In this document: positions 1 through 64,000 of the stretch, one piece after another | Layout of the letters: each line of letters starts with the position of its first letter | Position numbering within the stretch: position 1 is the first letter of the stretch | Origin: Haloferula helveola | GTDB taxonomy: Bacteria > Verrucomicrobiota > Verrucomicrobiia > Verrucomicrobiales > Akkermansiaceae | Direction: 5' to 3' | DNA: 64,000 nt | Assembly: GCF_037076345.1 (NCBI RefSeq) | Contig: NZ_AP024702.1 | Location: 4,464,001 to 4,528,000, forward strand | The notes under the pieces: model-generated | What the model was told of the DNA's origin: nothing | Database searches by the model: none | What the model saw: the letters and a program-made list of their open reading frames with translations, nothing else | Made by a program: the position numbers and the translations under genes

Positions 1-1288
1 GGGTGAATCGGGCGAGGCGGCTTCCGAGTCGGGTGAAGATCTGTGGATGCAGGTCCGCAACGTTATGGGATTCCTCAGGGTCGGATTCCACGTCGAAGAG
101 CTGGTCTCCCCGTCGCTTCCATTCGCCCGAGATCACGGTGTCTTTGCCAAGGAGAATCTCACGCTTCGGCAGCGCCCCGCGGCCCGTCAAAGCAGGCAGG
201 AGGTCCGTTCCATCAAGCCCTTCAGGAGCTGTGCTTCCGGTGGCCGTGGCGAATGTGGGGAAAAGGTCGAGATAGCATACCGGGCCGCCAAAGCGGCTCC
301 CTTTATCGAACTTGCCGGGCCATCTTGCCAGGGCAACCACCCGCACACCGCCCTCCCAAGTCGTGAATTTGTTTCCGCGGAGAGGCTGGTTGCTGCCGCC
401 GTGCTTCGGGTCGGCGCCGTTGTCGCTATGGAAAACGACAAGGGTGTTGTCGGCGATGTTCCGGCGGTCCAAGGCGTCGAGGATTCGTCCGATGTTCTCG
501 TCCATCGACCGGGTCATCGCGGCGAAGGTCTGGCGCTTCGTGTTGCCCTTGCCCTCCTCGCCGTAATCCGGTGCGGATTCCCGCTTCGCGATTCCCTTGT
601 CGGTATTCGGACATCGCGGACCTGCGGAATCGAAACCGACTGCGTCGAGATCATCACGCTTCGCCTGCAACGGGGAATGGGGGGCGTTGAATGCGACGAG
701 CAGATGGAACGGGGTTGGGCGATTGGTTACGAACTCGACTGCCGCGTCGCCAAGAAGGTCGGTTGAGTATCCATCCTGGCGGAGGCTTTCATGATTCCTG
801 TGCCAGTCCAGTTCCCCATGGCGCTCGTGGCTGAAGTAATCGATGGCACCGTTGTAGTGCCCGAGGAACTCGGTGAAGCCGTGCTCGAGCGGGTGGAACC
901 TGGTGGAGGCGAGCCCCAGATGCCATTTTCCGATCAGACCCCGATGACGATAGCCATGCTCTCCCAGCCACTCCGCAATCGTGAGTTCGTCTCCGGGCAA
1001 GCCGTGGCGTGATTGCGGGTTGCAAACGCCATTCCAAATGCCGAAGCGGAAAGGGTAGCGTCCGGTCAGGCATCCAGCACGGGTGGGGGAGCAGATCGGC
1101 GACACGTAGAACCGGTTGAAGACGACGGACTGCTTCGAAAGCCGGTCGATGTTCGGGGTCGGAATCTCGCTTCCGTGGAAGCCGACGTCATTCCAGCCGA
1201 GATCGTCAGCAATGATGTGAAGGATCGAGGGAGGCTCGGCGGATGCGGTGGTCGACACCGCGGCAAATGCCAAAGCAATGTGACGCAC
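1..1288 (-). CDS. Secreted sulfatase (S1 family), C-terminus cut by window edge
   Basis: Partial gene: 429 codons are visible and the frame stays open to the left edge, so the stop lies outside the window. I start it at a GTG (1286-1288) preceded by GGAG. The first ~18 residues form a signal peptide ending in STTASA. The sulfatase metal site (HIIADDLGWND) follows, then the formylglycine motif C-S-P-T-R at residues 66-70, where Cys66 should be oxidised to formylglycine. Further along come GKWHLG and the HSDNGAD segment typical of the family. It would hydrolyse sulfate esters on an exported glycan substrate in the periplasm or outside the cell. It is the last visible gene of a minus-strand run of sulfatases, 56 bases downstream of the next one. 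The family assignment is firm; the sulfated substrate cannot be told from sequence. Confidence 0.9.
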   Translation of the reverse strand, partial: MRHIALAFAAVSTTASAEPPSILHIIADDLGWNDVGFHGSEIPTPNIDRLSKQSVVFNRFYVSPICSPTRAGCLTGRYPFRFGIWNGVCNPQSRHGLPGDELTIAEWLGEHGYRHRGLIGKWHLGLASTRFHPLEHGFTEFLGHYNGAIDYFSHERHGELDWHRNHESLRQDGYSTDLLGDAAVEFVTNRPTPFHLLVAFNAPHSPLQAKRDDLDAVGFDSAGPRCPNTDKGIAKRESAPDYGEEGKGNTKRQTFAAMTRSMDENIGRILDALDRRNIADNTLVVFHSDNGADPKHGGSNQPLRGNKFTTWEGGVRVVALARWPGKFDKGSRFGGPVCYLDLFPTFATATGSTAPEGLDGTDLLPALTGRGALPKREILLGKDTVISGEWKRRGDQLFDVESDPEESHNVADLHPQIFTRLGSRLARFT

Positions 1289-1344
1289 GCTTCTTCTCCA
1301 GCGGTGGGAGGAGGGAATCCGGGAAATCGTTTTCAAGCCGGACA

Positions 1345-2946
1345 TCAAGGCTTTCGGTGTTTCGCCAGACTCTTGGCGACCTCGGGCCACGGCCGGACTC
1401 CGACACGATCGGCCCATGCTTGCCACTTGCTCTCCAGTTCCAGTCGCTGGTCTTTGGCCATTTCGGACAGATCATGGAGTTCCGATGGATCTTCGGACAG
1501 GTCATGGAGTTGCCAGTCCTCCTCGCGGCTTGCCACCAGCTTCCATTTGCCATCTTGGATCGCCCGGTTGCCTTCGTGTTCCCAGAAGAGGGTGCGTGAT
1601 CCGATGCCGTCACCGCGAAGGACCGGAACAAGCGACTCGCCTTCGGTGTCCGGTGCGCTTGCTCCCGCAACTTCGACAAAGGTGGGTAGGAGGTCGATGA
1701 TATGGGCGACCTGGTGGCTGACCGTGTTCGCAGCCGGCCGCGCCGATACCTTCTCTCCCGCCCAGAAAATCGCCGGACTGGCGGTGCCGCCACGAAACAC
1801 TTCACGCTTGTAGCGCCGGTAGGGAGTATTCGCCACGTTAGCCCATCCCTGGCCCAGCGATGACGTCCAGCCGCCTTTCCTACCCCAATCCTCGTAGTTG
1901 CCCGGGTTGACCTTGTGGCCGCCGATTCCGAACATCCCGGTTTCCTTGGTAGAGCCGTTGTCGGAGATGAAAACGACGAGGGTGTTGTCAAGCGCGCCCT
2001 TGCTTTCGAGGTGCTCCAGGACGCGGCCGATGGTGCGGTCGAGGCGGTCGATGATGGCGCAGTAGAGTGCGAACTTGAGATCCAACTCGTCCTTCACCTC
2101 GTCGGACAGCGAGGCCCAGTCCGGGGAATCCCGTTTTGAGATTCGGGTTTCTTCCGGGAGGAGTCCGGCGCGTTTCAGACCCTTGAGTCGATCCTGTCGG
2201 AGCGGTGCCCAGCCGTGTTCCCGGAAACGGCCCCGGTATTTGGCGGTGTCCTCCGGTTTCGCATGGAGCGGGAAATGGGGGGCGTTGTAGGCGAGATACC
2301 CGAAGAACGGTTGTTCCGGAGAGTGGTCCAGATGCTGGTCGATGAAATGGATCGCGTAGTCCGTGTAGGTGTCGGTGGTGTAAAACTCGCGATCCGGATG
2401 AAGCGGATTCGTCGCTTGCTCGCCGGCCGGCAGGATGACCTTGTCGTCCAGGTAGATGTCGGTTCGAGGAACGACGGTAAAGTAGGAGTCGACGTAGCCC
2501 CTCGATCCGAAGAAGCGAGCGAACCCCCTATTGTCCGGTGAGTAGGTATCCTCCCATCCGAGGTGCCATTTGCCGGACATGAAGGTATGGTACCCCTCCT
2601 TCTTCAGGAGTTCCGGAAGCGTCGCCACATCCTCGCGGATCCCTTTCCCGTAGGAGGGGAAGTCCGTCTGGCCCAGCATGTGGCCGACTCCCGCCTGGTG
2701 AGGATAGACTCCGGTCATCAGCGCTGCCCTTGAGGGGCAGCATCTTCCCGTATTATGAAAGTTGGAAAGACGCAGGCCTTCGGCGGCAAGGCGATCGAGA
2801 TTCGGGGTGGCGATTCCTGAGCCGTAGCAGCCGAGGTCCGAGAATCCGAGGTCGTCGGCGAGAATGAGCAGAAGATTCGGCTTCGCAAAAGAGGCTGGCG
2901 CGAGGGTGACCATGAGGGCCGTCAGGATCGCCAACGGGTACGACAT
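1345..2946 (-). CDS. Secreted sulfatase (arylsulfatase-like, S1 family)
   Basis: A 533-residue sulfatase when started at the ATG at 2946, which opens directly on a hydrophobic signal segment (SYPLAILTALMVTLAPASFA). In-frame alternatives are an ATG at 2988 and a GTG at 2997; none has a clear ribosome site. The N-terminal calcium site reads LLILADDLGFSD. The formylglycine motif C-C-P-S-R sits at residues 69-73 and continues AALMTG. GKWHLG and ISDNGSTKETG follow, and a typical C-terminal subdomain ends in the KLVASREEDWQLHDL region. All features expected of an active class I sulfatase are present. The ATG lies 118 bases past the end of the small secreted protein upstream, so co-transcription is possible but unproven. 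The substrate is unknown; context suggests a sulfated polysaccharide. Confidence 0.9.
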   Translation of the reverse strand: MSYPLAILTALMVTLAPASFAKPNLLLILADDLGFSDLGCYGSGIATPNLDRLAAEGLRLSNFHNTGRCCPSRAALMTGVYPHQAGVGHMLGQTDFPSYGKGIREDVATLPELLKKEGYHTFMSGKWHLGWEDTYSPDNRGFARFFGSRGYVDSYFTVVPRTDIYLDDKVILPAGEQATNPLHPDREFYTTDTYTDYAIHFIDQHLDHSPEQPFFGYLAYNAPHFPLHAKPEDTAKYRGRFREHGWAPLRQDRLKGLKRAGLLPEETRISKRDSPDWASLSDEVKDELDLKFALYCAIIDRLDRTIGRVLEHLESKGALDNTLVVFISDNGSTKETGMFGIGGHKVNPGNYEDWGRKGGWTSSLGQGWANVANTPYRRYKREVFRGGTASPAIFWAGEKVSARPAANTVSHQVAHIIDLLPTFVEVAGASAPDTEGESLVPVLRGDGIGSRTLFWEHEGNRAIQDGKWKLVASREEDWQLHDLSEDPSELHDLSEMAKDQRLELESKWQAWADRVGVRPWPEVAKSLAKHRKP

Positions 2947-3064
2947 CGTGGCAAACGGGGAACGGGAATCGGAAGCGGCGGTGGACATCGGTGTCACCGG
3001 GGAGATTTGGCACCCGCTGGCGGTGTTCCCGGATTATCCACCGGGGCATGACGATCGGAGAACG

Positions 3065-3718
3065 TCAGAGGAAGTCGCGGATCGTATGGAGGCGCAGCTT
3101 CGCCGTCCGGGGGTCGTTGTAGATGAAAATGAGTCCGCGGGTCTGCTTGGTCAGTGGCCAGTTACTGGAAAGGAACGGGTGCCAGCCTTTCTTCCGCTCG
3201 AGAAGCAGAGTGGCATGGCAGAGCTCCTCACCCTTGTCCGGCTTTGGGGAAATGATGGTTTGATCGCCGGGCTTCAAAGCGAATTTCACCGAACCGACCT
3301 CTCCCGCGATCGGCTGCCGCGATAGGTTCATGAAGAACATCTGGCGCTGCTTGAAGTGCTTGGGGCCGTCGTCGAGGCAGACCACGTGGAACCCGTCCTC
3401 GTTGGCCGGTCCCTTTCGGAGCAGCATCACGATCTGGTTCCGGGCATTGCCCGCATTGCAGGTTCCCCAGTCATCGAACGCAGGTTTTCCGTCCTCCTCC
3501 GTGCTCTTGCCGAAGCGCCAGCGGTCCTGCGCAGCGACTTCGACCGGATCCGACAGGCGATTGGACGGCGGGGTGAGTTGGACAACGGACTTGCCGGTAA
3601 GCAGTTCGATCGGGCCGGCGTCCTTCACGCGGGGGAAGGTGATGAATCTGAGCGAAACCTTGCCTTCCTGCGCGGAGACGAAGGCGGTGAGAAGGAGCAG
3701 TGCGATGAGGGTTTTCAT
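3065..3718 (-). CDS. Small secreted protein of unknown function, partner of the Verru_Chthon-like gene
   Basis: A 217-residue protein that I do not recognise. The start is placed at the ATG at 3718 because it opens on a clear signal peptide (MKTLIALLLLTAFVSAQ); the longer upstream frame reads through an arginine-rich, non-protein-like stretch inside the neighbouring gene. The mature part looks beta-rich, with segments such as KVSLRFITFPRV and GSVKFALKPGDQTIISPK. No catalytic motif is visible. The start codon is 8 bases after the stop of the 1215-residue prepilin-like gene, so the two are almost certainly co-transcribed and may work together at the cell envelope. Verru_Chthon cassettes normally carry further pilin-like members, but this protein has no prepilin sequence and is not obviously one of them. 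Confidence 0.7.
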   Translation of the reverse strand: MKTLIALLLLTAFVSAQEGKVSLRFITFPRVKDAGPIELLTGKSVVQLTPPSNRLSDPVEVAAQDRWRFGKSTEEDGKPAFDDWGTCNAGNARNQIVMLLRKGPANEDGFHVVCLDDGPKHFKQRQMFFMNLSRQPIAGEVGSVKFALKPGDQTIISPKPDKGEELCHATLLLERKKGWHPFLSSNWPLTKQTRGLIFIYNDPRTAKLRLHTIRDFL

Positions 3719-3726
3719 GAACGGAC

Positions 3727-6700
3727 TCAGATCTCCGAGGCTTGAAGGTAGCGGAAGCTGACGATGTGGAATTGCCGGCCGAACTGGCGGTTGTTGTCGG
3801 ACTGGAGTTCCGAATGCTTGAGGTGGTCGTCGTCGCCTCCGTCGAGATAATCGGGGACCCGTTGGACAACGGCCGAGCACCACGCCCGGGCCCGGACCTT
3901 GCCGGAGGCATCGAGCGAGTCGCCATAGGTGCGAATGACGAAAGTGTCGCCCCGCGGGGTCAGTTGTCCGGCGAGTCCGCGGAGGATGTCGGCCTGATCC
4001 ACATAGGCGGCGCTACCATAAGCGACCGGCCCCTCGAGAGCTTCGGGGAAAGCGGGTCGCATGTCCGACGTCTCGGCCGGGTCGAGTGTGCGGCTGGCCG
4101 ACCGGAAGCCCTCGTTGATCGAGACCGAAGGATCGTCGATGGCTGCCTGCAGCGCTCCCTTCAGGGCGAGCTCCTTGTCGGATCCGTCGAGACGTCGGTT
4201 GATGAACTCCGAGAGAGAGAGGAAGGGACCGCGCAGGCGGACCTGCCGGACCATTGCTTCTGCGAGTTCGTCGATCTCGTCGTCGGTCAGCTCCCGCCAG
4301 CTCCGCCATTGTGCGGGCTCCGCCGGATCGTCACTCGATTCGCGGTAGGATTCCCCGTTCGGCAGGGAGAAGGATGCGACCGGAGTTCCGTCGGGCGTCT
4401 CTTCCGAAAGGTCGATCGTTCCCGACAGCGAGCGCTCGGCGTCGAGGTAGGCGATGTTCTTGCCCTTGAGGCTGGCGAAGAGGGCGCGCCACGCCTCGAC
4501 CGACGTGCTGTTGATGTTGAAGGGACCCTCCACCATCATGTGGGAGGAGAGCAGGTCGATGCCTTTGTCGTTGGTCAGGTTCCGGTCGAAGAAACTCCTG
4601 AGCTCGTCCTCGTCGAGATCGCCCAGGTAGGGAGTCATGCGGCTGTTGGGAAGCCGTTCGCCATTGAAGAAGAACTCGCGGGCATTCTGGAGTGGCGTTC
4701 CGGACGAGGTGCCTCTTGAGAAGGCAGTGCCTCGGGTGTCGGCGACCGATGAGAAGAAGTATTCGTCCCACAGCGCCTTGTTCGCGAGGTAGGAATGGTC
4801 GGCGAAGGTCACGTTGACCGGGCGTTGGTCCTCCGAGTAGTGACGTCGCCATGTGCCGTAGGCCCGATCAGCCGAGAGGTGGGGATGGGCGTAGGAGTTG
4901 CCGATCGCCTGGACCGTGTGGGGGAACAGTCCGCCTTGGCCGCTGGCGGTCACTTCGATGAAGTTGTTGCTCGTGTTGCTCGCACCCGGTCCGAGGTAGG
5001 AGTTGCCGAGGCTGTAGCCACCGAGTTGGGCGTGGCTGAGGGCGGCGATCGAGATCGGTGGGGCGACCGGTACTTCTTGCTGCACGATGTGGGTGGCTCC
5101 GGATTCCGCGGTGTAGCCGCCGCCGTAGTAACCGTTGTTCGACCGGTCGATGCTGATGTTCGCCTCAAAAGCCGAGTTCACGTCTTCCACCCACCAGTTC
5201 CAGCCGTGCTGGTAGAGTCCGTCAGGATCCTCGCGGTCCATGAAGACGGTGCCGACCACCGGGCTGGAATGGAGGAAGGGGCGGGAAGCGAAATGCCGGC
5301 CACCGTAGGGACCGGTGTTGCTGAGTTCGCTCGTCTCGCAGCCGGCGGTGAGGTTCACAAGAAGGAAGGGGATCGTGCCGGCGATGATCTCCCGGCCGCT
5401 CTTCGCCTCATACTCAAGCTTCGTTTCGCCTTCCGGCATCCCGAGCTCCATCATGTCCCGGTTGAAGTTCGATTTGGCTCCCGAGAGGCGGCTCACCAGT
5501 TGATACTGCCGGGCCATCCATTGCTGCGCGCCGCCGACACTCGATTGGCGATTGAAGAACTGCAGGGCGCTGCCATTGGCGAGGTCCCTGGTTTCGTTCG
5601 GCTCGATGGTAAAGGAGATCCGGTCGTTTGCGCTGAAGGTCAGCGCGCCGTCGCCGCTGCCGGTTGGGGGCTCAATGTGCTGGGTGTTCTGACTGCGGTC
5701 GGAGCGCTTCAGGCGGATGTATCGTTCCGGATTCCAGCCGGCAACGACCTCGCGGTTGGCTACGAAGGTGTCCGAGTTCTTGAGTTCGCGGAGACTGGTG
5801 TTGGCGAGAGAGAATACCCGGACCTGACCGGGTTCGAAGATTACTTCGCGGGTTCCGGAAAAGTAGACGGTGAAGCCCGTATCGCGATCGCCTGCCGCAG
5901 CACCGTTCGCGAGCCAGGCGATGGAGTTCGCCGTCGTGCTGGTGTAGCCCTTGCCCTCCTTGGTCCAGCGGATCGCCATCGGCAGATTGAAGAAACGGAA
6001 CTGTGTGGCGGTCGATGGACCGAGATTCATCGCAAGCGGAACATTGTAGGGATTCCACAGGGTGATGGCGGGGGAAATGCCGACGTTGAGCTTGTGGGAA
6101 TCGCGATTGCGCGGGTTGGCGCGTTTCTCGTCGGCGGTCCTCGGCTCGGCGATCAGGCTGAGGAGGAACTGCACCTTGATCGGCACCGGGAGCCGATACA
6201 GATTGGTGTATTCGCGCCGGAAGGCGTCGCCTCCCTGCCCGAAGTCCGGGTTCTTCACATGGATGCCGCGGCGGACTTCTCGGGACGAGAACTGCACCTG
6301 TTCGCGATACAACTGGTAGTAGGCCGCGAGGTCCTGGATCGGGACCTGGTCCTCATCGCGCCCGAAACGGTAGAGCATGAAATCATCGCTCTTGTCCCGG
6401 AGATTGATGGGCTGGTCGAGCAAGCCGCTGAGGTCGCGCTTCATGCCGCCTTCGCGGACATCGCAAAGCAGGCCGAACGAATGCGGTGTCGCGTCATGAA
6501 ACCGGCCGCGGGCGACGTCCGGCACGACGCCGTCGAGCAGATCCAGCGTCGGCCGGGTCGAGGCCAGCGAGAACTCGGTGGAATCACCGACACCCTCGAA
6601 GCCCTCGAGCAGGCCGTGGCCGGTGTTGCCGGGCGCCTGATGCCGGAAGATCCGGTTGGCGATCGATTGCGCACCGGCAGCTGCCGCATGGTCCTCCAGC

Positions 6701-7374
6701 AACCGGGCCTTGGTGCTCTCGTCTCCGATCCACCATCCGAATCGACCTTGGCTGTCTTCCGACGGCTTCACGTTGACCAGTCCGGCGTAAACGTGATCAC
6801 CCGAGTTCCCGGTGCCGAGCGTTCCTTCGCTCACGAGCTCGACCGCGCTGTCCGAGGAGTTGGGGGAGGGGCTTCCGGTCAAACTGGAACCCCGGGCCCG
6901 ATCGATGTCAGCGGCTTGTCCGGGAGTCAGCGAGACCAGCCACGAACGGAAGTGGTCTTCGCGCCGGTCCGTGTAACTCGGGCTCATCCCCCGATTAAGG
7001 CTCGTCGGAATGGTGGCGTGATCGCTGGGTTCGTCTCCGCCGCTCGGTGTCCCCGAGCCGGCTTTCCATGATTCCCACACCCCGGTCCAGTGGGGGTGGC
7101 TTGAACCGTCCTCAAGGATCGCGCCGGTGGCGGTGACACGCTGGTCAGGCCCGGCGTGCTTCTGCAATTCGCCGATCGCGAGAATCATCGCCATTCGGGC
7201 ATTGGCACGGGCCTCGGCAATCGCTTGCGACTGACCGCTACCGCGGACCGATACCGAAGACAAGGTCAGTAGACCGACCGCAAGCAGGGTCAGCAGAATC
7301 ATCAGCGAAATCGTGACGATCAGCGCAAACCCCGCCTCGGCAGGCCGCCGGGGCGAAGAGATGGATTTTTTCAT
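3727..7374 (-). CDS. Large prepilin-like protein, resembles Verru_Chthon cassette protein A
   Basis: A 1215-residue protein. Its N-terminus is basic (MKKSISSPRRPAEAG) and then runs into one long hydrophobic helix (FALIVTISLMILLTLLAVGLL), the shape of a type IV prepilin or GspK/PilX-like minor pseudopilin. The residue after the predicted Gly-Phe cleavage site is Phe, and position +5 is Val rather than Glu, as in GspK-type members. The helix continues into SSVSVRGSGQSQAIAEARANARMAMILAIGELQKHAGPDQRV, the pattern I associate with Verru_Chthon cassette protein A, a family of very large proteins in Verrucomicrobia with no assigned function. The rest is a large extracytoplasmic region with no recognised domain. 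Usually such genes sit with cassette members B, C and D; here only a small secreted protein follows. It is flanked by sulfatases and a giant repeat protein on the same strand. Confidence 0.75.
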   Translation of the reverse strand: MKKSISSPRRPAEAGFALIVTISLMILLTLLAVGLLTLSSVSVRGSGQSQAIAEARANARMAMILAIGELQKHAGPDQRVTATGAILEDGSSHPHWTGVWESWKAGSGTPSGGDEPSDHATIPTSLNRGMSPSYTDRREDHFRSWLVSLTPGQAADIDRARGSSLTGSPSPNSSDSAVELVSEGTLGTGNSGDHVYAGLVNVKPSEDSQGRFGWWIGDESTKARLLEDHAAAAGAQSIANRIFRHQAPGNTGHGLLEGFEGVGDSTEFSLASTRPTLDLLDGVVPDVARGRFHDATPHSFGLLCDVREGGMKRDLSGLLDQPINLRDKSDDFMLYRFGRDEDQVPIQDLAAYYQLYREQVQFSSREVRRGIHVKNPDFGQGGDAFRREYTNLYRLPVPIKVQFLLSLIAEPRTADEKRANPRNRDSHKLNVGISPAITLWNPYNVPLAMNLGPSTATQFRFFNLPMAIRWTKEGKGYTSTTANSIAWLANGAAAGDRDTGFTVYFSGTREVIFEPGQVRVFSLANTSLRELKNSDTFVANREVVAGWNPERYIRLKRSDRSQNTQHIEPPTGSGDGALTFSANDRISFTIEPNETRDLANGSALQFFNRQSSVGGAQQWMARQYQLVSRLSGAKSNFNRDMMELGMPEGETKLEYEAKSGREIIAGTIPFLLVNLTAGCETSELSNTGPYGGRHFASRPFLHSSPVVGTVFMDREDPDGLYQHGWNWWVEDVNSAFEANISIDRSNNGYYGGGYTAESGATHIVQQEVPVAPPISIAALSHAQLGGYSLGNSYLGPGASNTSNNFIEVTASGQGGLFPHTVQAIGNSYAHPHLSADRAYGTWRRHYSEDQRPVNVTFADHSYLANKALWDEYFFSSVADTRGTAFSRGTSSGTPLQNAREFFFNGERLPNSRMTPYLGDLDEDELRSFFDRNLTNDKGIDLLSSHMMVEGPFNINSTSVEAWRALFASLKGKNIAYLDAERSLSGTIDLSEETPDGTPVASFSLPNGESYRESSDDPAEPAQWRSWRELTDDEIDELAEAMVRQVRLRGPFLSLSEFINRRLDGSDKELALKGALQAAIDDPSVSINEGFRSASRTLDPAETSDMRPAFPEALEGPVAYGSAAYVDQADILRGLAGQLTPRGDTFVIRTYGDSLDASGKVRARAWCSAVVQRVPDYLDGGDDDHLKHSELQSDNNRQFGRQFHIVSFRYLQASEI

Positions 7375-7490
7375 GGGTTTTTGGAACGAAACCGGAGGTT
7401 TGGGACACTCTAGCTCTGTTAGTCTAGTGTGACTACTTTGTAATGGCTCAAAAAGCGAGAATGTTACCTCAAAGTTCGAAGTTTTTTCAG

Positions 7491-7535
7491 GGAAAGCCGC
7501 CGCTTTCCGAGCCGATCACATTCTGTGATTTCGGC
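7491..7535. repeat. Two adjacent inverted repeats between large genes
   Basis: The first hairpin is GGAAAGC-CGCC-GCTTTCC (7491-7508), a perfect 7-base stem with a 4-base loop. The second pairs GCCG (7511-7514) with CGGC (7532-7535) and ATCACA (7515-7520) with TGTGAT (7524-7529), leaving a two-base bulge. They lie in the 228-base gap between the end of the 1717-residue gene and the start of the 1215-residue gene. Neither is followed by a T tract on either strand, so they are not convincing terminators. They could be protein-binding or RNA structures in the leader of the downstream gene. Confidence 0.4.
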
Positions 7536-7557
7536 GTCACTTTATTGCCCGAAAAGT

Positions 7558-7588
7558 AATCCCGACCCCGTGAATTGGGGTCGGGATT
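7558..7588 (-). terminator. Rho-independent terminator after the giant repeat-protein gene
   Basis: A perfect 12-base stem (AATCCCGACCCC paired with GGGGTCGGGATT) with a 7-base loop, beginning 14 bases past the stop of the 1717-residue gene. On the minus strand it is followed by ACTTTTC, a short T tract. It separates transcription of that gene from the Verru_Chthon-like gene downstream. Confidence 0.75.
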
Positions 7589-7602
7589 GGCCTCCGGAGA
7601 GA

Positions 7603-10600
7603 TCAGGGAAAGGTCACATTGACCCGGCTGAAGACCGCCCCGGGAGTTCCTGCCGTGACGGTGACGGTGACTGTGACGGTCTCGTAGTCCGGGTCCGCGT
7701 CAGGAACGGTCACTCCGGGCACCACATCCACGGTGACACCCGCCTCGCTGCCGCCGCTACCGGTCCAGGTCGAAAGGTCGGCGGACCATTCGTAGGTCAC
7801 CGTCGAACCACTGGAATCGACGGGCCGAAGGTGGGTGAAGGTGTAGGTTCCCGGTCCGGTCGCCGTCGGGCTGCCAAGTGGCGAGACGAGGCTCTCCGCG
7901 ACCGTGGGGTCGCTGTTGTGGAAATACCACTCGGCTCCGTTGCTCACACCGTCGCCGTCGTCATCGTCCTCGAATCCACCGACCAGTCCGGGGAATCCCG
8001 ATGCCCACACAGTGTAGGCCGACGAGGCTCCGGCCGCGGTCAAAGTCACCGCCGTGCTACTATTGTCGACGTAGGAAATGGTGAAGCTGTTGGCGCCCGC
8101 GGTGACCGTGGCTCCCTCGGTGAGTCCGTCGAATTCTCCGCTCAGCGCGACGCCCGTGTAGTCGATGAGAACGAGCTTGGTGCCGATCGGAAGGACCGAG
8201 GAGCTTCCGGCGATATCCGTGACCGAGAGCGCCACGGTGTTGCCGATGCTCACGTCGCCAACAGTCGCGAATACCGAGTCGGATGACGGAACCGAGCTGT
8301 CGATCTCGACTTCGAAGGTCGAGTTGTCGCCGAAGTTGAGGCCGAACTGGGCGGCGAGGCTGCCCACGCTGGTGCCCGGCGCGAGCGACCCTCCGGCGTT
8401 GACGTTGATCAGGGCGTCGATCGAACCGCTGCCACCCAATGTAGCGGTGTTGTTGACGTTGTAAGGGCCGCCAAGGGTGTGCGTGCCGTTGACGAGGAGC
8501 GTTCCGCCTTCGAGAAGGCTGCCCCCGGCGTAGGAATGCGCACCCGAGCAGGCCGCAACGGCGTCATCGAAGGATGAACCGGTGTTGAAGGCCCCGGCGC
8601 CGACGATGTCGGCCGTGATCACGAAGTCACCGTTGTCGGCGCCCTCCAGAGCATCGAGCACGAGAGGCTGGGTAACGCCGCTGCCATCGGTATCGAGCGT
8701 GCCGCTGAGGGTGAAGGTCCGGCCCTCCAAGCCGTAGTTGCCGATGCCCCGGAGATTGCCAACCGGGGTGATGGTTCCTGAGAGCTCGAAGTCGTTCGCA
8801 CCGCCCAGCCGCAGGCCACCGCCGTAGATGTCGATGTCTTGGGCGATCACCAGTCCGGGAACCGTGGTCCGAAGCTGCGCTCCCCGGGCCTCAATGAGGC
8901 CGGCTCCGAGTTGGGCCGGGTCGCTGATGGAGACGATCCCGTTCTGGCCTCCGAGAGCGGCTCCTTCGTTGATGTCGGAGTTTATGCCGAAGCCGAGGAC
9001 AAATCCGCCTGTGAAGGTGTTGGCGGGCCCATTGAGGATCAGCGTGCCCGGACCCGTTGCACCGACGGTTCCATCGCCGCTGATCAGAGTCGAGTGGGTG
9101 AGGGTCAGGTTTGTTTCCGAGGCGTTGAACTCAACCACACCGGGTGAGTTGACGACGATGTCGGAAGTCAACGAGCCGAGCAACGGGGGAGCTCCGGGCA
9201 GGGTGCCGATGCGAAGGAACCCGTCACTGACGGTGAGGGGACCGGCGAAGGTGTTCACGCCCCGCAGGCTGAGTCGGCAGGTGCCGACTTTGGTGAGTGT
9301 GCCTAAACCGGTGATCGGACCATCGATAAAGTCGGTATTCGGGTCGTCATCGCCGATCGTCAGGTCGTTGCCCTGAATATCGATACTGGTGCCTTCATCC
9401 GCGCCGAGCGAGCCGATGACCACTCCGCCGACCGTGTCGGTGAGTTGCAGGGTGACCGTGCCGGGGAGTTGGGCGCCGTCGGCCGAGTAGTCACCGTCAT
9501 TCATGATGATGGTGCCCGCGGGATCGACCAGCGCGACGGCTTCGGAGAGCGTTCGGAAGGCGTCGTATCCGTAGGTTGCTCCTTGGTCGCCTCCCGTGCC
9601 GAGGTCGGCATCGGTGATGCTGTCGCCACGACCCGCGACAAAGCTGTCGTCGACGTAGACCGTATTCGGAGCGGCGTTGGCGATGATGATGGTCCCGGTG
9701 GTTTCGCCGGTTGAGGTCTGATCGTCGATGGTGACATCGAGAACGGTTACCGGAGCGGTTCCGGGGATGAATTCCATCGCGGCGAGTGCGGTGTTGACCG
9801 ACGCCAGTCCGGAGGCGGTCCACACGCCATTGAGATAGGTCTCGCCGTTGCCGCTGCTCGCGGAAAGGGATCCTTCGGTTGCATCGCTGGTCCAGTTGCG
9901 GATCGTCAGGGTCGCGGTGACGGTTTCCGCTGTTCCGGCAGTTGCGGAGATCGAGCCATCCGACTTGTTCCAGAAGCGGCAGTAGGTGACCGCCGACGTG
10001 CCGTCGGTCAGGCTCGAATAGGTCCCGACTTCGAAGTCCCCGGCAGTGGTGGAGAGGGCGGCGCGGCCTCCGTTATCGGGGTCGATCTCGCCGAAGTTGA
10101 TATCGGGGTTGCCGTGCCAGTTGCTGAGGGTGTTGCGATTGGACAGGGGAACCGATGTGGGGGCGGATCCGTCGAGGGAGTATTCGACACTGTCGAGGAG
10201 GAATCTGACCGCGAGCGAGACCCGTTGGTTGGCAAGCAGCGGGCTGCCGGACAGGGGCACGCAGATTGCATTTCCATCCCAGTCGGTGTCGTTCAGGGAT
10301 ACCGGAGCTGCGGCTCCGTTGGTGTTCATTTTCGACACCAGGTAGGGAATGCCGTCGATCAGGTAGAGGCCGGTGCCGTTGGCGGTGCCGCCGAGATCCC
10401 AGACATGGCGGTGGTTTCCGCCGCCGACGACGTCTGCGGCGCGCGGGGTGAACGAGATTTCCAGCGAGAAACCGTCTGGCTCCGAGGGATTCGGCGAAAG
10501 CACGAAGCCGCTTTCCGACCCTCCCGCCTGCGCTGCCGCGTTCTGGGAGTTGTCGAGCCCGGTGAAGCCGTCTCCGAAACTGACCTCGTTCACCAAGCCC

Positions 10601-12756
10601 CGATAGATGAAGGCCGGTTCGACCGAAGTTCCCGTGACGACCGAGCTGCCGCCCGCTTCGTCGGAAACGAGGATGTCGGCCAGCGCGACTGGCGAGCCGG
10701 CGTCGATCACCGTCTGGGCGAGCGCGTCGCCATCGACCGGTGAGGAGTTGCCATCAAGCAGGACCAGGCTCGCGTTGTCTTGGAGCCCGACCACGGATCC
10801 TGCACCACTCACGCTGTCGATGGTGACGGTCAGGAGTTCCGCTCCCTCGAGTACCCCGTCGCCGATGGTGGTCAGATCAAGATCGGCGCTCGGGTTGCCA
10901 TCCAGAATGTCAATCGACGCGACTCCGGTGAAGTCGCTGCCGTCTTCGGCGAGCCCGCTGTAGCTGAGGTTGACCGTGATATCGGCCCCGCTCGGGGTGG
11001 GAAGCGCGTTGAGCGTGAATCCTGCGGGAGTGCCCTCGGTGACTTCACCACTGTCCGCCGCTATTTCTACGACGGGGTCGTTCAGCGGAGTCAGGACGAC
11101 GTCGAAGCCCTCTCCACCAAGGTAGGTGATCTCGAACAGCTGCGAATTGACGACGAAGGTCGATGCTTCCGGAAGTCCGGCGAACGTGCCGATGATCGGC
11201 GAGGTGGTGCCGTCGATGATGGTGATCGGCGATGCGGTTGGCGGCACGATGTCGCTGCCGGTCGTGTCGAGCACGGTGTCCGTGATATCAAGCGATCCCG
11301 TGACGGTCAGGCTGTCGTGATCTCCGACGCCATCGATTTCGACCGCGAGCGTGCCGGTGGAAATGTCGTGGAGCGAAACATTGTCGAAGCCGATCGCGAA
11401 GCCACCCTTCCGCGGATCGAGCGCACCTCCCGACGAGGCGTCGATGTCGCCTTCGGTGGAGCCGCCGTCACCGGCGAGGGTACCCTCGTTGTTGATCGTG
11501 TAAAACGAGGGTCCGCCGGTGGTCGCGCCGGTGAGAAGGAGGACGCCTCGGTCGACGATGGTCTCACCGGAGAATGTGCTGTTTCCGCTCAGGGTCAGCG
11601 TGTGGTTGTCGAGCTTCGTCAACGTGCCGTCGCCGGTGATCACGTTCGCCCAGCTTCGGTCGTTGGTTCCGCCGCGGTCGACGAGGACGGCCGGGCTGTT
11701 GATGGTCACGGTGCCGGTGCCAGGTGTGGCGGTGGTGCCGACGCCATCGTTGCCGAGGTGGAGTTCGCCCTCGGAAACGATCGTGCCGCCGGTGTGGTTC
11801 ATCGGCGCACGGAAACGCAAAATGCCGAGACCGGTCTTCGTGATCGAGAATGATCCGCCCGACTCGGCCACCACTCCCTCAAGTTGGAGGTTCGCGTTGG
11901 CGCCGCTCCCGACGTCGATGGTCGAATTGGCTTCGAGAGTGAAGATGGTGGAGCCGGTGTTGCCGATCAGCAGGTTGCGGTCCGCCTCGCTGACGTAGTC
12001 GAATGCCCCGAGGATCGTGATTCCTGCGACGTCGCCGAGATTTGCCCCGCCTCCCGAGGTGTTTCCTATGTCCACTCCATCTTCCAGAATCCAGGTGATC
12101 CCGGCACTTCCGCCGGATCCGTCGGAGTTGAAATTCACCCGGCCGTTTTGGACGTGCAAGGTTCCGCTCAGGAAGTTGTTACCGTCAATCGTCAGAACAC
12201 CGGAGCCCGACTTGGCCACACTGGCGGAAGCTCCGCCATTCTCGTTGAAAACTTCCGTCCCGGAAAGAATCAGTTCTCCGGTTCCATTGTGCACGATGTC
12301 GATGCCTTTGCCCGTCCCGGAGAAGGTGGCTCCGTCGAAGATGCGAATCTGGCCCTCGTTCGCCGCGTTGGCTTCTCCGATACGAACCTGACCCTCGGCG
12401 CCAGCGTCGATGAAGATGCCGGCGCTTGCACCGTCAAACCGAAGTTGCTGGCCGGCCCCGCCGTTGTTCTCGGTGGCGATCAACATGCTCGCATCGACGT
12501 TCTCGTTGATGGTCAGCTTGTTGATGATCCGGTGTGCACCGATGTTGCTGCGGTCGGCATGGGCCGCGCCGAGTTGGTAAAAGATGACTTCCTGGGCGTT
12601 GTCGAAGGCCGGATGGATGCCGGAATCCCAGTTCGCGGGTTGACCCCACGCGATGTTGTCCGCCTGGCCTCCGGTCCAGAGGTCGGTGGCGGCATGCGCG
12701 CCGGTGATGCAAAAGGTGGAGGATAGTGCCAGTACGTGCCTGAGCTCGGGTTTCAT
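7603..12756 (-). CDS. Giant secreted autotransporter-strand repeat protein with Calx-beta and LamG-like modules
   Basis: A 1717-residue exported protein with a signal peptide (MKPELRHVLALSSTFCITGAHA). Residues ~25-540 and ~1090-1560 are glycine- and threonine-rich beta strands of the autotransporter-associated repeat type, for example TGTGELILSGTEVF and GDGTLTKLDNHTLTLSGNSTFSG. Residues ~560-670 resemble a Calx-beta domain (VTEGTPAGFTLNA ... DGVLEGAELLTVTI). Residues ~715-930 resemble a LamG-type jelly roll. The C-terminus (~1590-1717) has the acidic, calcium-site-like DDDDGDGVSNGAEW segment followed by a beta domain common in Verrucomicrobia. No C-terminal beta-barrel translocator and no PEP-CTERM motif is present, so the export and anchoring route is open. 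A role as a surface or matrix protein is inferred. A strong terminator follows it. Confidence 0.85.
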   Translation of the reverse strand: MKPELRHVLALSSTFCITGAHAATDLWTGGQADNIAWGQPANWDSGIHPAFDNAQEVIFYQLGAAHADRSNIGAHRIINKLTINENVDASMLIATENNGGAGQQLRFDGASAGIFIDAGAEGQVRIGEANAANEGQIRIFDGATFSGTGKGIDIVHNGTGELILSGTEVFNENGGASASVAKSGSGVLTIDGNNFLSGTLHVQNGRVNFNSDGSGGSAGITWILEDGVDIGNTSGGGANLGDVAGITILGAFDYVSEADRNLLIGNTGSTIFTLEANSTIDVGSGANANLQLEGVVAESGGSFSITKTGLGILRFRAPMNHTGGTIVSEGELHLGNDGVGTTATPGTGTVTINSPAVLVDRGGTNDRSWANVITGDGTLTKLDNHTLTLSGNSTFSGETIVDRGVLLLTGATTGGPSFYTINNEGTLAGDGGSTEGDIDASSGGALDPRKGGFAIGFDNVSLHDISTGTLAVEIDGVGDHDSLTVTGSLDITDTVLDTTGSDIVPPTASPITIIDGTTSPIIGTFAGLPEASTFVVNSQLFEITYLGGEGFDVVLTPLNDPVVEIAADSGEVTEGTPAGFTLNALPTPSGADITVNLSYSGLAEDGSDFTGVASIDILDGNPSADLDLTTIGDGVLEGAELLTVTIDSVSGAGSVVGLQDNASLVLLDGNSSPVDGDALAQTVIDAGSPVALADILVSDEAGGSSVVTGTSVEPAFIYRGLVNEVSFGDGFTGLDNSQNAAAQAGGSESGFVLSPNPSEPDGFSLEISFTPRAADVVGGGNHRHVWDLGGTANGTGLYLIDGIPYLVSKMNTNGAAAPVSLNDTDWDGNAICVPLSGSPLLANQRVSLAVRFLLDSVEYSLDGSAPTSVPLSNRNTLSNWHGNPDINFGEIDPDNGGRAALSTTAGDFEVGTYSSLTDGTSAVTYCRFWNKSDGSISATAGTAETVTATLTIRNWTSDATEGSLSASSGNGETYLNGVWTASGLASVNTALAAMEFIPGTAPVTVLDVTIDDQTSTGETTGTIIIANAAPNTVYVDDSFVAGRGDSITDADLGTGGDQGATYGYDAFRTLSEAVALVDPAGTIIMNDGDYSADGAQLPGTVTLQLTDTVGGVVIGSLGADEGTSIDIQGNDLTIGDDDPNTDFIDGPITGLGTLTKVGTCRLSLRGVNTFAGPLTVSDGFLRIGTLPGAPPLLGSLTSDIVVNSPGVVEFNASETNLTLTHSTLISGDGTVGATGPGTLILNGPANTFTGGFVLGFGINSDINEGAALGGQNGIVSISDPAQLGAGLIEARGAQLRTTVPGLVIAQDIDIYGGGLRLGGANDFELSGTITPVGNLRGIGNYGLEGRTFTLSGTLDTDGSGVTQPLVLDALEGADNGDFVITADIVGAGAFNTGSSFDDAVAACSGAHSYAGGSLLEGGTLLVNGTHTLGGPYNVNNTATLGGSGSIDALINVNAGGSLAPGTSVGSLAAQFGLNFGDNSTFEVEIDSSVPSSDSVFATVGDVSIGNTVALSVTDIAGSSSVLPIGTKLVLIDYTGVALSGEFDGLTEGATVTAGANSFTISYVDNSSTAVTLTAAGASSAYTVWASGFPGLVGGFEDDDDGDGVSNGAEWYFHNSDPTVAESLVSPLGSPTATGPGTYTFTHLRPVDSSGSTVTYEWSADLSTWTGSGGSEAGVTVDVVPGVTVPDADPDYETVTVTVTVTAGTPGAVFSRVNVTFP

Positions 12757-12899
12757 GGATTTTGGGCTTGGGATTTTGATGGGTTCGCTCCTCGGGACCT
12801 CGCTTGGCGGCTGGAAGCACGGCTGCGGGGACGCCGGGGAGGAGGTTTTATCGGGCAGTTGGTGGGTTCCCCGAGGGGAACGGCTCGTTTGGGTTTTGA

Positions 12900-12930
12900 A
12901 TCGGCCCGTGCAGTACGTGAACGGGCCGAT
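12900..12930. repeat. 10-base inverted repeat (possible terminator or operator)
   Basis: ATCGGCCCGT (12900-12909) and ACGGGCCGAT (12921-12930) form a perfect 10-base stem with an 11-base loop. It lies in the gap between the end of the beta-propeller glycosidase gene and the start of the giant repeat-protein gene. It lacks a T tract on either strand, so either a weak terminator or a binding site for a dimeric regulator fits. Confidence 0.4.
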
Positions 12931-13000
12931 GACATGGGGGGATTTGCCGGTCGATCGAAGTGTTCCGACAAAAGTGCGATTTCTGAAAGAATCGGAGTAT

Positions 13001-13018
13001 CGGCCCCCAATCGGGCCG
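13001..13018 (-). terminator. GC-rich hairpin just after the glycosidase gene
   Basis: CGGCCC-CCAATC-GGGCCG: a 6-base perfect GC stem 10 bases past the stop of the glycosidase gene, at the probable end of the sulfatase operon. No clear T run follows, so this is a weak terminator call. Confidence 0.35.
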
Positions 13019-13028
13019 GGGCCTCTCG

Positions 13029-14030
13029 CTACGGCACTGGTGGTAACTCGATCACCGTGTCGCGATCACAGGTCAGTCGACCGTCTTCGACCCGTAGTTC
13101 CGCCATCTGGAGAAAGGATTTCTTCTGGGTGACCGTCCGCTCTTCCGCCGGAGGAGTCGGATACGGACGGTTCGGTTCGACGTGGTAAAACAGAAAGGCC
13201 CGTTCTCCGATCACCGCGACCGATGGATGTCTGGCCAGTGTCGCGTCTTCCTTACCGGATCCCGGATTCTCCAGGATCCGTTGCTGCATTGTCCACTTAA
13301 TGCCGTCGTTGCTGTGATATACCGCGAGTCCTTTGTGAGGATCGGTCAGCATCCACCACCGTTCGCGGAAGCGGAACACGTAGGGAGCCTCCTGATACCC
13401 GAATCCCCGTGCCTTCGTGTTGACTTCGCCCGGGCACTTGCCCCGGTTCTCCCACACCGACAGGTCCGTGCTGGTGGCCCATTGAATTCCTCCGTTCCCG
13501 CCGACACGGTAGTAGGCCCGGAATCCGTCATCGACTTTCACCAGCGACGCATCGATCGGATCGGGTTGTGCAAAATCGGGAACTCCTTCGAGTTTCCAGC
13601 CCTTGAGCAGGTCGTCCGCACTTGCCGAGTAGTGCCGGATCACGCCCTTGCCTCCCCATGGCGGTTTGGCGTTGTCCTTGTAGGTGACGAACATGTGGTA
13701 GCGATCGCCGTTCCGAATCACCGCCGGTGCCCAGAAGGTCACGGGCATGTCGGGTTTGCCTGCGACCCCGTCGAAGCTGCAGTAGCCGCGAAACTTCCAG
13801 GTCTCGAGATCCGGCGATGAGACAACACCGATTGGTGTGCCGACATAGGTGCCGGACTCCCGGGTTGCCCGGCGAGCGGTGTAGAAGATCCACCAGGCCT
13901 TCTCGTGCGTGTTCCAAACCACTTCAGGGTCACAGGATCCGTGGTAGTTGGGATCGGCGAAGAGCGGCTTGGGTGGGGCAGCCGCCAGCGTGATCGTTGG
14001 CAGCAGGAGAAGAAGAAGGAAGGATCTCAT
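13029..14030 (-). CDS. Secreted five-bladed beta-propeller glycosidase, GH43/GH117-like
   Basis: A 333-residue exported enzyme with signal peptide MRSFLLLLLLPTITLAA. The order of acidic residues fits the GH43-type five-bladed propeller: an Asp in CDPEVVW (residue 34), the FWAPAVI blade motif (~99-105), an Asp in DPIDASLVK (160) as likely pKa modulator, and a Glu in YQEAPYVF (214) as likely general acid. In this superfamily the enzymes release arabinose, xylose, galactose or anhydrogalactose units from glycan chains; the precise family (GH43, GH117 or a relative) cannot be fixed without a profile search. It is the last gene of the run of sulfatases and glycosidases, 76 bases after the beta-helix gene, and a GC hairpin follows it. 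It probably trims side chains of the same sulfated glycan. Confidence 0.8.
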   Translation of the reverse strand: MRSFLLLLLLPTITLAAAPPKPLFADPNYHGSCDPEVVWNTHEKAWWIFYTARRATRESGTYVGTPIGVVSSPDLETWKFRGYCSFDGVAGKPDMPVTFWAPAVIRNGDRYHMFVTYKDNAKPPWGGKGVIRHYSASADDLLKGWKLEGVPDFAQPDPIDASLVKVDDGFRAYYRVGGNGGIQWATSTDLSVWENRGKCPGEVNTKARGFGYQEAPYVFRFRERWWMLTDPHKGLAVYHSNDGIKWTMQQRILENPGSGKEDATLARHPSVAVIGERAFLFYHVEPNRPYPTPPAEERTVTQKKSFLQMAELRVEDGRLTCDRDTVIELPPVP

Positions 14031-14106
14031 GGCGTGGGTTTGACGGCGGCGTCTGGAGCCACCATGAGGGTATCTCTCCGCTGGCCCGGGTGTTCCGGAT
14101 CGAGCC

Positions 14107-15084
14107 TCAGTTGCCGCTCTTCGCGTCTCCTCCGCAACGGTAGCGGTTCAGGCGCTCCTGCGTTCCGCAGATGACGCGTCGGCCGTCGAATTGCGCAGTC
14201 CCGTAATCCTTCACCGCAATGTCCGCGCCGGTGATCTCAAGATCCAGACGCCCCTTGCCGTTCAGGTCGAAAAGTCGGGCATTGGGATTGTCGATCTTGA
14301 GTCCGTCGATCCGCACGGTCTTGCGGTCGGATCCTTCTTTCCACTGGAAGATCGGAGGAGTCTTGCTCCTTCCGCGGGTGCCGGTGATGACCACGTTCGA
14401 AATTTCGCTCTTCGAGTTCTGATACGTTCCCCATCCGAATTGGAAGGGCACACAGTTCTGGATCATCTCGATCGTGGTGTTCGTCACCGTGATGTCGAAG
14501 TAGAGCTTGATGGCGTCGTCGCCAGTAGCGAAGTGGCAGCCGTCGATGGTCGAGCCGTGCCCGCCAGCGAAGCCGTCGCTGTGGTTGGCCCAACCGCCGC
14601 GGTTGTCGATGAACGTGCACCCTTTCGCGTGACAGACCTTGCCCCAGCCGCGGATGAAGTAAGCGAACGGGTTGATCGCGGTCAGGTTGCTGACCGTCAG
14701 CACTCCGCCCCGGTTCTGGAACTGGCAGTATTCGAAGGGCTTCACGCCGCGGTTGTCGGCCCAGCGTTGCTCAGGGGTTCCGAAAACCACCGAGGTCTTG
14801 CGGTCCTCACCGGCGATGGTGCAGTCGAAGCGTGTGTGGAAGGCTCCGGTGACACGGACATCGCGGCCGATCACGATCCGCGAGACCTCCTTCGGCACAT
14901 CCCAGTAGGCTTCCTTGTGCGACGGTTTCTCGAACCGGATCGTTCCCGTGCTGGCGAAGGTGAGGGTGTGTTTGGATGCATCCCACTCGGCTCGCCCGGA
15001 GTAGTGCTTGATGAGCTCCGGAACGGACTGGGCCGATGCGGGAGTGGCATAGATCAGAGCCAGAACAAACAGGAAGGATTTCAC
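14107..15084 (-). CDS. Secreted right-handed beta-helix protein, GH28-like polysaccharide hydrolase
   Basis: A 325-residue protein started at GTG 15084, which opens on a signal peptide (KSFLFVLALIYATPASAQ); earlier in-frame starts lie inside the upstream sulfatase gene. The body has the repeating short-strand pattern of a parallel beta-helix (for example GGVLTVSNLTAINPFAYFI and GSTIDGCHFATGDDAIKL). Two signatures resemble the GH28 polygalacturonase active site: NHSDGF (residues 167-172, compare NTDG) and TGDDAIK (187-193, compare the conserved DD pair). The usual later GHG and RIK motifs are not obvious, so activity and family are uncertain; a lyase-like or non-catalytic beta-helix is possible. 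The gene is 14 bases from the upstream sulfatase stop, so it is co-transcribed with the sulfatases and probably acts on the same glycan. Confidence 0.75.
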   Translation of the reverse strand: MKSFLFVLALIYATPASAQSVPELIKHYSGRAEWDASKHTLTFASTGTIRFEKPSHKEAYWDVPKEVSRIVIGRDVRVTGAFHTRFDCTIAGEDRKTSVVFGTPEQRWADNRGVKPFEYCQFQNRGGVLTVSNLTAINPFAYFIRGWGKVCHAKGCTFIDNRGGWANHSDGFAGGHGSTIDGCHFATGDDAIKLYFDITVTNTTIEMIQNCVPFQFGWGTYQNSKSEISNVVITGTRGRSKTPPIFQWKEGSDRKTVRIDGLKIDNPNARLFDLNGKGRLDLEITGADIAVKDYGTAQFDGRRVICGTQERLNRYRCGGDAKSGN

Positions 15085-15098
15085 TGGAGGAAGCGGAC

Positions 15099-16718
15099 TC
15101 ACTTCTTGCGGCGTTTGGGCTTGGGATAGACATGGGCACCTTTTGCCCACTTCTCCCACGCGCCGGACATCGACCTGACCATGTCGGGCATGGTGGAGGC
15201 CAGGTTGTGCATTTCGGTCCCGTCCTTCTCCATGTCGTAGAGCTCCCAAAGGTTCATCTTGGGTCCGCCCGGAACGCTGACGCCCTTGCCGACTAGCTTC
15301 CACTTTCCGTCACGAACGAAGGCATTGTTTTCATGCTCGATAAAGATGGGTGACTTGCGGCCGAGCGATTTGCCATCGAACGCGGGAGTCAGTGAGACGC
15401 CGTCGATGGAAGTGATGCTGTGGCCGTCATGCTCCTTCGGATAGGTGGCACCCGAGACGTCGATCAGGGTTGCCATCACGTCGATCAGTTGGGCGGGCTC
15501 TCGATACCAGTCGCGACCCTTGCTGATCCGTGCCGGCCAATGGGCGATGAAGGGGGTGTTGGCGCCGCCTTCGTGGGCGAAGTGTTTGTATTGGCGATAC
15601 GGGGTGGCGGACGCGTTGGCCCAGGACTTTCCGTAGCTGGGCTTGGTGAGCGGTGTCTCGGGGGCGCGGTCCTTTACCGGGTCGCCGACTCCGGTCAGCG
15701 AGACTTCGGCGCAGGCACCGTTGTCGGAAAGGAAGAGAATCAGGGTGTTGTCGAAGTCGCCCGAGTCCTTGAGCGATTTGATGAGGTCGCCAATCTTTTG
15801 GTCGATCCGGTCAATCATTCCCGCGTAGGCCGCCATGCGTGCGCTTGATGCGGCACGGGTCGTCTCATCGACCTCGTTCCAAGCAGGAACCTGGGCGTCA
15901 CGGGGAGAAAGCGTCCAATGGGAAGGGAGGAGCCCCGATGCCTTCTGACGCTCGAATCGCTGCTGCCGGAGCTGGTCCCAGCCGCCGTCATACTTGCCCT
16001 GATACTTCGAGAGTTCCTCGTCGTGCGCATGGATGGGCCAGTGCGGCGCCGTGAAAGCGAGATAGAGAAAGAACGGATCGTCTTTCTTTTCGCCCGCCTC
16101 GTGGTCCTTGATGAATCCGATCGCGTGGTCGGTGAACGCATCCGTCGTGTACCATGGCCGGTCGGTGGTGCTCTTCAGCTCTTTGAGCGGCTTGTTGCCA
16201 TCGTAGATGATCCGCCAGTCGTAGGGATGGAAGTGGTGGGTCGCTCCGGAGATGCAGCCGTAGTAGCGGTCGAAGCCGCGCTGAAGCGGCCAGTCGTTCT
16301 GGTCGGTTCCGGCGAGGTGCCACTTGCCGGCCATGAAGGTCGCGTAGCCGGCCGACTTCGCGACTTCCGCGAGCGTGACGCAGGAGTCGTTGATGTTGCC
16401 GGCGTAGGCGGGCGGAATGTCGCCCGCCTTGCCCTTGTTCTCACCGGTCATGTGGCCGATCCCGACCTGGTGCGGGTGAAGCCCGGTCATCAGGGTTGCC
16501 CGGGTCGGGCAGCATCTGGCGGAGTTGTAGAACTGCGTGAAGCGGAGCCCGTTGGCAGCCAGCGAGTCGATGTTCGGCGTATCGATCTCGCCGCCCCACG
16601 CGCCGATGTCGGAGTAGCCCATGTCGTCAACCATGATCAGGATGACGTTCGGGCGTTCGGCGGCATTCAGGGCGGCCGTCAGGAGGCAACAGGCCGAGAG
16701 GAGGATTTGTCGGGTCAT
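15099..16718 (-). CDS. Secreted sulfatase (arylsulfatase A-like, S1 family)
   Basis: A 539-residue enzyme with signal peptide MTRQILLSACCLLTAALNA. The calcium site is LIMVDDMGYSD. The formylglycine motif C-C-P-T-R is at residues 69-73 followed by ATLMTGLHPHQVGIGHM, then GKWHLAG and FLSDNGACAEVS. The C-terminus is lysine- and arginine-rich (KPKRRKK). Its layout (GIGHMTGENKG, later ASATPYRQYKHFAHEGG) closely parallels the sulfatase half of the fusion gene at 19556-24550, suggesting duplication within the locus. It starts 17 bases after the stop of the upstream sulfatase and ends 14 bases before the beta-helix gene. Expected to remove sulfate esters from an imported or extracellular glycan; the substrate is unknown. 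Confidence 0.92.
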   Translation of the reverse strand: MTRQILLSACCLLTAALNAAERPNVILIMVDDMGYSDIGAWGGEIDTPNIDSLAANGLRFTQFYNSARCCPTRATLMTGLHPHQVGIGHMTGENKGKAGDIPPAYAGNINDSCVTLAEVAKSAGYATFMAGKWHLAGTDQNDWPLQRGFDRYYGCISGATHHFHPYDWRIIYDGNKPLKELKSTTDRPWYTTDAFTDHAIGFIKDHEAGEKKDDPFFLYLAFTAPHWPIHAHDEELSKYQGKYDGGWDQLRQQRFERQKASGLLPSHWTLSPRDAQVPAWNEVDETTRAASSARMAAYAGMIDRIDQKIGDLIKSLKDSGDFDNTLILFLSDNGACAEVSLTGVGDPVKDRAPETPLTKPSYGKSWANASATPYRQYKHFAHEGGANTPFIAHWPARISKGRDWYREPAQLIDVMATLIDVSGATYPKEHDGHSITSIDGVSLTPAFDGKSLGRKSPIFIEHENNAFVRDGKWKLVGKGVSVPGGPKMNLWELYDMEKDGTEMHNLASTMPDMVRSMSGAWEKWAKGAHVYPKPKRRKK

Positions 16719-16735
16719 CGTGATCGGGTCGGAGG

Positions 16736-18094
16736 CTACTTCTTCTTGTTCGCCTTCTTGCGCTTGCCGGGCATGCGGGTGAGGGCGAGTTCCTCGGTGG
16801 CCTGGCCTTCGTCACCCTGGGATTCCATCCAGACATCGAGCCGGCCGCGGAGCTCCTTGAGGACCGGCGCCAGTTTGGGGTCGTTGACGAGGTTGTGGCG
16901 GTTGAAGGGGTCCTTCACGCAATCATAGAGCTCCTCCGCGGGCCGGTGCAGATAGTCATGCGTGAGCTCCTTGGCGAGTTCGTCGCCCTTCTTGGCCTCC
17001 TCGATCCACGAGAGAAACGGTTCGGTTCCCGAGGCGATGTTCTTGAATGCCACGTCGGGACTGAGGTTCCGGACATAACGGTAACGTTCTCCTCGAACGC
17101 TGCGGATGCCATAGTGAACCGGTCCGGAGTGGATGCCCTTGGACGTCTGGAGGCTGTACACGTAGTCCTTGTGCGAGTCCTTTTCTCCCGTGAGGACGGG
17201 AAGGAAAGAGCGTCCGTCGAGGTTTTCGGGAGCGGTGGCTCCGGCCGCGTCGAGGAGGGTCGGGACAATGTCGACATACTCGACCATTGCCTCCGACTCC
17301 GAAGCCGGATCGACCTTGCCCGGCCATCGAACGACGCATGCGCTGCGGACGCCCTTGTCGTAGCAGGTCCACTTCGCGAATGGCAGTTGGTAGCCCTGTT
17401 CGCTGAGGATCATCACCAGAGTATTGTCCTCCAGTCCGTGCTTCTTCAGCGCCTCAAGCACCTCGCCGACCTGTGTGTCGAAGTAGGTGATCTCCGCAAA
17501 GTACGCCGCGAGCGCTTTGCGCGTCTCCGGTGTGTCGACCTGGATCGGGCTCAGTTCGATCTTCTTTGCAGGATAGGCCGACGCGTCTCCCTTGTTCCAT
17601 GGAGCGTGGGGTTCGTTCGAGGCGGCAACGAGCAGGAACGGCTTCTTCTCTTCGGCGCACTCACCGAAGAACTTCGTAACTGCCGCCATGTCCGGGTTGT
17701 TGTTGCCCGAGTATTCGAAGGGGAAGACCTTCTGCGGACCGATGTGCCGCTTGCCAGAAAGGTGGGTGCGGTAGCCGGCCTCCTGAAGGTGGTGGGCGAT
17801 GCTTTTGACCTCCGGGTAGGCCTGGGTGTGGTTCGGCCACGCGCCGGATTTCACCGGATAGAGTCCGGTGTAGAGATTGTGGCGGGTAGGGGAGCACATC
17901 GGCGCCGCTTGGAAGCAACGCTGGAAGGTCATTCCTTCCGAGCACAGCTTCTTCAGGTTCGGAGTCCTCGCCTGACCGCCATGGATCTCGAGATCTGTGA
18001 ACGTGCAGTCGTCCGCGATGATGATCACGAAGTTCGGCTTGGTCTGAGCGAGCGCGCCGCCAATGGATGCGAGCAGGACGAGTAGGAATCTCAT
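16736..18094 (-). CDS. Secreted sulfatase (S1 family)
   Basis: A 452-residue sulfatase with signal peptide MRFLLVLLASIGGALAQ. The metal site is IIIADDCTFTDLEIHGG. The formylglycine motif C-S-P-T-R occupies residues 67-71 within AAPMCSPTRHNLYTG. Later there are SGKRHIGPQ in place of the more usual GKWH, and MILSEQGYQLPFAKW, where EQG stands in the DNG position. This variant architecture is shared with the next gene upstream, so the two form a sub-group distinct from the GKWH/DNG sulfatases in the locus. Its ATG overlaps the upstream stop by four bases (ATGA), showing translational coupling. The C-terminus is rich in lysine (KRKKANKKK). Confidence 0.92.
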   Translation of the reverse strand: MRFLLVLLASIGGALAQTKPNFVIIIADDCTFTDLEIHGGQARTPNLKKLCSEGMTFQRCFQAAPMCSPTRHNLYTGLYPVKSGAWPNHTQAYPEVKSIAHHLQEAGYRTHLSGKRHIGPQKVFPFEYSGNNNPDMAAVTKFFGECAEEKKPFLLVAASNEPHAPWNKGDASAYPAKKIELSPIQVDTPETRKALAAYFAEITYFDTQVGEVLEALKKHGLEDNTLVMILSEQGYQLPFAKWTCYDKGVRSACVVRWPGKVDPASESEAMVEYVDIVPTLLDAAGATAPENLDGRSFLPVLTGEKDSHKDYVYSLQTSKGIHSGPVHYGIRSVRGERYRYVRNLSPDVAFKNIASGTEPFLSWIEEAKKGDELAKELTHDYLHRPAEELYDCVKDPFNRHNLVNDPKLAPVLKELRGRLDVWMESQGDEGQATEELALTRMPGKRKKANKKK

Positions 18095-19500
18095 GGTTTG
18101 CTGTCGAAACGGGGTTTGCCGTCCGCAGCCGCACGATACGACTCAGGCGTGTCGAGCTCTTTCCCGGGGTCGCCTTGTTCCGCCATCTTCTTTTCCAGAG
18201 CGGCGATCAGCCGCTGCTTCACCTCGGCATGCGCGGGGTCGTCCGCGAGGTTGGTCATTTCAAAGCGGTCCTCGGCGGTATGGTACAACTGCTCCGCGGG
18301 GCGTTGCATGTAGCGTTCGACCAGACGCAGCGTGTCCTCGTTCTGGAACGAATTGAACACCCAGGTCTGCCAGTAGGCGTTGTGTTCGGTCCTGCCCATA
18401 AGGTGCTTCTCGATGTAGAGGCGGTCGGGCATCAGGTTGCGGATGTAGCGCCACTCGCCGTCGGTGACCGAGCGGATCGGATACGATGGTCCCTCCGGGA
18501 AGTTGTTGTGCATGCCGTAGGCGAAGTCGCGGTGCGTGTCGGTTTCTCCCCGGAGCACCTTGGCGAAGCTCTTGCCGTCGAACATCTCCGGTTCGGGTTG
18601 TCCGCCGGCCGCCTCGATGAAGGTGGGGAGGACGTCGGCATACTGAATCACCGCGGGTGTCCGCTTTCCAGTCTCGGTGACACCCGGCCAACGCACGATC
18701 ACGGTCGTGTGCAGGCCGCTGTCCCAGTTGGTCCACTTGTTGCCCGGGAATTGGGATCCCTGCTCGCTGGTGAACAGCACAAGCGTGTCTTCTGCGTGCT
18801 TCTCGGTCTTGAGCAGGTCGAGCAGTTCGCCGACCTGCGAGTCCATATAAGTGATTTCGGCGAGGTAGTTACTGAAGTCCTTCCGCGTCACCGGTGTGTC
18901 GGCGAGGTAAGGCGGCAGCTTGAGCTTCTTCGGAGGATACGCGGTGGCGTCGCCCATCACCCACGGCACGTGCGGCTCGGTGAGTGCGACGACGAGGCAG
19001 AAAGGGTCGTCGGACTTGCGGATGAACGAGCGGGCTCCGTCGAGGCTGTGGGGTTGAGTGGGGCTTCTGACGCAGTTGCCGTCGAAGCCGGGCACGTTCT
19101 CGAACGGATAGACGCTCTTGGGTTTGACGTGGGATTTGCCGGCCAGACCGACACGGTAACCGAGCTTGCCGAGATGTTGGACGATGCTCAGCGTGCCGGT
19201 GCGGGAGGTGCCGTGGTTCCATGCGCAGCCATTCCGATGGGCAAGCCGGCCGGTGTAGAGTTCGGAGCGACAGGGTGCGCACATCGACATGCCGAGATAG
19301 GCTCGGTCGAAGACGAGACCTTCGCTTGCGAGTCGGTCGATGTTCGGTGTTTTCGCATTCTCGCCGCCGTTGACCGGAAGGTCGCTGAACGTGCAATCGT
19401 CCGCGATGATCACGAGAATGTTCGGCGAGTCCTTTGCGACCGCTGCGAAGGAGGAAAGGGCAAGGGCAGCGAGGACTGCCCAAGGGGTCTTGGGTTCCAT
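18091..19500 (-). CDS. Secreted sulfatase (S1 family) with C-A-P-C-R active-site motif
   Basis: A 469-residue sulfatase started at the ATG at 19500, which opens on the signal peptide (MEPKTPWAVLAALALSSFAAVA). The metal site is VIIADDCTFSDLPVNGG. The formylglycine motif reads C-A-P-C-R at residues 74-78, which satisfies the general CxPxR rule but has Cys where Ser or Thr is usual. LAGKSHVKPKSVYPFENVPG and LFTSEQGSQFPGNKW replace the usual GKWH and DNG segments, as in the adjacent downstream gene (18094-16736). Those shared variants indicate a recent duplication or a shared sub-family. It lies 55 bases after the stop of the triple-domain fusion gene and overlaps the next gene by four bases. Confidence 0.9.
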   Translation of the reverse strand: MEPKTPWAVLAALALSSFAAVAKDSPNILVIIADDCTFSDLPVNGGENAKTPNIDRLASEGLVFDRAYLGMSMCAPCRSELYTGRLAHRNGCAWNHGTSRTGTLSIVQHLGKLGYRVGLAGKSHVKPKSVYPFENVPGFDGNCVRSPTQPHSLDGARSFIRKSDDPFCLVVALTEPHVPWVMGDATAYPPKKLKLPPYLADTPVTRKDFSNYLAEITYMDSQVGELLDLLKTEKHAEDTLVLFTSEQGSQFPGNKWTNWDSGLHTTVIVRWPGVTETGKRTPAVIQYADVLPTFIEAAGGQPEPEMFDGKSFAKVLRGETDTHRDFAYGMHNNFPEGPSYPIRSVTDGEWRYIRNLMPDRLYIEKHLMGRTEHNAYWQTWVFNSFQNEDTLRLVERYMQRPAEQLYHTAEDRFEMTNLADDPAHAEVKQRLIAALEKKMAEQGDPGKELDTPESYRAAADGKPRFDSKP

Positions 19501-19555
19501 GGGTTTGGATTGGGGTTGGGCCGGAGTCCGCCGGTGCGGGCGATTCTCCCGGTGA

Positions 19556-22500
19556 TCAGTGCGGGAACTTCTGCACTTCGTCCGGGCCGGGAGTCGCGTA
19601 GGCGGGGTCCTTTGCGCGGATGAAAATGTCGCCGTCATCAAGAACCCTTACGTCGAGAGGGACGATGGTTGTTCCACGCTGGTTGATCGTCTGTGCCGTC
19701 TCGGCGAGGTCACGGGACTCGATGCCGTCCCGTGGCAGCGGCGGAACATTGGCGTTGAAGAAGGCGGTGCACCACCATTTGCCGTCGCGGGTCTGGAAGG
19801 GAGTGCCGTGACCAAGGAAGCGGCCGGCAAATTTCCGGGGGCCATAAGGGCCGGTGATCTTGTCGGCGACGCAGTAGTAGAGGTTGTAGGAGCCTTGGCG
19901 GCCTTTGTCGGTCGACCACGCGGTGCCGAGGTGGACGTATTTGTCGCCGATCTTGAGCATGGTCGCGCCTTCGTGGCCGATGCGGGATATCGGGTTGCCG
20001 TCCGGCCCGGGTCGCGAGCCCGATGGGTCGATCCGGACGGGCTTGCCGGTGAATTTCGAGAAATCGGACGAAATCGGGGTCACGCGCGTGTTTTCCGACA
20101 GCACCCACCACCGGTCTCCGTCATGGAAAAGCGAGGGGTCGTGATGGCCTGCGAACTTCCTGCCCATCGGGGAGCTCCATGGACCGCGAAGCTCCGGGCC
20201 GGCGGAAAGCATGAGGTTGGACTTCTGTTTCGGGCAATGAACGAGCGCCCATCGGTCCATCTCGGGAATCCAGTGCATTTCCGGGGCCCAAACCCGATCG
20301 CCGGGTTTCGGGTGAGCGCTGTCCTTGAGGGTGAAGGGGGTTCCTAAGTAGTCCCAATCGATCAGGTCCTTGCTGCGCCAGACGCGCACGGTATTGCCGA
20401 CGGCCGAAGTTCCGCTGAGACCGATGTTGTAGGGGTCGGTTTCTTCGCGCGGATCCTCGTCGTTGATGGTGGTGCCCGTCAGGTAGAAGAAGTCATCGGG
20501 GCCGAGGGTGATGTAGGGATCGCGGATCCAGCCTTCCTTGATGTAGAGCGCGCGGTCGTGGGATCTCAGTCCGGCTTCGATTTCGGCGCGAGGCATCGCA
20601 GGTGCGACTGGTGCGACCTTGGCGGTCGGGATCGCAACCGGCGCCATGCCTGCGGTTTCCGGATCACCGGTGATGCCGGCTTTGCGGTGGATCTCCGCGA
20701 GCGCTTCGGGCGCCAGCTTACGGACCTTGCGGTCATAGGTGATCAACCCGTTGATCTCGCCCTCGACGTCGGTCGTCTGGGTGTAGATGCCTGCGGCGAT
20801 GCCCTTGTTCCGGAGGTCGGCGAGCATGGAGATCGAGGTCTTGTAGCGCTCGATCCACTCCTCCTTGTTTTTCGGCAGTCCGCCGTATCCCCAGTTGCGT
20901 GCCTTGACGTCCCAAAGGTGCCCCTTCACGGGGAAGCCGTGACCACCGAACTCGCCCACAACCTTCACGAAGTTGTCGAAGCGTCCACCTTCGCCGAGTT
21001 CGAAGGGAAAGCCGGGGTGGGGGTACTGGTGGTGGTCGATGATATGGCCGACGGGGAAGAAGTTGCCGCCGGACGCGACATTCACCTGGCGGGTTGGATC
21101 GTAGGCGACCGTCCACTTGCCGACGACTTCGGTTCGGTGCTGGCCCCACGCTTCGTTGAAGGGCACCCACTGGACGATGCAAGGGTGGGGTTGGAGGGTG
21201 TCGATCATGATGCCCAGCTCCTTCATATACTGGGAGTGATCGGCGTCGGGCCACTTGGCGTCGGAAGGATTGGGCTGAAGCCGGGTCCACTTCGGGCTCA
21301 CGTGGCCGTCCCGCTGTTTCCCGGTGCCCGAGGACACCTGATCCTGCCACATCATCATCCCGAGCCGATCGCAGTGGTAGTAGTAGCGCCGGGGCTCGAC
21401 CTTAATGTGCTTGCGGATCGTGTTGAAGCCGGCGGTCTTGAGGAACTCGATGTCGGAGACCATGGCCTCATCCGATGGCGGAGTCAGCAAACCGTCGGGC
21501 CACCAACCTTGGTCAAGTGTTCCCCAGTGAAAGATCGGCTTGCCGTTGAGAAGGAAGCGCAAGTGGCCCTTGTCGTCCTTGGCGACGGTCGACTCACGGA
21601 TGCCGACGTAGGAATGGACGACGTCGTCGCCGAAGCGGAGCTCCACGTCGTAGAGAGTGGGGGAATCCGGCGACCACAGTATGGGATCGGGAATCCTGAC
21701 ACCGGCTTGTTTGGCTGTGCCGGTGGTTGCCGCGATCGCCTTGCCGTCGAGCGAGACCTTGATTTCCACCATCGTGTCGCCGGCGTCGCCTTCCGTGTCA
21801 AAAGCGAAACGGATGTTGCCGTCGATGGTGGTCGTCACCTTGTGGCTGACCAGGTGTTTCTCCGGAACCGTTTCCATCCAGACGGTCTGCCAGATGCCGG
21901 AAACCGGCGTGTACCAAATGCCGCCGGGCTTGCTCACCTGCTTGCCGTGGAGTTGGAAGGCGGTGTCGGTCGCGTCGGTGACCTTCACGGTCAGCTCGTT
22001 CTTGCCGGGCTTTAGGGCATCCGTGATGTCGAAGCTGAATGGCAGGTTGCCGCCGATGTGTTCGCCGACCATCGTGTCGTTGACCCAGACCGTGGAGTGG
22101 TAGTCGACGGCTTCGAAGTTCAGGAGCTTGCGCTGTCCATTGGCCAGTTTGTCGGCCTCGAAGGAGCGGCGGTACCAAATCGCGTCCTGCGGTGTGATCC
22201 GTTTTCCGACGCCGGAGAGGGATGATTCGATGGCGAAAGGAACGAGGATGTCACCCTGCCACTTGGAGGGTGCTGCGTTCGAATTCTTGGGAGCGACCGC
22301 GTATTTCCAAAGGCCGTTGAGATTGGTCCATTGCTTGCGGGCGAATGCCGGGCGCGGGTATTCGGTCCACGCGTCCTCCGGCTTCAGCTTCTCGCCCCAC
22401 TCGGTCATCATGGCCGAGGTGGCCTTGCCGTTGTTCGGAGCAGCAACCTCGGCAGCAGCCACGGGGGCGCCCTCTTCGACCGTGGCGGTGACGATGGTGC

Positions 22501-24550
22501 CTCCTGTGAATCGGTTCGGAGCCGGATAGTCGCCTGCGGAAGTCAGGGTGTCCTCGCCGATGCAAAGCGGATCCTTGGGTTGGTGCGGGATGAGTCCGGG
22601 CGAACGCATCGTGACCGACTCGCCGCCGTCGACCGCGAGTGTCATCGTTGCCGGGTCGAGTTTGGCGACGATCCTCGTGTTACCCTTGACCGGTTTCTTG
22701 CAAGCGAGTCGTGTGACCTTCCCGTCCACGCGCACATCGAAAGCGGGCCGACCTTCGATCAGGTGGAGCGCGATACCGTGCTCCACCCCACCTTGGGAGA
22801 GGATGACTCCATGGGGTCTGCCGCCTTTGATTTCGGCAATGATCGAGAGGGGTCGATTGACAATGAGCGAGGTTTCCGGAGCGGCCGTGGCTTCCTTCTT
22901 GGGCTTATCGAACGGTTCGGCACCCACCTTGCGCGCCCATGTTTCCCACTCAGCTACCAATTCATTCAGGATTTCGGGCTTCTCCGCCGCGAGATCATGC
23001 TGCTCGGACCGGTCGTGAGCGAGGTTGTACAGTTCCCAACGAACTTCTTCAGGCTGACGCTTGCCCCACACGATCTTCCAGTCGCCGCGACGCAGTCCCC
23101 GTGCTTGCTGGTGCTCGATTGGAATCGAACGGACGGCGAGAGGTTTGCCCGCCGCCGCACCGAGGATGGACACACCGGAGACCGGTTGGATCTCGGTGCC
23201 TTTCCGTTTCTCAGGGTAGGCAGCGCCCGTGGCCTCGCAGATGCTTGGCACGATGTCCATGATGTGCGAAGGCTCGGTGACGAATCCATCCTGCTTCTTC
23301 AGACCGTTCGGCCAGTGGACGATCAAAGGCGAAGCGATTCCACCCTCGTGGCAGAAGTGCTTGTACATGTCCAAAGGCGTGTTGCCTAGGTTCGCCCAGG
23401 CCGAGCCGTAGGAATGGTGCGTGCCGTCCTGGCCCATTTTCGCGAGGGCGGCCCCGGTGTGGAGGGTGGTAATGCCCCGGCGGGAGTGTTCGTCGAATCC
23501 AAAGGGGCCCCACTCGTAGCAGGCTCCGTTGTCGCTGGTGAAGAATATCAGCGTGTTGTCGAGTTCACCGTTCTTCTCGAGGTCCGCGATGATGCGTCCA
23601 ATCCCTTGGTCGACGTGTTCGACCATCGCCGCAAATGTGGCCATCCGGCGGGCGAGATCCTCGCGTCGGTCGGCGGGGAGAGAGTCCCATGCCGGGTTCG
23701 GCTTGCCGGAGAAGCCGTTGGCGATGTCCTCGCGGTCGACCGGGACCTGCGCGCGCGGAGGAAGCTCCGCATCGGCCGACACCAGTCCGAGTTTCTTCTG
23801 GCGCTCGAAACGTTCGGAGCGCAGAGCGTCCCAACCGCGGCGGTAGGTGTCGACATGGCGGTCGATGCTCTCCTTCGGGGCCTGGATGGGGAAGTGGGGT
23901 GACGAGTGGGCGAGATAGAGCAGCCATGGTTTCTCCTTGTTCTCACCGGTCCGAGCCTGGCGAAGGAACTCGAGGGCGTAGTCGGAGAAGACATCGGTCA
24001 CGTAGAACTCGTCACCGGGAACCAAGACTTCCGGCTTGGTGCCTTGGGGAAGACGGACGTAGAGATCCGGATCCCATTGGTTCTCGGAGTGCGCCTGGAA
24101 ATTCTTGTATCCATAGTAGTTCTGGAAACCCCGCTCGATCGGTCCGGGGTCACCCATGTGCCACTTGCCGACCATCCAGGTCGAGTAGCCGGCATCTCCG
24201 AGGATTTCGGCAACTGTTGCGGTGTTGGGCAACAGGTGGCCGGTGTAGGCCGGGCTGGAGTTTTTCCGAGGCTCCCGGGTGGTGAACGAACCGATGCCGG
24301 CTTCATGCGGATGAAGACCGGTCACGAGGGATGCTCTGGACGGACAGCAACGGGCCGAATTGTAAAACGCGGAGAATTTGGCTCCTCCCGAGGCGAGGCG
24401 GTCGAGGTTCGGAGTCGCGATTTCCGATCCGTAGCAAGAGAGGTCGGAGAAGCCGAGGTCGTCGGCGAGGATGACAAGGACGTTCGGCCGATCTGCGGCA
24501 TCCGCGGTCACGGCCAGCAAGGCCGCCGCGAGTAGGGCAAAGGGTTTCAT
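19556..24550 (-). CDS. Triple-enzyme fusion: sulfatase + GH2 + GH43-like glycosidase
   Basis: One continuous 1664-residue reading frame. I start it at ATG 24550 because this opens on the signal peptide (MKPFALLAAALLAVTADA). Residues ~20-550 are a complete sulfatase: metal site VILADDLGFSD, formylglycine motif C-C-P-S-R at 68-72, GKWHMG, FFTSDNGACYEW. Residues ~560-690 form a beta-rich module like those at arylsulfatase C-termini. Residues ~714-1300 are a GH2 enzyme with sugar-binding, immunoglobulin-like and TIM-barrel domains; FNEAWG gives the acid/base Glu1133 and VVGEFGG the likely nucleophile Glu1200. Residues ~1322-1664 are a GH43-like propeller with Asp1344 (RDPYITL), WAPEMHW, Asp1471 (HHDPSLF) and Glu1527 (GHEGATML). 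Pro/Ala/Val-rich linkers (~692-705 and ~1301-1320) join the parts. It heads the operon and probably desulfates and cleaves one glycan in sequence. Confidence 0.93.
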   Translation of the reverse strand: MKPFALLAAALLAVTADAADRPNVLVILADDLGFSDLSCYGSEIATPNLDRLASGGAKFSAFYNSARCCPSRASLVTGLHPHEAGIGSFTTREPRKNSSPAYTGHLLPNTATVAEILGDAGYSTWMVGKWHMGDPGPIERGFQNYYGYKNFQAHSENQWDPDLYVRLPQGTKPEVLVPGDEFYVTDVFSDYALEFLRQARTGENKEKPWLLYLAHSSPHFPIQAPKESIDRHVDTYRRGWDALRSERFERQKKLGLVSADAELPPRAQVPVDREDIANGFSGKPNPAWDSLPADRREDLARRMATFAAMVEHVDQGIGRIIADLEKNGELDNTLIFFTSDNGACYEWGPFGFDEHSRRGITTLHTGAALAKMGQDGTHHSYGSAWANLGNTPLDMYKHFCHEGGIASPLIVHWPNGLKKQDGFVTEPSHIMDIVPSICEATGAAYPEKRKGTEIQPVSGVSILGAAAGKPLAVRSIPIEHQQARGLRRGDWKIVWGKRQPEEVRWELYNLAHDRSEQHDLAAEKPEILNELVAEWETWARKVGAEPFDKPKKEATAAPETSLIVNRPLSIIAEIKGGRPHGVILSQGGVEHGIALHLIEGRPAFDVRVDGKVTRLACKKPVKGNTRIVAKLDPATMTLAVDGGESVTMRSPGLIPHQPKDPLCIGEDTLTSAGDYPAPNRFTGGTIVTATVEEGAPVAAAEVAAPNNGKATSAMMTEWGEKLKPEDAWTEYPRPAFARKQWTNLNGLWKYAVAPKNSNAAPSKWQGDILVPFAIESSLSGVGKRITPQDAIWYRRSFEADKLANGQRKLLNFEAVDYHSTVWVNDTMVGEHIGGNLPFSFDITDALKPGKNELTVKVTDATDTAFQLHGKQVSKPGGIWYTPVSGIWQTVWMETVPEKHLVSHKVTTTIDGNIRFAFDTEGDAGDTMVEIKVSLDGKAIAATTGTAKQAGVRIPDPILWSPDSPTLYDVELRFGDDVVHSYVGIRESTVAKDDKGHLRFLLNGKPIFHWGTLDQGWWPDGLLTPPSDEAMVSDIEFLKTAGFNTIRKHIKVEPRRYYYHCDRLGMMMWQDQVSSGTGKQRDGHVSPKWTRLQPNPSDAKWPDADHSQYMKELGIMIDTLQPHPCIVQWVPFNEAWGQHRTEVVGKWTVAYDPTRQVNVASGGNFFPVGHIIDHHQYPHPGFPFELGEGGRFDNFVKVVGEFGGHGFPVKGHLWDVKARNWGYGGLPKNKEEWIERYKTSISMLADLRNKGIAAGIYTQTTDVEGEINGLITYDRKVRKLAPEALAEIHRKAGITGDPETAGMAPVAIPTAKVAPVAPAMPRAEIEAGLRSHDRALYIKEGWIRDPYITLGPDDFFYLTGTTINDEDPREETDPYNIGLSGTSAVGNTVRVWRSKDLIDWDYLGTPFTLKDSAHPKPGDRVWAPEMHWIPEMDRWALVHCPKQKSNLMLSAGPELRGPWSSPMGRKFAGHHDPSLFHDGDRWWVLSENTRVTPISSDFSKFTGKPVRIDPSGSRPGPDGNPISRIGHEGATMLKIGDKYVHLGTAWSTDKGRQGSYNLYYCVADKITGPYGPRKFAGRFLGHGTPFQTRDGKWWCTAFFNANVPPLPRDGIESRDLAETAQTINQRGTTIVPLDVRVLDDGDIFIRAKDPAYATPGPDEVQKFPH

Positions 24551-24679
24551 GATTGGTCTGGGTTGAGGAATGGGTCGCCCATGGGCAGCATGGGCGGCCT
24601 GTGTGCCGTTCGGAAGGGTATTTCGGGTCACGGCCCGCTGTTCCCATCCAATGACGCCGATTCGGTCATCGAGCCGGGA

Positions 24680-26074
24680 TCAGTCCGCGGCCGTGATCAC
24701 GCGGATCTCGTCGATCGACTCGCCGGCATTGAAGATCACCGAAACGGTTTTGCGGTCCGACGAGAGCGTGACGGTGTCGGGCATGGTGCGGATGCCGGCT
24801 TCAGGGCCCCGCATCCCCGGATTCTCCTTGGTCAGAGGCAGCGGGGCATTGGTGGTGATTTTGTCGGTCTCGAAAAGCTTGCCGGTCGAAGTGATGATGC
24901 CGAGCACCGGCCGGTCGAAGGTGACCGAGCCCTCGAAGCTTTTGAAGACCATGAAGTCGAGGATCCCGACCGGGTTGTAGCGGAGCAGGTAGCTTCGAGC
25001 GCGGGTGCCTGCCTTGCTTTCGAGAGTCGACGGGCTGTGGATCGGAGCGCCGGCTTTGCCGCCATGGCTACCGGGTTCGGTGATGTCCACCGGCAGGCGC
25101 TCGGGAAGGACGAAGGACCGCTTTTCGGGGATGACGATCACGTGGTTGTCATCCTCGTGGTTGGCCACGGCTTCCGGTGTGTTGGGCGGCGCCGGGATGA
25201 CTTCTCCTTCGGTTGATTGGATGCCCGAGGCGATCGGCCAGGTGCGGGAGAATGCAGACGGTTCGAAGGCGAGATCGCTCAGGCCGGCGCCTCGGGTTGC
25301 CCGGACCGCTCCTCCTTCGAGCAGGTTGCGTTGGTCCTTGCCGGAAGACACGGTCACTTCGCCGTCGAGGACCATGAAGTCCGCCGAGCCGTCGGGTGAT
25401 GCGGACACCCCGAAAGAGGTTCCGAGGTCGGTAAGGGTCGCGGACTTCGTGTCCACCCGGAAGCCGTGCGCGGTCTCTGGGCACCACGCGTTCAGGTTGC
25501 CGGACTTGAGCCCGATTTCCATCGGCGAGCGGACCGTGAATTCCGCGGGGCCTTCGACGGCGACGACGGCACCGTTCCCGAAGTCGAGGCGCATCATGCG
25601 GCCGACTTCCAACTCGATCTTCTGGCCGGCCTTGATGATCTCCGATCTCGCGAGCTCATCGCTGGTGCCGGGCAGGTGGACGGCGACCGCGACGCTTTCC
25701 ACGGGTTTCCGGTTGAGTAGGACAAGGGGGACGGTCGCGAGTGCGACACAGGCTGCCAGTGCGAGCACCGCCTGCTTGCGGAAGCGGTCTCGCCGGATCT
25801 TGCGGGTGATCCGTTCCGGGAAGCGGGCGACCGGCTCGTCGCCCACGGCCCGCAGGTGGTTCGAGACGGCGTGGGAGAATCGCTCGTCGCTGAACTCAGG
25901 ATTGGTCCGGCTCAATGCGCCGGACACCACCAATTGCTCCTGTAGCTTGGCCCGGAGTTCCGGATCTTCGCTGACGAGTTCGGTGAGTCGGGCGCGACCG
26001 GCCTCATCAAGCGAGCCGTCCAGCAGTTCGCAGCACAGGTCCTCGAAAGTCGGTTCCGTGGGATTCGTTTCCAT
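24680..26074 (-). CDS. FecR-type anti-sigma factor / sigma regulator, membrane-anchored
   Basis: A 464-residue protein. Residues 1-80 form a short helical cytoplasmic region (FEDLCCELLDGSLDEAGRARLTELVSEDPELRAKL), the zinc-less sigma-binding type found with Planctomycetes and Verrucomicrobia ECF factors. One transmembrane helix spans ~101-120. A FecR-like beta domain covers ~150-270 (AGQKIELEVGRMMRLDFGNGAVVAVEGPAEFTV ... VDTKSATLTDLGTSFGVS), and an uncharacterised extracytoplasmic domain follows. It begins 4 bases after the sigma factor stop, so the two are a regulatory pair. It would hold the sigma factor inactive until an envelope or substrate signal arrives. No TonB receptor gene is adjacent. 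Its position just upstream of the fusion gene makes the sulfatase operon its likely target; that link is inference. Confidence 0.85.
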   Translation of the reverse strand: METNPTEPTFEDLCCELLDGSLDEAGRARLTELVSEDPELRAKLQEQLVVSGALSRTNPEFSDERFSHAVSNHLRAVGDEPVARFPERITRKIRRDRFRKQAVLALAACVALATVPLVLLNRKPVESVAVAVHLPGTSDELARSEIIKAGQKIELEVGRMMRLDFGNGAVVAVEGPAEFTVRSPMEIGLKSGNLNAWCPETAHGFRVDTKSATLTDLGTSFGVSASPDGSADFMVLDGEVTVSSGKDQRNLLEGGAVRATRGAGLSDLAFEPSAFSRTWPIASGIQSTEGEVIPAPPNTPEAVANHEDDNHVIVIPEKRSFVLPERLPVDITEPGSHGGKAGAPIHSPSTLESKAGTRARSYLLRYNPVGILDFMVFKSFEGSVTFDRPVLGIITSTGKLFETDKITTNAPLPLTKENPGMRGPEAGIRTMPDTVTLSSDRKTVSVIFNAGESIDEIRVITAAD

Positions 26075-26078
26075 GGCT

Positions 26079-26621
26079 TCAGGTGGCGTCGTGGACCTTG
26101 TGGGCGTGGAGGCAGGTGGCGAGAGCCTGTCTTGCGTTGAATAGCACCTTGCGCACCGCGACCGAACTCATTTCAAGCTCCTCGCCGATCTCGGTGGCGT
26201 TGCGATCTTTGAAGTATCGGGCATCGACCACTTTGCGGGCGCGGTCGGTCAATTTCTCGAGGCAGGCGCGCAGGGCCGTGTGGCGAAGGTCGGCATCCTG
26301 AAGGGAGCCGGGAGCAACTTCGGTCGGGGTCGAGTCGATCAGCAGGGTGGTCAGATTCTCATCGAGAAGCCGTTGGCGCCTCCCGGATTTGTTGAGCTCG
26401 TTCATGACGAGATTGCGAGCGATCCTCCGAAGCCAGGGGCCGGCGTTGGCCGGATCATCGAGCTCATCCCATTTCCGGTAGGCGATAAGGAATGCCTCCT
26501 GGGCGATGTCATCCACCCACGCGCTGCTGACGCCCAGCGAGCGGATGAAATAGCGCAGGCTGGAGTGGTGCTCATGCACGGTCCGGTCGACCTCCTGAAG
26601 TTTGACCTTGGTGGATTTCAT
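26079..26621 (-). CDS. ECF RNA polymerase sigma factor (Rhodopirellula/Verrucomicrobium family)
   Basis: A 180-residue sigma factor. The ATG at 26621 gives a normal ECF length; the longer frame upstream runs antisense through the divergent DUF502 gene. Region 2 lies at ~15-85 (YFIRSLGVSSAWVDDIAQEAFLIAYRKWDEL ... WLRRIARNLVMNEL) and region 4 at ~115-170 (CLEKLTDRARKVVDARYFKDRNATEIGEELEMSSVAVRKVLFNAR). These match the sigma-70 family described in Rhodopirellula and Verrucomicrobium. It is paired with the membrane FecR-like gene 4 bases downstream, which would control it. It is transcribed divergently from the DUF502 gene, with 144 bases between the start codons. Its regulon probably includes the downstream sulfatase operon, but no promoter motif could be tested. 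Confidence 0.9.
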   Translation of the reverse strand: MKSTKVKLQEVDRTVHEHHSSLRYFIRSLGVSSAWVDDIAQEAFLIAYRKWDELDDPANAGPWLRRIARNLVMNELNKSGRRQRLLDENLTTLLIDSTPTEVAPGSLQDADLRHTALRACLEKLTDRARKVVDARYFKDRNATEIGEELEMSSVAVRKVLFNARQALATCLHAHKVHDAT

Positions 26622-26765
26622 GGGTTCCTCTGCCAGAGGGATGTTGTCGGACAACCCGGTGTTCCGGGGAAAGTGCGAATTTCCAGCGGGTTTGGCGGGC
26701 ACGCTGGACCGTCCGCCTCGCTCTGCCATGCCTTGCCAAGTCCGCGGACCTCGCTTTTCATTGTC

Positions 26766-27515
26766 ATGTCGATGGACGAGTCGTTCCGCTCCCAAGATCC
26801 GAATGCCGGGCACCCCGGTATCCGCAAGGCATTCAGCACCCTCTTGGCAGGTGTCGCATCGGTCGTGCCCGTGCTTGCGACCGTCTGGCTTCTCGTCCTC
26901 GTCTACAAGATCCTCGGGGATCTGGGGAACAGCATCATCGCCGGGGTTTTCCGGTTCCTGAACTGGCTCCGCGGGGTCCATCCCGAGGCTCCCGGGGCAT
27001 GGTCATTCGAGTTCCCGGGGTCGAACTTGGTGCTCGCCCTGCTGCCGGTACTCATTCTTTTTGCGGTCGGCTTCGCGGTGACCAATGCCCTCGGCCGGCA
27101 TCTGCTGCACTGGATTGAAAGCAAGATCCAGAAGCTGCCCCTGCTCGGATTCGTCTACTCGTCGATCAAGCAACTTGTCGACGCGCTCAAGAGCTTGGGT
27201 TCGGAGCGAAAATTCAAGGGAGTCGCCTACGTCGAATACCCGTCACCCGGTTGCCGCCTCCTCGGGTTCGTGACGGGGAATTTCCACGACGAACAAATGG
27301 GCAAGGACGTGACGGCGGTCTTTCTGCCGACAGCCCCGAATCCGCTCACCGGTTTCGTGGTGATCGTCGAAGACGAGCGGGTGCACAACAGCAACATGTC
27401 GCTCGAGGAGGCGAGCAAGCTGATCCTTTCCGCAGGGTTGGTGTCGCCGGCGGTGGAGAAGACCGCCGCGGAGAAGCAGCCCAAAAAGGAACCCGAGCCT
27501 GCGACCGCGCCCTGA
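26766..27515 (+). CDS. DUF502 family membrane protein
   Basis: A 249-residue inner-membrane protein started at ATG 26766 (an ATG two codons later is equally possible). Two hydrophobic spans near the N-terminus (GVASVVPVLATVWLLVLVYKIL and LVLALLPVLILFAVGFAVTNALG) are followed by the conserved DUF502 core: KIQKLPLLGFVYSSIKQLVDALKS, then a soluble domain with VAYVEYPSPGCRLLGFVTG and AVFLPTAPNPLTGFVVIV. The C-terminal tail is rich in Lys, Glu and Ala. The family is widespread and has no established function. It converges on the fumarase gene, with 15 bases between the two stops. Confidence 0.9.
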   Translation: MSMDESFRSQDPNAGHPGIRKAFSTLLAGVASVVPVLATVWLLVLVYKILGDLGNSIIAGVFRFLNWLRGVHPEAPGAWSFEFPGSNLVLALLPVLILFAVGFAVTNALGRHLLHWIESKIQKLPLLGFVYSSIKQLVDALKSLGSERKFKGVAYVEYPSPGCRLLGFVTGNFHDEQMGKDVTAVFLPTAPNPLTGFVVIVEDERVHNSNMSLEEASKLILSAGLVSPAVEKTAAEKQPKKEPEPATAP

Positions 27516-27530
27516 TCGGTCCCGTGCCGG

Positions 27531-29162
27531 TCAGCAGACCGGGCACTGGTTGATCTGCTGGAAGAAGTCGTTGCCTTTGTCGTCAACGAGGATGAATGCC
27601 GGGAAGTTCTCCACCCGGATCTTCCACACCGCCTCCATCCCGAGTTCGGGATACTCCAGAACTTCCAGTGACTTGATGTGGTTCGTCGCGAGCAGCGCCG
27701 CGGGACCACCGGCCGATCCGAGATAGAAACCGCCGTGTTTTTTGCAGGCGTCGGTGACCTGCTGCGAACGGTTGCCTTTGGCCAGCATGACCATCGATCC
27801 GCCATGGCCTTGGAAGAGATCCACGTAGCCATCCATGCGACCTGCTGTCGTAGGCCCGAAGGAGCCGGAAGCGTAACCCTCCGGAGTCTTTGCCGGTCCG
27901 GCGTAGTAGACGGGATGCTGCTTGAAATACTCGGGCAGGTCGCCTTCCGCCTCAAGTTTCTCCTTCAGCTTCGCATGGGCGATGTCGCGCGCGACAATGA
28001 TGGTCCCGCTCAGCGAAACTGCGGTGGTGACCGGATACTTGGTCAGGGTTTCTAGCGTCTTCTCCATCCCTTGATCGAGGTCGATCTCGACTCCGTGGAA
28101 CTTCCAGTCGCGATACGATTCGGGGATGTACTGACCGGGATTCTTCTCCAGCTTCTCGAGGAAGATCCCGTCCTTGGTGATCTTCGCCTTGGCTTGCCGG
28201 TCGGCGGAGCAGGAAACCCCGATACCCACCGGGCAGGACGCGCCGTGGCGGGGCAGGCGGACCACCCGCACGTCGAGGGCGAAGTACTTCCCGCCGAACT
28301 GGGCGCCGATTCCGATCTCGCGGGCCGCGGCCAGCAGCTCCTTCTCAAGCTCGAGGTCACGGAAGGCGCGTCCGTGTTCGTTGCCCGAGGTCGGCAACTC
28401 GTCGTAGTAGCGTGTGGAAGCCATCTTGACGGTCTTCAGGCAGGTCTCGGCCGAGGTCCCGCCAATCACGAAAGCGAGGTGGTAGGGCGGGCAGGCGGCG
28501 GTTCCCAATGACCGCATCTTCTCGATGGCGAACTCGCGCAGCCGCTTCGGATTCAAAAGCGCCTTGGTCTCCTGGTAGAGAAAGGTCTTGTTCGCCGATC
28601 CGCCACCCTTGGAGACGAAAAGGAATTTGTAGGCCTCGCCCTCGTCGGCGTAGAGGTCGATCTGGGCCGGCAGGTTGGTCCGCGTGTTCGTCTCCTCGAA
28701 CATCGTCAGAGGTGCGGTCTGCGAGTAGCGGAGATTTTCTTCGGTGTAGGTCTTGTGAACGCCCCTCGAGAGCCACTCGGCGTCGTTGCAGCCTGTCCAG
28801 ACGTGTTGGCCCTTCTTGCCGATGATGGTGGCGGTGCCGGTGTCCTGGCAATTGGGGAGGATCCCGTGAGCCGCGATTTCCGCATTCTTCAGCAGCATCG
28901 CTGCGACCATCCGGTCGTTGTCGGTCGCGTCGGGGTCGTCGAGGATCGCCGCGACCTGCTTCAGGTGGCCCGGGCGCAGGGTGAAGTTGATCGCCTTGAA
29001 TGCCTGGTTCGCAAGGAATGCGAGTCCCTCGGGTTCGACTTTCAGGACCGTCTTGCCGTCGAAATCGGCAGTGGAGACGAAATCGGAGCTGATCTGCTCA
29101 TACTCTGTCGGATCAGAGGAGAGAGGGAAGGGATCCTGGTAGTGGAACGGCCGCTCGGACAT
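27531..29162 (-). CDS. fumA: Fumarate hydratase, class I, [4Fe-4S]-dependent
   Basis: A 543-residue enzyme that interconverts fumarate and malate in the TCA cycle in the cytoplasm. Length and architecture match the long one-polypeptide class I fumarases of the FumA/FumB type. Cysteines at 105 (PNCQDTG), 224 (AACPPYH) and 318 (GVSCSA) fall at the positions I recall as the iron-sulfur ligands of Escherichia coli FumA. The C-terminal part holds [16 protein letters not shown] and [10 protein letters not shown], typical of the FumB-like domain. It is a single gene, convergent with DUF502. Malate dehydrogenase, the next TCA step, is in the same window at 39321-40310 but is not linked transcriptionally. 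Confidence 0.95.
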
Positions 29163-29245
29163 GGGGGCACCCTAGAGGAAGCGTCGACCACGTCCAGCGG
29201 ATCGGAGAATATGCCGGGATCTTGATAAAGACGGAGGCGAACCCA

Positions 29246-29279
29246 CAAAAAACCCGCCGTCCCGGAGGGGAGGGCGGGT
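29246..29279 (-). terminator. Rho-independent terminator after the PEP-CTERM gene
   Basis: On the minus strand, CCCGCC and GGCGGG form the core stem around a GC-rich loop, followed directly by TTTTTT. It lies 20 bases past the stop of the PEP-CTERM gene and is the clearest intrinsic terminator in the window. Confidence 0.85.
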
Positions 29280-29298
29280 GAAATAAGCGGGAATGACC

Positions 29299-30102
29299 TC
29301 AGCGTCGGCGACGCATCACGAGACCGAGTCCGAACAAGGTGAGCAATGCGGTCGAGGGTTCGGGAATGGTGGTGATGCCGACCGTGATCCACATCCGGTC
29401 CTGCTCTCCGCCTTGGGCCTCCGCGTAGAAGTAATTGTAGCCGCCGTTGTCACTCCAGGTTCCGGCGTTGATCTCGGCGAGATAGGACTCGGCGAGCAGA
29501 ATCGCCGCGTCGGCGGTGCCGTCATAGCCGGTCCCGTAGTCGATCACCGACAGGGCTCCGGGGAAGATCCCTCCGTCGTCCAGCGAGTAGAACCCCGCTC
29601 CGAAAGCGTCGTCTTCGATGATCTCCCAAGCAGCGAGTTGAATGGCGGCACCGATGACGGCGGCGTCATCATAGTCCGAAGCGGTGGTGATCAGGAAGTC
29701 GGCGAGGGTGTTGGAGAACAGGATCCGGAGGTCGCCTTCCTGCGAGGCCGAGAGCGATCCGAAACCGGCGCTGACGTCGTAGGTGGAGGTGCCCGTCGGG
29801 CCGACGAACATCTCGGTGCAAAGGTCGAAAACCGGAACCTCGGTCCCGTTGCCCGTGGTCACCATCGTTCGCTTGAGGCTGACCGGATTGACGGAATATG
29901 GATTCGGGCCGGAGCCGGTGCCGTTGTTGAAATTGACGGTGGCTGGATCGCCGAGGCCGTCCTTCACGACATAATCCTGAAGGATCCGGTAACTGAACGG
30001 ATCGTAGGGTGCGGTGTCGTCGAGCGTGAAGGTCTGCCCGAGGGCGGCCGGCGCATACAGCGCTGCGAGCACGCCGGAAAGGAAGGCGATTTTGGGGAAC
30101 AT
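29299..30102 (-). CDS. Secreted PEP-CTERM sorting domain protein
   Basis: A 267-residue exported protein started at ATG 30102, which opens on signal peptide MFPKIAFLSGVLAALYAPAALGQ. The C-terminus is a full PEP-CTERM sorting signal: the P-E-P-S-T motif, a hydrophobic stretch (ALLTLFGLGLV) and a basic MRRRR tail. An exosortase should therefore process it and release it to the exterior. The body contains DDAAVIGAAIQLAAWEIIEDD and DAAILLAESYLAEINAG, a pattern seen in PEP-CTERM proteins with a thioester-like or Cys-containing N-terminal region; here one Cys is visible (FDLCTEMF). The ligand or role is unknown. No exosortase gene lies in the window. A strong terminator follows. Confidence 0.88.
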   Translation of the reverse strand: MFPKIAFLSGVLAALYAPAALGQTFTLDDTAPYDPFSYRILQDYVVKDGLGDPATVNFNNGTGSGPNPYSVNPVSLKRTMVTTGNGTEVPVFDLCTEMFVGPTGTSTYDVSAGFGSLSASQEGDLRILFSNTLADFLITTASDYDDAAVIGAAIQLAAWEIIEDDAFGAGFYSLDDGGIFPGALSVIDYGTGYDGTADAAILLAESYLAEINAGTWSDNGGYNYFYAEAQGGEQDRMWITVGITTIPEPSTALLTLFGLGLVMRRRR

Positions 30103-30166
30103 CAGGTGGGTGGGGTGAAGGTTGGGGGAGCGCTTTGCCAGAGCGGACGAACACCTTTTAGTGACT

Positions 30167-30189
30167 AAATCCTTGAAAAACAAGGATTT
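30167..30189 (-). terminator. A/T-rich hairpin, probable terminator of the DUF5069 gene
   Basis: AAATCCTTG and CAAGGATTT form a perfect 9-base stem around a five-base A/T loop. It starts 2 bases past the stop of the DUF5069 gene. The T run on the minus strand falls in the loop rather than after the stem, so strength is uncertain. Confidence 0.5.
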
Positions 30190-30191
30190 CT

Positions 30192-30608
30192 TCAGCGCCC
30201 CTCGTCGGCATCGATGTAGTCCATGAAGGTCACGATGTCTTCACGGTTCTCGAAGCCGGACTCCGCTTTCCGGGCCTTCAGGCGCTCCGCGAGGTCGTCG
30301 CGGAACCCGCGGGTCCTCATATAGGCACTCCACCAAGCGAAATCGTGCTCCGGGCGGTCGATTCCAGCCTCTCGCGCCCACGCGAGGGCCTCGGCGTCTG
30401 TGGCTCCCTCGCGGACCCGCTTGGCCAGATCCTCGTAGTCGATTCCGAAGAATTGGCAGGTCCAGAGGTCCATGCCCCGGCCGAGATTGGCGTGGTAGTC
30501 CGGGGCGAGCCGGCCCTCGGCATGTTGGCGGATCTTGTCGCACATGCGGGGGAAATACACGACGCCGTCGGTTTCGTCGTAGGGGCTGCGGGGGAATGAG
30601 TCGCTCAT
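30192..30608 (-). CDS. DUF5069 domain protein
   Basis: A 138-residue soluble protein started at ATG 30608 (MSDSFPRSPYDE). It begins with the family hallmark RSPYDETDGVVYFPRMCDKIRQHAEGRL, followed by CQFFGIDYEDLAKRVREGATDAEALAWA. I recognise this as DUF5069, a small family common in Verrucomicrobia and Planctomycetes with no known function. It is divergent from the DUF2256/DUF3253 gene, about 100 bases apart. An A/T-rich hairpin lies immediately downstream. Confidence 0.82.
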   Translation of the reverse strand: MSDSFPRSPYDETDGVVYFPRMCDKIRQHAEGRLAPDYHANLGRGMDLWTCQFFGIDYEDLAKRVREGATDAEALAWAREAGIDRPEHDFAWWSAYMRTRGFRDDLAERLKARKAESGFENREDIVTFMDYIDADEGR

Positions 30609-30706
30609 GCCCGGACTCTGGAACCGGGAGCCGCGAAGGCTCAATCTGGAAATCCCGGCTTGCGGTTCGCCACTTGCGGGTCGGCCCGCTGCCGCGATGG
30701 TCCGGC

Positions 30707-31072
30707 GTGACGGAGAAGTTGTGCCGGAACTGCGGACGGAGGATCGAGTGGCGATCGCGATGGGCCGATTGTTGGGACGAGGTCCGCTATTGCTCCGAAG
30801 CGTGCCGACGGAACAAACCCGGGCCGGTGGATCGTGAACTCGAACGGCAAATCCTGGATTTGCTCGACCGGCGCTCCGGCAACGCGACCATCTGTCCCAG
30901 CGAGGTGGCCCGCTTTAGATTTCCGGACGATTGGCGGAGCCGGATGGAGCAGGTCCGCCGTGCCGCGCGGCGTCTGATGGTGGCGGGGGAGGTCGAGATC
31001 GTCCAAAAGGGCAGGGTGGTCGACCCGTCGACGGCGAAGGGGCCGATCCGGATTCGGAAATGCCAAGCCTGA
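30707..31072 (+). CDS. DUF2256 plus DUF3253 fusion protein (zinc ribbon with winged helix)
   Basis: A 121-residue protein when started at GTG 30707; an in-frame ATG at 30596 would add 37 residues but would overlap the divergent DUF5069 start and lacks conserved sequence. Residues 1-37 form the DUF2256 zinc ribbon with Cys6, Cys9, Cys29 and Cys33 (KLCRNCGRRIEWRSRWADCW ... YCSEACRR). Residues ~41-121 form a DUF3253 winged-helix domain (ERQILDLLDRRSGNATICPSEVARF ... VRRAARRLMVAGEVEIVQKGRVV). The two-domain arrangement is seen elsewhere. A nucleic-acid-binding role is plausible from the fold but not shown. Confidence 0.82.
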   Translation: MTEKLCRNCGRRIEWRSRWADCWDEVRYCSEACRRNKPGPVDRELERQILDLLDRRSGNATICPSEVARFRFPDDWRSRMEQVRRAARRLMVAGEVEIVQKGRVVDPSTAKGPIRIRKCQA

Positions 31073-31120
31073 GCGATTGGTCCCTTTCCATCCGACCGGG
31101 GGTGAACTAAGGTCCGCGCT

Positions 31121-32131
31121 ATGAGTGGGGGAATAAGAATCGCATGGGGCGTCGTGGTGTTCGGCTTGGCCGGATGTTCGACCGATCCGGGTATCGTAAA
31201 TGCGGGAGGTCGTGAACTGGTGCCGGTGTCGACCGCAGGCATGCACTCGGTGACCCCGCCGAGCCAGCCGCGCCTGCCGATGGGCACCGTGTTCAAGGGT
31301 GAGTCGAAGTTTCGCGCACTGGTTGCCAAGGCCGAGCGGGAGAATTGGCGGGGTCTTCCACTGGGGCAGCGGACGGTCCGGGTGGCGCGTGCGATGGTCG
31401 GGACTCCCTACGTGAATTACACGCTGGAGGTCGATGACCGCATCGAGAGCCCTGTCGTCAACTTTGTGGGAATGGATTGCTGGACGTACTACGAGAACGC
31501 GTTGGCTTTCGCCCGAATGCTTCGCTACAAGCCGGGACCCTACCAGTCGCAGGACATGCTCCATATGATCGAACTGGAGCGTTACCGGGGCGGCCGCTGC
31601 ACCGGGAATTACCTCAGCCGGATGCACCACCTTGAGGAGGTGTTCTACGACAACCAGCGGCGTGGCTACGCCACCAATGTCACGCCCAGCCTGCCCGGTG
31701 CGGTTCGGCTTCGTCGTGAGATTCGTGAGATGACGGTGCAGTGGAAGAGCTACCGCTACCTTCGCAACAATCCCGGTCTGCTTCCGGAGATGGGGCGTAT
31801 CGAAGCAAGGGTCTCGAAGCTTCCCGTCTACCATGTTCCGACGAGGAAGGTTCGCAGCATCGAGCACCTCCTGCAGGACGGGGACGTCTGCGCGATCACG
31901 ACGAACTGGAAGTATGGTTACACCTCGCACGTCGGGCTGATTGTGAAGCTCAAGGGCCGGGCGTATTTCACCCATGCCACCTCGGATCGCGACAAGGGGA
32001 GGATGACGATCATCGACCGTCCGATCACCGACTACCTGAATGGCTCTTCGAAACATGCGGGGATCGCGGTGCTTCGTCCCAAGGATCTTCCTCCGTCGCC
32101 GATGTGGAAACGGAACGTGGCCGGAAACTGA
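31121..32131 (+). CDS. Lipoprotein with DUF1460 amidase-like (NlpC/P60-type) domain
   Basis: A 336-residue protein with a lipoprotein signal ending in the lipobox LAGC (Cys19), so it should be lipid-anchored in the envelope. The core matches DUF1460, described as an N-acetylmuramoyl-L-alanine amidase-like domain with a papain-like fold. The probable catalytic Cys is in NFVGMDCWTYYENALAFA and the probable His in GYTSHVGLIVK. It probably acts on peptidoglycan peptides. It is transcribed in the same direction as lexA, which starts 69 bases downstream behind its own operator, so the two are likely separate units. Confidence 0.85.
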   Translation: MSGGIRIAWGVVVFGLAGCSTDPGIVNAGGRELVPVSTAGMHSVTPPSQPRLPMGTVFKGESKFRALVAKAERENWRGLPLGQRTVRVARAMVGTPYVNYTLEVDDRIESPVVNFVGMDCWTYYENALAFARMLRYKPGPYQSQDMLHMIELERYRGGRCTGNYLSRMHHLEEVFYDNQRRGYATNVTPSLPGAVRLRREIREMTVQWKSYRYLRNNPGLLPEMGRIEARVSKLPVYHVPTRKVRSIEHLLQDGDVCAITTNWKYGYTSHVGLIVKLKGRAYFTHATSDRDKGRMTIIDRPITDYLNGSSKHAGIAVLRPKDLPPSPMWKRNVAGN

Positions 32132-32161
32132 GGTCCAACATTCCTCTTGCCCAAGCCGGAT

Positions 32162-32191
32162 GAACATGGTTTGTTCCTGTGAACACTGTTC
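32162..32191 (+). promoter_or_regulatory. LexA operator(s) upstream of lexA
   Basis: TGTTC-CTGT-GAACA at 32172-32185 is an exact match to the palindromic TGTTC-N4-GAACA box that I recall being reported for Verrucomicrobia LexA. Two further half-sites flank it: GAACA at 32162-32166 and TGTTC at 32187-32191. The cluster lies 9-38 bases before the lexA ATG. It implies autoregulation and rules against the GTG at 32179 as start, since that codon lies inside the box. Confidence 0.85.
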
Positions 32192-32199
32192 ATCAAGTC

Positions 32200-32817
32200 A
32201 TGGCTGAAAACCTTACCAAGCGGCAGGAGGAGATTCTCGAATACCTGAAGGGTTACCAGCGGGAGCTCGGGGTGATGCCCTCCACCCGCGAAATCCAGCA
32301 CCACTTCGGCTTCGCCAGCCAGACGGCGGCGATGAGTCATCTACGAGCTCTTGAGCGCAAAGGCGCGATCCAACGACTGCCAAACAAGGCCCGGGCGGTC
32401 GTATTCCCGGAAGACCTCGACCGCGAGGCGATCGTCGATATTCCGATCTACGGCGACATTGCCGCGGGGATGGCTCAGGACGCGCCGCCCGAGCGGGAAG
32501 GATGCGTGTCGATCGACATCGCATCACTTGGCATCCGGCCAAATGCCCGGACCTTCGCGCTTCGCGTCCGAGGAGACTCGATGATCGACGCCCACATCTG
32601 TGATGGTGACACGGTGATCCTAGAGTTCAGGGAGCCGCGGAAGGGGGACGTCGTCGCCGCACTGATCGATGGTGAGACCACCCTCAAGCGCTACGTGATC
32701 AAGGACCGCAGGCCGTATTTGCATGCCGAGAACCCGGATTACCCGGATTTGATTCCGGCGCGGGAACTGGTGATCCAGGGGGTCATGATCGGACTGCTCC
32801 GGAATCGGGCGGCCTGA
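32200..32817 (+). CDS. lexA: LexA repressor, SOS response regulator
   Basis: A 205-residue protein started at ATG 32200; an in-frame GTG at 32179 lies inside the operator. The N-terminal winged helix (LTKRQEEILEYLKGYQRELGVMPSTREIQHHFGFAS) binds DNA. The C-terminal S24 peptidase domain has the self-cleavage Ala89-Gly90 pair in GDIAAGMAQ, catalytic Ser127 in RGDSMID and catalytic Lys163 in TTLKRYV. On DNA damage, RecA filaments should trigger self-cleavage and derepress the SOS genes. No umuD, imuB or dnaE2 neighbours are seen. A TGTTC-N4-GAACA box directly upstream implies autoregulation, and a short hairpin follows the stop. Confidence 0.95.
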   Translation: MAENLTKRQEEILEYLKGYQRELGVMPSTREIQHHFGFASQTAAMSHLRALERKGAIQRLPNKARAVVFPEDLDREAIVDIPIYGDIAAGMAQDAPPEREGCVSIDIASLGIRPNARTFALRVRGDSMIDAHICDGDTVILEFREPRKGDVVAALIDGETTLKRYVIKDRRPYLHAENPDYPDLIPARELVIQGVMIGLLRNRAA

Positions 32818-32833
32818 AGCCGGTTTTGGAGGA

Positions 32834-32850
32834 AAAAGCCGGGGCTTTTG
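32834..32850 (+). terminator. Probable rho-independent terminator of lexA
   Basis: AAAAGC-CGGG-GCTTTT forms a 6-base stem with a tetraloop, 16 bases past the lexA stop; the descending arm supplies the T run. Moderate support only. Confidence 0.5.
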
Positions 32851-32872
32851 TGGCGGCGGTTTTCTGGGGTTT

Positions 32873-33008
32873 GTAGTTCCCCCTTCAGGGGGGCTCGCAA
32901 GGGTGCCGAATCCAGATTTCCACATTACCAAGCTACCAAGCCGCTAGGGTGTTGAATCGCCTTCGCCTTGTAAGCAAGCTCCGTTGCCCCCCCTGAAGGG
33001 GGAACTAC
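32873..33008. repeat. REPIN-like intergenic inverted repeat
   Basis: A 21-base arm at 32873-32893 (GTAGTT then CCCCC-TTCA-GGGGG) is repeated exactly in inverted orientation at 32988-33008, with 94 bases between. Each arm is itself a small C5/G5 hairpin. Two inverted copies of a short palindromic unit around a spacer of this size match the layout of REP doublets (REPIN/BIME). It lies between the convergent lexA and GT11 genes. Only one such element is seen in the window, so its dispersal elsewhere is unproven. Confidence 0.6.
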
Positions 33009-33029
33009 CAACATCTGAATCCAAGCCGC

Positions 33030-33887
33030 TCAGTCGCGTTCGAGCGTGTTGCCGACGGTAGTCCAACCGCTGGCCGGCTTTACCGGCCAGCCGGGATCCT
33101 TGGGTGTCCAGACGTGACCGTTGAGCGACGGTCCCAGCCACGCAGCCCACCAGCTGAACGAGCTGTTGGCGACGATCGCGTGTTTGCAGGCGGTCATCAG
33201 CCGGAAGTCGACCAGTTCGTCATTGGCTTCCTCGTGGAAGCGGACGGTTCTGCCACCGAAGTCCAGTTGCTTCCGGGCCCACGCGATGTCATCGCCGAAG
33301 ACTTCGAAGCACGGAGAGTCCAAGGCTTCGGAAGCGAGTTCGATACTGCGCTTGTAGTAATCGGCTCCGAGTCGGGGTGAGTAGCGGTTCCTCCGGACGT
33401 GGACGAAGACCGCGTTGCGGTCTCGCATCCGCTGCTCGAGTTCAAGGTCGCCCTGTTTTTCGAGTGCGGGTGGCTGGAGCTCCTCCCGGATCTTCCCGGT
33501 GGCATCGCGGAAGTAGGCTTCGTTTTGCCAGTATCCGTTGAGGTAAACGGTGTCGCGGACCGGGTCGAAATCGAGCAGTTGGAGCGATCCTTCCTTTTCC
33601 GGCAGGTAAGCCTTCCATTTCAACGGCAGCACCTTGTTCAGCGAGCGCTTCGATTTGTGGCGAAATCCTTTCGGATCGCCCAGACGCAACGCGGCCGGAG
33701 CGGGACGGGCCTCGATCGGAAAGTGCTTCAGGCGGAAAGATCGGCCATAGCCGTCGCGGACAAAGCCGGACGCATCATCGATAAACAACTCCCGTCCGCT
33801 CCGGAGCGCGAAGGCTCTCGCTGCGGCGTAGCCGAAGAGCTGGTTGCCGAGCCCCCCTTTGATGATCGCGACCGCTTTCCGACTCAT
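33030..33887 (-). CDS. Alpha-1,2-fucosyltransferase-like glycosyltransferase, GT11
   Basis: A 285-residue enzyme with the GT11 hallmarks: GGLGNQLFGYAAARAFA at the N-terminus, HVRRNRY in the middle (motif I, binding GDP-fucose) and IVANSSFSWWAAWLG near the C-terminus. It would transfer a deoxyhexose, typically fucose, in alpha-1,2 linkage to a surface glycan from the cytoplasmic side. The ATG overlaps the upstream SGNH gene by four bases (ATGA), so they are translationally coupled. It is the last gene of the glycan-decoration set at 33030-38395. The donor and acceptor are inferred from the family. Confidence 0.9.
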   Translation of the reverse strand: MSRKAVAIIKGGLGNQLFGYAAARAFALRSGRELFIDDASGFVRDGYGRSFRLKHFPIEARPAPAALRLGDPKGFRHKSKRSLNKVLPLKWKAYLPEKEGSLQLLDFDPVRDTVYLNGYWQNEAYFRDATGKIREELQPPALEKQGDLELEQRMRDRNAVFVHVRRNRYSPRLGADYYKRSIELASEALDSPCFEVFGDDIAWARKQLDFGGRTVRFHEEANDELVDFRLMTACKHAIVANSSFSWWAAWLGPSLNGHVWTPKDPGWPVKPASGWTTVGNTLERD

Positions 33888-35044
33888 GGCTGATAGCGCT
33901 TCAGGGATTTACGAAGGAAATTGAGGTCGTCGGGATTGGCTTCGAGGTAGCGGTCGACTCCCTGCTGAACCTCCCGGACCCGCGCTTCCACCGAATCGGG
34001 TTCGAGGCGTCGTCCGTAATTGCCGGCCTTCCCTGCAATCCGGTCGAGTATGAGGTTCCCGACTTCCGGAGTGGCGTGGAAGAGATCGATCCAATGGTCG
34101 AAGTGAGCGCCCGGTTGATCTGCGGGTGGCAGAGGCTCGGCGTTCAGAGCGTGCCCGTCGAGGAAGTCCCAGATCTCGACACCCGGGCTGGCAAACTGGG
34201 CGAGTGCCGCACGGTCCTTTTCGAACCACGGATCGGGATCCCCAAGTTCGCGATAGCAAGTTTGGAACAAGGCATGATTCGGGGTGATCAGGAAGACGAG
34301 CCGGGTTCCGTCCTGTCGGCAGCGCTCGACGATCGACCGGATGACCTCGAGCTTCGTCGGATCCAGTTTCCCGTAGCGCTTCCGTCCCTCGACCATCCGG
34401 ACCGTGGTTGCGAGGTAGAGTCCTGCAATCGTCTGTCGCAGGTCCTTGGGAAACTCGGAGTCGTGACGGAAGCCTTCCGGCGTGTGATCGGCCGGTTCAT
34501 TTCCGACCGCCCGGCCGAGCGTCTCGAACGACGAGGCGCAGGTGGAGATGCCAAGGTGATACCTCAGCTCCCGCTCGATCGGGTCCGCATCGCGATCCAG
34601 CGGTGACAGGGCGAAGTCGGTCGGGTTTCTCTTCGGAGGCGGCGTCGTCAGGTCGCCGGCATCGATCGCGAAGACCACCAGCTTGGCGTCCTCCCGGTCC
34701 ATGAAGTAGTCGAAGATCGCCTTGTTCTCGAACAACTGCGCGGCATTGAGTCCGAGGTTGGCGCAGCGCATCCCGTCGAAGAGAGGATGCTTCGGGTCCA
34801 GCGCGATATCCACCCGCGACGAGCCGAACATCGCGGCGTCCCACGTTCCGGACCGCACGAGGCCGGCCTTGGCGGTCCGGTTCCACGTGTTGTCGATTTC
34901 CCGGTAGGGTTCGAGCTTTTGCGACGACCAAGATGTGGGGGTGACCCGCCAGGGATTCACTACTGTGTTGAGCCCGTATCCCAGCACCACCGTGCCGACG
35001 AGCAGCACGATCAGGAAGGCATGGTAGCGGCGCAGGGATCTCAC
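33884..35044 (-). CDS. Membrane-anchored SGNH/AlgX-DltD-like protein, partner of MBOAT acyltransferase
   Basis: A 386-residue protein with one N-terminal membrane helix (YHAFLIVLLVGTVVLGYGL) and an extracytoplasmic domain. AAMFGSSRVDIAL (Ser75/Ser76) resembles the nucleophile block of DltD/AlgJ-type proteins, and DLFHATPEVGN near residue 340 gives an Asp-x-x-His pair. In alginate and teichoic-acid systems such proteins work with an MBOAT protein to O-acetylate or acylate an exported polymer. Here the MBOAT gene is 3 bases upstream, which supports the same role. It overlaps the GT11 gene by four bases. The exact acyl group is unknown. Confidence 0.78.
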   Translation of the reverse strand: MRSLRRYHAFLIVLLVGTVVLGYGLNTVVNPWRVTPTSWSSQKLEPYREIDNTWNRTAKAGLVRSGTWDAAMFGSSRVDIALDPKHPLFDGMRCANLGLNAAQLFENKAIFDYFMDREDAKLVVFAIDAGDLTTPPPKRNPTDFALSPLDRDADPIERELRYHLGISTCASSFETLGRAVGNEPADHTPEGFRHDSEFPKDLRQTIAGLYLATTVRMVEGRKRYGKLDPTKLEVIRSIVERCRQDGTRLVFLITPNHALFQTCYRELGDPDPWFEKDRAALAQFASPGVEIWDFLDGHALNAEPLPPADQPGAHFDHWIDLFHATPEVGNLILDRIAGKAGNYGRRLEPDSVEARVREVQQGVDRYLEANPDDLNFLRKSLKRYQP

Positions 35045-35047
35045 GGA

Positions 35048-36586
35048 CTAGAACTGGAAGTAGATGAATTCGCTGACCTTGTCGAAGTTCATGCCGACCG
35101 CAATCAGAAGCGCGACGGTCGCGATGGCGAACATCGGAGTAGGCCGCCACTGCCACCAGCGGCGCGTGGCGCGGGGCAGCGGGTCGGTCGTCGGACGGTA
35201 TCGCCGGAAAATCTGCTGCGTGTTGGGGAGAAGCCAGCAGGCGAGCAAGGGAATCAGGATCAGCAGGGGATCACGGCTGGCCACCACCCGGCTCGCCTTG
35301 TCGGGCCAGCCCTCGAACCCGTTGAGGCCGAACATCGAAGAGAGGATCGATCCGCTGGCCTGCAGGGCGTCGCGGGTGGTCCCGGCGGGATCGAGTTCGA
35401 AGTTTCCGGCGCGGAACGGGATCCACGCGACAACCACCGCGATGAAGGTAATGGCGGTCGCCGCCGGGGCCGGGAGGGATCGCCATCCGCGAGTGCGCCG
35501 CAGGTGGTTCCAGAAATGGTTCACGCACAAGTAGGCGCCGTGGAGTCCGCCCCAAAGCACATAGGTCCAACCAGCGCCATGCCACAGGCCGCCGAGCAGC
35601 ATGGTGGCGAACAGGTTGAGATAGCGCCGGGCCGGGCCTTTGCGGTTTCCGCCGAGCGGGATGTAGAGGTAGTCGCGCAGGAAGCGGGACAGTGTCATGT
35701 GCCAGCAGCGCCAGAACTCGATGATGGTCCGCGCCTTGTAGGGAGAGTGGAAATTGAGCGGTAGCCGGATGCCGAACAGGCGTGCCGCGCCGATGGCCAT
35801 GTCCGAGTAGCCGGAGAAGTCGAAGTAGATCTGGAGCGAGTACGAGATGCCCGCCGTCCAGGCTTCGGCCATCGTCAGGGCCCGGCCGTCCGATGCCGCG
35901 AGTTCGAACAACGGATTGGCGATCTGGGCGCAGGGGTCCGCCACCACGACCTTCTTGAACAGCCCGATCGCGAAGATGCCGAAGCCGACCGGAAAATGTC
36001 GCGCCCAGCCGACTCCTGACCCGCGCTGGAACTGCGGCATCATTTCCCGGTGGTGGACGATCGGTCCGGCGATCAGCTGCGGGAAGAAGGAGACGAAGAG
36101 CAGGTAGTCGGTGAAGTGGTACTCCGACGTCTCACCCCGCGCGGCGTCGATCAGGTAGGCGATCTGCTGGAAGGTGAAGAACGAGATGCCGAGCGGCAGG
36201 ATCAGTTGCGGGACGGGGATGCCCGTGTCGGCGAGAAACGCCGCGGTCTTGGCGAAAAGGCCGGCATACTTGAATACGCCGAGCACCGCGAGGTTCGCGC
36301 CGACACCGATGGCGAGCAGCGCTTTGCGTCCGTTCGAGTCCGTCGCGGTTCGCCGCGAGAGGCCCCGGCCGACAAGGAAGTTGAACACGCACGATCCGAG
36401 GATCAGCAGCAACCACTTCGGTGACCAGTCCTCTCCCGGAACGGGAATCCAGTAAGCGTAGTAGGTCAGGCTGGCCAGCACCAGCCACACGACCGCCGCC
36501 CGATACGATGCCTTCCGTAGCAGCAGGAAGCCGACCAGGGTGATCGGCAGGAACAGCAGCAGAAAGGTGTAGGAATTGAAGAGCAT
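35048..36586 (-). CDS. MBOAT family O-acyltransferase (AlgI/DltB-like)
   Basis: A 512-residue polytopic membrane protein with about ten hydrophobic spans, starting MLFNSYTFLLLFLPITLVGF. It carries the MBOAT signatures: FFPQLIAGPIVHHREMMPQF, YLYIPLGGNRKG and the catalytic-His segment GGLWHGAGWTYVLWGGLHG. AlgI-type members pass acetyl or other acyl groups across the membrane for modification of an exported polysaccharide. It lies 10 bases downstream of one SGNH gene and 3 bases upstream of another, forming a complete O-acylation module. Confidence 0.93.
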   Translation of the reverse strand: MLFNSYTFLLLFLPITLVGFLLLRKASYRAAVVWLVLASLTYYAYWIPVPGEDWSPKWLLLILGSCVFNFLVGRGLSRRTATDSNGRKALLAIGVGANLAVLGVFKYAGLFAKTAAFLADTGIPVPQLILPLGISFFTFQQIAYLIDAARGETSEYHFTDYLLFVSFFPQLIAGPIVHHREMMPQFQRGSGVGWARHFPVGFGIFAIGLFKKVVVADPCAQIANPLFELAASDGRALTMAEAWTAGISYSLQIYFDFSGYSDMAIGAARLFGIRLPLNFHSPYKARTIIEFWRCWHMTLSRFLRDYLYIPLGGNRKGPARRYLNLFATMLLGGLWHGAGWTYVLWGGLHGAYLCVNHFWNHLRRTRGWRSLPAPAATAITFIAVVVAWIPFRAGNFELDPAGTTRDALQASGSILSSMFGLNGFEGWPDKASRVVASRDPLLILIPLLACWLLPNTQQIFRRYRPTTDPLPRATRRWWQWRPTPMFAIATVALLIAVGMNFDKVSEFIYFQF

Positions 36587-36596
36587 GCCGTGCGGC

Positions 36597-37475
36597 TCAC
36601 GCCGGGCGCAGTTCCGGGGGCAGGAAGCCTACCTTCTCCAGTTCGGCCAGAGCCAGTGGCATCAGTCGCTGGGAAAGGTGGGTGCCGTCGTGGAAATAGG
36701 ATTTGTCCGGTCGCTCCTCGGGCCGGTGATAGAGTCCGGCCACCGCGGTGAACGCGATGCCTTTGTCCGCGCAGTGATGGCGCAGCCGTTCGGTGTAGGC
36801 GTAGGTGATGTCCCTCCGAAGCTCCCACGGGCCGACGAAGGGGAAGGTGGTTTCCTTCACGCTCTCGTTGTTCGGGATGATCTGCGGCGGCCCCCAGACC
36901 AGCGGTTCGAAGCCCAGCGAGGAGACCCATTCGGGAAGACGGATGAACTTGGCGGCGGTTGCCTCGGTGATCTCCTCGATCGGCTTGCCGGCCTTGGCGG
37001 CCCGTGCCATGTGGATGCGGCAATCGATCTCGCCGAAGGAAAGAATCACCTTCGACCCCTTCGGCACGTCCTTGCGAAGAAGGATCTCCAACTTTTCGCG
37101 GGAGCGGGTCGATGATCCAGCGTCTCCGGCCTTCCACGCGGTGGCGGGCCCGACATGGAACACCCGGAAGCACGGCAGCAGGTCGAGGCCCCGATTGATC
37201 CAGTGCGGTTTCCAGAACGCGCTGCGCCGGTAGCGGACGAACCGGAGGCGCTCGGAGCCGGCGAAGAACATCGTGTTGCTGTCGCCGATGCAGGTGACGG
37301 GCGTGATCGTTTCCGGCGCCTCGTGGCCGAGATGCTTCGCGAGCAGTGCGCGGCGTCGCGGTTCAAAGGTGTCGACCGAGCGTCGGGGCTTGCCGGTCAG
37401 GTGGGCGTCAAGATCGTCGGAGAGACCGTCGATCTCCGCCCTGAGTTCGGTGGAGAGCGGCGGGTAGTCGGTCAT
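36597..37475 (-). CDS. SGNH/GDSL hydrolase-like protein (putative glycan O-acyltransferase or esterase)
   Basis: A 292-residue protein without signal peptide, started at ATG 37475, which overlaps the upstream FkbM gene stop (ATGA). VTCIGDSNTMFF holds the GDS block with likely nucleophile Ser66, and SYFHDGTHLS near the C-terminus gives the Asp-x-x-His pair. ILSFGEIDCRIHMARAA resembles the block III Asn/Glu region. It may add or remove acyl groups on a glycan precursor. Its location between an FkbM methyltransferase and the MBOAT gene supports glycan modification. Whether it acts as a transferase, an esterase or only a structural partner cannot be told. Confidence 0.75.
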   Translation of the reverse strand: MTDYPPLSTELRAEIDGLSDDLDAHLTGKPRRSVDTFEPRRRALLAKHLGHEAPETITPVTCIGDSNTMFFAGSERLRFVRYRRSAFWKPHWINRGLDLLPCFRVFHVGPATAWKAGDAGSSTRSREKLEILLRKDVPKGSKVILSFGEIDCRIHMARAAKAGKPIEEITEATAAKFIRLPEWVSSLGFEPLVWGPPQIIPNNESVKETTFPFVGPWELRRDITYAYTERLRHHCADKGIAFTAVAGLYHRPEERPDKSYFHDGTHLSQRLMPLALAELEKVGFLPPELRPA

Positions 37476-38395
37476 GACAGCACGGTCCATTCGGGTGCCA
37501 GCCAGCCTTCCGGGGTTTGCTTCGCCACCAGCACGAGGTCGACGTGGACGCGTTCGGCGTTGCCGTGCAGCTTCGGGAGATCCGCAAATCGCCCGACCTT
37601 CTTCAGCGTCTTGGCCTTGATCGAAACCAGCCGGTAGGTCTCGAACGATTGCTGCAGCCAGTCGAGGTAGTCGTCGGGCTCCTCACCGGCCCAGCGGATG
37701 TACTGGGCGTCGAACTCGATGAAGCCGATCGCACCCGCCGCTTCCGAAATGACACGGGTGAAGCCTTTGAGCGCACGGCTCTCGTAACCCTCGATGTCCA
37801 TCTTGAAGAGCACGGTAGCGCCCGACGAAACCTCCGAGGAGACGACCGAGTCGACCGTCTTCGCCTCGAGCTTGAACTCGAGCGATGCGGGCCGGTCGTT
37901 CAACTCGCGGACCGCCGAAGAACTGCCGCTCCAGTCCGGATTCACGAAGAAGGGGATGTCGGATGCCGGTTGGTCGGAGACGAGGCAGTTGGTGATCGTC
38001 ATCTGTTTGCCCGCCGGGTGATCGGCGCGGCTCTTTTCCAAATGCGGGATCAGTCGCGGGTTTGCCTCGAAGCCGAACAAGCGGACGTCCTTCCCGTAAT
38101 CGGTGCCGAACATGCACTCGCCGTAATTCAGGCCGACGTCCACGATCAGGCCCGGCTTGAGATGGCGGTTGAAGTCGCGCCAGAAGATCAGGTTGTCGGA
38201 GACCTTTCCGCGCAGGGGCTCCTGAACGACCTTCTTGATTGCGCAGGGATCTTCCGGATCGATGTGGATCCAGTTCTCGCACCCGTGGAGGCGGGCCTTG
38301 TTCGGTTTCAGGCTGCCGTAGCGGATCAGGGTGAGGGGCTTGAGGTAGGCTTCCTTGAAGGCCTTTTCGAACCGCTTGTAGGGGCTGACTTTCAT
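37472..38395 (-). CDS. FkbM family methyltransferase
   Basis: A 307-residue cytoplasmic enzyme started at ATG 38395; the longer frame upstream shows no conserved sequence. The SAM-binding core is PGLIVDVGLNYGECMFG, followed by LFGFEANPRLIPHLEKS, TVDSVV and LFKMDIEGYESRALKGF, the last being the FkbM signature DxExxE-like region. FkbM-family enzymes O-methylate sugars and other hydroxyls. Its position at the head of the fucosyl/O-acyl gene set suggests methylation of the same surface glycan. It overlaps the next gene by four bases and starts 38 bases after thiG. Confidence 0.85.
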   Translation of the reverse strand: MKVSPYKRFEKAFKEAYLKPLTLIRYGSLKPNKARLHGCENWIHIDPEDPCAIKKVVQEPLRGKVSDNLIFWRDFNRHLKPGLIVDVGLNYGECMFGTDYGKDVRLFGFEANPRLIPHLEKSRADHPAGKQMTITNCLVSDQPASDIPFFVNPDWSGSSSAVRELNDRPASLEFKLEAKTVDSVVSSEVSSGATVLFKMDIEGYESRALKGFTRVISEAAGAIGFIEFDAQYIRWAGEEPDDYLDWLQQSFETYRLVSIKAKTLKKVGRFADLPKLHGNAERVHVDLVLVAKQTPEGWLAPEWTVLS

Positions 38396-38433
38396 CCGGT
38401 GACGGCGATGCTGCGGGACGGGCGAGTGAACGG

Positions 38434-39225
38434 TCAAGCACCCGCGCCTTGGAGGAATCCGGTCAGCGGGCTGGTGGCGGAGGCGGTCGAGTGCGACTCC
38501 GGAAGGCCGATTTCCCATGCTTCGCGGCCGGCTTCGACCGCCAGGCGGAAGGCACGGCCCATGCGCTCCGGGTCCTCGGCAATCGCGATCGCCGTATTCA
38601 CCAGCACCGCGTCGGCGCCGAGTTCCATGGCTTCGGCAGCATGGCTTGGCGTGCCGATTCCGGCATCGACGACCACCGGAACGGTCGCCTGTTCGACGAT
38701 GATCCGGATCTGGTCGCGCGTGGCGATCCCCTGATTGCTGCCGATCGGCGCGCCGAGAGGCATCACGGTGGCGGTGCCGACTTCCTGTAGGCGTTTTGCG
38801 AGCACCGGATCGGCATTGATGTAGGGAAGCACGGTAAATCCTTCACCAACGAGCACTTCGGCCGCTTTCAGCGTCTCGATCGGGTCCGGAAGGAGATAGG
38901 TCGGATCCGGGTGGATCTCGAGTTTCACCCACTTCGGCAGACCGGCCGCCGCGGCGAGTCGGGCAAGGCGGACCGCTTCCTCGGCATTCATGGCACCGCT
39001 GGTGTTCGGCAGGATCAGGTATTTTTCCGGATCGATGAACTCGAGGATGTTGGCGTAGGGGTCGTTCTTGCCGGTCAGGTCGGCACGCCGGAGCGCGACC
39101 GTCACGATCTCGGTGCCCGTGGCCTCGAGGGCGTCGCGCATGACCTCGTTCGATGCGAACTTGCCGGTTCCGACGAACAGTCGGGAATCGAAGGTTCGAT
39201 CGGCGATGACGAGCGGCTCGGGCAT
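38434..39225 (-). CDS. thiG: Thiazole synthase
   Basis: A 263-residue enzyme that makes the thiazole phosphate ring of thiamine from 1-deoxyxylulose 5-phosphate, dehydroglycine and the ThiS thiocarboxylate. The start is ATG 39225 ([23 protein letters not shown]). Diagnostic parts are [10 protein letters not shown], the Schiff-base Lys101 in [23 protein letters not shown] and [29 protein letters not shown]. Length is normal for the family. No thiS, thiF or thiH neighbours are present, so the rest of the pathway lies elsewhere. It sits between mdh and the glycan-decoration genes on the same strand. Confidence 0.95.
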
Positions 39226-39320
39226 GGCGGGATTGAAGAAGGGAATCGGACCGGTGAAAAGGGAAAGCGCCGGTGCCCGGGCGGGCACTGGCGCCTTTGG
39301 AATCGGAGTCAGGCGGCGCG

Positions 39321-40310
39321 TCAGCCCGGAATGAGATCCTTGACCGCTTCGCGCTCCTCGAGGAGTTCGGCCACGCTGGCGTCGATCTTGCCACGGCTGA
39401 AGTCATCCACCGGCACGCCTTGCACAACCTCCCAGGAACCGTCGGCCTTGGTGCGGATCGGCATCGAGGCGATGATGCCCTCGGCGATGCCGTAGGAACC
39501 ATCGGAGCAGACACCGACGCTGTGCCAGTCGCCCTCGGCGGTCGGGTTGCAGAGGCTGACGACCGTATCGATGGCGGCATTGGCGGCTGAGGCAGCGGAG
39601 GATGCGCCACGTGCCTTGATGATCGCCGCGCCGCGCTGCTGGACGGTCGGAATGAATTCGCCTTCGAGCCAGGCGCGATCGGTGATCACCTCGGTGACGG
39701 GCTTGCCGTCGATCTTGGCGTTGGTGAAATCCGGGTACTGGGTGGCCGAGTGGTTGCCCCAGATGCAGAGGTTCGAGACTTGCGAGTGATGCACTCCGGC
39801 CTTCGTCGCGAGCTGCGACTTGGCGCGATTCTCGTCGAGGCGGGTCATCGCGAAGAAGCGGTCGTTCGGTACGCCATCGGCGTTGGCCATCGCGATGAGT
39901 GCGTTGGTGTTGCAGGGGTTGCCGACCACGAGGGTGCGGACATCGGACGCGGCGTTGGCGGCGATCGCCTGCCCTTGGCCGGTGAAAATCTTGCCGTTGA
40001 TTCCCAGCAAGTCACCACGCTCCATGCCCGCCTTGCGGGGAACCGAGCCGACGAGAAGTGCCCAATTCGCGCCGGAGAAGCCCACGGCGAGGTCGGCGGT
40101 CGGCACGACCTCGCGCAACAGCGGGAACGCACAGTCGTCGAGCTCCATCACGACGCCGTCGAGTGCGGGCAATGCCGGCTCGATCTCGATCAGGCGCAGG
40201 TTGACGGGTTGGTCGGGGCCGAAGACAGCGCCGGAAGCGATGCGGAAAAGCAGGGCATAGCCGATCTGGCCGGCGGCTCCGGTGACGGAGATGGTGATGG
40301 GGTCCTTCAT
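39321..40310 (-). CDS. mdh: Malate dehydrogenase
   Basis: A 329-residue NAD-dependent enzyme of the TCA cycle, of the type 2 group resembling cytosolic malate dehydrogenases. The NAD site is [19 protein letters not shown]. Substrate Arg residues lie in [15 protein letters not shown], with the catalytic Asp in [14 protein letters not shown] (159) and the catalytic His in [11 protein letters not shown] (187). Length and order of motifs are complete. It is divergent from the ftsB-like gene across 162 bases, which must hold both promoters. ThiG starts 95 bases downstream. Confidence 0.95.
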
Positions 40311-40472
40311 GGTGATGGATATCGTCGAACTGACGGGGGATGTCGTAATCCCACCGGTCGCGGGCGGTCAACCGTCGACCCGAAGGATTGAGCGGATGAG
40401 TTTCCGATCCATGGGTCCGCCGCAATTTTTGTTCCGGATTCCCTTCGGATTTGTTAAGGACCGCCCAAGGCT

Positions 40473-40817
40473 GTGGCTACCTCCCGAAAGACTCCCCGAT
40501 CCAGGATTACCCGTCTGCGTGCGCAGACGCGGGCGATCCGGTGGGTAAACGGCTTTGTCCTGTGCCTGTTCGGCTTGTCGGTCGGGGCCTTGGCGGTGGC
40601 CTCGGCATTGCCGCAGAGGCGCCAGCTTGAGGACAAGGAACAGGAGTTGGCGCGCATTCATGAGAAGGAGCGCCAGGTGCTGGCCCTCAAGGAGGATGCG
40701 CAGGCGACCTACCGGGCTTTGCGGGATGATCCCGAGTATCTCGAACTCCACGCGCGGGACCGGCTGAATCTCTATTTTCCCGGCGAGATGATCTACCGCA
40801 TCGAGCGCGACCGTTGA
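40473..40817 (+). CDS. FtsB/DivIC-like septum formation initiator family protein
   Basis: A 114-residue protein read from GTG 40473. A basic N-terminus (residues 1-22) is followed by one membrane helix (WVNGFVLCLFGLSVGALAVASAL), a heptad-like coiled coil (RRQLEDKEQELARIHEKERQVLALKEDAQATYRAL) and a short C-terminal domain (DDPEYLELHARDRLNLYFPGEMIYRIE) typical of FtsB/DivIC. These bitopic proteins bridge divisome components at the septum. Its stop codon overlaps the hpt start (TGATG), so the genes are translationally coupled. The family is clear from topology and the ARDRLNLYFPGE motif. Confidence 0.82.
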   Translation: MATSRKTPRSRITRLRAQTRAIRWVNGFVLCLFGLSVGALAVASALPQRRQLEDKEQELARIHEKERQVLALKEDAQATYRALRDDPEYLELHARDRLNLYFPGEMIYRIERDR

Positions 40818-41350
40818 TGGAAGACGACGTCGAGCGGGTGCTGATTGCCGAAGACGTGATCGAGAGGCGTCTTGATGCGATGGCGGTCGAGATCCGTCGG
40901 GATTTCCCCGGGGAAGTTCTCGTCGTGATCGTGCTTCTGAAAGGTGCGCTGGTTTTTTCGGCCGACCTGCTTCGCCGTCTGCCGCGAATGCTGGAAATCG
41001 AGTGCCTGAATGTGGCGAGCTACCATGGCGGAACCGAAAGCAGCGGCAAGGTCGACTTCCTTGATCGCAAGTTGCCGGACGTGAACGGGCGACGCGTGCT
41101 GGTGCTCGACGATATCCTCGATACGGGCCGCACGCTGCGCGCTGTCGTCGACCGCCTGACCGAGATGGGCGCGGAGTCGGTCAAGACCGGCGTGCTGCTG
41201 GCCAAGGACAAGGTGCGGTCGGCGGAGGTCGAGGCGGACTACGTCGGCTTTGCGATCGGTGATGAATTCGTCATCGGCTACGGACTCGATTACCAAGGGC
41301 GCTACCGGAACCTGCCCTACGTCGGGACGCTCAAGCCGGAGGCGAGGTAG
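40817..41350 (+). CDS. hpt: Hypoxanthine phosphoribosyltransferase
   Basis: A 177-residue purine salvage enzyme that forms IMP or GMP from hypoxanthine or guanine and PRPP. It carries the PRPP-binding signature VLVLDDILDTGRTL, the flexible-loop region NVASYHGGTESSGKVDFL and the C-terminal ADYVGFAIGDEFVIGYGLDYQGRYRNLPYVG, which is diagnostic for bacterial Hpt. The start ATG at 40817 overlaps the preceding stop by one base. Its 3' end overlaps the convergent DUF2071 gene by 20 bases, an unusually tight arrangement. Confidence 0.95.
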   Translation: MEDDVERVLIAEDVIERRLDAMAVEIRRDFPGEVLVVIVLLKGALVFSADLLRRLPRMLEIECLNVASYHGGTESSGKVDFLDRKLPDVNGRRVLVLDDILDTGRTLRAVVDRLTEMGAESVKTGVLLAKDKVRSAEVEADYVGFAIGDEFVIGYGLDYQGRYRNLPYVGTLKPEAR

Positions 41351-42086
41351 CGCGCTTCAGAGGGTAAACCGAGACATCGACGGTCTTCGCGACCAAGGCC
41401 GAATCGGCAGGGCGGTCGGGAAGGGGGAGCTCATCCCAATCGGCGGGCAGGGTTGACCACTCGGTGCAATCCGCGGGCTCGAGAAGGTAGGGCGCGTGAT
41501 GGACCCGGCCGGTATGGATCCGGTTCCGCGGATCGGCGGAGTAGAGGAGGTAACGCTCGGCGAGGAAGAACTCGAGCGAGCCGGGTTCTGCAGCGGCTCC
41601 TTCCCGGGCCGGTTCATAGACGAAGCGGGAGGTTTCATTGCGGCCGTCGCGTCGGCAGGAGTAGTCGAGGTGTCGGTCAGCTTGCCCGCTCGACATCTCC
41701 GCGTGTTCGTAGGGCAGATGGAAACGGGAACGGGCGAACTCGACGGCGAGCGGTTGGTTGCAGTCGAGGCTGAAGAACCAGACACCCGGCACGCCGGCGT
41801 CGTCGTGAACGTAGGTCCGGACATTCAGCTCCATGAACCACGAGATGCCCGGGACGGGTGGCAGAAGCGACGGACGCGCCCGGTCCATGAAGAAGGGGAC
41901 GATCCCCAGCCATGCTTCACCCTTGTGCAGGTCGAGGTGCAGTCCGGGCGGCAGCTTCGCCCGAAGCATGTCAGGGTCGACCTTCCAATGGAGGAAGAGA
42001 AGTTTCGACCAACGCTGCCGCATCACCGGGAAGCCCGGAGGCTTCTCGCGTACGGCAAGTCGCTGTTCGAGGGTGGGGCTTGGCAT
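41331..42086 (-). CDS. DUF2071 (YqjF-like) family protein
   Basis: A 251-residue protein started at ATG 42086; the longer frame upstream is antisense to other coding sequence and low in complexity. The family signature is clear: RWSKLLFLHWKVDPDMLRAKLPPGLHLDLHKGEAWLGIVPFFM, then GISWFMELNVRTYVHDDAGVPGVWFFSLDCNQPLAVEFAR and a C-terminal AERYLLYS region. DUF2071 relates to acetoacetate decarboxylase-like folds, but no function is assigned. It is the last gene of the minus-strand set, 49 bases after the sugar isomerase. It may belong to that operon by position only. Confidence 0.85.
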   Translation of the reverse strand: MPSPTLEQRLAVREKPPGFPVMRQRWSKLLFLHWKVDPDMLRAKLPPGLHLDLHKGEAWLGIVPFFMDRARPSLLPPVPGISWFMELNVRTYVHDDAGVPGVWFFSLDCNQPLAVEFARSRFHLPYEHAEMSSGQADRHLDYSCRRDGRNETSRFVYEPAREGAAAEPGSLEFFLAERYLLYSADPRNRIHTGRVHHAPYLLEPADCTEWSTLPADWDELPLPDRPADSALVAKTVDVSVYPLKRATSPPA

Positions 42087-42135
42087 CGTTCGATGCCAAG
42101 ATGGCGCCGATTTATCCCTCGGCAAGTTCCCCGGA

Positions 42136-43023
42136 TCAGAGCTCCGCAAGAAGTGCTTCGAAGCGTTTGCCGTAATCGACATACGAGTCGTAGCACTGCT
42201 GCCAGTCGACTGCGGTCGGATCGGCAGCGTGGAAGACGGTGGCGACATGCGGCTCGATCGCAATCCAGCCGTCATACCCGCGCGCCTTCGCGTCGCCGAG
42301 GATCTCGCGGAGCTTGGCCTGTCCGTCGCCGGGCATCGTATACTCCGGTTCGACGTCGTCGGATACGGGATTGATGCAGTCCTTGATGTGGATGTGGACG
42401 ACGTGGTCGCGGACCTTTTCCCAGAACTCGAACGGGTCCTGCCAAGGGAAGCCGCCATCGGCCTGCGGCTTCGAGCGGTCCTTCTGGAACACCGGGTTGC
42501 CGGTATCGAAGACGAGCTTGAGCCCCGGGACCTCTTCGATGAGTCGCAGCGTGTGCTCGGCGGAGAAGCCGCCCCAGTTCATGCAGTTCTCGTGGATGGC
42601 GGTCAGGCCTTCGTCGGAGAAGCGTTTGACGATCTCCCGCAGGCGGCGGAAGCGCTCCTCCTCGTGTTGGTCCTCGCCCCAGGGTTCTTGGGCGTAGGAC
42701 ATCACGCGGATCAGCTCGGTTCCGAGGCGCTTCATGCGCGGGATGGCACGGTCGATTTCGGCCAGCGTGATGTCGAAGTCCGAGTGGATCGTCTTTCCCC
42801 AGTTGGCGATGAGCGAACCGAACTCGGGAATGGAAACTCCGGCGGCATCGAGTCGGTCAGCGACGTCGTTGAATTCGTCTTCGGGGAGTTCGTGGATGTT
42901 CTTGTCGCCGACCATCCGGGCCGAGATCGCCGACCAGCCGATGTCCTTGGTGGCTTGGATCTGCTTGTCGAGGTCGCGCGAAGCCTCGTCGGCGAAACCG
43001 GTGAGCTTGGAAGAGGGAGGCAT
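42136..43023 (-). CDS. Sugar phosphate isomerase/epimerase, xylose isomerase-like TIM barrel
   Basis: A 295-residue soluble TIM barrel. The metal ligands typical of this superfamily are visible in order: Glu in TAIHENCMNWGG, Asp in LKLVFDTGNPV, His in VVHIHIKDC and Glu in GWIAIEPHVATVF, binding a divalent ion such as Mn2+. Such enzymes isomerise or epimerise keto- and aldo-sugars or inositols. It starts 13 bases after the Gfo/Idh/MocA oxidoreductase and so probably acts on that enzyme's product. Its substrate cannot be given from sequence. Confidence 0.85.
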   Translation of the reverse strand: MPPSSKLTGFADEASRDLDKQIQATKDIGWSAISARMVGDKNIHELPEDEFNDVADRLDAAGVSIPEFGSLIANWGKTIHSDFDITLAEIDRAIPRMKRLGTELIRVMSYAQEPWGEDQHEEERFRRLREIVKRFSDEGLTAIHENCMNWGGFSAEHTLRLIEEVPGLKLVFDTGNPVFQKDRSKPQADGGFPWQDPFEFWEKVRDHVVHIHIKDCINPVSDDVEPEYTMPGDGQAKLREILGDAKARGYDGWIAIEPHVATVFHAADPTAVDWQQCYDSYVDYGKRFEALLAEL

Positions 43024-43036
43024 GGGGCAGGGGACG

Positions 43037-44080
43037 TTAGAGGAAGACCTTCTTGCCGTCGTTCTGGGCGGACTCGTAAACAGCCTGGATCAGTGCGACC
43101 GGCTTGCGGGCCTCGGCGGCCGAAGTGGTCGGCTCGCGGCCTTCGGCGATCGCGTTGACGACCTCCTCAAAGTTTCGCTGGTGCTGGTAGAAGTTGATCG
43201 CGCTCGGGTCGTTGGCGCCAAGTCCGGCTTCCTGGCCCTTCATCAGGGTCGACTTGATCTCCGCATCCTCGGGCTCCTCGTTCATGAAGTCCCAGATCTC
43301 GAAGGCCTCGTCGGCGAGGAAGACCGAGCCTTCGGTGCCGGAGAGTTGGACGCGCGCAGGGTGGCCGTCCTTTGACCACGTGCAGGTCGAGCATTCGATC
43401 ACGCCGCGGGCGCCGCTCTCGAACTCGACGATGGCGACGACGATGTCTTCGACCTCGATCCGTTCGTGGGCGAGGCAGGCGGTGTTGGCCTGGACCGACT
43501 TTACCGGACCGGCGAGATAGAGCAGGGCGTCGACGGTATGGATCGACTGGTTCATCAGTGCGCCGCCGCCGTCCAGTGCCCACGTGCCACGCCATCCGGC
43601 GGAGTCGTAGTAGGCCTGGTCGCGGTACCACTTCACGTAGCACGAAGCGTTGGTGAGGATGCCGAAGCGGCCTTCGTCGGCGGCTTTCTTGAACGCGTCC
43701 ATTCCCGGGTGGAAGCGACGGTTCAGAACCGCGGCGAGCGTCTTGCCGTTCGCTTCGGCGGCGGCCATCAGTTGGTCGATCCGCTCGGTGGTGATCTCCA
43801 AGGGCTTCTCGCAGATCACGTGCTTGCCTGCATTGAGGGCGGCGAGGGACGGTTCGAGGTGCGCGCCGCTCGGGGTCCCGACGGTTACGATCTCGAGTTC
43901 CGGATCGGCGAGGAACTCATCGATGTTCGAGAACGCCTTGGCGCCGTATTCGTCGGCAAGCTTGTCCGCTGCCTCCTGGCGGAGGTCGAAGACCGAGTGG
44001 AGTTCGCCGCCGGTCATGGCGGTGATGGCTTTGGCGTGGAAGTGGCCGATCATGCCGGCGCCGATGATTCCGAATTTCAT
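43037..44080 (-). CDS. Gfo/Idh/MocA family sugar oxidoreductase
   Basis: A 347-residue NAD(P)-dependent dehydrogenase. The N-terminal Rossmann fold starts FGIIGAGMIGHFHAKAI, and the conserved EKP motif at residues 91-93 (ICEKPLEIT) carries the Lys used in catalysis. The C-terminal alpha/beta domain includes DGGGALMNQSIHTVDALLYLAG and VEDIVVAIVEFESGARGVIECSTCTW. Members oxidise hydroxyls of inositols, glucosides and related sugars, often at C-3. Neighbours (DUF1080 protein and two isomerase TIM barrels) fit a 3-keto-sugar route. No signal peptide is seen; it should be cytoplasmic. Confidence 0.92.
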   Translation of the reverse strand: MKFGIIGAGMIGHFHAKAITAMTGGELHSVFDLRQEAADKLADEYGAKAFSNIDEFLADPELEIVTVGTPSGAHLEPSLAALNAGKHVICEKPLEITTERIDQLMAAAEANGKTLAAVLNRRFHPGMDAFKKAADEGRFGILTNASCYVKWYRDQAYYDSAGWRGTWALDGGGALMNQSIHTVDALLYLAGPVKSVQANTACLAHERIEVEDIVVAIVEFESGARGVIECSTCTWSKDGHPARVQLSGTEGSVFLADEAFEIWDFMNEEPEDAEIKSTLMKGQEAGLGANDPSAINFYQHQRNFEEVVNAIAEGREPTTSAAEARKPVALIQAVYESAQNDGKKVFL

Positions 44081-44114
44081 AAGACTGGATGGGCTGGTGG
44101 GGAGGAGGAAAGGA

Positions 44115-45761
44115 TCAGTGGGCTCGCTTTTCCTTGATGATGAAGCTCAAGGTTCCGACGACGAAGAGGACCGCAAGGAACACGAGACCGCCTGTGGCGA
44201 CGTGGTTTACTTGGACGGAGCCAAACAGAGGGGAGGTATCATCGGTCTTGCCGAGCAGCACCCACACCGAACCGCAGGTCGCGACGCCGGTGGCGATGAT
44301 CATGAGAAGGTTCCAAACCACACGCTTGCCTCCGGTCGGTCGCTCGCTGCCGAGGATGTGGCGGGAGTTCATCATCAGGAGGAAGGTGAAGTAGGCGATC
44401 GGGATCAGTGAGCCGCCGATGACGGAAGTCGGAACCGCGAGGGCCGCCTTCGAGGCGCCGCTCCAGAATTGAGGATACATGCAGCCCGAGAGGCCGGAAA
44501 GGGCACAGCCGAGGAAGAAAACGGCTTTGTTCGTGGGTGGCGGTTCCGCGAGACCGTCGGCACTCAGTTTCCCCGGGGAGAATGCCTCCAGGAATGCCGT
44601 CCCGTTCATCAGCATCAGGATGACGATCGTCGAGAGGGCCATCCCGAGCACGCCGATGCCGAAGATCTTCTGGGCGATGGTCGGACCAGCGAAGGGCTCG
44701 AGGGTGATGGCCAGCGCGTTGGCGTCGCGCTTCACCAGCATGTCAGCGAGGGTCTTGTCGGAGTTGTTCGGAGTGACCTCCGGATAGGCCGCCTGCAGTT
44801 GCGCGACGACCGGAGCTCCAGCGCCTGGGGTGACATCGTCGACCTTCGTATGGAATGAGGCAGCGGACGCGATCACCACACATGAGGTGGCGAGGAAGAA
44901 AGGGATGAACAGGCCGATCGACAGGTCGGTGATCGAGAGGCCGCGATGTTTCTTGCCCCAGCGCTTTTTCAGCAGGGTGTAGGGCAGGAGGAAGGTCATG
45001 TTGATGCCCACCGCGGTGCCGAAGGCGGCGATGATGATGTCGCGCTGGTCGTCCGCGATCTTCTGGGCCCACCAGTCAGGGGAGGAGGACTGCGCGATCA
45101 GGTCGGCGAAGCCCGCGGCCGGTTTGGTCAGGAGTGAGAAGTCCGGGATGAATCCGGCTCCGACCGCGCCCCAGTCGAGTCCGCCGGACTCCGCGGTGGT
45201 AAGTGCGATGACCACCGCGAAGAACGAGAGGACGATCACGCCGACCATCACCTTGATGATAAGGTCGAAGGCCTTGGCGCCCGCTCCGCCGGATTGGTAG
45301 AGAACATTGACGCCCATGCCGATGAGGAAGAGGACGACGATGATGCCCGTCACGGGGATCTGGTCCGAAAACAGGTTCTGCTGGATGGCGGCGGTCGCCA
45401 GCGAGAACTGGGGCATGATCCAGACCATGTTGGCGAGGATGGTGGCGACGAGCCACGACCAGCCGAGCAGCGGGTTCAGGTGCCGGTTGATCGCATGGAA
45501 CGGACGCTGGCCGGTGGTAAGCGTCACGTAGGCGATGGCCGACAGCATGATGATGCCGCAGATCATCGCGAGCGGCTGTAGCCACATCAGGCCGAAGCCA
45601 GCGATGACGCCGAGGTAGAGCGCTCCGGCGAGCGAACCTCCGCCGAGGGTGATCGCGCCTTGGAGCCAGCCCGGGCCCGAGAGCCGCGCGTAGATCAGAA
45701 ATTTGCCAAGCGGGCCTTTGGTTTGAGCCTCGTCGAGGAGTCGGGATTCTTGGTCGGACAT
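44115..45761 (-). CDS. Nramp-related membrane transporter with non-canonical substrate motifs
   Basis: A 548-residue polytopic protein with 11-12 hydrophobic spans, started at ATG 45761. Topology and the repeat layout suggest the Nramp (metal transporter) superfamily: a helix-breaking motif in the first span (RLSGPGWLQGAITLGGGSLAG) and another in the sixth (IIAAFGTAVGINMTFLLPYTLLKKRWGK). However, the DPGN motif of true Nramps is replaced by G29-P30-G31-W32, and the MPH motif of span six is absent, so the ligands that bind Mn2+ or Fe2+ are missing. The substrate may thus be something else, possibly a sugar or polyol, given the operon. A metal role in supporting the two metal-dependent isomerases remains possible. 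It lies 19 bases after one isomerase gene and 34 before the oxidoreductase. Confidence 0.72.
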   Translation of the reverse strand: MSDQESRLLDEAQTKGPLGKFLIYARLSGPGWLQGAITLGGGSLAGALYLGVIAGFGLMWLQPLAMICGIIMLSAIAYVTLTTGQRPFHAINRHLNPLLGWSWLVATILANMVWIMPQFSLATAAIQQNLFSDQIPVTGIIVVLFLIGMGVNVLYQSGGAGAKAFDLIIKVMVGVIVLSFFAVVIALTTAESGGLDWGAVGAGFIPDFSLLTKPAAGFADLIAQSSSPDWWAQKIADDQRDIIIAAFGTAVGINMTFLLPYTLLKKRWGKKHRGLSITDLSIGLFIPFFLATSCVVIASAASFHTKVDDVTPGAGAPVVAQLQAAYPEVTPNNSDKTLADMLVKRDANALAITLEPFAGPTIAQKIFGIGVLGMALSTIVILMLMNGTAFLEAFSPGKLSADGLAEPPPTNKAVFFLGCALSGLSGCMYPQFWSGASKAALAVPTSVIGGSLIPIAYFTFLLMMNSRHILGSERPTGGKRVVWNLLMIIATGVATCGSVWVLLGKTDDTSPLFGSVQVNHVATGGLVFLAVLFVVGTLSFIIKEKRAH

Positions 45762-45780
45762 GGGTTTGTAAATGGAAGGG

Positions 45781-46590
45781 TCAGTTGCCGAAGAAGCGGC
45801 GGAGGTTTTCGCGACTGGTGGTGGCGACTTGTTCGGGGGACGGATCGTATTTGAAGACCTCGACGGAGATCCAGCCGTCGTAGCCGGTTTCGCCCAATGC
45901 GTCGACGATAGGTTCGTAAGGCACATCGCCCATGCCGGGCCCGTAGAGATTGGGGTCGTTGGCGTGGAAGTGGACGGTCCAGTCTTTCGATGCCCGGATC
46001 ACGTCGGCGATACTGGAGTCCTCGTAGCTCATCGCCTTGACGTCCAGATGGAGTTTGCAGGCCGGATGATCGACGGCCTTGCAGAGGCGGATGGTTTCCG
46101 CGGTGGAGGTCAGGAAATTGGTTTCCACTTCGCCCAGCGGCTCCATCGCGATGGTGACTCCGAGCGGGCCGCAGTGCTCGGATGCGGCGCGGAGCACTTC
46201 CGTCGCCCGTTCGAACGCGGCCTCGTATTCCCAGTCCGCTTCGAGCGAACGCTGCTGCGGACTGCCCCACACCATGATGTTGCCGCCGAGCGCGTGACAA
46301 AGGTCGGCGAGCCGCTTGGCGTAGTCGGCCGTCGCCGCCCGGGTCGGAGCGTCGGGAGTCGTCAGGTGGAATCCTTCCGTCTTGGCGAGCAGCCAGTGAA
46401 GTCCCACAACCTCCACTCCGGCGTCCCGCACCCGGTCACCGAGCACCTTCGCTTCGGCGGAAGACGGCAGTTCGGAACCGAGGGTGAACGGAGCGATCTC
46501 GAGGCCGGTGTAGCCGTGCCCGGCTGCCAGTCTCGCGGATTCGGCCAGAGTGACGTCGCCGTAGGTCTCGTTGCAGATCGCGAAGCGCAT
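45781..46590 (-). CDS. Sugar phosphate isomerase/epimerase TIM barrel
   Basis: A 269-residue protein starting [18 protein letters not shown], typical of the xylose isomerase-like TIM barrels. All four expected metal ligands are in place: Glu150 (TIAMEPLG), Asp183 (LHLDVKAMS), His209 (VHFHANDP) and Glu244 (ISVEVFKY). It resembles ketose 3-epimerases and inosose-type isomerases. It follows the DUF1080 gene by 12 bases and precedes the transporter by 19. Having two such enzymes in one operon suggests sequential steps on a keto-sugar, although duplicated function is possible. Confidence 0.88.
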
Positions 46591-46602
46591 CGCGTCGCGG
46601 AA

Positions 46603-47253
46603 TCAGAGCTCCTTGATGCGGAGGTTGCGCCAGCGGACGTTGCACGACTTGCCGCCGTGGACCTGCAGACCGAAGAATCCCTTCGGAGTGAAGTCCTTGC
46701 CTTCGTCGGTGTAGTCGACCCGCGGTTCTCCGTTCAGCCAGATCTGGATCCGCTTGCCTTCGCAGACGATGCGGATCTCGTTCCAGTCGTCCCACTTGAT
46801 GATCTTCTTGCCCTGCTCGGTGAACTTCGCGCAGGCCTCCTTGTCCTTCTTGTCGGGGAACAGCCAGCCGCGGCGGGCTTCGTCATACAAACCCGCCGTC
46901 CAAGCGCGTGCCTTGCCGTTGTCGTGCTCGCACTGGTAGCCGAAGACGCGACCGTTCTCGCCTTCCTTCTGCTTCGCACGGAACATCACTCCCGAGTTGC
47001 CGCTGAGGTCGTCGAACTTCATGTCGAAGCGGAAGTCGAAGTCGCCGTAGGTCTTCTCGGTGATCAGGAAGGTGTTGCCCTTGATGTTCTTGCCGAAGCC
47101 GACGATGGAATCGCCATCGATCTTGTACTCGCCGTTGCCGTTGACTTTCTTCCAGCCGGTGAGGTCCTTGCCGTTGAAGAGATTGACGAATCCATCCTCT
47201 TCCGCCTGGAGCGTCGGGAGGGCGATGAGGAGCGCTGCGAACAGTGTTTTCAT
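46603..47253 (-). CDS. Secreted DUF1080 (3-keto-disaccharide hydrolase-like) protein
   Basis: A 216-residue exported protein started at ATG 47253, which opens on signal peptide MKTLFAALLIALPTLQA. The DUF1080 jelly-roll begins GFVNLFNGKDLTGWKKVNG and includes FLITEKTYGDFDFRFDMKFDDLSGNSGVMFRAK, YQCEHDN and a C-terminal GFFGLQVHGGKSCNVRWRNLRIKEL, all strong family markers. Proteins of this family have been linked to cleavage of 3-keto-glycosides outside the cytoplasm. It heads an operon with a Gfo/Idh/MocA dehydrogenase and isomerases, which fits that role. It is about 60 bases past the end of bioF on the same strand. Confidence 0.9.
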   Translation of the reverse strand: MKTLFAALLIALPTLQAEEDGFVNLFNGKDLTGWKKVNGNGEYKIDGDSIVGFGKNIKGNTFLITEKTYGDFDFRFDMKFDDLSGNSGVMFRAKQKEGENGRVFGYQCEHDNGKARAWTAGLYDEARRGWLFPDKKDKEACAKFTEQGKKIIKWDDWNEIRIVCEGKRIQIWLNGEPRVDYTDEGKDFTPKGFFGLQVHGGKSCNVRWRNLRIKEL

Positions 47254-47312
47254 AAAAGTTGTCTGACAGATTTCTGAGGGCAGGCCATACGCGTTGCAAG
47301 CCCGGATTGCTT

Positions 47313-48446
47313 TCAGACGAGCCGGTCGAGCCGTGTCTTTAGATCGGCCACGACGCCGCCCTGATGGGTCGCGGAGAGCGAGACCCGGAGCCGGGCGGTT
47401 CCGCGGGGCACAGTGGGGTAGCGGATGGCCGGAACAAGAAAGCCTCCGGACTCGAGAGCTGCGGATGCGCGGAGTGCCATGTCGTTTTCCCCGAGGATGC
47501 GCGGAAAGATGGGGGTGTCCGGGCCGTCTGGCCGGAAAATCGCGATGTTCTCCCGGAGTCGGCGGCGTAGCGCATCGCCTTCGGCCGACCGGATCAGCTC
47601 CAGCACCCTTGTGGCCGCATGGGCCAGTGCGGGGGGCGGAGCGGTCGAAAAGACAAAGGATCGGGCCCGGTTCACCAGCCATTCCTGCCAAGCGCTTCCA
47701 CAGGCGAGGTAGGCACCTGCCAGTCCCGCCGCCTTACTCAGGGTGCCCATATGGAAATCGACGCGGTTCTGGACGCCGAGTTCCTCCGCCAGACCCATCC
47801 CTGAGGGTCCGAGGACGCCGAATCCGTGAGCCTCATCGAGTAGTAGGAGGGCGTTGTGGTGATCCTTGAGATCGATGATCTCCTGCAGGGGGCAAAGGTC
47901 GCCATCCATTGAGAAAACGGATTCCGTGAGGATCAGGATCCTCGCATCGGATTCCTTTTCGCGGATCGATTTCAGAAGTTCGGCCAGCCGGCGGGTATCG
48001 TTGTGGGGGAACACACGGATCGTAGCTCCCGACAGCCGGGCCCCGTCGATCAGGCAGGCATGGCTGAGTTTGTCCATGAGGACAAAGTCACCCTTGCCGA
48101 CCAAGGCGGGAACGACTCCCACTGCCAGTGCGAAGCCCGAGGAGAAGAGCAGGGCAGCGTCGGTGCCCTTGGCTACGGCCAGTTGCTCTTCAAAAATCCG
48201 ATGGGGCGGCTGGCTGCCGGTGATCAGGCGCGAGGCGGCAGCGCCGTGACCCCAGAGATCGAGCCCCTCATGGAAGGCTTCGCGGATTGTGGGATGACAG
48301 GCCAGTCCGAGGTAGTCGTTGGAGGCGAAGTTCCACAGCTCCGAGCCATCCCGAGTGATCTTCGGGCCCGTCGACGACTCCAGAGTGCGGAGAGAGCGCA
48401 GCAGGCCCGACTTTTCCAGCTCGGTCAGTTGGTCGCGGGGATCCAT
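47313..48446 (-). CDS. bioF: 8-amino-7-oxononanoate synthase-like PLP enzyme
   Basis: A 377-residue alpha-oxoamine synthase that condenses pimeloyl-ACP/CoA with alanine in biotin synthesis, if the annotation as BioF is right. Markers are LWNFASNDYLGLACHP, HGAAASRLITGSQPPHRIFEEQLA, LLLLDEAHGFGVLGPSGMGLAEE and the PLP-Lys segment HMGTLSKAAGLAGAYLACG. It is close to the family length of ~385. No bioA, bioB or bioD genes flank it; it sits beside a D,D-carboxypeptidase gene upstream on the same strand. The related enzyme types Kbl and SPT are less likely on length and motif, but not excluded. Confidence 0.85.
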   Translation of the reverse strand: MDPRDQLTELEKSGLLRSLRTLESSTGPKITRDGSELWNFASNDYLGLACHPTIREAFHEGLDLWGHGAAASRLITGSQPPHRIFEEQLAVAKGTDAALLFSSGFALAVGVVPALVGKGDFVLMDKLSHACLIDGARLSGATIRVFPHNDTRRLAELLKSIREKESDARILILTESVFSMDGDLCPLQEIIDLKDHHNALLLLDEAHGFGVLGPSGMGLAEELGVQNRVDFHMGTLSKAAGLAGAYLACGSAWQEWLVNRARSFVFSTAPPPALAHAATRVLELIRSAEGDALRRRLRENIAIFRPDGPDTPIFPRILGENDMALRASAALESGGFLVPAIRYPTVPRGTARLRVSLSATHQGGVVADLKTRLDRLV

Positions 48447-48474
48447 CGGGAAGCGGGCGGTCCCGTGGCGTGCG

Positions 48475-49356
48475 TCAGCGTCTCGGCGATTCCAGCGCCC
48501 AACGCAGGAGTCTTTCGGAATCGTTCCAGATGTGGGTCGAGTTGCTTTTCAGCACCACCGAAATGGCCGAGCGGCCGTTGTAGGTGCCGGTGGAGACGAG
48601 GCAGCGCCCCGCGGCGTTCGTCGTGCCGGTCTTCATCCCGTCGCAGTAGGGGACCCGTTTCAGGAGCTTGTTGGTGTTCTCCAGCACCTTGGTGCGGCCG
48701 CTGGAGTACTGGAACGTGTAGCGTTCGGTGTTGGTCCAAGACCGGATCGTGCCACTGCGGTAGGCGGTGCGGGCCGCGATGGCGATGTCGCGGGCGGTCG
48801 AGTACTGGCCTTCGGCAGGCAGACCGTTCGGATTGACGAAGCGCGAGTTCCGCATGCCGAGAGATGCTGCCTTGCGGTTCATCAAGGCTGCGAATCCTTC
48901 CTGCGAACCGCCGACGTCGCGAGCGAGGGCCCGGGCGATGTCGTTGCCGCTTTTCACCATCAGTGCCTTGGTCAGCTCGCCGCGGGTGTAGGTCTCACCG
49001 GGACGGACGTAGAGCTTGGTCGGCTCGCATTGGGTGTCGCTCTGGGCGATCGTCACGGTCTTCGAGAGGCTGCCGGCGTCGAGGACGGTCAGTGCCGTGA
49101 TGATTTTCTGGGTTGAGGCGACGGGGCGAACCGAGTCGGCATTTTTGGCGTAGAGCACCTTGCCGCTGTTGGCATCGATGACGATCGCGCTCTGGCCGTA
49201 GATCGTCGGCGGGGCGATGCCCGGGATGCCGCCCGTGTGCGGCGCCGGAGCGGTCCCGCCGCTGCTGGTCGGATAGCGATTTTCGGGTTCTCCACCGCAG
49301 GAGGTCAGGGCAGCGGCCAGGGAGGCAAAGATGAGGACGCGGAATCGCCGGAGCAT
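48475..49356 (-). CDS. D-alanyl-D-alanine carboxypeptidase (S11 family) lipoprotein
   Basis: A 293-residue penicillin-binding protein that trims D-Ala from peptidoglycan pentapeptides in the periplasm. All three active-site motifs are present: S81-T-Q-K84, S136-G-N138 and K242-T-G244 ([12 protein letters not shown]). The N-terminus ([20 protein letters not shown]) ends in a lipobox with Cys20, so a lipid anchor replaces the C-terminal amphipathic helix seen in DacA-type enzymes. The protein ends soon after the KTG domain and lacks the PBP5 C-terminal domain. bioF begins 28 bases downstream. Confidence 0.92.
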
Positions 49357-49502
49357 GGGCGGGGATAAAACCCCGGACCCCGACGGTTCTCAAGGCGGAA
49401 TCCCGCGGGTTAGGGCGGTTGCGGGCGATTGGAAGAAATCGAGAAATTACCGAATTTGGCTTGCATTGGTGCCGGAATACGGTAACTCCCGCGCCCCGAA
49501 TT

Positions 49503-49772
49503 ATGGCCAAAGCAAGCTGGATCGCACGCAACGAGCGCAAGAAGCGCACTGTCGCAAAATATGCCGACCTTCGTCACAAGTTGAAGAAGGAGAAGGATTA
49601 CGTGGGTCTGACCATGCTTCCGCGCGATGCCAGCCCGACCCGGGTGGTCAATCGCTGCGAGTATTCCGGCCGCCGCCGCGCCTTCATCCGGCGGTTCCGT
49701 CTTTCGCGGATCAGCTTCCGTGAGCTCGCTTCGCACGGGATGATTCCCGGGGTGACGAAGTCGAGCTGGTAA
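49503..49772 (+). CDS. rpsN: 30S ribosomal protein S14, zinc-independent type
   Basis: An 89-residue ribosomal protein started at ATG 49503 ([20 protein letters not shown]). The body [61 protein letters not shown] is the standard S14 core. The CxxC zinc pairs of the short type are absent, so this is the C-minus paralogue. It is a stand-alone gene outside any ribosomal operon. FmdB-like and CNNM/CBS genes follow on the same strand. Confidence 0.97.
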
Positions 49773-49833
49773 GCGGCCCGTTCGCTGCTTACCTTCGACG
49801 GGAGACGGAAACCCCTCGTTCTCCCGTCCCGCC

Positions 49834-50094
49834 ATGCCGATCTACGAATATCTTTCCGAGCAGCCCGACGATCCTGAGCGATCTTGTCGGATTTGCCGTC
49901 AGGGTTTCGAATTGCGCCGGCCGATCGATCGGGCTCCGCTTGAAAAGTGCCTCGCGTGCCGCAACCCGGTGCGCAAGGTGATTTCCAAGGTCAACACTCC
50001 CAAAGTGGCCAAGCCGCTGTCGGTGAGCGACGCCAAGTCGGCGGGCTTCACCATCCTCGAAAAGAGGGACAAGGGGGTTTACGAAAAGCTCTGA
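49834..50094 (+). CDS. FmdB-type zinc ribbon protein
   Basis: An 86-residue protein with the FmdB/CxxC regulatory-type ribbon: MPIYEYLSEQ start, then Cys18, Cys21, Cys39 and Cys42. The N-terminal MPIYEY is diagnostic. The family is described as putative regulators, but the role is not settled. It lies 61 bases after rpsN and 4 bases before the CNNM/CBS gene, so it is probably co-transcribed with the latter. Confidence 0.85.
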   Translation: MPIYEYLSEQPDDPERSCRICRQGFELRRPIDRAPLEKCLACRNPVRKVISKVNTPKVAKPLSVSDAKSAGFTILEKRDKGVYEKL

Positions 50095-50098
50095 CGCC

Positions 50099-51538
50099 GT
50101 GATCGAGTGGTTTTCCAGTCTGGCGTTGCTCGCGTCCGCGGGGGAGTTGCCGAAAGACTATCCCGAGCCGGTCGCGATCCTGCTCTATCTCGCAGGCATC
50201 GTTTTCTTCCTGCTGCTCAACGCCTTCTTCGTCGCGTCGGAGTTCGCGATCGTTAAGGTCCGGCCGAGCCAGCTTGAGACGGTCGAGAAGGAAAAGCCCG
50301 GCACGACCGCTACCGCACAGCGGATCGTCGAGAAACTCGACGGCTATCTGTCGGCCAACCAGCTGGGCATCACGATCGCCTCGCTGGCGCTCGGCTTCCT
50401 CGGCGAGCCGTTCGTCGAAGCGCTGGTCGCGCCGACCCTGTTCAAGCTGGGAATGCAGGAGCATGTCTCGGTGTGGGGCATGCACATGGAGCCGGTGAAG
50501 TGGATCTCGTTCGGGATCGCGATCGGTTCGTTCACATTCCTCCACGTGGTCGTCGGAGAGCTGCTGCCGAAGTCGATCGCCATCCGCAAGGCAGTGGCGA
50601 CGACGCTGATTCTGGCAAAGCCGCTCCACCTCTTCTACAAGGCTTTCCATGGTGCCATCCGCCTCCTGAACGGAACCGCGAACTTGCTGCTGAAGGCGAT
50701 TTTCCGGATCGATCCGATCTCCGAGGGTGAGCACATCCACTCGGCGGAGGAGTTGGCGCTGCTCGTCACCCAGAGCGGCGAGGCAATGGAGGTGACCGAG
50801 ACCGAACGCGAGATCGCGATCAACGCGCTTGAGCTGAACGAACTCTGGGTGCGCGATGTGATGACGCCACGCCAGGATGTGGTCGTGCTCGACGCTGATG
50901 ATCCCTTCGACAAGTCGCTCGAAATGGCTCGGCGGACCAAGCACACCCGCTTCCCGCTGGTGAAGGGCGGGCACCTCGACAATCACATCGGCCTGATCCA
51001 CATCAAGGACGTGCTGAAGCTGGTCGGGGAGTCGGACCCGGACCTGATGCGTATCCGCCGCGAGTTGAAGATGGTGCCCGACACCATGCCACTCGACTCG
51101 CTGCTGAAGTTTTTCCTCAAGGAGCGTGCTCACCTGGCGCTGGTGGTCGATGAGTTCGGCACACCGGTCGGGATCGTGTTCCTCGACAACGTGATTGAGG
51201 AGATTGTCGGCGATATCCAGGACGAGTTCGACAACGAGCGGCCCGAGTTCGTGCGGGTGAACGACGAGGAGTTTGTGGTCGATGGAACGATCACCCTGAA
51301 CGATCTCTCGGACATCGAGGAGGAACTAGAGTTGGAGAGCGGCGAGGTGACGACTGTCGGCGGTTATATCACCCAGCAGCTCGGACGCTTTCCCGAAGTC
51401 GGTGAGTCGATGGAGATTCTCGGGTGGGAGGCGAAAGTCACGAGCACCGACGGCCGCCGGGTCGGTCAGGTCCATTTCCGCAAGCTGGAGCCGGTCGCCG
51501 AGGAGTCGGTTCAGGAAGACTCTTCCGAGGAGAGCTGA
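50099..51538 (+). CDS. CNNM/CBS domain membrane protein (HlyC/CorC family)
   Basis: A 479-residue protein started at GTG 50099. Residues ~20-200 form a CNNM (DUF21) transmembrane domain (LLYLAGIVFFLLLNAFFVASEFAIVKVRPSQLE, then SANQLGITIASLALGFLGEP). Residues ~210-345 hold two CBS domains (VRDVMTPRQDVVVLDADDPFD ... GLIHIKDVLKL), and ~370-460 form the CorC_HlyC transporter-associated domain. Proteins of this layout are linked to magnesium or cobalt efflux; the older name hemolysin is misleading. It is 4 bases after the FmdB-like gene and convergent with the methyltransferase gene. Confidence 0.93.
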   Translation: MIEWFSSLALLASAGELPKDYPEPVAILLYLAGIVFFLLLNAFFVASEFAIVKVRPSQLETVEKEKPGTTATAQRIVEKLDGYLSANQLGITIASLALGFLGEPFVEALVAPTLFKLGMQEHVSVWGMHMEPVKWISFGIAIGSFTFLHVVVGELLPKSIAIRKAVATTLILAKPLHLFYKAFHGAIRLLNGTANLLLKAIFRIDPISEGEHIHSAEELALLVTQSGEAMEVTETEREIAINALELNELWVRDVMTPRQDVVVLDADDPFDKSLEMARRTKHTRFPLVKGGHLDNHIGLIHIKDVLKLVGESDPDLMRIRRELKMVPDTMPLDSLLKFFLKERAHLALVVDEFGTPVGIVFLDNVIEEIVGDIQDEFDNERPEFVRVNDEEFVVDGTITLNDLSDIEEELELESGEVTTVGGYITQQLGRFPEVGESMEILGWEAKVTSTDGRRVGQVHFRKLEPVAEESVQEDSSEES

Positions 51539-51542
51539 GAAC

Positions 51543-52295
51543 TCATATGCGCCGCGCGACGACGGTGAGGATCTGGCTGTCCTCGGTCACGGGGCAGGAT
51601 TCGTCGAAGTCTCCGACCGCGCGGTCCGCCTCGAATCCTGCGAGCCTGAGTTGCTCGCGAAGCCGCCGGGCGTCGAACCAGCGAAGCGTTTGCTCGGACC
51701 GGTGCTCACGGGTTTCCGATTCGGATACGACCCGGTAGCGGTGTTCGCGATGGAGGATCTGGTTACCGCGATCAAGGCGATGACGGGTCTCGACGGTCGC
51801 GACCGATCCGTCGGCCAACTGCAGCGTGTGATCCTCATACCACTCGTTTTCCGGCAGTTCGCCGTCGAGTTCGGCAAAGGGAATGAAAACCGTGAGGTAG
51901 AGAATCCCGTTTGGCTCGAGCTGTCGGTGAAGGCGCCGCAGGTCTGCCTCCGGGTCCTGTGAGAGCTGGAGCGTGAAGGCTGGAATCAGGATTGAGCGGA
52001 AGGTGTGGCCGGTCGTGAAATCGCCCATCGCGCACTCATGCAGGGTCGGGTTCAGTCCGAGGATTGCCGCCTTCGCCCTGCACAGGGAATTCATGTCAGG
52101 CGACGGCTCGAGCCCTTCGATCTCGTGCCCGTTCTTCAGCAGTGGCAGAAGTAAGCGGCCTGAGCCGGATCCGACTTCAAGGGAACGCCCCGGGTGTTCC
52201 CGCAGAAGGGCGTCCAGCCATCCGAACTCCGGGCTCTCCTCGGCCTCCCAAAAGGCATCGTGCAGTTCCGCTTCTAGGGAGGCGTAGAGGTTCAC
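51543..52295 (-). CDS. Class I SAM-dependent methyltransferase
   Basis: A 250-residue soluble enzyme with the class I SAM site: motif I RSLEVGSGSGRLLLPLLKNG, acidic motif II EGLEPSPDMN and a later FRSILIPAFTLQLSQDPEADLRRLHRQLEPNGILYLTVF segment. It resembles small-molecule methyltransferases; no substrate clue is visible. The stop is 4 bases from the convergent CNNM/CBS stop, and its start is 9 bases downstream of the DUF4407 gene end, so it may be co-transcribed with that gene. Confidence 0.85.
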   Translation of the reverse strand: MNLYASLEAELHDAFWEAEESPEFGWLDALLREHPGRSLEVGSGSGRLLLPLLKNGHEIEGLEPSPDMNSLCRAKAAILGLNPTLHECAMGDFTTGHTFRSILIPAFTLQLSQDPEADLRRLHRQLEPNGILYLTVFIPFAELDGELPENEWYEDHTLQLADGSVATVETRHRLDRGNQILHREHRYRVVSESETREHRSEQTLRWFDARRLREQLRLAGFEADRAVGDFDESCPVTEDSQILTVVARRI

Positions 52296-52304
52296 GCAGC
52301 AGGG

Positions 52305-53987
52305 TTACGCGTGCTGGGTGGTGAAGAACACCTCCATCCGGCGGTGGAGGTCTTCGTAGAAGCGCTTCTTCATCGCGTCGAGAACCTCGATCTTCTCCGG
52401 GCCAGAGTTGGTATTGGCTTCCTGCTCCAGCTTCATCTGCTCGGCGAAGGAGCGCTCCATGGCGATCAGGGAATCGAGAAACTCACGGGCGGCCCGCGAG
52501 TGCTCGACGCCATCGACGAGCGCGTGCTCAAGGCGCTTGTTGCGGGTGACGGCGATCAGGTTTCCGTCCGCCAGCTTCTCCATGTAGCGGGCGTGGCTTT
52601 CCTTGAAGGCCTGGTGTTCCGCATCGAAGGAGATCTCATCGCGGTCGAGCAAGCGGTCGTAGGGGCCGGGCTTGGTGAAGAACTTCACGATCAGCGGGAT
52701 CGTGTCCACCAGCATGAAGAGGGCGGTGAGGATGCAGTAGGTGTAGAAGGCGAACTTGCCGCCCTCGGCACCCTGCTCGAACAGTTCATGCAGCGCCAGC
52801 GTCTGGGTGAGCACGTCGCGCCGAGGCTCGTTCTGAAGCGCCTCGATGCGGGTTCGTTCCTCGGCCGCGACCGCGGCGAGTTCCTGCTTGGCGAGTTCCT
52901 GTTCGGCGAGCAGCGAATCGATCTGCTGTTTGATGGTGTCGCGTAGCGCGTTCTGCTGGGTGACGAAAGCGGTCGCCTGGTCCTCTTCGACCTGACGCTT
53001 GAGCGCAGCGACGCGTTCCTCCTCTGCTCGGTTGGCGGCGTCGATTTCGGCCAGCCGGGTTTCGAAAGTGGCGATGGCGTTCTTCTCCGCCTCACGGATC
53101 TGGGTCTGTAGCGTTGCCTTCTCGGCACTGAGGTGCTCAAGCAAGGCGCCGATGCGCTGGGCTTCGGTCCGACGTGGCTCGAGCTGGTCGGCCTTGATCG
53201 AGCGTGCACGCGGGCCTTCGCCGACGAGCCCCGAACGTTGTCCATTGAGCTCGCGCTCGTATTCGGTCTGCCAGTAGCCGAGTTCGGTCTGCAGTTTGGC
53301 GTAGGTCGGCGACAGCTCGTCGGCCTGCTGTTGAACGACATCTAGACGCTCGGTGAACGGCTGGGTCGCCTCGGCGATGGATGCGTCGAGTTCCTGCTGC
53401 TGTTCGGCCGTCAGGCCGGGAAGGGCGTCGCTCGCATCCTCCCGATCTTGGATGATGAACCGAGCCTGGAAGGTTTCGGTCCACTTTTCCCGCTGGTCGG
53501 CCACGCTGGCGTCGAGTCGGTTGATCTCACCACGGACCGTCTCTTTGTTGGTGGCGAAGACGCTCCGGACTTCCTCGATTTCCTGTGCACGGTCTTCCTC
53601 GATGACCGAGGTGATGGTGTCGCGGAAGAGCAGCAGGACGAGCGGGTGGGCGATGGTCAGGCCCATCAGGATGGCCACGCAGAGCCGCAGGGCGAATTGC
53701 GAGAGCTTGCGCGTCCAGGAGAGGAACGGGCGGTATCCGGCGAGAAGCGCCCGGTCGATGGTGAGGATGATGAAGGCCCAAACCAATGCCACCGGGTAGA
53801 TCACCGAGGCCTTGTCAGTCAGGGTCGAGAGGGCGTAGGCGCAGGCGATGAATGCGAAGGCGCAGGGCACCAGCACGGTGGCTCCGAAGGCCACGTATTT
53901 CCGTTGTTCCCAGTTGGGGCAGAGCTCAAGCGTTTCGGTCCCGGCCCCGGAGAGCCAGAAGAAGGTTCTTTTGATCGAGCGGAGCAT
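52305..53987 (-). CDS. DUF4407 membrane protein with long coiled coil
   Basis: A 560-residue protein. Four predicted membrane helices are arranged as two near the N-terminus (AFGATVLVPCAFAFIACAYAL and VIYPVALVWAFIILTIDRALLAGY), one near residue 98-117 (LRLCVAILMGLTIAHPLVLLL) and one near 420 (YTYCILTALFMLVDTIPLIVKFF). Between the last two lies a ~280-residue charged coiled coil with many Glu, Gln, Arg and Ala residues. DRALLAGY and the FAFYTYCILTALFMLVDTIPLI segment mark the DUF4407 family. No function is known. It lies 26 bases downstream of the cation/proton antiporter gene. Confidence 0.85.
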   Translation of the reverse strand: MLRSIKRTFFWLSGAGTETLELCPNWEQRKYVAFGATVLVPCAFAFIACAYALSTLTDKASVIYPVALVWAFIILTIDRALLAGYRPFLSWTRKLSQFALRLCVAILMGLTIAHPLVLLLFRDTITSVIEEDRAQEIEEVRSVFATNKETVRGEINRLDASVADQREKWTETFQARFIIQDREDASDALPGLTAEQQQELDASIAEATQPFTERLDVVQQQADELSPTYAKLQTELGYWQTEYERELNGQRSGLVGEGPRARSIKADQLEPRRTEAQRIGALLEHLSAEKATLQTQIREAEKNAIATFETRLAEIDAANRAEEERVAALKRQVEEDQATAFVTQQNALRDTIKQQIDSLLAEQELAKQELAAVAAEERTRIEALQNEPRRDVLTQTLALHELFEQGAEGGKFAFYTYCILTALFMLVDTIPLIVKFFTKPGPYDRLLDRDEISFDAEHQAFKESHARYMEKLADGNLIAVTRNKRLEHALVDGVEHSRAAREFLDSLIAMERSFAEQMKLEQEANTNSGPEKIEVLDAMKKRFYEDLHRRMEVFFTTQHA

Positions 53988-54013
53988 GGCACCAGCGGAT
54001 ACTGTCGGGGAAT

Positions 54014-55909
54014 TTAAGCTGTTTCAGCGGTTTTTTCGGCCTCCGTCAGGAGTACGTAGAGGGTGGTTCCCGGGGTCACCCGTTCGATCTCAATCGGTGC
54101 GGGCCGGAGCCCGCGGCTTTCGTCGGCCATGAAGAGCACGTGATACGGCCGCTCGCCGTAGGTCAGCCGGAAGTCCTCGAGCGTGAAAACGTCGGTGATA
54201 TGGGACTTTTTCACCACCGCCCCGCGGGCGGCGAGCTGCTGCAACGTCCGATGGTCCGGTCCTCCGGTGAAACAGATCTGGGAGCGCACGTCGGAAGCCG
54301 CGGCGGTCTTGTGGCTCTGGTCCCGGTCGAGCGGAGCAATCTGCCAGACCCCGGCCCGTCCGAACTGGTGGATGAAGCGCTGGGTGGCGATCGAGTTGAC
54401 CTCGTCGTTCGGAGTTCCCGCAATCAGTGAGCCCAGTCCGTTGAAGTCGAGGTCCTCTTCGGCGAATTCGGACAGGATGTTCGCCCGGTGGGCCTCGAGT
54501 CCGAGCATCTTGGCCGCGGAAACATTGGCGAAATTGGTGTCGAGCAACATCACCTGGTGGCCGTCGTCCTTCAGGGCCTTGGCCGCGAGCCGGGCCCATG
54601 CATCCGCGCCGGCAAAGAGCACTCCGGTCGGGTTGGTCGATGCGAGGCCGAGTGCACGGGCCAGCGGGGCCGCGCCGAGGCCATAGACCGCCACGGTTCC
54701 GATGATGACCAGGAAGATCAACGCCGAGATCTCGGCGGACTGGCTGGCGATGGTCGCGGCTTGGTCGCCGAAGTGCTCTCCGCTGTTTGCCGCGACTTCG
54801 AACTCGAGGGCGAAGATCGATGCGACGGCGGCAGCCACGATTCCGCGGGGCGCGAGAAAGGCGAGGAAGACGCGTTCTTTCATCGTCGTCTGCACCGATC
54901 TGAACAATGACCCGAAGACCGAGAGCGGCCGACCGATCAGGATCAGGAAGCCGAGCAGCGCGAGTCCCTTGCCCAAGGTCCCGGTCAGGTCATCGACCGA
55001 GATCCGGCCGGACAGCACGATGAACAGCGACGAGATGATCAGGGTCCGCAGGTTCTCCTTGAACTCCAGAATGTGCTTCACCGACACGCTCCGCTGGTTG
55101 GCCAGGGCGATGCCGAGAACGGTGACGGTGACGAGGCCGGCTTCCTTCTCGAACATGTTCGATCCGGTGAACGCGACCGCTACGACCGCCAGCAGGAAGA
55201 CCGGCTGGAGGTAGTCGGGGATCAGGTGCTTGCGCAGCAGGATCTCGACAACCTTGCCGAGGACGAAGCCGCCGACCACCCCGACCAGGAGCATCTTGCC
55301 GATCGCGATGCCCGTTTGCAGCCACGCTGTGTCGGCATCCGATGCGAGGGCGCCCTTGAAAACCAGCACCGCGAGGACCGCACCGATCGGGTCGACCACG
55401 ATGCCTTCCCACTTGAAGATCGACGCCATCTTGCGGGTCGGATTGACGTGCCGCAGCAGCGGCGCGATGACCGTCGGTCCGGTCACCGTGAGAATGGCGC
55501 CGCTCAGCGCCGCGAGCCGGAAGTCGTAGCCGAGAGCCTTCCACATGAAGACCGCGGTCAGGGCGAAGGAAATCACCACAGCCACGGTGCACAGACGAAG
55601 CACCGGTAATCCTGATTCCCGCAATTCGCGGAACTTCAGGGTCAGGCCGCCTTCGAAAAGAATGATGGCCACGAAAAGTCCGACCGCTGAAAGCAATGGA
55701 TTGGAGTGGGCATCGCCGGGAGCGAGGAAATCGTCGATTTTGACCCCGGTCCACTGGCCGAGGGCGAAACCGAAGGCGAGCAGCAGAAGAATGGACGGCA
55801 GCTTGAACCTCCATGCCAGCCATTGGGCGGCGACCCCGACTGCAAGAATGAGCGTCAGGTAGAGCAGGGGCGACATGCCGGACGAGGCGGCGGCGAGAAT
55901 TTCGGGCAT
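54014..55909 (-). CDS. Cation:proton antiporter (CPA1/NhaP-like) with Rossmann regulatory tail
   Basis: A 631-residue membrane protein. Residues ~10-415 contain about 12-13 hydrophobic spans of a Na+/H+ antiporter: LLAFGFALGQWTG, AIILFEGGLTLKFRELR, GAILTVTGPTVIAPLLRHVNP and the ion-binding-like region KWEGIVVDPIGAVLAVLVFKG. Residues ~430-630 form a cytoplasmic nucleotide-binding tail (GVLFAGADAWARLAAKALKDDGHQVMLLDTNFANVSAAKML), similar to RCK/TrkA-N domains, which may gate transport. It would exchange Na+ or K+ for protons. The DUF4407 gene follows it. The start of 55909 precedes a 149-base intergenic region and the next gene is divergent. Confidence 0.9.
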   Translation of the reverse strand: MPEILAAASSGMSPLLYLTLILAVGVAAQWLAWRFKLPSILLLLAFGFALGQWTGVKIDDFLAPGDAHSNPLLSAVGLFVAIILFEGGLTLKFRELRESGLPVLRLCTVAVVISFALTAVFMWKALGYDFRLAALSGAILTVTGPTVIAPLLRHVNPTRKMASIFKWEGIVVDPIGAVLAVLVFKGALASDADTAWLQTGIAIGKMLLVGVVGGFVLGKVVEILLRKHLIPDYLQPVFLLAVVAVAFTGSNMFEKEAGLVTVTVLGIALANQRSVSVKHILEFKENLRTLIISSLFIVLSGRISVDDLTGTLGKGLALLGFLILIGRPLSVFGSLFRSVQTTMKERVFLAFLAPRGIVAAAVASIFALEFEVAANSGEHFGDQAATIASQSAEISALIFLVIIGTVAVYGLGAAPLARALGLASTNPTGVLFAGADAWARLAAKALKDDGHQVMLLDTNFANVSAAKMLGLEAHRANILSEFAEEDLDFNGLGSLIAGTPNDEVNSIATQRFIHQFGRAGVWQIAPLDRDQSHKTAAASDVRSQICFTGGPDHRTLQQLAARGAVVKKSHITDVFTLEDFRLTYGERPYHVLFMADESRGLRPAPIEIERVTPGTTLYVLLTEAEKTAETA

Positions 55910-56058
55910 CCGGCGCTATGTCAGCGGATCCCATGCCGGGCGGCGACTGCAAAAATCCCGCATATTTGGAGGTCGTGCCGGCCCCGAAACCCCCGTGATT
56001 GCGGGGATACGCGATGACGGAGTTCATCAAACCTCATAATAAGGATATCTAAAGTGTC

Positions 56059-56781
56059 ATGTCTTCCTCACAACCATTCGTCACCCAGTCCGATCGCATC
56101 AAAGCCCTGTGCGATGAAGCCATGCGCAAGCCGGAAATCACGGTCACCGAGAAAACCCTCGCGACCCGGTCCGAGCTTCCGCTCAGTAAGGAAACTTCCC
56201 GTCTGAAGGTGGCCGCAATGCAGCAGGCGGTGGAAGCCGCGGCTGCCGATCCGACGCCTGAAAAGCCGGCTCAAGAAGTTCCGAAGATCGCTCAGCCAGC
56301 CCATACGGAGACCGACAAGGAACTCTCGTCGATGCTTGAGGAGCGTGAGACGAATCTGAACCGTCGCAAGAAGCGTGCCTCGGTCGTTGCCAATGTGGCT
56401 CTGTTGCTGCTGGTCGTCACCCCCGTCACAGTGGTTGCCGTGACTCCGAGCCTCCGCGCGAAGTTCGAGAAAGTCGTGTTCCACCTCAAGGAGAGCAAGA
56501 ACGACTTCAATACAATCGCGAATACGAAGGGCACCTTCGACGAGGCGCTTGAGAACGTGGCAGTGCATGGCGATCATATCAACGCCGCGACCGAGGCCCT
56601 TGGCGTCGACCCCAACAGTGTGGGTGCCGACGAGGATCTCGGAATGACCGCCGAACTCACCCAACTGATGGGAGAAGAGGCTGAAGGCTTCCAAGCACGT
56701 CGCGGCAAACTCGAGAATCTCGGCACGATCACCCGCAAGGTCACCGGCATCGCTGACGAGGGTGCCCAACCGACCCAATGA
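56059..56781 (+). CDS. Membrane protein of unknown function
   Basis: A 240-residue protein that I do not recognise. Residues 1-100 are soluble and rich in Ala, Glu and Lys, with no obvious fold. A basic patch (NRRKKRASV) leads into one membrane helix (VANVALLLLVVTPVTVVAVTP, ~110-130). The C-terminal 105 residues are a hydrophilic, helix-prone domain on the far side, with DDFNTIANTKGTFDEALENVAVHGDHINAATEALG-like periodicity. An AAGGA ribosome site lies 13 bases before the ATG. It is divergent from the antiporter gene and precedes the dNTPase gene on the same strand, separated by a hairpin. Confidence 0.7.
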   Translation: MSSSQPFVTQSDRIKALCDEAMRKPEITVTEKTLATRSELPLSKETSRLKVAAMQQAVEAAAADPTPEKPAQEVPKIAQPAHTETDKELSSMLEERETNLNRRKKRASVVANVALLLLVVTPVTVVAVTPSLRAKFEKVVFHLKESKNDFNTIANTKGTFDEALENVAVHGDHINAATEALGVDPNSVGADEDLGMTAELTQLMGEEAEGFQARRGKLENLGTITRKVTGIADEGAQPTQ

Positions 56782-56806
56782 TTGATTTCTGAGCTGGATT
56801 TCCTTT

Positions 56807-56828
56807 GCCCGCCGGGACACCGGCGGGC
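56807..56828 (+). terminator. Perfect 9-base hairpin between the unknown gene and the dNTPase gene
   Basis: GCCCGCCGG-GACA-CCGGCGGGC, with a 4-base loop. It begins 25 bases past the stop of the unknown membrane protein and ends 12 bases before the dNTPase ATG. There is no T tract, so it is a possible terminator, or a structure limiting ribosome access to the next start. Confidence 0.5.
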
Positions 56829-56840
56829 TAAGGACGGTCC

Positions 56841-58130
56841 ATGCCGAACCGTTTTTACGGAGCCTTCGATACCGAGCGGCCCTCGGGCCGGGCCGACGAG
56901 GGCGACTTCCGGACGCCGTTCCAGATCGATCGCGACCGGGTGCTTCACACGCCTTCTTTCCGGCGTCTCCAGAGCAAGACCCAGGTTTTCTGGAGCGGGG
57001 AGTATGATTTCTATCGCACGCGGCTGACCCACTCGCTGGAGGTCGCGCAGATCGGACGTTCGATCTGCCACTGGCTGCGTGCCCAAGGGGATCCGCTCGA
57101 CGACGGTTTTTTCATCGATCCGGATCTGGTCGAAGCGGCCTGCCTTTCCCATGACTTGGGTCACCCACCTTTCGGACACGCCGGGGAGCGGACGCTCAAC
57201 CACCTGATGGCGGGGTGGGGAGGCTTCGAGGGCAATGCGCAGACCCTGCGATTGCTGACGAGGCGGATCTTCTCGGCCAAGCGGACTGGGATGGATCCCA
57301 CTCGTGCCTTTGCCGACGCGGTGCTCAAATACAAGTCACTGTGGAGCGAGCGGAAGTATGTCGAGAAGGAGGTTCCGGAGAATCACTTCCTCTATGATTT
57401 CCAGCAGGGCGAGCTCGACTGGGCCCTCGGCGGTCACGATTTCCCGGCCGAGTTGCCCCCGGGGGACGAGCGGGATTCCTTCAAGTCGATCGAGTGCCAG
57501 ATCATGGACTGGGCCGACGATACCGCCTACTCGCTGAATGACCTTTCCGACAGCGTCCGGGCCGGATTTTTGACGATCGAGCGAATCGAGCGATGGGCGG
57601 AAAAGCGGGGGCACTCGTGTGCCGATGGCAGTCCTTTGGGCGAGCTGATGTCAGCGATCCGCCGCCGTGGGGTGGATCCGTTTGTCGGCAAACGCATCGG
57701 TCGTTACATCCGGGCGGCATCACTCGCCGGCGATTCCAACTTCCTTAGCGGCTCCACCAACCGCTACCGGTTCAAGCTCGAAGTCGACGAGGCGGTGCGG
57801 GCCGAGTCCAAGCTGTTCAAGGCACTTGCGTTCGAGGTCGTTTTCCTTTCTCCCCAACTGAAGCAACTCGAGCACAAAGGCAGCCACTTACTTCGGGGTC
57901 TCTGGGAGGTGCTTGAGAAGCGCTACGTTCGCGGAGAGCCGATCGACGGCCAGAAATTCCAACTCCTACCCGAAGATGCGGCCGACGAATTGCAAAATGC
58001 AGGGAGCGAGTGGGATCGGGCCCGGCTGGTCTGCGACTTTCTGGCAGGAATGACCGACGGCTACGCGGCCCGGATGTACAAACGCCTCTTTACCCCGGAT
58101 TTCGGGTCGATCGGTGATCTGGTTGGCTGA
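56841..58130 (+). CDS. dgt: Deoxyguanosinetriphosphate triphosphohydrolase-like protein
   Basis: A 429-residue HD-domain enzyme that removes triphosphate from dNTPs to give deoxynucleosides, helping control the dNTP pool. The metal ligands are present: His64 (RLTHSLEVAQ), the His104-Asp105 pair (CLSHDLGHPPFGHAGE) and a later Asp in IMDWADDTAYSLNDLSD. RTPFQIDRDRVLHTPSFRRLQSKTQVF at residues 25-51 is diagnostic of the Dgt family. Length is slightly below E. coli Dgt (505) and matches the shorter group found in many phyla. No nearby gene suggests a phage-defence island. Confidence 0.92.
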   Translation: MPNRFYGAFDTERPSGRADEGDFRTPFQIDRDRVLHTPSFRRLQSKTQVFWSGEYDFYRTRLTHSLEVAQIGRSICHWLRAQGDPLDDGFFIDPDLVEAACLSHDLGHPPFGHAGERTLNHLMAGWGGFEGNAQTLRLLTRRIFSAKRTGMDPTRAFADAVLKYKSLWSERKYVEKEVPENHFLYDFQQGELDWALGGHDFPAELPPGDERDSFKSIECQIMDWADDTAYSLNDLSDSVRAGFLTIERIERWAEKRGHSCADGSPLGELMSAIRRRGVDPFVGKRIGRYIRAASLAGDSNFLSGSTNRYRFKLEVDEAVRAESKLFKALAFEVVFLSPQLKQLEHKGSHLLRGLWEVLEKRYVRGEPIDGQKFQLLPEDAADELQNAGSEWDRARLVCDFLAGMTDGYAARMYKRLFTPDFGSIGDLVG

Positions 58131-58306
58131 CTTGCCTGATCGCATTCTGTTCGTCTAACAGTGTTGCCGCTTCCCTGGCTTCTCGTGCTGAGGGCTTCGT
58201 GTCGCATGGCTCGTTAGATGTTACCGGAACGTTTCGCGCAGATCTTGCTTTCTGCTTGCCTTCGAAATGGGAGAGAACCCCCAATTAGGATCGAACGTCC
58301 GGAATC

Positions 58307-61300
58307 ATGAAGGGTCTGATCTCACTCCACCGCGCTGCATTCGTCTTCGTTTATCTCGGACTCGCCAGCGCGCTGTCGGCGACCATTACCGGGCAGTTCG
58401 TGGGCATCGTTCCGGGAGTCAAATACACGGCCCCGGACCCGGCGTTCACTGTTATCGACTCGGACGAGGCGAATCCCGGAGCCGACTATTTCCGCCATCA
58501 GCTCCCGGCAGTGGCCCGGGTGCTATTCAGCCACTCCGGAGTTACCAACGACTCCTACGACTACCGGGTGAGGTATCGGTTGGTGGATGCCAGTGGCACG
58601 ATCATCAGCCTCAAGGATCCGTTGACCGGCAAGAAAGTCACCGAATTGCTGTCGCCGGTCATCACGCTCAACATGGGTCCGCTGACGATCGATCAGACCC
58701 GTGACTTCGCGATCCTCGCGGACCCGATCGCCACGCTCCTCCCGCAAGAGCGCTACCGGGTCGAGTGCGAACTCGAGGTGGATGCCGGCAGTGGTTGGGG
58801 TGCCTTTCCACAGGACGCGCGCAACTCATCACTGCTCCCGGCCTTTCATTTTACCAATCTCACAAGTGGCGATCCCGAGTTGAACACGCGGGTTGCGATC
58901 AAGTCGACCGCATGGACCCGGACCTATCTGATCGGCACCGATCCGTCGAAAGACACCTTCACCGCCGAGGTGAAGGTCTTGCTGGGGCGCTACGACGACT
59001 ACGACGACCCTTCTACGGCGTCCTCGACGACCGTGGTCGCGGATTTCGACCTGTTCGAGGCAGGCGGCGCGGAGATCCCGCTCCAGAACAACGGACAGGT
59101 GTCGGCCCGAATCGCGCAGGCAAACCATGGCGACAACGGCGTCAGGCCGATTCCCGACCTGATTCCCGAGCATGACATCACCGCCAATCTCGTGCCGACC
59201 GTGCAACTGGCGTCGCGTGCCCAGACCTACGAATTGCGGGTGACCGTCAGGCACCTGGAGATCCCGAAGATCACCTTCGTCGATGATGATACGGACAGCC
59301 TGGCCGCCGAGCGCCTGCTCCATTTCAACGGCACACTCCGTTTCGGAAGTCTCGACACCGAAATGTTTAGCGTGGCCAATGATCCGCCCGTCTCGTCACT
59401 GCAGCCCACCACGGTGCGATCGCTGATCCAGTTGGACCCGCTGGGCGGAGTCATTCCGAACCGGCCGGATCTCGGATTCGGGTCAGGCATCGTGCTGAAG
59501 GTGGATCTCGACGATGCCGGTGTCGCGACTGTCTACGGGGGCGGGGAGGAAATTGTCCGGGTTGACGGTGCCGGCCCCGTTCTTGATACGCTCGGATTCC
59601 TTGACGTCGAGTTCGGGACGCCGACCCTTTCGTCGGCCGGGCCGCAGGCAGCATCCGCGACCGTCCATTTTCCCCAAGGGCTCGGGGTGGTCAAAGATGC
59701 CTCCGCCGATGCCTACTTCGCCGAAAACCAGTGGTTGTTTTCCGCGGGAATCAGTCTCAACGACGACATAGAACTGGCTTCTCCGCTGAACGCGGTGCTA
59801 TCGGCGAACGCCCGGATGTTCGATGAAAGTCATCCGCTAATCTATGACGTTTCGGAGTTCTCCGTCGCACTGAACGGCGAGATTTCGTTCGTCGCATCGG
59901 GCAGCGAGCATGTCTCTGCCAACGCCTACAATCGGCTTGCCACGATTCCGGCTGCCGAAATGGAGGACCCGGTGGCGATGCGGGAGCGTCTGTCGAACGA
60001 CGGGTATCTCCGCTTCATCAGTTTGGACAGCGGGACGCCCGTATTGGTGAATGCCTCATTCAGTGACGGCTCGGCCCGATGCTCGGCCTCTTTCGAAACC
60101 GATCCGGGAGCGTTCAAGAGCCACTTTCCTTACGGGGCGGAGATCCGATGGTCGGATTCGGACTTCTTCCAGATCAACTACGGGATCGTCGACTACAACC
60201 GGTTGATGAATCCGGATCCGATCCAGATGAACTACGGGCTGGCTTGTCCGAACGACAAGTGTTCGGACGGCGCGGCGGCGGAAACGACGCTCACCCTGAC
60301 GCCCGTGATCGGTGAAATCCAAGGTTCCTGGTCTGGTGGCTTGACCATGGCCGGAGATGCCGGGGCAACCGAGTTGAGCTGGGGTTGGAAGGGTAACGGC
60401 ATGGGCGGGCTCACCGACTATACCCACCGTACTGACGCATTTGCGAACGGCCGTTTCTACATGCCCGGGTATCGGTTGCTTGCCGAGGAGAACCCGCTGC
60501 TTGACCTTCCGGCCTACTCGACGACCGGTGATCTGCTTTCCGCGGGCGTTCTCCTGCTGGAAGGCTACGACTACGAGTGGATCGCCGAAAGCATCGTGTA
60601 TCCGGAGACCGAGGCGTATCGGGCCGGTTACGGTGCCTACGCGGGGATCACCTATGTGGTGGAGGCGCCGATGTTCGGAGGTGCGAGCAAGATCGCCGGC
60701 AATGCTTCCGATTACGGATACAAGTTGCTGGATCAGGCGTCCAAGTACTATGCCCGTAAGAGCGGGATCAGCGGACGTCATGTCGCGATAGACGCGACCT
60801 TCGACCCGTTCATGTTGCTCTACGGCTACGGATTCGGAGTCAGCCAGTTCCAGTTGACCTTTCTTTCCAGTGAGAACGAGGACTCGTGGTTCGACGGAGA
60901 ACTAGTGATTCCGCCGCCGTTGGATTTTTCGCAGCGGTTCAAGGGGTTGCTGCTGAGTTGCACCGGGGACATCGACGGGGCGCTTTCGATCGACCCCGGC
61001 GATTTGGGGCCGAAGTCGATGCGCGACTGGAATTCGGAGTTCCAGCCGAAGGTCTACGAGTTCGTTCCGGAGCCTTCGCCACCCGCTCCGGAGTGCTACC
61101 CGCCGAGGACGCTTATTGTCGGTGGGACCACCCAGGTTGCCCACGTGCCTGGCGTGCTTGCCGGACAACTGGAGATTCTTGAGGACGGCAATCTCGGAAC
61201 GGCCGCCACCGGGCATCCCGACTATGATTCCCGACTGGGGATTCCGGCAACGATGACAATCGATGGGCCCAACGGCAAAAGCTACAGGATCAATCCGGTA

Positions 61301-63892
61301 ACGAAGCTGTATTTCACCAACCCCTATCTTTCGCCCGACGGTATCGGCCAGGTGGCGTTCGCGGCGACGGTGGATGTGCCGTTTTTCGAGGATCTGAAAG
61401 CGCACATCGTCACCAGTGCGAATCCGAACCCGAATGCCGCGATCTATCTCTGCGGCGGTTGGGAAGATCCGGGGCCGGCCAACTTCTTCAACACGGACGG
61501 ATTCGACAATGTGCACCGGGGCTTCCCGGCCGGACTGACCAAAGCCGAGTATCTCTCGCCTGACGAAGGGACGAACGAGCAGTACCTGGTGAAGGCCGAG
61601 CAGTCGTTGTTCGGATTGATCCCGCTGAGCTACCCGCTTCGCTGGAGCAACAGCGGGCGATATTTCCGCTCGATGAACAGCGAGTTGGAGGATCTCGTCA
61701 TTCTCCGAGACGTTTATAACCAGGTCGATTTCCTGGGTCCGGACGACGCGGAGATCAGCTTCGGGGCGCAGTATGAGGGACTGCCCCAAATCAATTTGGC
61801 GAGCATTGCCTTCGATGTGGTCGACGAACAGGTCGGTGCCGCCCACGCCCTCACGCAAGCGGCGACTAGTGCGGTGACCGGAGCTCTCGACGAAGGGATC
61901 GACGAAATCGGTTCGATGGTCGGCGACAATCTCGACAGGGCACTTGAGGACGCGCTCGACCAGATCGAACAGGAGGTGCTCGCGCCGCTGTTCGTGCCCA
62001 TTCAAGTTAGCTTCGAACTGAATGCTCCGAATCCGGCGCTGACCTTCGATGACTGGGTGAACCAGCCGGGCGACGGGCTGAAGGCCTATCTGAGCGAGGC
62101 CTTCTCGGTCGGAGGCGGTGCGACCGATACCGTCCGCGAGCGCCTCGTGGCGCTCGGGAACGCCGCGGGAGATGCTCAGAGCCTGCTCGACCGCGTGGAC
62201 CGCGCTCTGGTCAAGGCGATCTTCGCGATCGATTCCGTGACCGGTGAGCTGAAGATCAAAGACGGGATTCCCCAACTCGATCCTGTCGGTCCGTTCTCCA
62301 CCGTTCCGGGGGTTCTGTGGAAAAACGGTGACGACTTCGAGATTCTCCAGAACCTCACCGCCTACCTGATGGCGGATCTGTTGGGGCCGGATCTCGGGCC
62401 CGCCCTGCAGCCGCTCATCAACAGCATTCTCGCCGACACGAATGCCGAGTTGAACGGCCTGATCGAAGGGATCGAGCCGTCGCTCGACCAGATCGTCATC
62501 GCGCTCAACCAGGTTCGCTCGTCCTTGTTCCTGATTCGCTCCGAGTTGCAGGAGAACACCGCGATCTTCGACCAGTTCAACGAGATCATCGAAGAAGCGC
62601 TGTCCAGCACCAACGAGATCGACGGAATCCTGGGTCGCCTGGAAACCGCCGCCTGCGATTGGATCACCGATCAAGCGATTTCGGCAGGCATCGACCCGGG
62701 GCTGCCTTTCAGTCAGCACCAAAGCTTCTTCCTCGAGTTCGACGCATCGGAGTTTGCGGGCTTCCTGAGAGATCAACTGCGCGACGAGTTGCTTGCCAGC
62801 GAGTTCATCCGCCAGATCCAGTTCTCTCTCCGACATGCTCTCTATGACGTCGATCTGGCGCTGAGGTCGGGAGTCGATTCGGTGTTCGAGGAGGTCAACC
62901 GCATCGTCAAGGACCTGATCAAGGAGTCGCTGGGTCCGATCGACGACGCCATCAACGGCCTGATCGGAGAGCTCAACGAGTTTACCGGCGCGGGAGGGGT
63001 CGACGGCTACGCGCATATCGAAGGCGACTCCCTGAAGCGGCTCCGAATCGACGCCTATTGGCAGATGAAGGTGCCGGACGACCTCGAGTTTCATGCGTAC
63101 GTCGAGATCCTCAGCTACGATTCCGGAGATGACTTCGCCGCAAGCGCGTGTCTGGAGCCCGGCGTTGAGGCGCTTGAGGTAAGGATCGGCGTGGAGGACG
63201 TTGCGCTCGACTGGATCAGTCCCGACCTGAGGGCAAGTATCGGTCTGAAGTTTTCGATGGAAACCGCGCCGGATGTGTTTCCGAAGGGCTTCAGCGGTTA
63301 CTTCCTGATGACCGGAGCGTTGGAGTTCCAGAGTTTCACGCTGAGCCAGTTGGATGCGACGCTCGGCTTCAGCATCGGCAGTTCGCCGGCGGACAAGGAG
63401 GCCTACCTCGGGGCGGCGGTCCGGATGTCGATCAACTCGTATGAGGCGGCCGGTGCGTTCTTCATCGGACGAACCTGTTCCATCGAGCCCTTGTTGCTGA
63501 TCGATGCGGATGTCGCGGAGATCATCGGGGATCCGCCCTTCACAGGGGGCTATGTTTACGGCGAGGTCTGGATCCCGATCTCGGAAGTGGTCCTCGGGAT
63601 TCCGGCGTCGTGCTTCTTCAACATCTCGGCGGGTGTGGGCGCAGGTGCGTTCTATTTTGTCGAAGGCCCGACCTTCGGCGGGAAAATGTTGTTGGGCGTG
63701 AGTGGCGAGGCGCTGTGCGTGGTTTCGATCAAGGGCGAGGTCCGCTTGGTCGGCGTGATGCAGGGAGGCTCGCTGCGAATGCGGGGCAAGGGGACGCTCA
63801 CAGGTAAGGCGGGCTGGTGTCCGTTCTGTCTCAAATTCAAGAAATCCGCGACCGTGACCTATCAGAGCGGATCGTGGGACGTGGACCTTTAG
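58307..63892 (+). CDS. Giant secreted protein of unknown function
   Basis: An 1861-residue protein that I do not recognise. It begins with a signal peptide (MKGLISLHRAAFVFVYLGLASALS, cleavage near ALSA). Residues ~25-1160 are mainly beta-strand-like with no repeat unit that I can align. Residues ~1170-1580 are helix-prone and contain long amphipathic runs (for example LDEGIDEIGSMVGDNLDRALEDALDQIEQEVLAPL and ELNGLIEGIEPSLDQIVIALNQVRSSLFLIRSELQENTAIFDQF). Residues ~1590-1861 return to beta-rich sequence. Cysteines are few (such as PNDKCSDGA and CPFCLKFKK), and no PEP-CTERM, LPxTG or beta-barrel anchor is visible. A second signal-peptide gene starts 21 bases later, suggesting a secreted pair. 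Confidence 0.85.
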   Translation: MKGLISLHRAAFVFVYLGLASALSATITGQFVGIVPGVKYTAPDPAFTVIDSDEANPGADYFRHQLPAVARVLFSHSGVTNDSYDYRVRYRLVDASGTIISLKDPLTGKKVTELLSPVITLNMGPLTIDQTRDFAILADPIATLLPQERYRVECELEVDAGSGWGAFPQDARNSSLLPAFHFTNLTSGDPELNTRVAIKSTAWTRTYLIGTDPSKDTFTAEVKVLLGRYDDYDDPSTASSTTVVADFDLFEAGGAEIPLQNNGQVSARIAQANHGDNGVRPIPDLIPEHDITANLVPTVQLASRAQTYELRVTVRHLEIPKITFVDDDTDSLAAERLLHFNGTLRFGSLDTEMFSVANDPPVSSLQPTTVRSLIQLDPLGGVIPNRPDLGFGSGIVLKVDLDDAGVATVYGGGEEIVRVDGAGPVLDTLGFLDVEFGTPTLSSAGPQAASATVHFPQGLGVVKDASADAYFAENQWLFSAGISLNDDIELASPLNAVLSANARMFDESHPLIYDVSEFSVALNGEISFVASGSEHVSANAYNRLATIPAAEMEDPVAMRERLSNDGYLRFISLDSGTPVLVNASFSDGSARCSASFETDPGAFKSHFPYGAEIRWSDSDFFQINYGIVDYNRLMNPDPIQMNYGLACPNDKCSDGAAAETTLTLTPVIGEIQGSWSGGLTMAGDAGATELSWGWKGNGMGGLTDYTHRTDAFANGRFYMPGYRLLAEENPLLDLPAYSTTGDLLSAGVLLLEGYDYEWIAESIVYPETEAYRAGYGAYAGITYVVEAPMFGGASKIAGNASDYGYKLLDQASKYYARKSGISGRHVAIDATFDPFMLLYGYGFGVSQFQLTFLSSENEDSWFDGELVIPPPLDFSQRFKGLLLSCTGDIDGALSIDPGDLGPKSMRDWNSEFQPKVYEFVPEPSPPAPECYPPRTLIVGGTTQVAHVPGVLAGQLEILEDGNLGTAATGHPDYDSRLGIPATMTIDGPNGKSYRINPVTKLYFTNPYLSPDGIGQVAFAATVDVPFFEDLKAHIVTSANPNPNAAIYLCGGWEDPGPANFFNTDGFDNVHRGFPAGLTKAEYLSPDEGTNEQYLVKAEQSLFGLIPLSYPLRWSNSGRYFRSMNSELEDLVILRDVYNQVDFLGPDDAEISFGAQYEGLPQINLASIAFDVVDEQVGAAHALTQAATSAVTGALDEGIDEIGSMVGDNLDRALEDALDQIEQEVLAPLFVPIQVSFELNAPNPALTFDDWVNQPGDGLKAYLSEAFSVGGGATDTVRERLVALGNAAGDAQSLLDRVDRALVKAIFAIDSVTGELKIKDGIPQLDPVGPFSTVPGVLWKNGDDFEILQNLTAYLMADLLGPDLGPALQPLINSILADTNAELNGLIEGIEPSLDQIVIALNQVRSSLFLIRSELQENTAIFDQFNEIIEEALSSTNEIDGILGRLETAACDWITDQAISAGIDPGLPFSQHQSFFLEFDASEFAGFLRDQLRDELLASEFIRQIQFSLRHALYDVDLALRSGVDSVFEEVNRIVKDLIKESLGPIDDAINGLIGELNEFTGAGGVDGYAHIEGDSLKRLRIDAYWQMKVPDDLEFHAYVEILSYDSGDDFAASACLEPGVEALEVRIGVEDVALDWISPDLRASIGLKFSMETAPDVFPKGFSGYFLMTGALEFQSFTLSQLDATLGFSIGSSPADKEAYLGAAVRMSINSYEAAGAFFIGRTCSIEPLLLIDADVAEIIGDPPFTGGYVYGEVWIPISEVVLGIPASCFFNISAGVGAGAFYFVEGPTFGGKMLLGVSGEALCVVSIKGEVRLVGVMQGGSLRMRGKGTLTGKAGWCPFCLKFKKSATVTYQSGSWDVDL

Positions 63893-63913
63893 AAACTTCG
63901 GAGCGAATTTCAG

Positions 63914-64000
63914 ATGAAGCTTTTCAGAAATTGCATGGCGTGTGTGGTTGCCGCGGCGTTGCTGCCGACGGGCGGGCTTGCTCAGAACACCGACCGGTTG
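63914..64000 (+). CDS. Start of a secreted protein, truncated by window edge
   Basis: Only 29 codons are visible. They encode a signal peptide (MKLFRNCMACVVAAALLPTGGLAQ) and the first residues of the mature chain. The ATG at 63914 is preceded by GGAG at 63900-63903. It lies 21 bases after the giant secreted protein gene, so they are probably co-transcribed. No function can be given. Confidence 0.75.
   Translation, partial: MKLFRNCMACVVAAALLPTGGLAQNTDRL

Follow-up and report, generated by a model that had tools for sequence, protein, structure and literature searches.

In the window analysed here, a stretch of 64,000 nucleotides from Haloferula helveola, a single frame encodes a chain in which a signal-peptide-like start is followed by an S1 sulfatase, a laminin-G-like (LG) module, a GH2 enzyme and a GH43 enzyme, with the catalytic residues of the enzymes conserved (Table 1). 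The same chain occurs in other genomes, its parts are adjacent split genes in relatives, and a gene of furanosidase type lies in the neighbourhood. We lean towards reading the product as a secreted four-module desulfating furanosidase chain for a sulfated galactofuranose/arabinofuranose (Galf/Araf) glycan, made from joined neighbour genes.

The frame runs on the minus strand from an ATG at 24550 to 19556 without an internal stop (1664 codons plus stop); starting instead from a GTG at 24631 would lengthen the protein by 27 aa, and the plus strand of 19556–24550 contains stops in the one frame that was translated. Third-position GC stays at 0.67–0.85 in 450-base windows throughout. A Pfam search with the 1664-aa protein recovered Sulfatase, the GH2 domains and GH43, each above the curated cut-off. 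These results agree with an earlier note on this DNA, which had proposed one continuous frame carrying three intact enzymes and had named Cys68 as formylglycine site, Glu1133 and Glu1200 as GH2 acid/base and nucleophile, and Asp1344, Asp1471 and Glu1527 as GH43 catalytic residues; all of these lie where it placed them and are conserved. Judging from the signal-peptide-like start, the chain is apparently secreted.

Table 1. Features of the fusion gene and its neighbours (window coordinates; residues refer to the 1664-aa chain)
Feature	Coordinates	Strand	Evidence
Complete frame (1664 aa) with all modules, from signal-peptide-like start to GH43	19556..24550	-	translation, Pfam, Foldseek
Signal-peptide-like N-terminus, ~residues 1-19	24494..24550	-	sequence and simple hydrophobicity rule
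S1 sulfatase, residues 20-545, nearest S1_4 enzymes	22916..24493	-	Pfam PF00884 E 1.5e-56; 7all E 1.1e-98; 1hdh E 5.2e-88
Cys68, formylglycine position of C-C-P-S-R	24347..24349	-	alignment, 38 sequences
LG-like module, residues 555-700	22451..22888	-	AlphaFold mean pLDDT 83; Foldseek E 1.4e-6, probability 1.00, agrin LG
Ala/Pro/Val-rich linker, residues 701-713	22412..22450	-	sequence composition
GH2 enzyme, residues 714-1292, group III (furanosidase) type	20675..22411	-	7sf2 E 5.6e-156; 9j6n E 1.4e-110
Glu1133, GH2 acid/base (N-E motif)	21152..21154	-	35/35 aligned sequences
Glu1200, GH2 nucleophile	20951..20953	-	35/35 aligned sequences
Pro/Ala/Val-rich linker, residues 1296-1320	20591..20665	-	sequence composition
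GH43 five-bladed propeller, residues 1321-1664	19559..20590	-	Pfam E 7.9e-15; predicted fold Z 25.1 to 3qed
Asp1344, GH43 base	20519..20521	-	83/84 aligned sequences
Asp1471, GH43 pKa modulator	20138..20140	-	84/84 aligned sequences
Glu1527, GH43 acid	19970..19972	-	84/84 aligned sequences
Next gene downstream: sulfatase, closest solved relative S1_8A	18091..19641	-	frame overlaps fusion gene
Sulfatase	16736..18094	-	neighbour gene list
Second S1_4-like sulfatase	15099..16718	-	43% identical to fusion residues 5-553
GH159-type furanosidase gene (GH43 per Pfam)	13029..14030	-	7zei Ch_Gaf159A E 1.1e-43
FecR-like protein (anti-sigma type), upstream	24680..26074	-	Pfam FecR E 6.5e-5, 23.7 bits vs cut-off 24
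Sigma-70-family factor, upstream	26079..26981	-	neighbour gene list

The Pfam Sulfatase match spans residues 22–442 and includes the S1 motif C/S-x-P-x-R as Cys68-C-P-S-Arg72. In the sulfatase alignment, the window's own sequence included, position 68 is Cys in 36 of 38 and Ser in the other two. Asp30, Asp31, Pro70, Arg72, Lys129, His219, Asp340, Asn341 and Lys397 are kept in 38/38 and His131 in 37/38; in S1 enzymes these positions bind metal and sulfate. The FGE-sulfatase Pfam family, some members of which make formylglycine, is found at three places in the genome. Comparison with PDB sequences gave BT4683 (7ALL), endo-acting on 3S-Gal, as the best solved relative of residues 20–545, together with the Pseudomonas arylsulfatase 1HDH; both were solved as single sulfatases, whereas the sulfatase here continues into the LG module. 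BT4683 is listed as S1_4, and the S1_4 enzymes in that list have 3S-Gal and 6S-Gal in mucin glycans as their targets (PMC10154620).

The earlier note had the three enzymes joined by Pro/Ala/Val-rich linkers. Such linkers are present at residues ~696–713 and 1296–1320, but the sulfatase-to-GH2 interval is mostly occupied by a fourth module that the note had overlooked, for which an LG/LNS jelly-roll fold is predicted (Foldseek query TM 0.65 to agrin LG, AlphaFold model). A Pfam Laminin_G_1 match to the region was below cut-off (E 0.0072), and its sequence had no match in the PDB.

The GH2 module is complete, its sugar-binding (PF02837 Glyco_hydro_2_N, residues 743–894, E 5.6e-17), Ig-like (PF00703 Glyco_hydro_2, residues 939–985, E 1.1e-5) and TIM-barrel domains (PF02836 Glyco_hydro_2_C, residues 1027–1161, E 3.3e-8) all being matched above cut-off. 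The top solved matches are 7sf2, then 9j6n and 9j6m (both GH2_18) and 7xyr (GH2_19), after which scores drop from 236 to 97 bits. The beta-D-galactofuranosidase of Streptomyces sp. JHA19 (9J6M/9J6N) shares the N-E acid/base motif, the nucleophile Glu and a Y-T-x-x-T-D stretch with the module, and 9j6n aligns nearly end to end at 373 bits, compared with at most 97 bits for solved chains outside group III. Thr1257 and Thr1260 of Y-T-Q-T-T-D, present in 35/35 sequences, align with Y-T-E-I-T-D of 9j6n; on this alignment to 9j6n, either of the two may be the group III Thr that stands in for the Trp stacking at subsite −1. The aligned solved group III chains consist of GH2 alone (588–612 residues), whereas here GH2 lies within a longer chain. 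From these matches, the module is predicted to be of group III furanosidase type, and the consulted part of PMC12243196 reports furanosidase activities as specific to that group. Since 373 bits stand against at most 97, and given that report, the beta-galactosidase/glucuronidase activity that the earlier note had expected of GH2 is judged unlikely.

In the GH43 module, the Pfam Glyco_hydro_43 match covers residues 1342–1595 above cut-off. Five AlphaFold models were made and the best one used (mean pLDDT 70.9; the others 58, 39, 37 and 36), which superimposes on 3qed over 262 residues with an rmsd of 2.9. No GH43 subfamily could be assigned, either from the solved GH43 chains listed, to which identity is only 12–22%, or from NCBIfam, where the best model, with a cut-off of 500 bits, scored 20.9.

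To place the fusion among its relatives, we scanned contigs of at least 3 kb in a genome collection and kept the best 80 of 129 GH43 relatives, so that fusion counts are lower bounds; matches below 36% (sulfatase), 34% (LG), 40% (GH2) or 50% identity (GH43), or with less than 75% query-module coverage, were left out before counting. The full chain was found in 3/80, in one frame and with the same module order, in a same-family MAG, Planctomycetes bacterium CA13 and a Phycisphaeraceae MAG. These chains have 1660 (L047), 1710 (L067) and 1867 aa (L099), match Pfam Sulfatase, GH2 and GH43 above cut-off and carry the window's own sulfatase type (59–72% identity). L047, from a second genome of the family (G008), is 68% identical over residues 6–1661. 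An extra stretch ahead of GH2 in the planctomycete chains might, as a guess by eye, be a beta-sandwich. Since most of the 80 relatives lack the full chain, fusion is not required for function.

In the same-genus relatives L042 (Luteolibacter marinus) and L083, sulfatase-LG and GH2-GH43 are separate, adjacent genes, and the GH2-GH43 gene has its own signal-peptide-like start. By a simple hydrophobicity rule applied to stop-to-stop frames, a signal-peptide-like stretch precedes the first module in 19/21 GH2-GH43 or GH2-LG-GH43 frames lacking a sulfatase, a count that contains the near-copies L076 and L077 and omits L070, where the contig breaks off within GH2; the two exceptions are L082, whose N-terminus is likewise lost at a contig end, and L113. 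At the fused junctions, such a stretch occurs in 0/4. Among the 14 unfused frames with at least 2.8 kb of upstream DNA, a sulfatase of at least 56% identity lies directly upstream in seven and no such sulfatase does so in the other seven. Other orders among the 80 loci are GH2-LG-GH43, LG-GH43 and sulfatase-LG-GH43, and L034 has sulfatase-LG-GH2. Because related modules thus occur apart, in pairs and in other orders, module order appears loosely constrained.

The neighbouring genes also include sulfatases and a furanosidase type. Since the frame of the next downstream gene overlaps the fusion gene, its true start is probably inside 19641. The sulfatase at 16736–18094 has no solved relative at 1e-40, and for gene 14107–15303 the sole match, to a dextranase, is weak (E 1e-4). 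Gene 13029–14030 has Ch_Gaf159A (PDB 7ZEI) as its closest solved relative and aligns over positions 18–327 of 333; counting along the alignment, we found D19, D142 and E190 of Ch_Gaf159A matched. According to PMC9278983, these are the mutated catalytic residues, and GH159 is a beta-D-Galf/alpha-L-Araf-ase family. Here the GH159 gene lies outside the fused chain, whereas in L065 a gene for an S1_4-type sulfatase fused to GH159 (70% identical to the window's) lies directly upstream of GH2-GH43. A GH159 relative was found in only 5/12 genomes searched, in two of them at 35–39% identity, and not in those of L047 and L042. In 15 other sulfatase frames of the window's genome (all 14 that exceed 1000 aa, plus a 924-aa frame; an 898-aa frame fell outside the scan) no glycoside hydrolase domain was found at E 1e-4. 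One of these frames has an acetyl xylan esterase/peptidase-like match, and several have laminin-G or Ig-like domains.

From sequence and context we infer export, activities, their order, the substrate and the role of the LG module as follows. Neighbouring genes whose separate products act on the same glycan would have been joined into one chain. Cys68 would be converted to formylglycine, and the Cys-type S1_4-like sulfatase would take a sulfate off a glycan that contains galactose or furanose sugars, near which the LG module would keep the chain. GH2, acting with retention, would then release a beta-D-galactofuranosyl or alpha-L-arabinofuranosyl residue that lies exposed, and the GH43 propeller, acting with inversion, a second residue of furanosyl (or xylosyl) type. 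Sulfated furanose-bearing glycans are probably the target. More tentatively, a dedicated, repeatedly re-assembled line (S1_4 sulfatase, LG, GH2 group III, GH43, GH159) might strip an undescribed sulfated galactofuranose/arabinofuranose glycan, a single exported chain channelling as many as three of the catalytic steps; no pairing of this line with such a glycan was found in the literature searched.

Alternatively, the modules could be independent cargo, fusion giving equal amounts and common export while the activities address different parts of the glycan and the sulfate blocks neither cut. The Pro/Ala-rich linkers and the single, paired and reordered occurrence of related modules fit this idea, which we regard as rather unlikely: the full fusions all have one sulfatase type, and the same type stands directly upstream of half of the unfused GH2-GH43 frames with enough upstream DNA, a more specific association than co-export needs. 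It is improbable that the target is instead a pyranose glycan such as a sulfated galactan, from which GH2 and GH43 would trim beta-galactose or beta-xylose. The GH2 bit scores, the group III literature and the GH159-type neighbour all argue against it, whereas the S1_4 enzymes of PMC10154620, acting on mucin galactose sulfates and not on furanose sugars, speak for it and against a furanose target. Also consistent with a pyranose are the beta-xylosidases that the GH43 model matches in structure, the name beta-glucuronidase given in the PDB to the group III structure 7xyr, and NCBIfam beta-glucuronidase and beta-galactosidase matches, all far under their cut-offs.

The separate genes of the same-genus relatives might also suggest that a stop or frameshift was missed and two or three genes were merged into one. 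We judge such an assembly or annotation artefact very unlikely because three further genomes carry the modules in this order within a single frame, and both the continuous third-position GC and the fused junctions free of signal-peptide-like stretches argue against it.

Returning to the desulfating furanosidase chain, its origin was examined with quick trees, the pairs for clade tests being picked after inspection of the trees. A single clade of the four fusions was rejected by the GH43 tree (AU p 0.00077) and the GH2 tree (p 8.4e-6). The window and L047 as a clade were rejected by the GH2 tree (p 3.0e-5) and compatible with the GH43 tree (AU p 0.447), by which these two fusions may share one origin; L067 with L099 was borderline in the GH2 test (p 0.052). 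The modules thus seem, from these trees, to have been joined more than once in bacteria. One ancient fusion followed by many splits may also apply, as the trees cannot polarise the changes; fusion rather than splitting is favoured by the signal-peptide-like starts of most of the unfused frames.

Fused enzymes show which activities belong together. The repeated joining of a single sulfatase type to GH2 group III, GH43 and GH159 modules, and their reshuffling, points to a sulfated furanose-bearing glycan shared by Verrucomicrobiota and Planctomycetota, and the natural fused and split proteins are a ready set for asking whether sulfatase-hydrolase tethering speeds degradation.

As the earlier note had supposed, no characterised enzyme with this module order was found in the literature searched, but uncharacterised proteins with the same order exist in other genomes. 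According to the text excerpts of PMC8511951, P36 of Formosa agariphila has an S1_25 sulfatase fused to a GH78 rhamnosidase, with ulvan as substrate. Like the present chain it combines an S1 sulfatase with a glycoside hydrolase, and its two domains act in consecutive steps; it differs in having two enzymes instead of three, from other sulfatase and hydrolase families and analysed as separate domains, and those excerpts mention no LG module. The predicted coupling of desulfation to glycoside cleavage has a precedent in this two-enzyme hybrid. On a sulfated arabinogalactan protein, desulfation by BpS1_8 is needed before BpGH43_24 acts (PMC8406133). For the Planctomycetes P1 and P2 from Porphyra, the sections of PMC4807772 consulted name neither a sulfatase-LG-GH2-GH43 order nor an assay; they estimate 34 and 21 multi-domain sulfatase genes, attribute them to gene fusion and describe sulfatases joined, as here, to further domains, among them glycoside hydrolase and laminin G. 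Since sulfatase-glycoside hydrolase fusions are already known, what is new in the present chain is the three-enzyme version.

The sulfatase-GH2-GH43 fusion is real and recurrent. Translation of the minus strand gave a single open frame of 1664 aa, and stops were present in the frame translated from the plus strand of the same coordinates. Pfam matched the product to Sulfatase, three GH2 domains and GH43, all above the curated cut-off, confirming the claim of the earlier note that the three enzymes lie in one continuous frame. The chain begins with a signal-peptide-like stretch (by our simple rule). A further module, absent from the earlier list, lies between the sulfatase and GH2 parts (residues ~555–700). 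Pfam Laminin_G_1 matched it weakly, below cut-off (E 0.0072); in Foldseek, a model of the region from a 12-copy alignment (mean pLDDT 83) matched best to laminin-G-like (LG) domains, those of agrin, perlecan and laminin, the top hit having E 1.4e-6, probability 1.00 and query TM 0.65.

The catalytic residues proposed for the three enzymes were likewise found intact. The sulfatase formylglycine Cys68 is Cys in 36/38 aligned sequences and Ser in 2/38; the other family S1 residues checked are kept in 37 or all 38. Asn1132, Glu1133 and Glu1200 of GH2 occur in 35/35 sequences, and Asp1471 and Glu1527 of GH43 in 84/84; Asp1344 is kept in 83 of the 84, the exception being locus L075. The predicted GH43 model (mean pLDDT 71, pTM 0.77) matched 3kst by Foldseek (E 1.6e-13) and an alpha-1,2-arabinofuranosidase by VIA-align (Z 25.1), with xylosidases among the rows tied within 1 Z.

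For the GH2 module, beta-galactosidase/glucuronidase assays had been proposed. A search of solved structures gave three nearly end-to-end alignments: 523 bits to 7sf2, 373 bits to 9j6n, a beta-D-galactofuranosidase from Streptomyces, and 236 bits to 7xyr, which is named a beta-glucuronidase in the PDB and described as uncharacterised in PMC12243196. The next solved chain, a beta-glucuronidase, reached only 97 bits against 373 for the galactofuranosidase, so that a furanosidase role is more likely than a galactosidase or glucuronidase one. For the sulfatase module, the nearest solved relatives are 1HDH and 7ALL; the latter is BT4683, an S1_4 enzyme on 3S-Gal (PMC10154620) that is described as endo-acting (PMC10154612).

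Among 195 genomes of the family, the whole chain is found in one frame in two, the window's own and G008, whose 1660-aa chain is 68% identical over residues 6–1661. Another genome, G108, belongs to the same genus group as the window's. A search of 288 phylum genomes at E 1e-160 gave a full-length match only in the window's own genome, and one more match, in G200, covering residues 8–1289. A GH43 alignment was scanned against a collection of genomes described by the tool as covering 84,980 species; it yielded 129 relatives, and the best 80 of these were retained. Among these 80, sulfatase, LG, GH2 and GH43 share one frame at three loci: L047 (the G008 chain), L067 (Planctomycetes bacterium CA13) and L099 (a Phycisphaeraceae MAG). 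Pfam supports all three enzymes in each, in the same order.

The modules are widely shuffled among relatives, which include GH2-LG-GH43 (L076, L077), LG-GH43 (L081, L084) and sulfatase-LG-GH2 (L034) arrangements; a more distant sulfatase (~24% identity) accompanies LG and GH43 at 14 loci among the best 80 of 129.

Coordinates of the fusion and of other features in the window and at related loci
Locus	Position	Strand	Feature
Window	24550-19556	minus	sulfatase-LG-GH2-GH43 fusion
Window	13029-14030		GH159-type gene
Window	7603-12756	minus	1717-aa autotransporter-like frame; carries passenger-associated-transport repeats (PATR) and lies downstream of the sulfatase cluster
Window	33030-38518	minus	clustered genes for a family 11 glycosyltransferase, an MBOAT acyltransferase and an FkbM methyltransferase; resembles a gene group for making a surface glycan
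Window	58307-63892	plus	1861-aa frame; no Pfam match at 1e-5
L035	9795-13202	minus	sulfatase-LG fused to a ~430-residue C-terminal part, PQQ-type propeller-like by eye
L065 (Pirellulales MAG)	809-3622	plus	fusion of an S1_4-type sulfatase with a furanosidase of GH159 type; the next gene downstream is a GH2-GH43 gene
L068	766-1612	plus	two short frames with sulfatase and LG parts, upstream of an intact GH2-GH43 frame; broken gene or sequencing error
L069 (Rhodopirellula europaea 6C)	2344-7101	plus	sulfatase-LG-sulfatase-GH43; 1586-aa chain, the two sulfatases different
L075	3439-7104	plus	GH2-GH43 frame, otherwise open; GH43 catalytic base Asp replaced by His
L120, L121 (Bacteroidales relatives)	near 9320-11020		sulfatase frames; Ser replaces Cys at the formylglycine position
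L145	433-2634	minus	GH159-type domain (residues 67-377), then a TIM-barrel glycosidase-like part (by eye) in the same frame

In two same-genus relatives, L042 (Luteolibacter marinus NBU1238) and L083, a sulfatase-LG gene adjoins a GH2-GH43 gene, whose product has its own signal-peptide-like start just ahead of the sequence that follows the linker in the window. By our simple rule, such a stretch is present in 19 of the 21 unfused frames, which lack the sulfatase, versus none of the four fused junctions. For 14 unfused frames the upstream sequence extends to 2.8 kb or more; a same-type sulfatase (at least 56% identity) lies directly upstream in seven of these and was not found there in the remaining seven. 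A single clade of all four fusions was rejected by both the GH43 tree (p 0.00077) and the GH2 tree (p 8.4e-6). Four changes are needed for the four fusions in each tree, at least three of them by well-supported branches in the GH43 tree (84 rows) and all four in the GH2 tree (35 rows). Pairwise tests were mixed: for the fusions of the window and L047, the GH2 tree rejected a common origin but the GH43 tree did not. Read together, these tests support at least two separate joinings, and probably three or more. In addition, an extra stretch before GH2 in most planctomycete GH2-GH43 chains, beta-sandwich-like by eye, is kept in the L099 fusion and missing from the other three, which also speaks for separate events.

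Genes upstream of the window fusion encode a FecR-like protein and a sigma factor, and have relatives similarly placed at L029 and L030. Three further sulfatases lie downstream; their relatives (65–74% identity) follow a GH2-GH43 or GH43 gene at L031, L033 and L056, in a different order. The GH159-type gene is GH43 by Pfam and closest to Ch_Gaf159A (E 1.1e-43), whose catalytic residues, established by mutation (PMC9278983), are aligned. GH159 enzymes are described there as cleaving pNP-beta-D-galactofuranoside and, more weakly, pNP-alpha-L-arabinofuranoside. The GH159 part of the L065 fusion is 70% identical to the window's gene. Relatives occur in 5/12 genomes tested (two of the five at 35–39% identity) and once in the window's genome, as this gene. 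That genome (5.68 Mb) has 135 places matching Pfam Sulfatase at 1e-10, some being two pieces of one gene, and three matching the FGE-sulfatase family.

Fusions of sulfatases with glycoside hydrolases or LG domains are already known. Multi-domain sulfatases number an estimated 34 and 21 in planctomycetes P1 and P2; their commonest partners are glycoside hydrolase and hypothetical domains, and some carry laminin G (PMC4807772). Since such fusions are published and no sulfatase-GH2-GH43 enzyme was found in the parts of the open-licence literature searched, what is new here is the three-enzyme fusion, with a specific testable substrate class. Most likely, the sulfatase would act on a sulfated galactose or furanose residue, after which exposed furanosyl residues would be cut off by the GH2 and GH43 modules (for GH43 perhaps xylosyl residues instead). 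A precedent for consecutive desulfation and glycoside cleavage in one chain is P36 of Formosa agariphila, with S1_25-GH78 as its domains and ulvan as its substrate: the two domains take consecutive steps on ulvan oligosaccharides, and were analysed separately, so that P36 shows no benefit of tethering (PMC8511951). Sulfated arabinogalactan-protein-type glycans are candidate substrates of the window fusion; on sulfated arabinogalactan protein, desulfation by BpS1_8 is reported to be needed before BpGH43_24 acts (PMC8406133).
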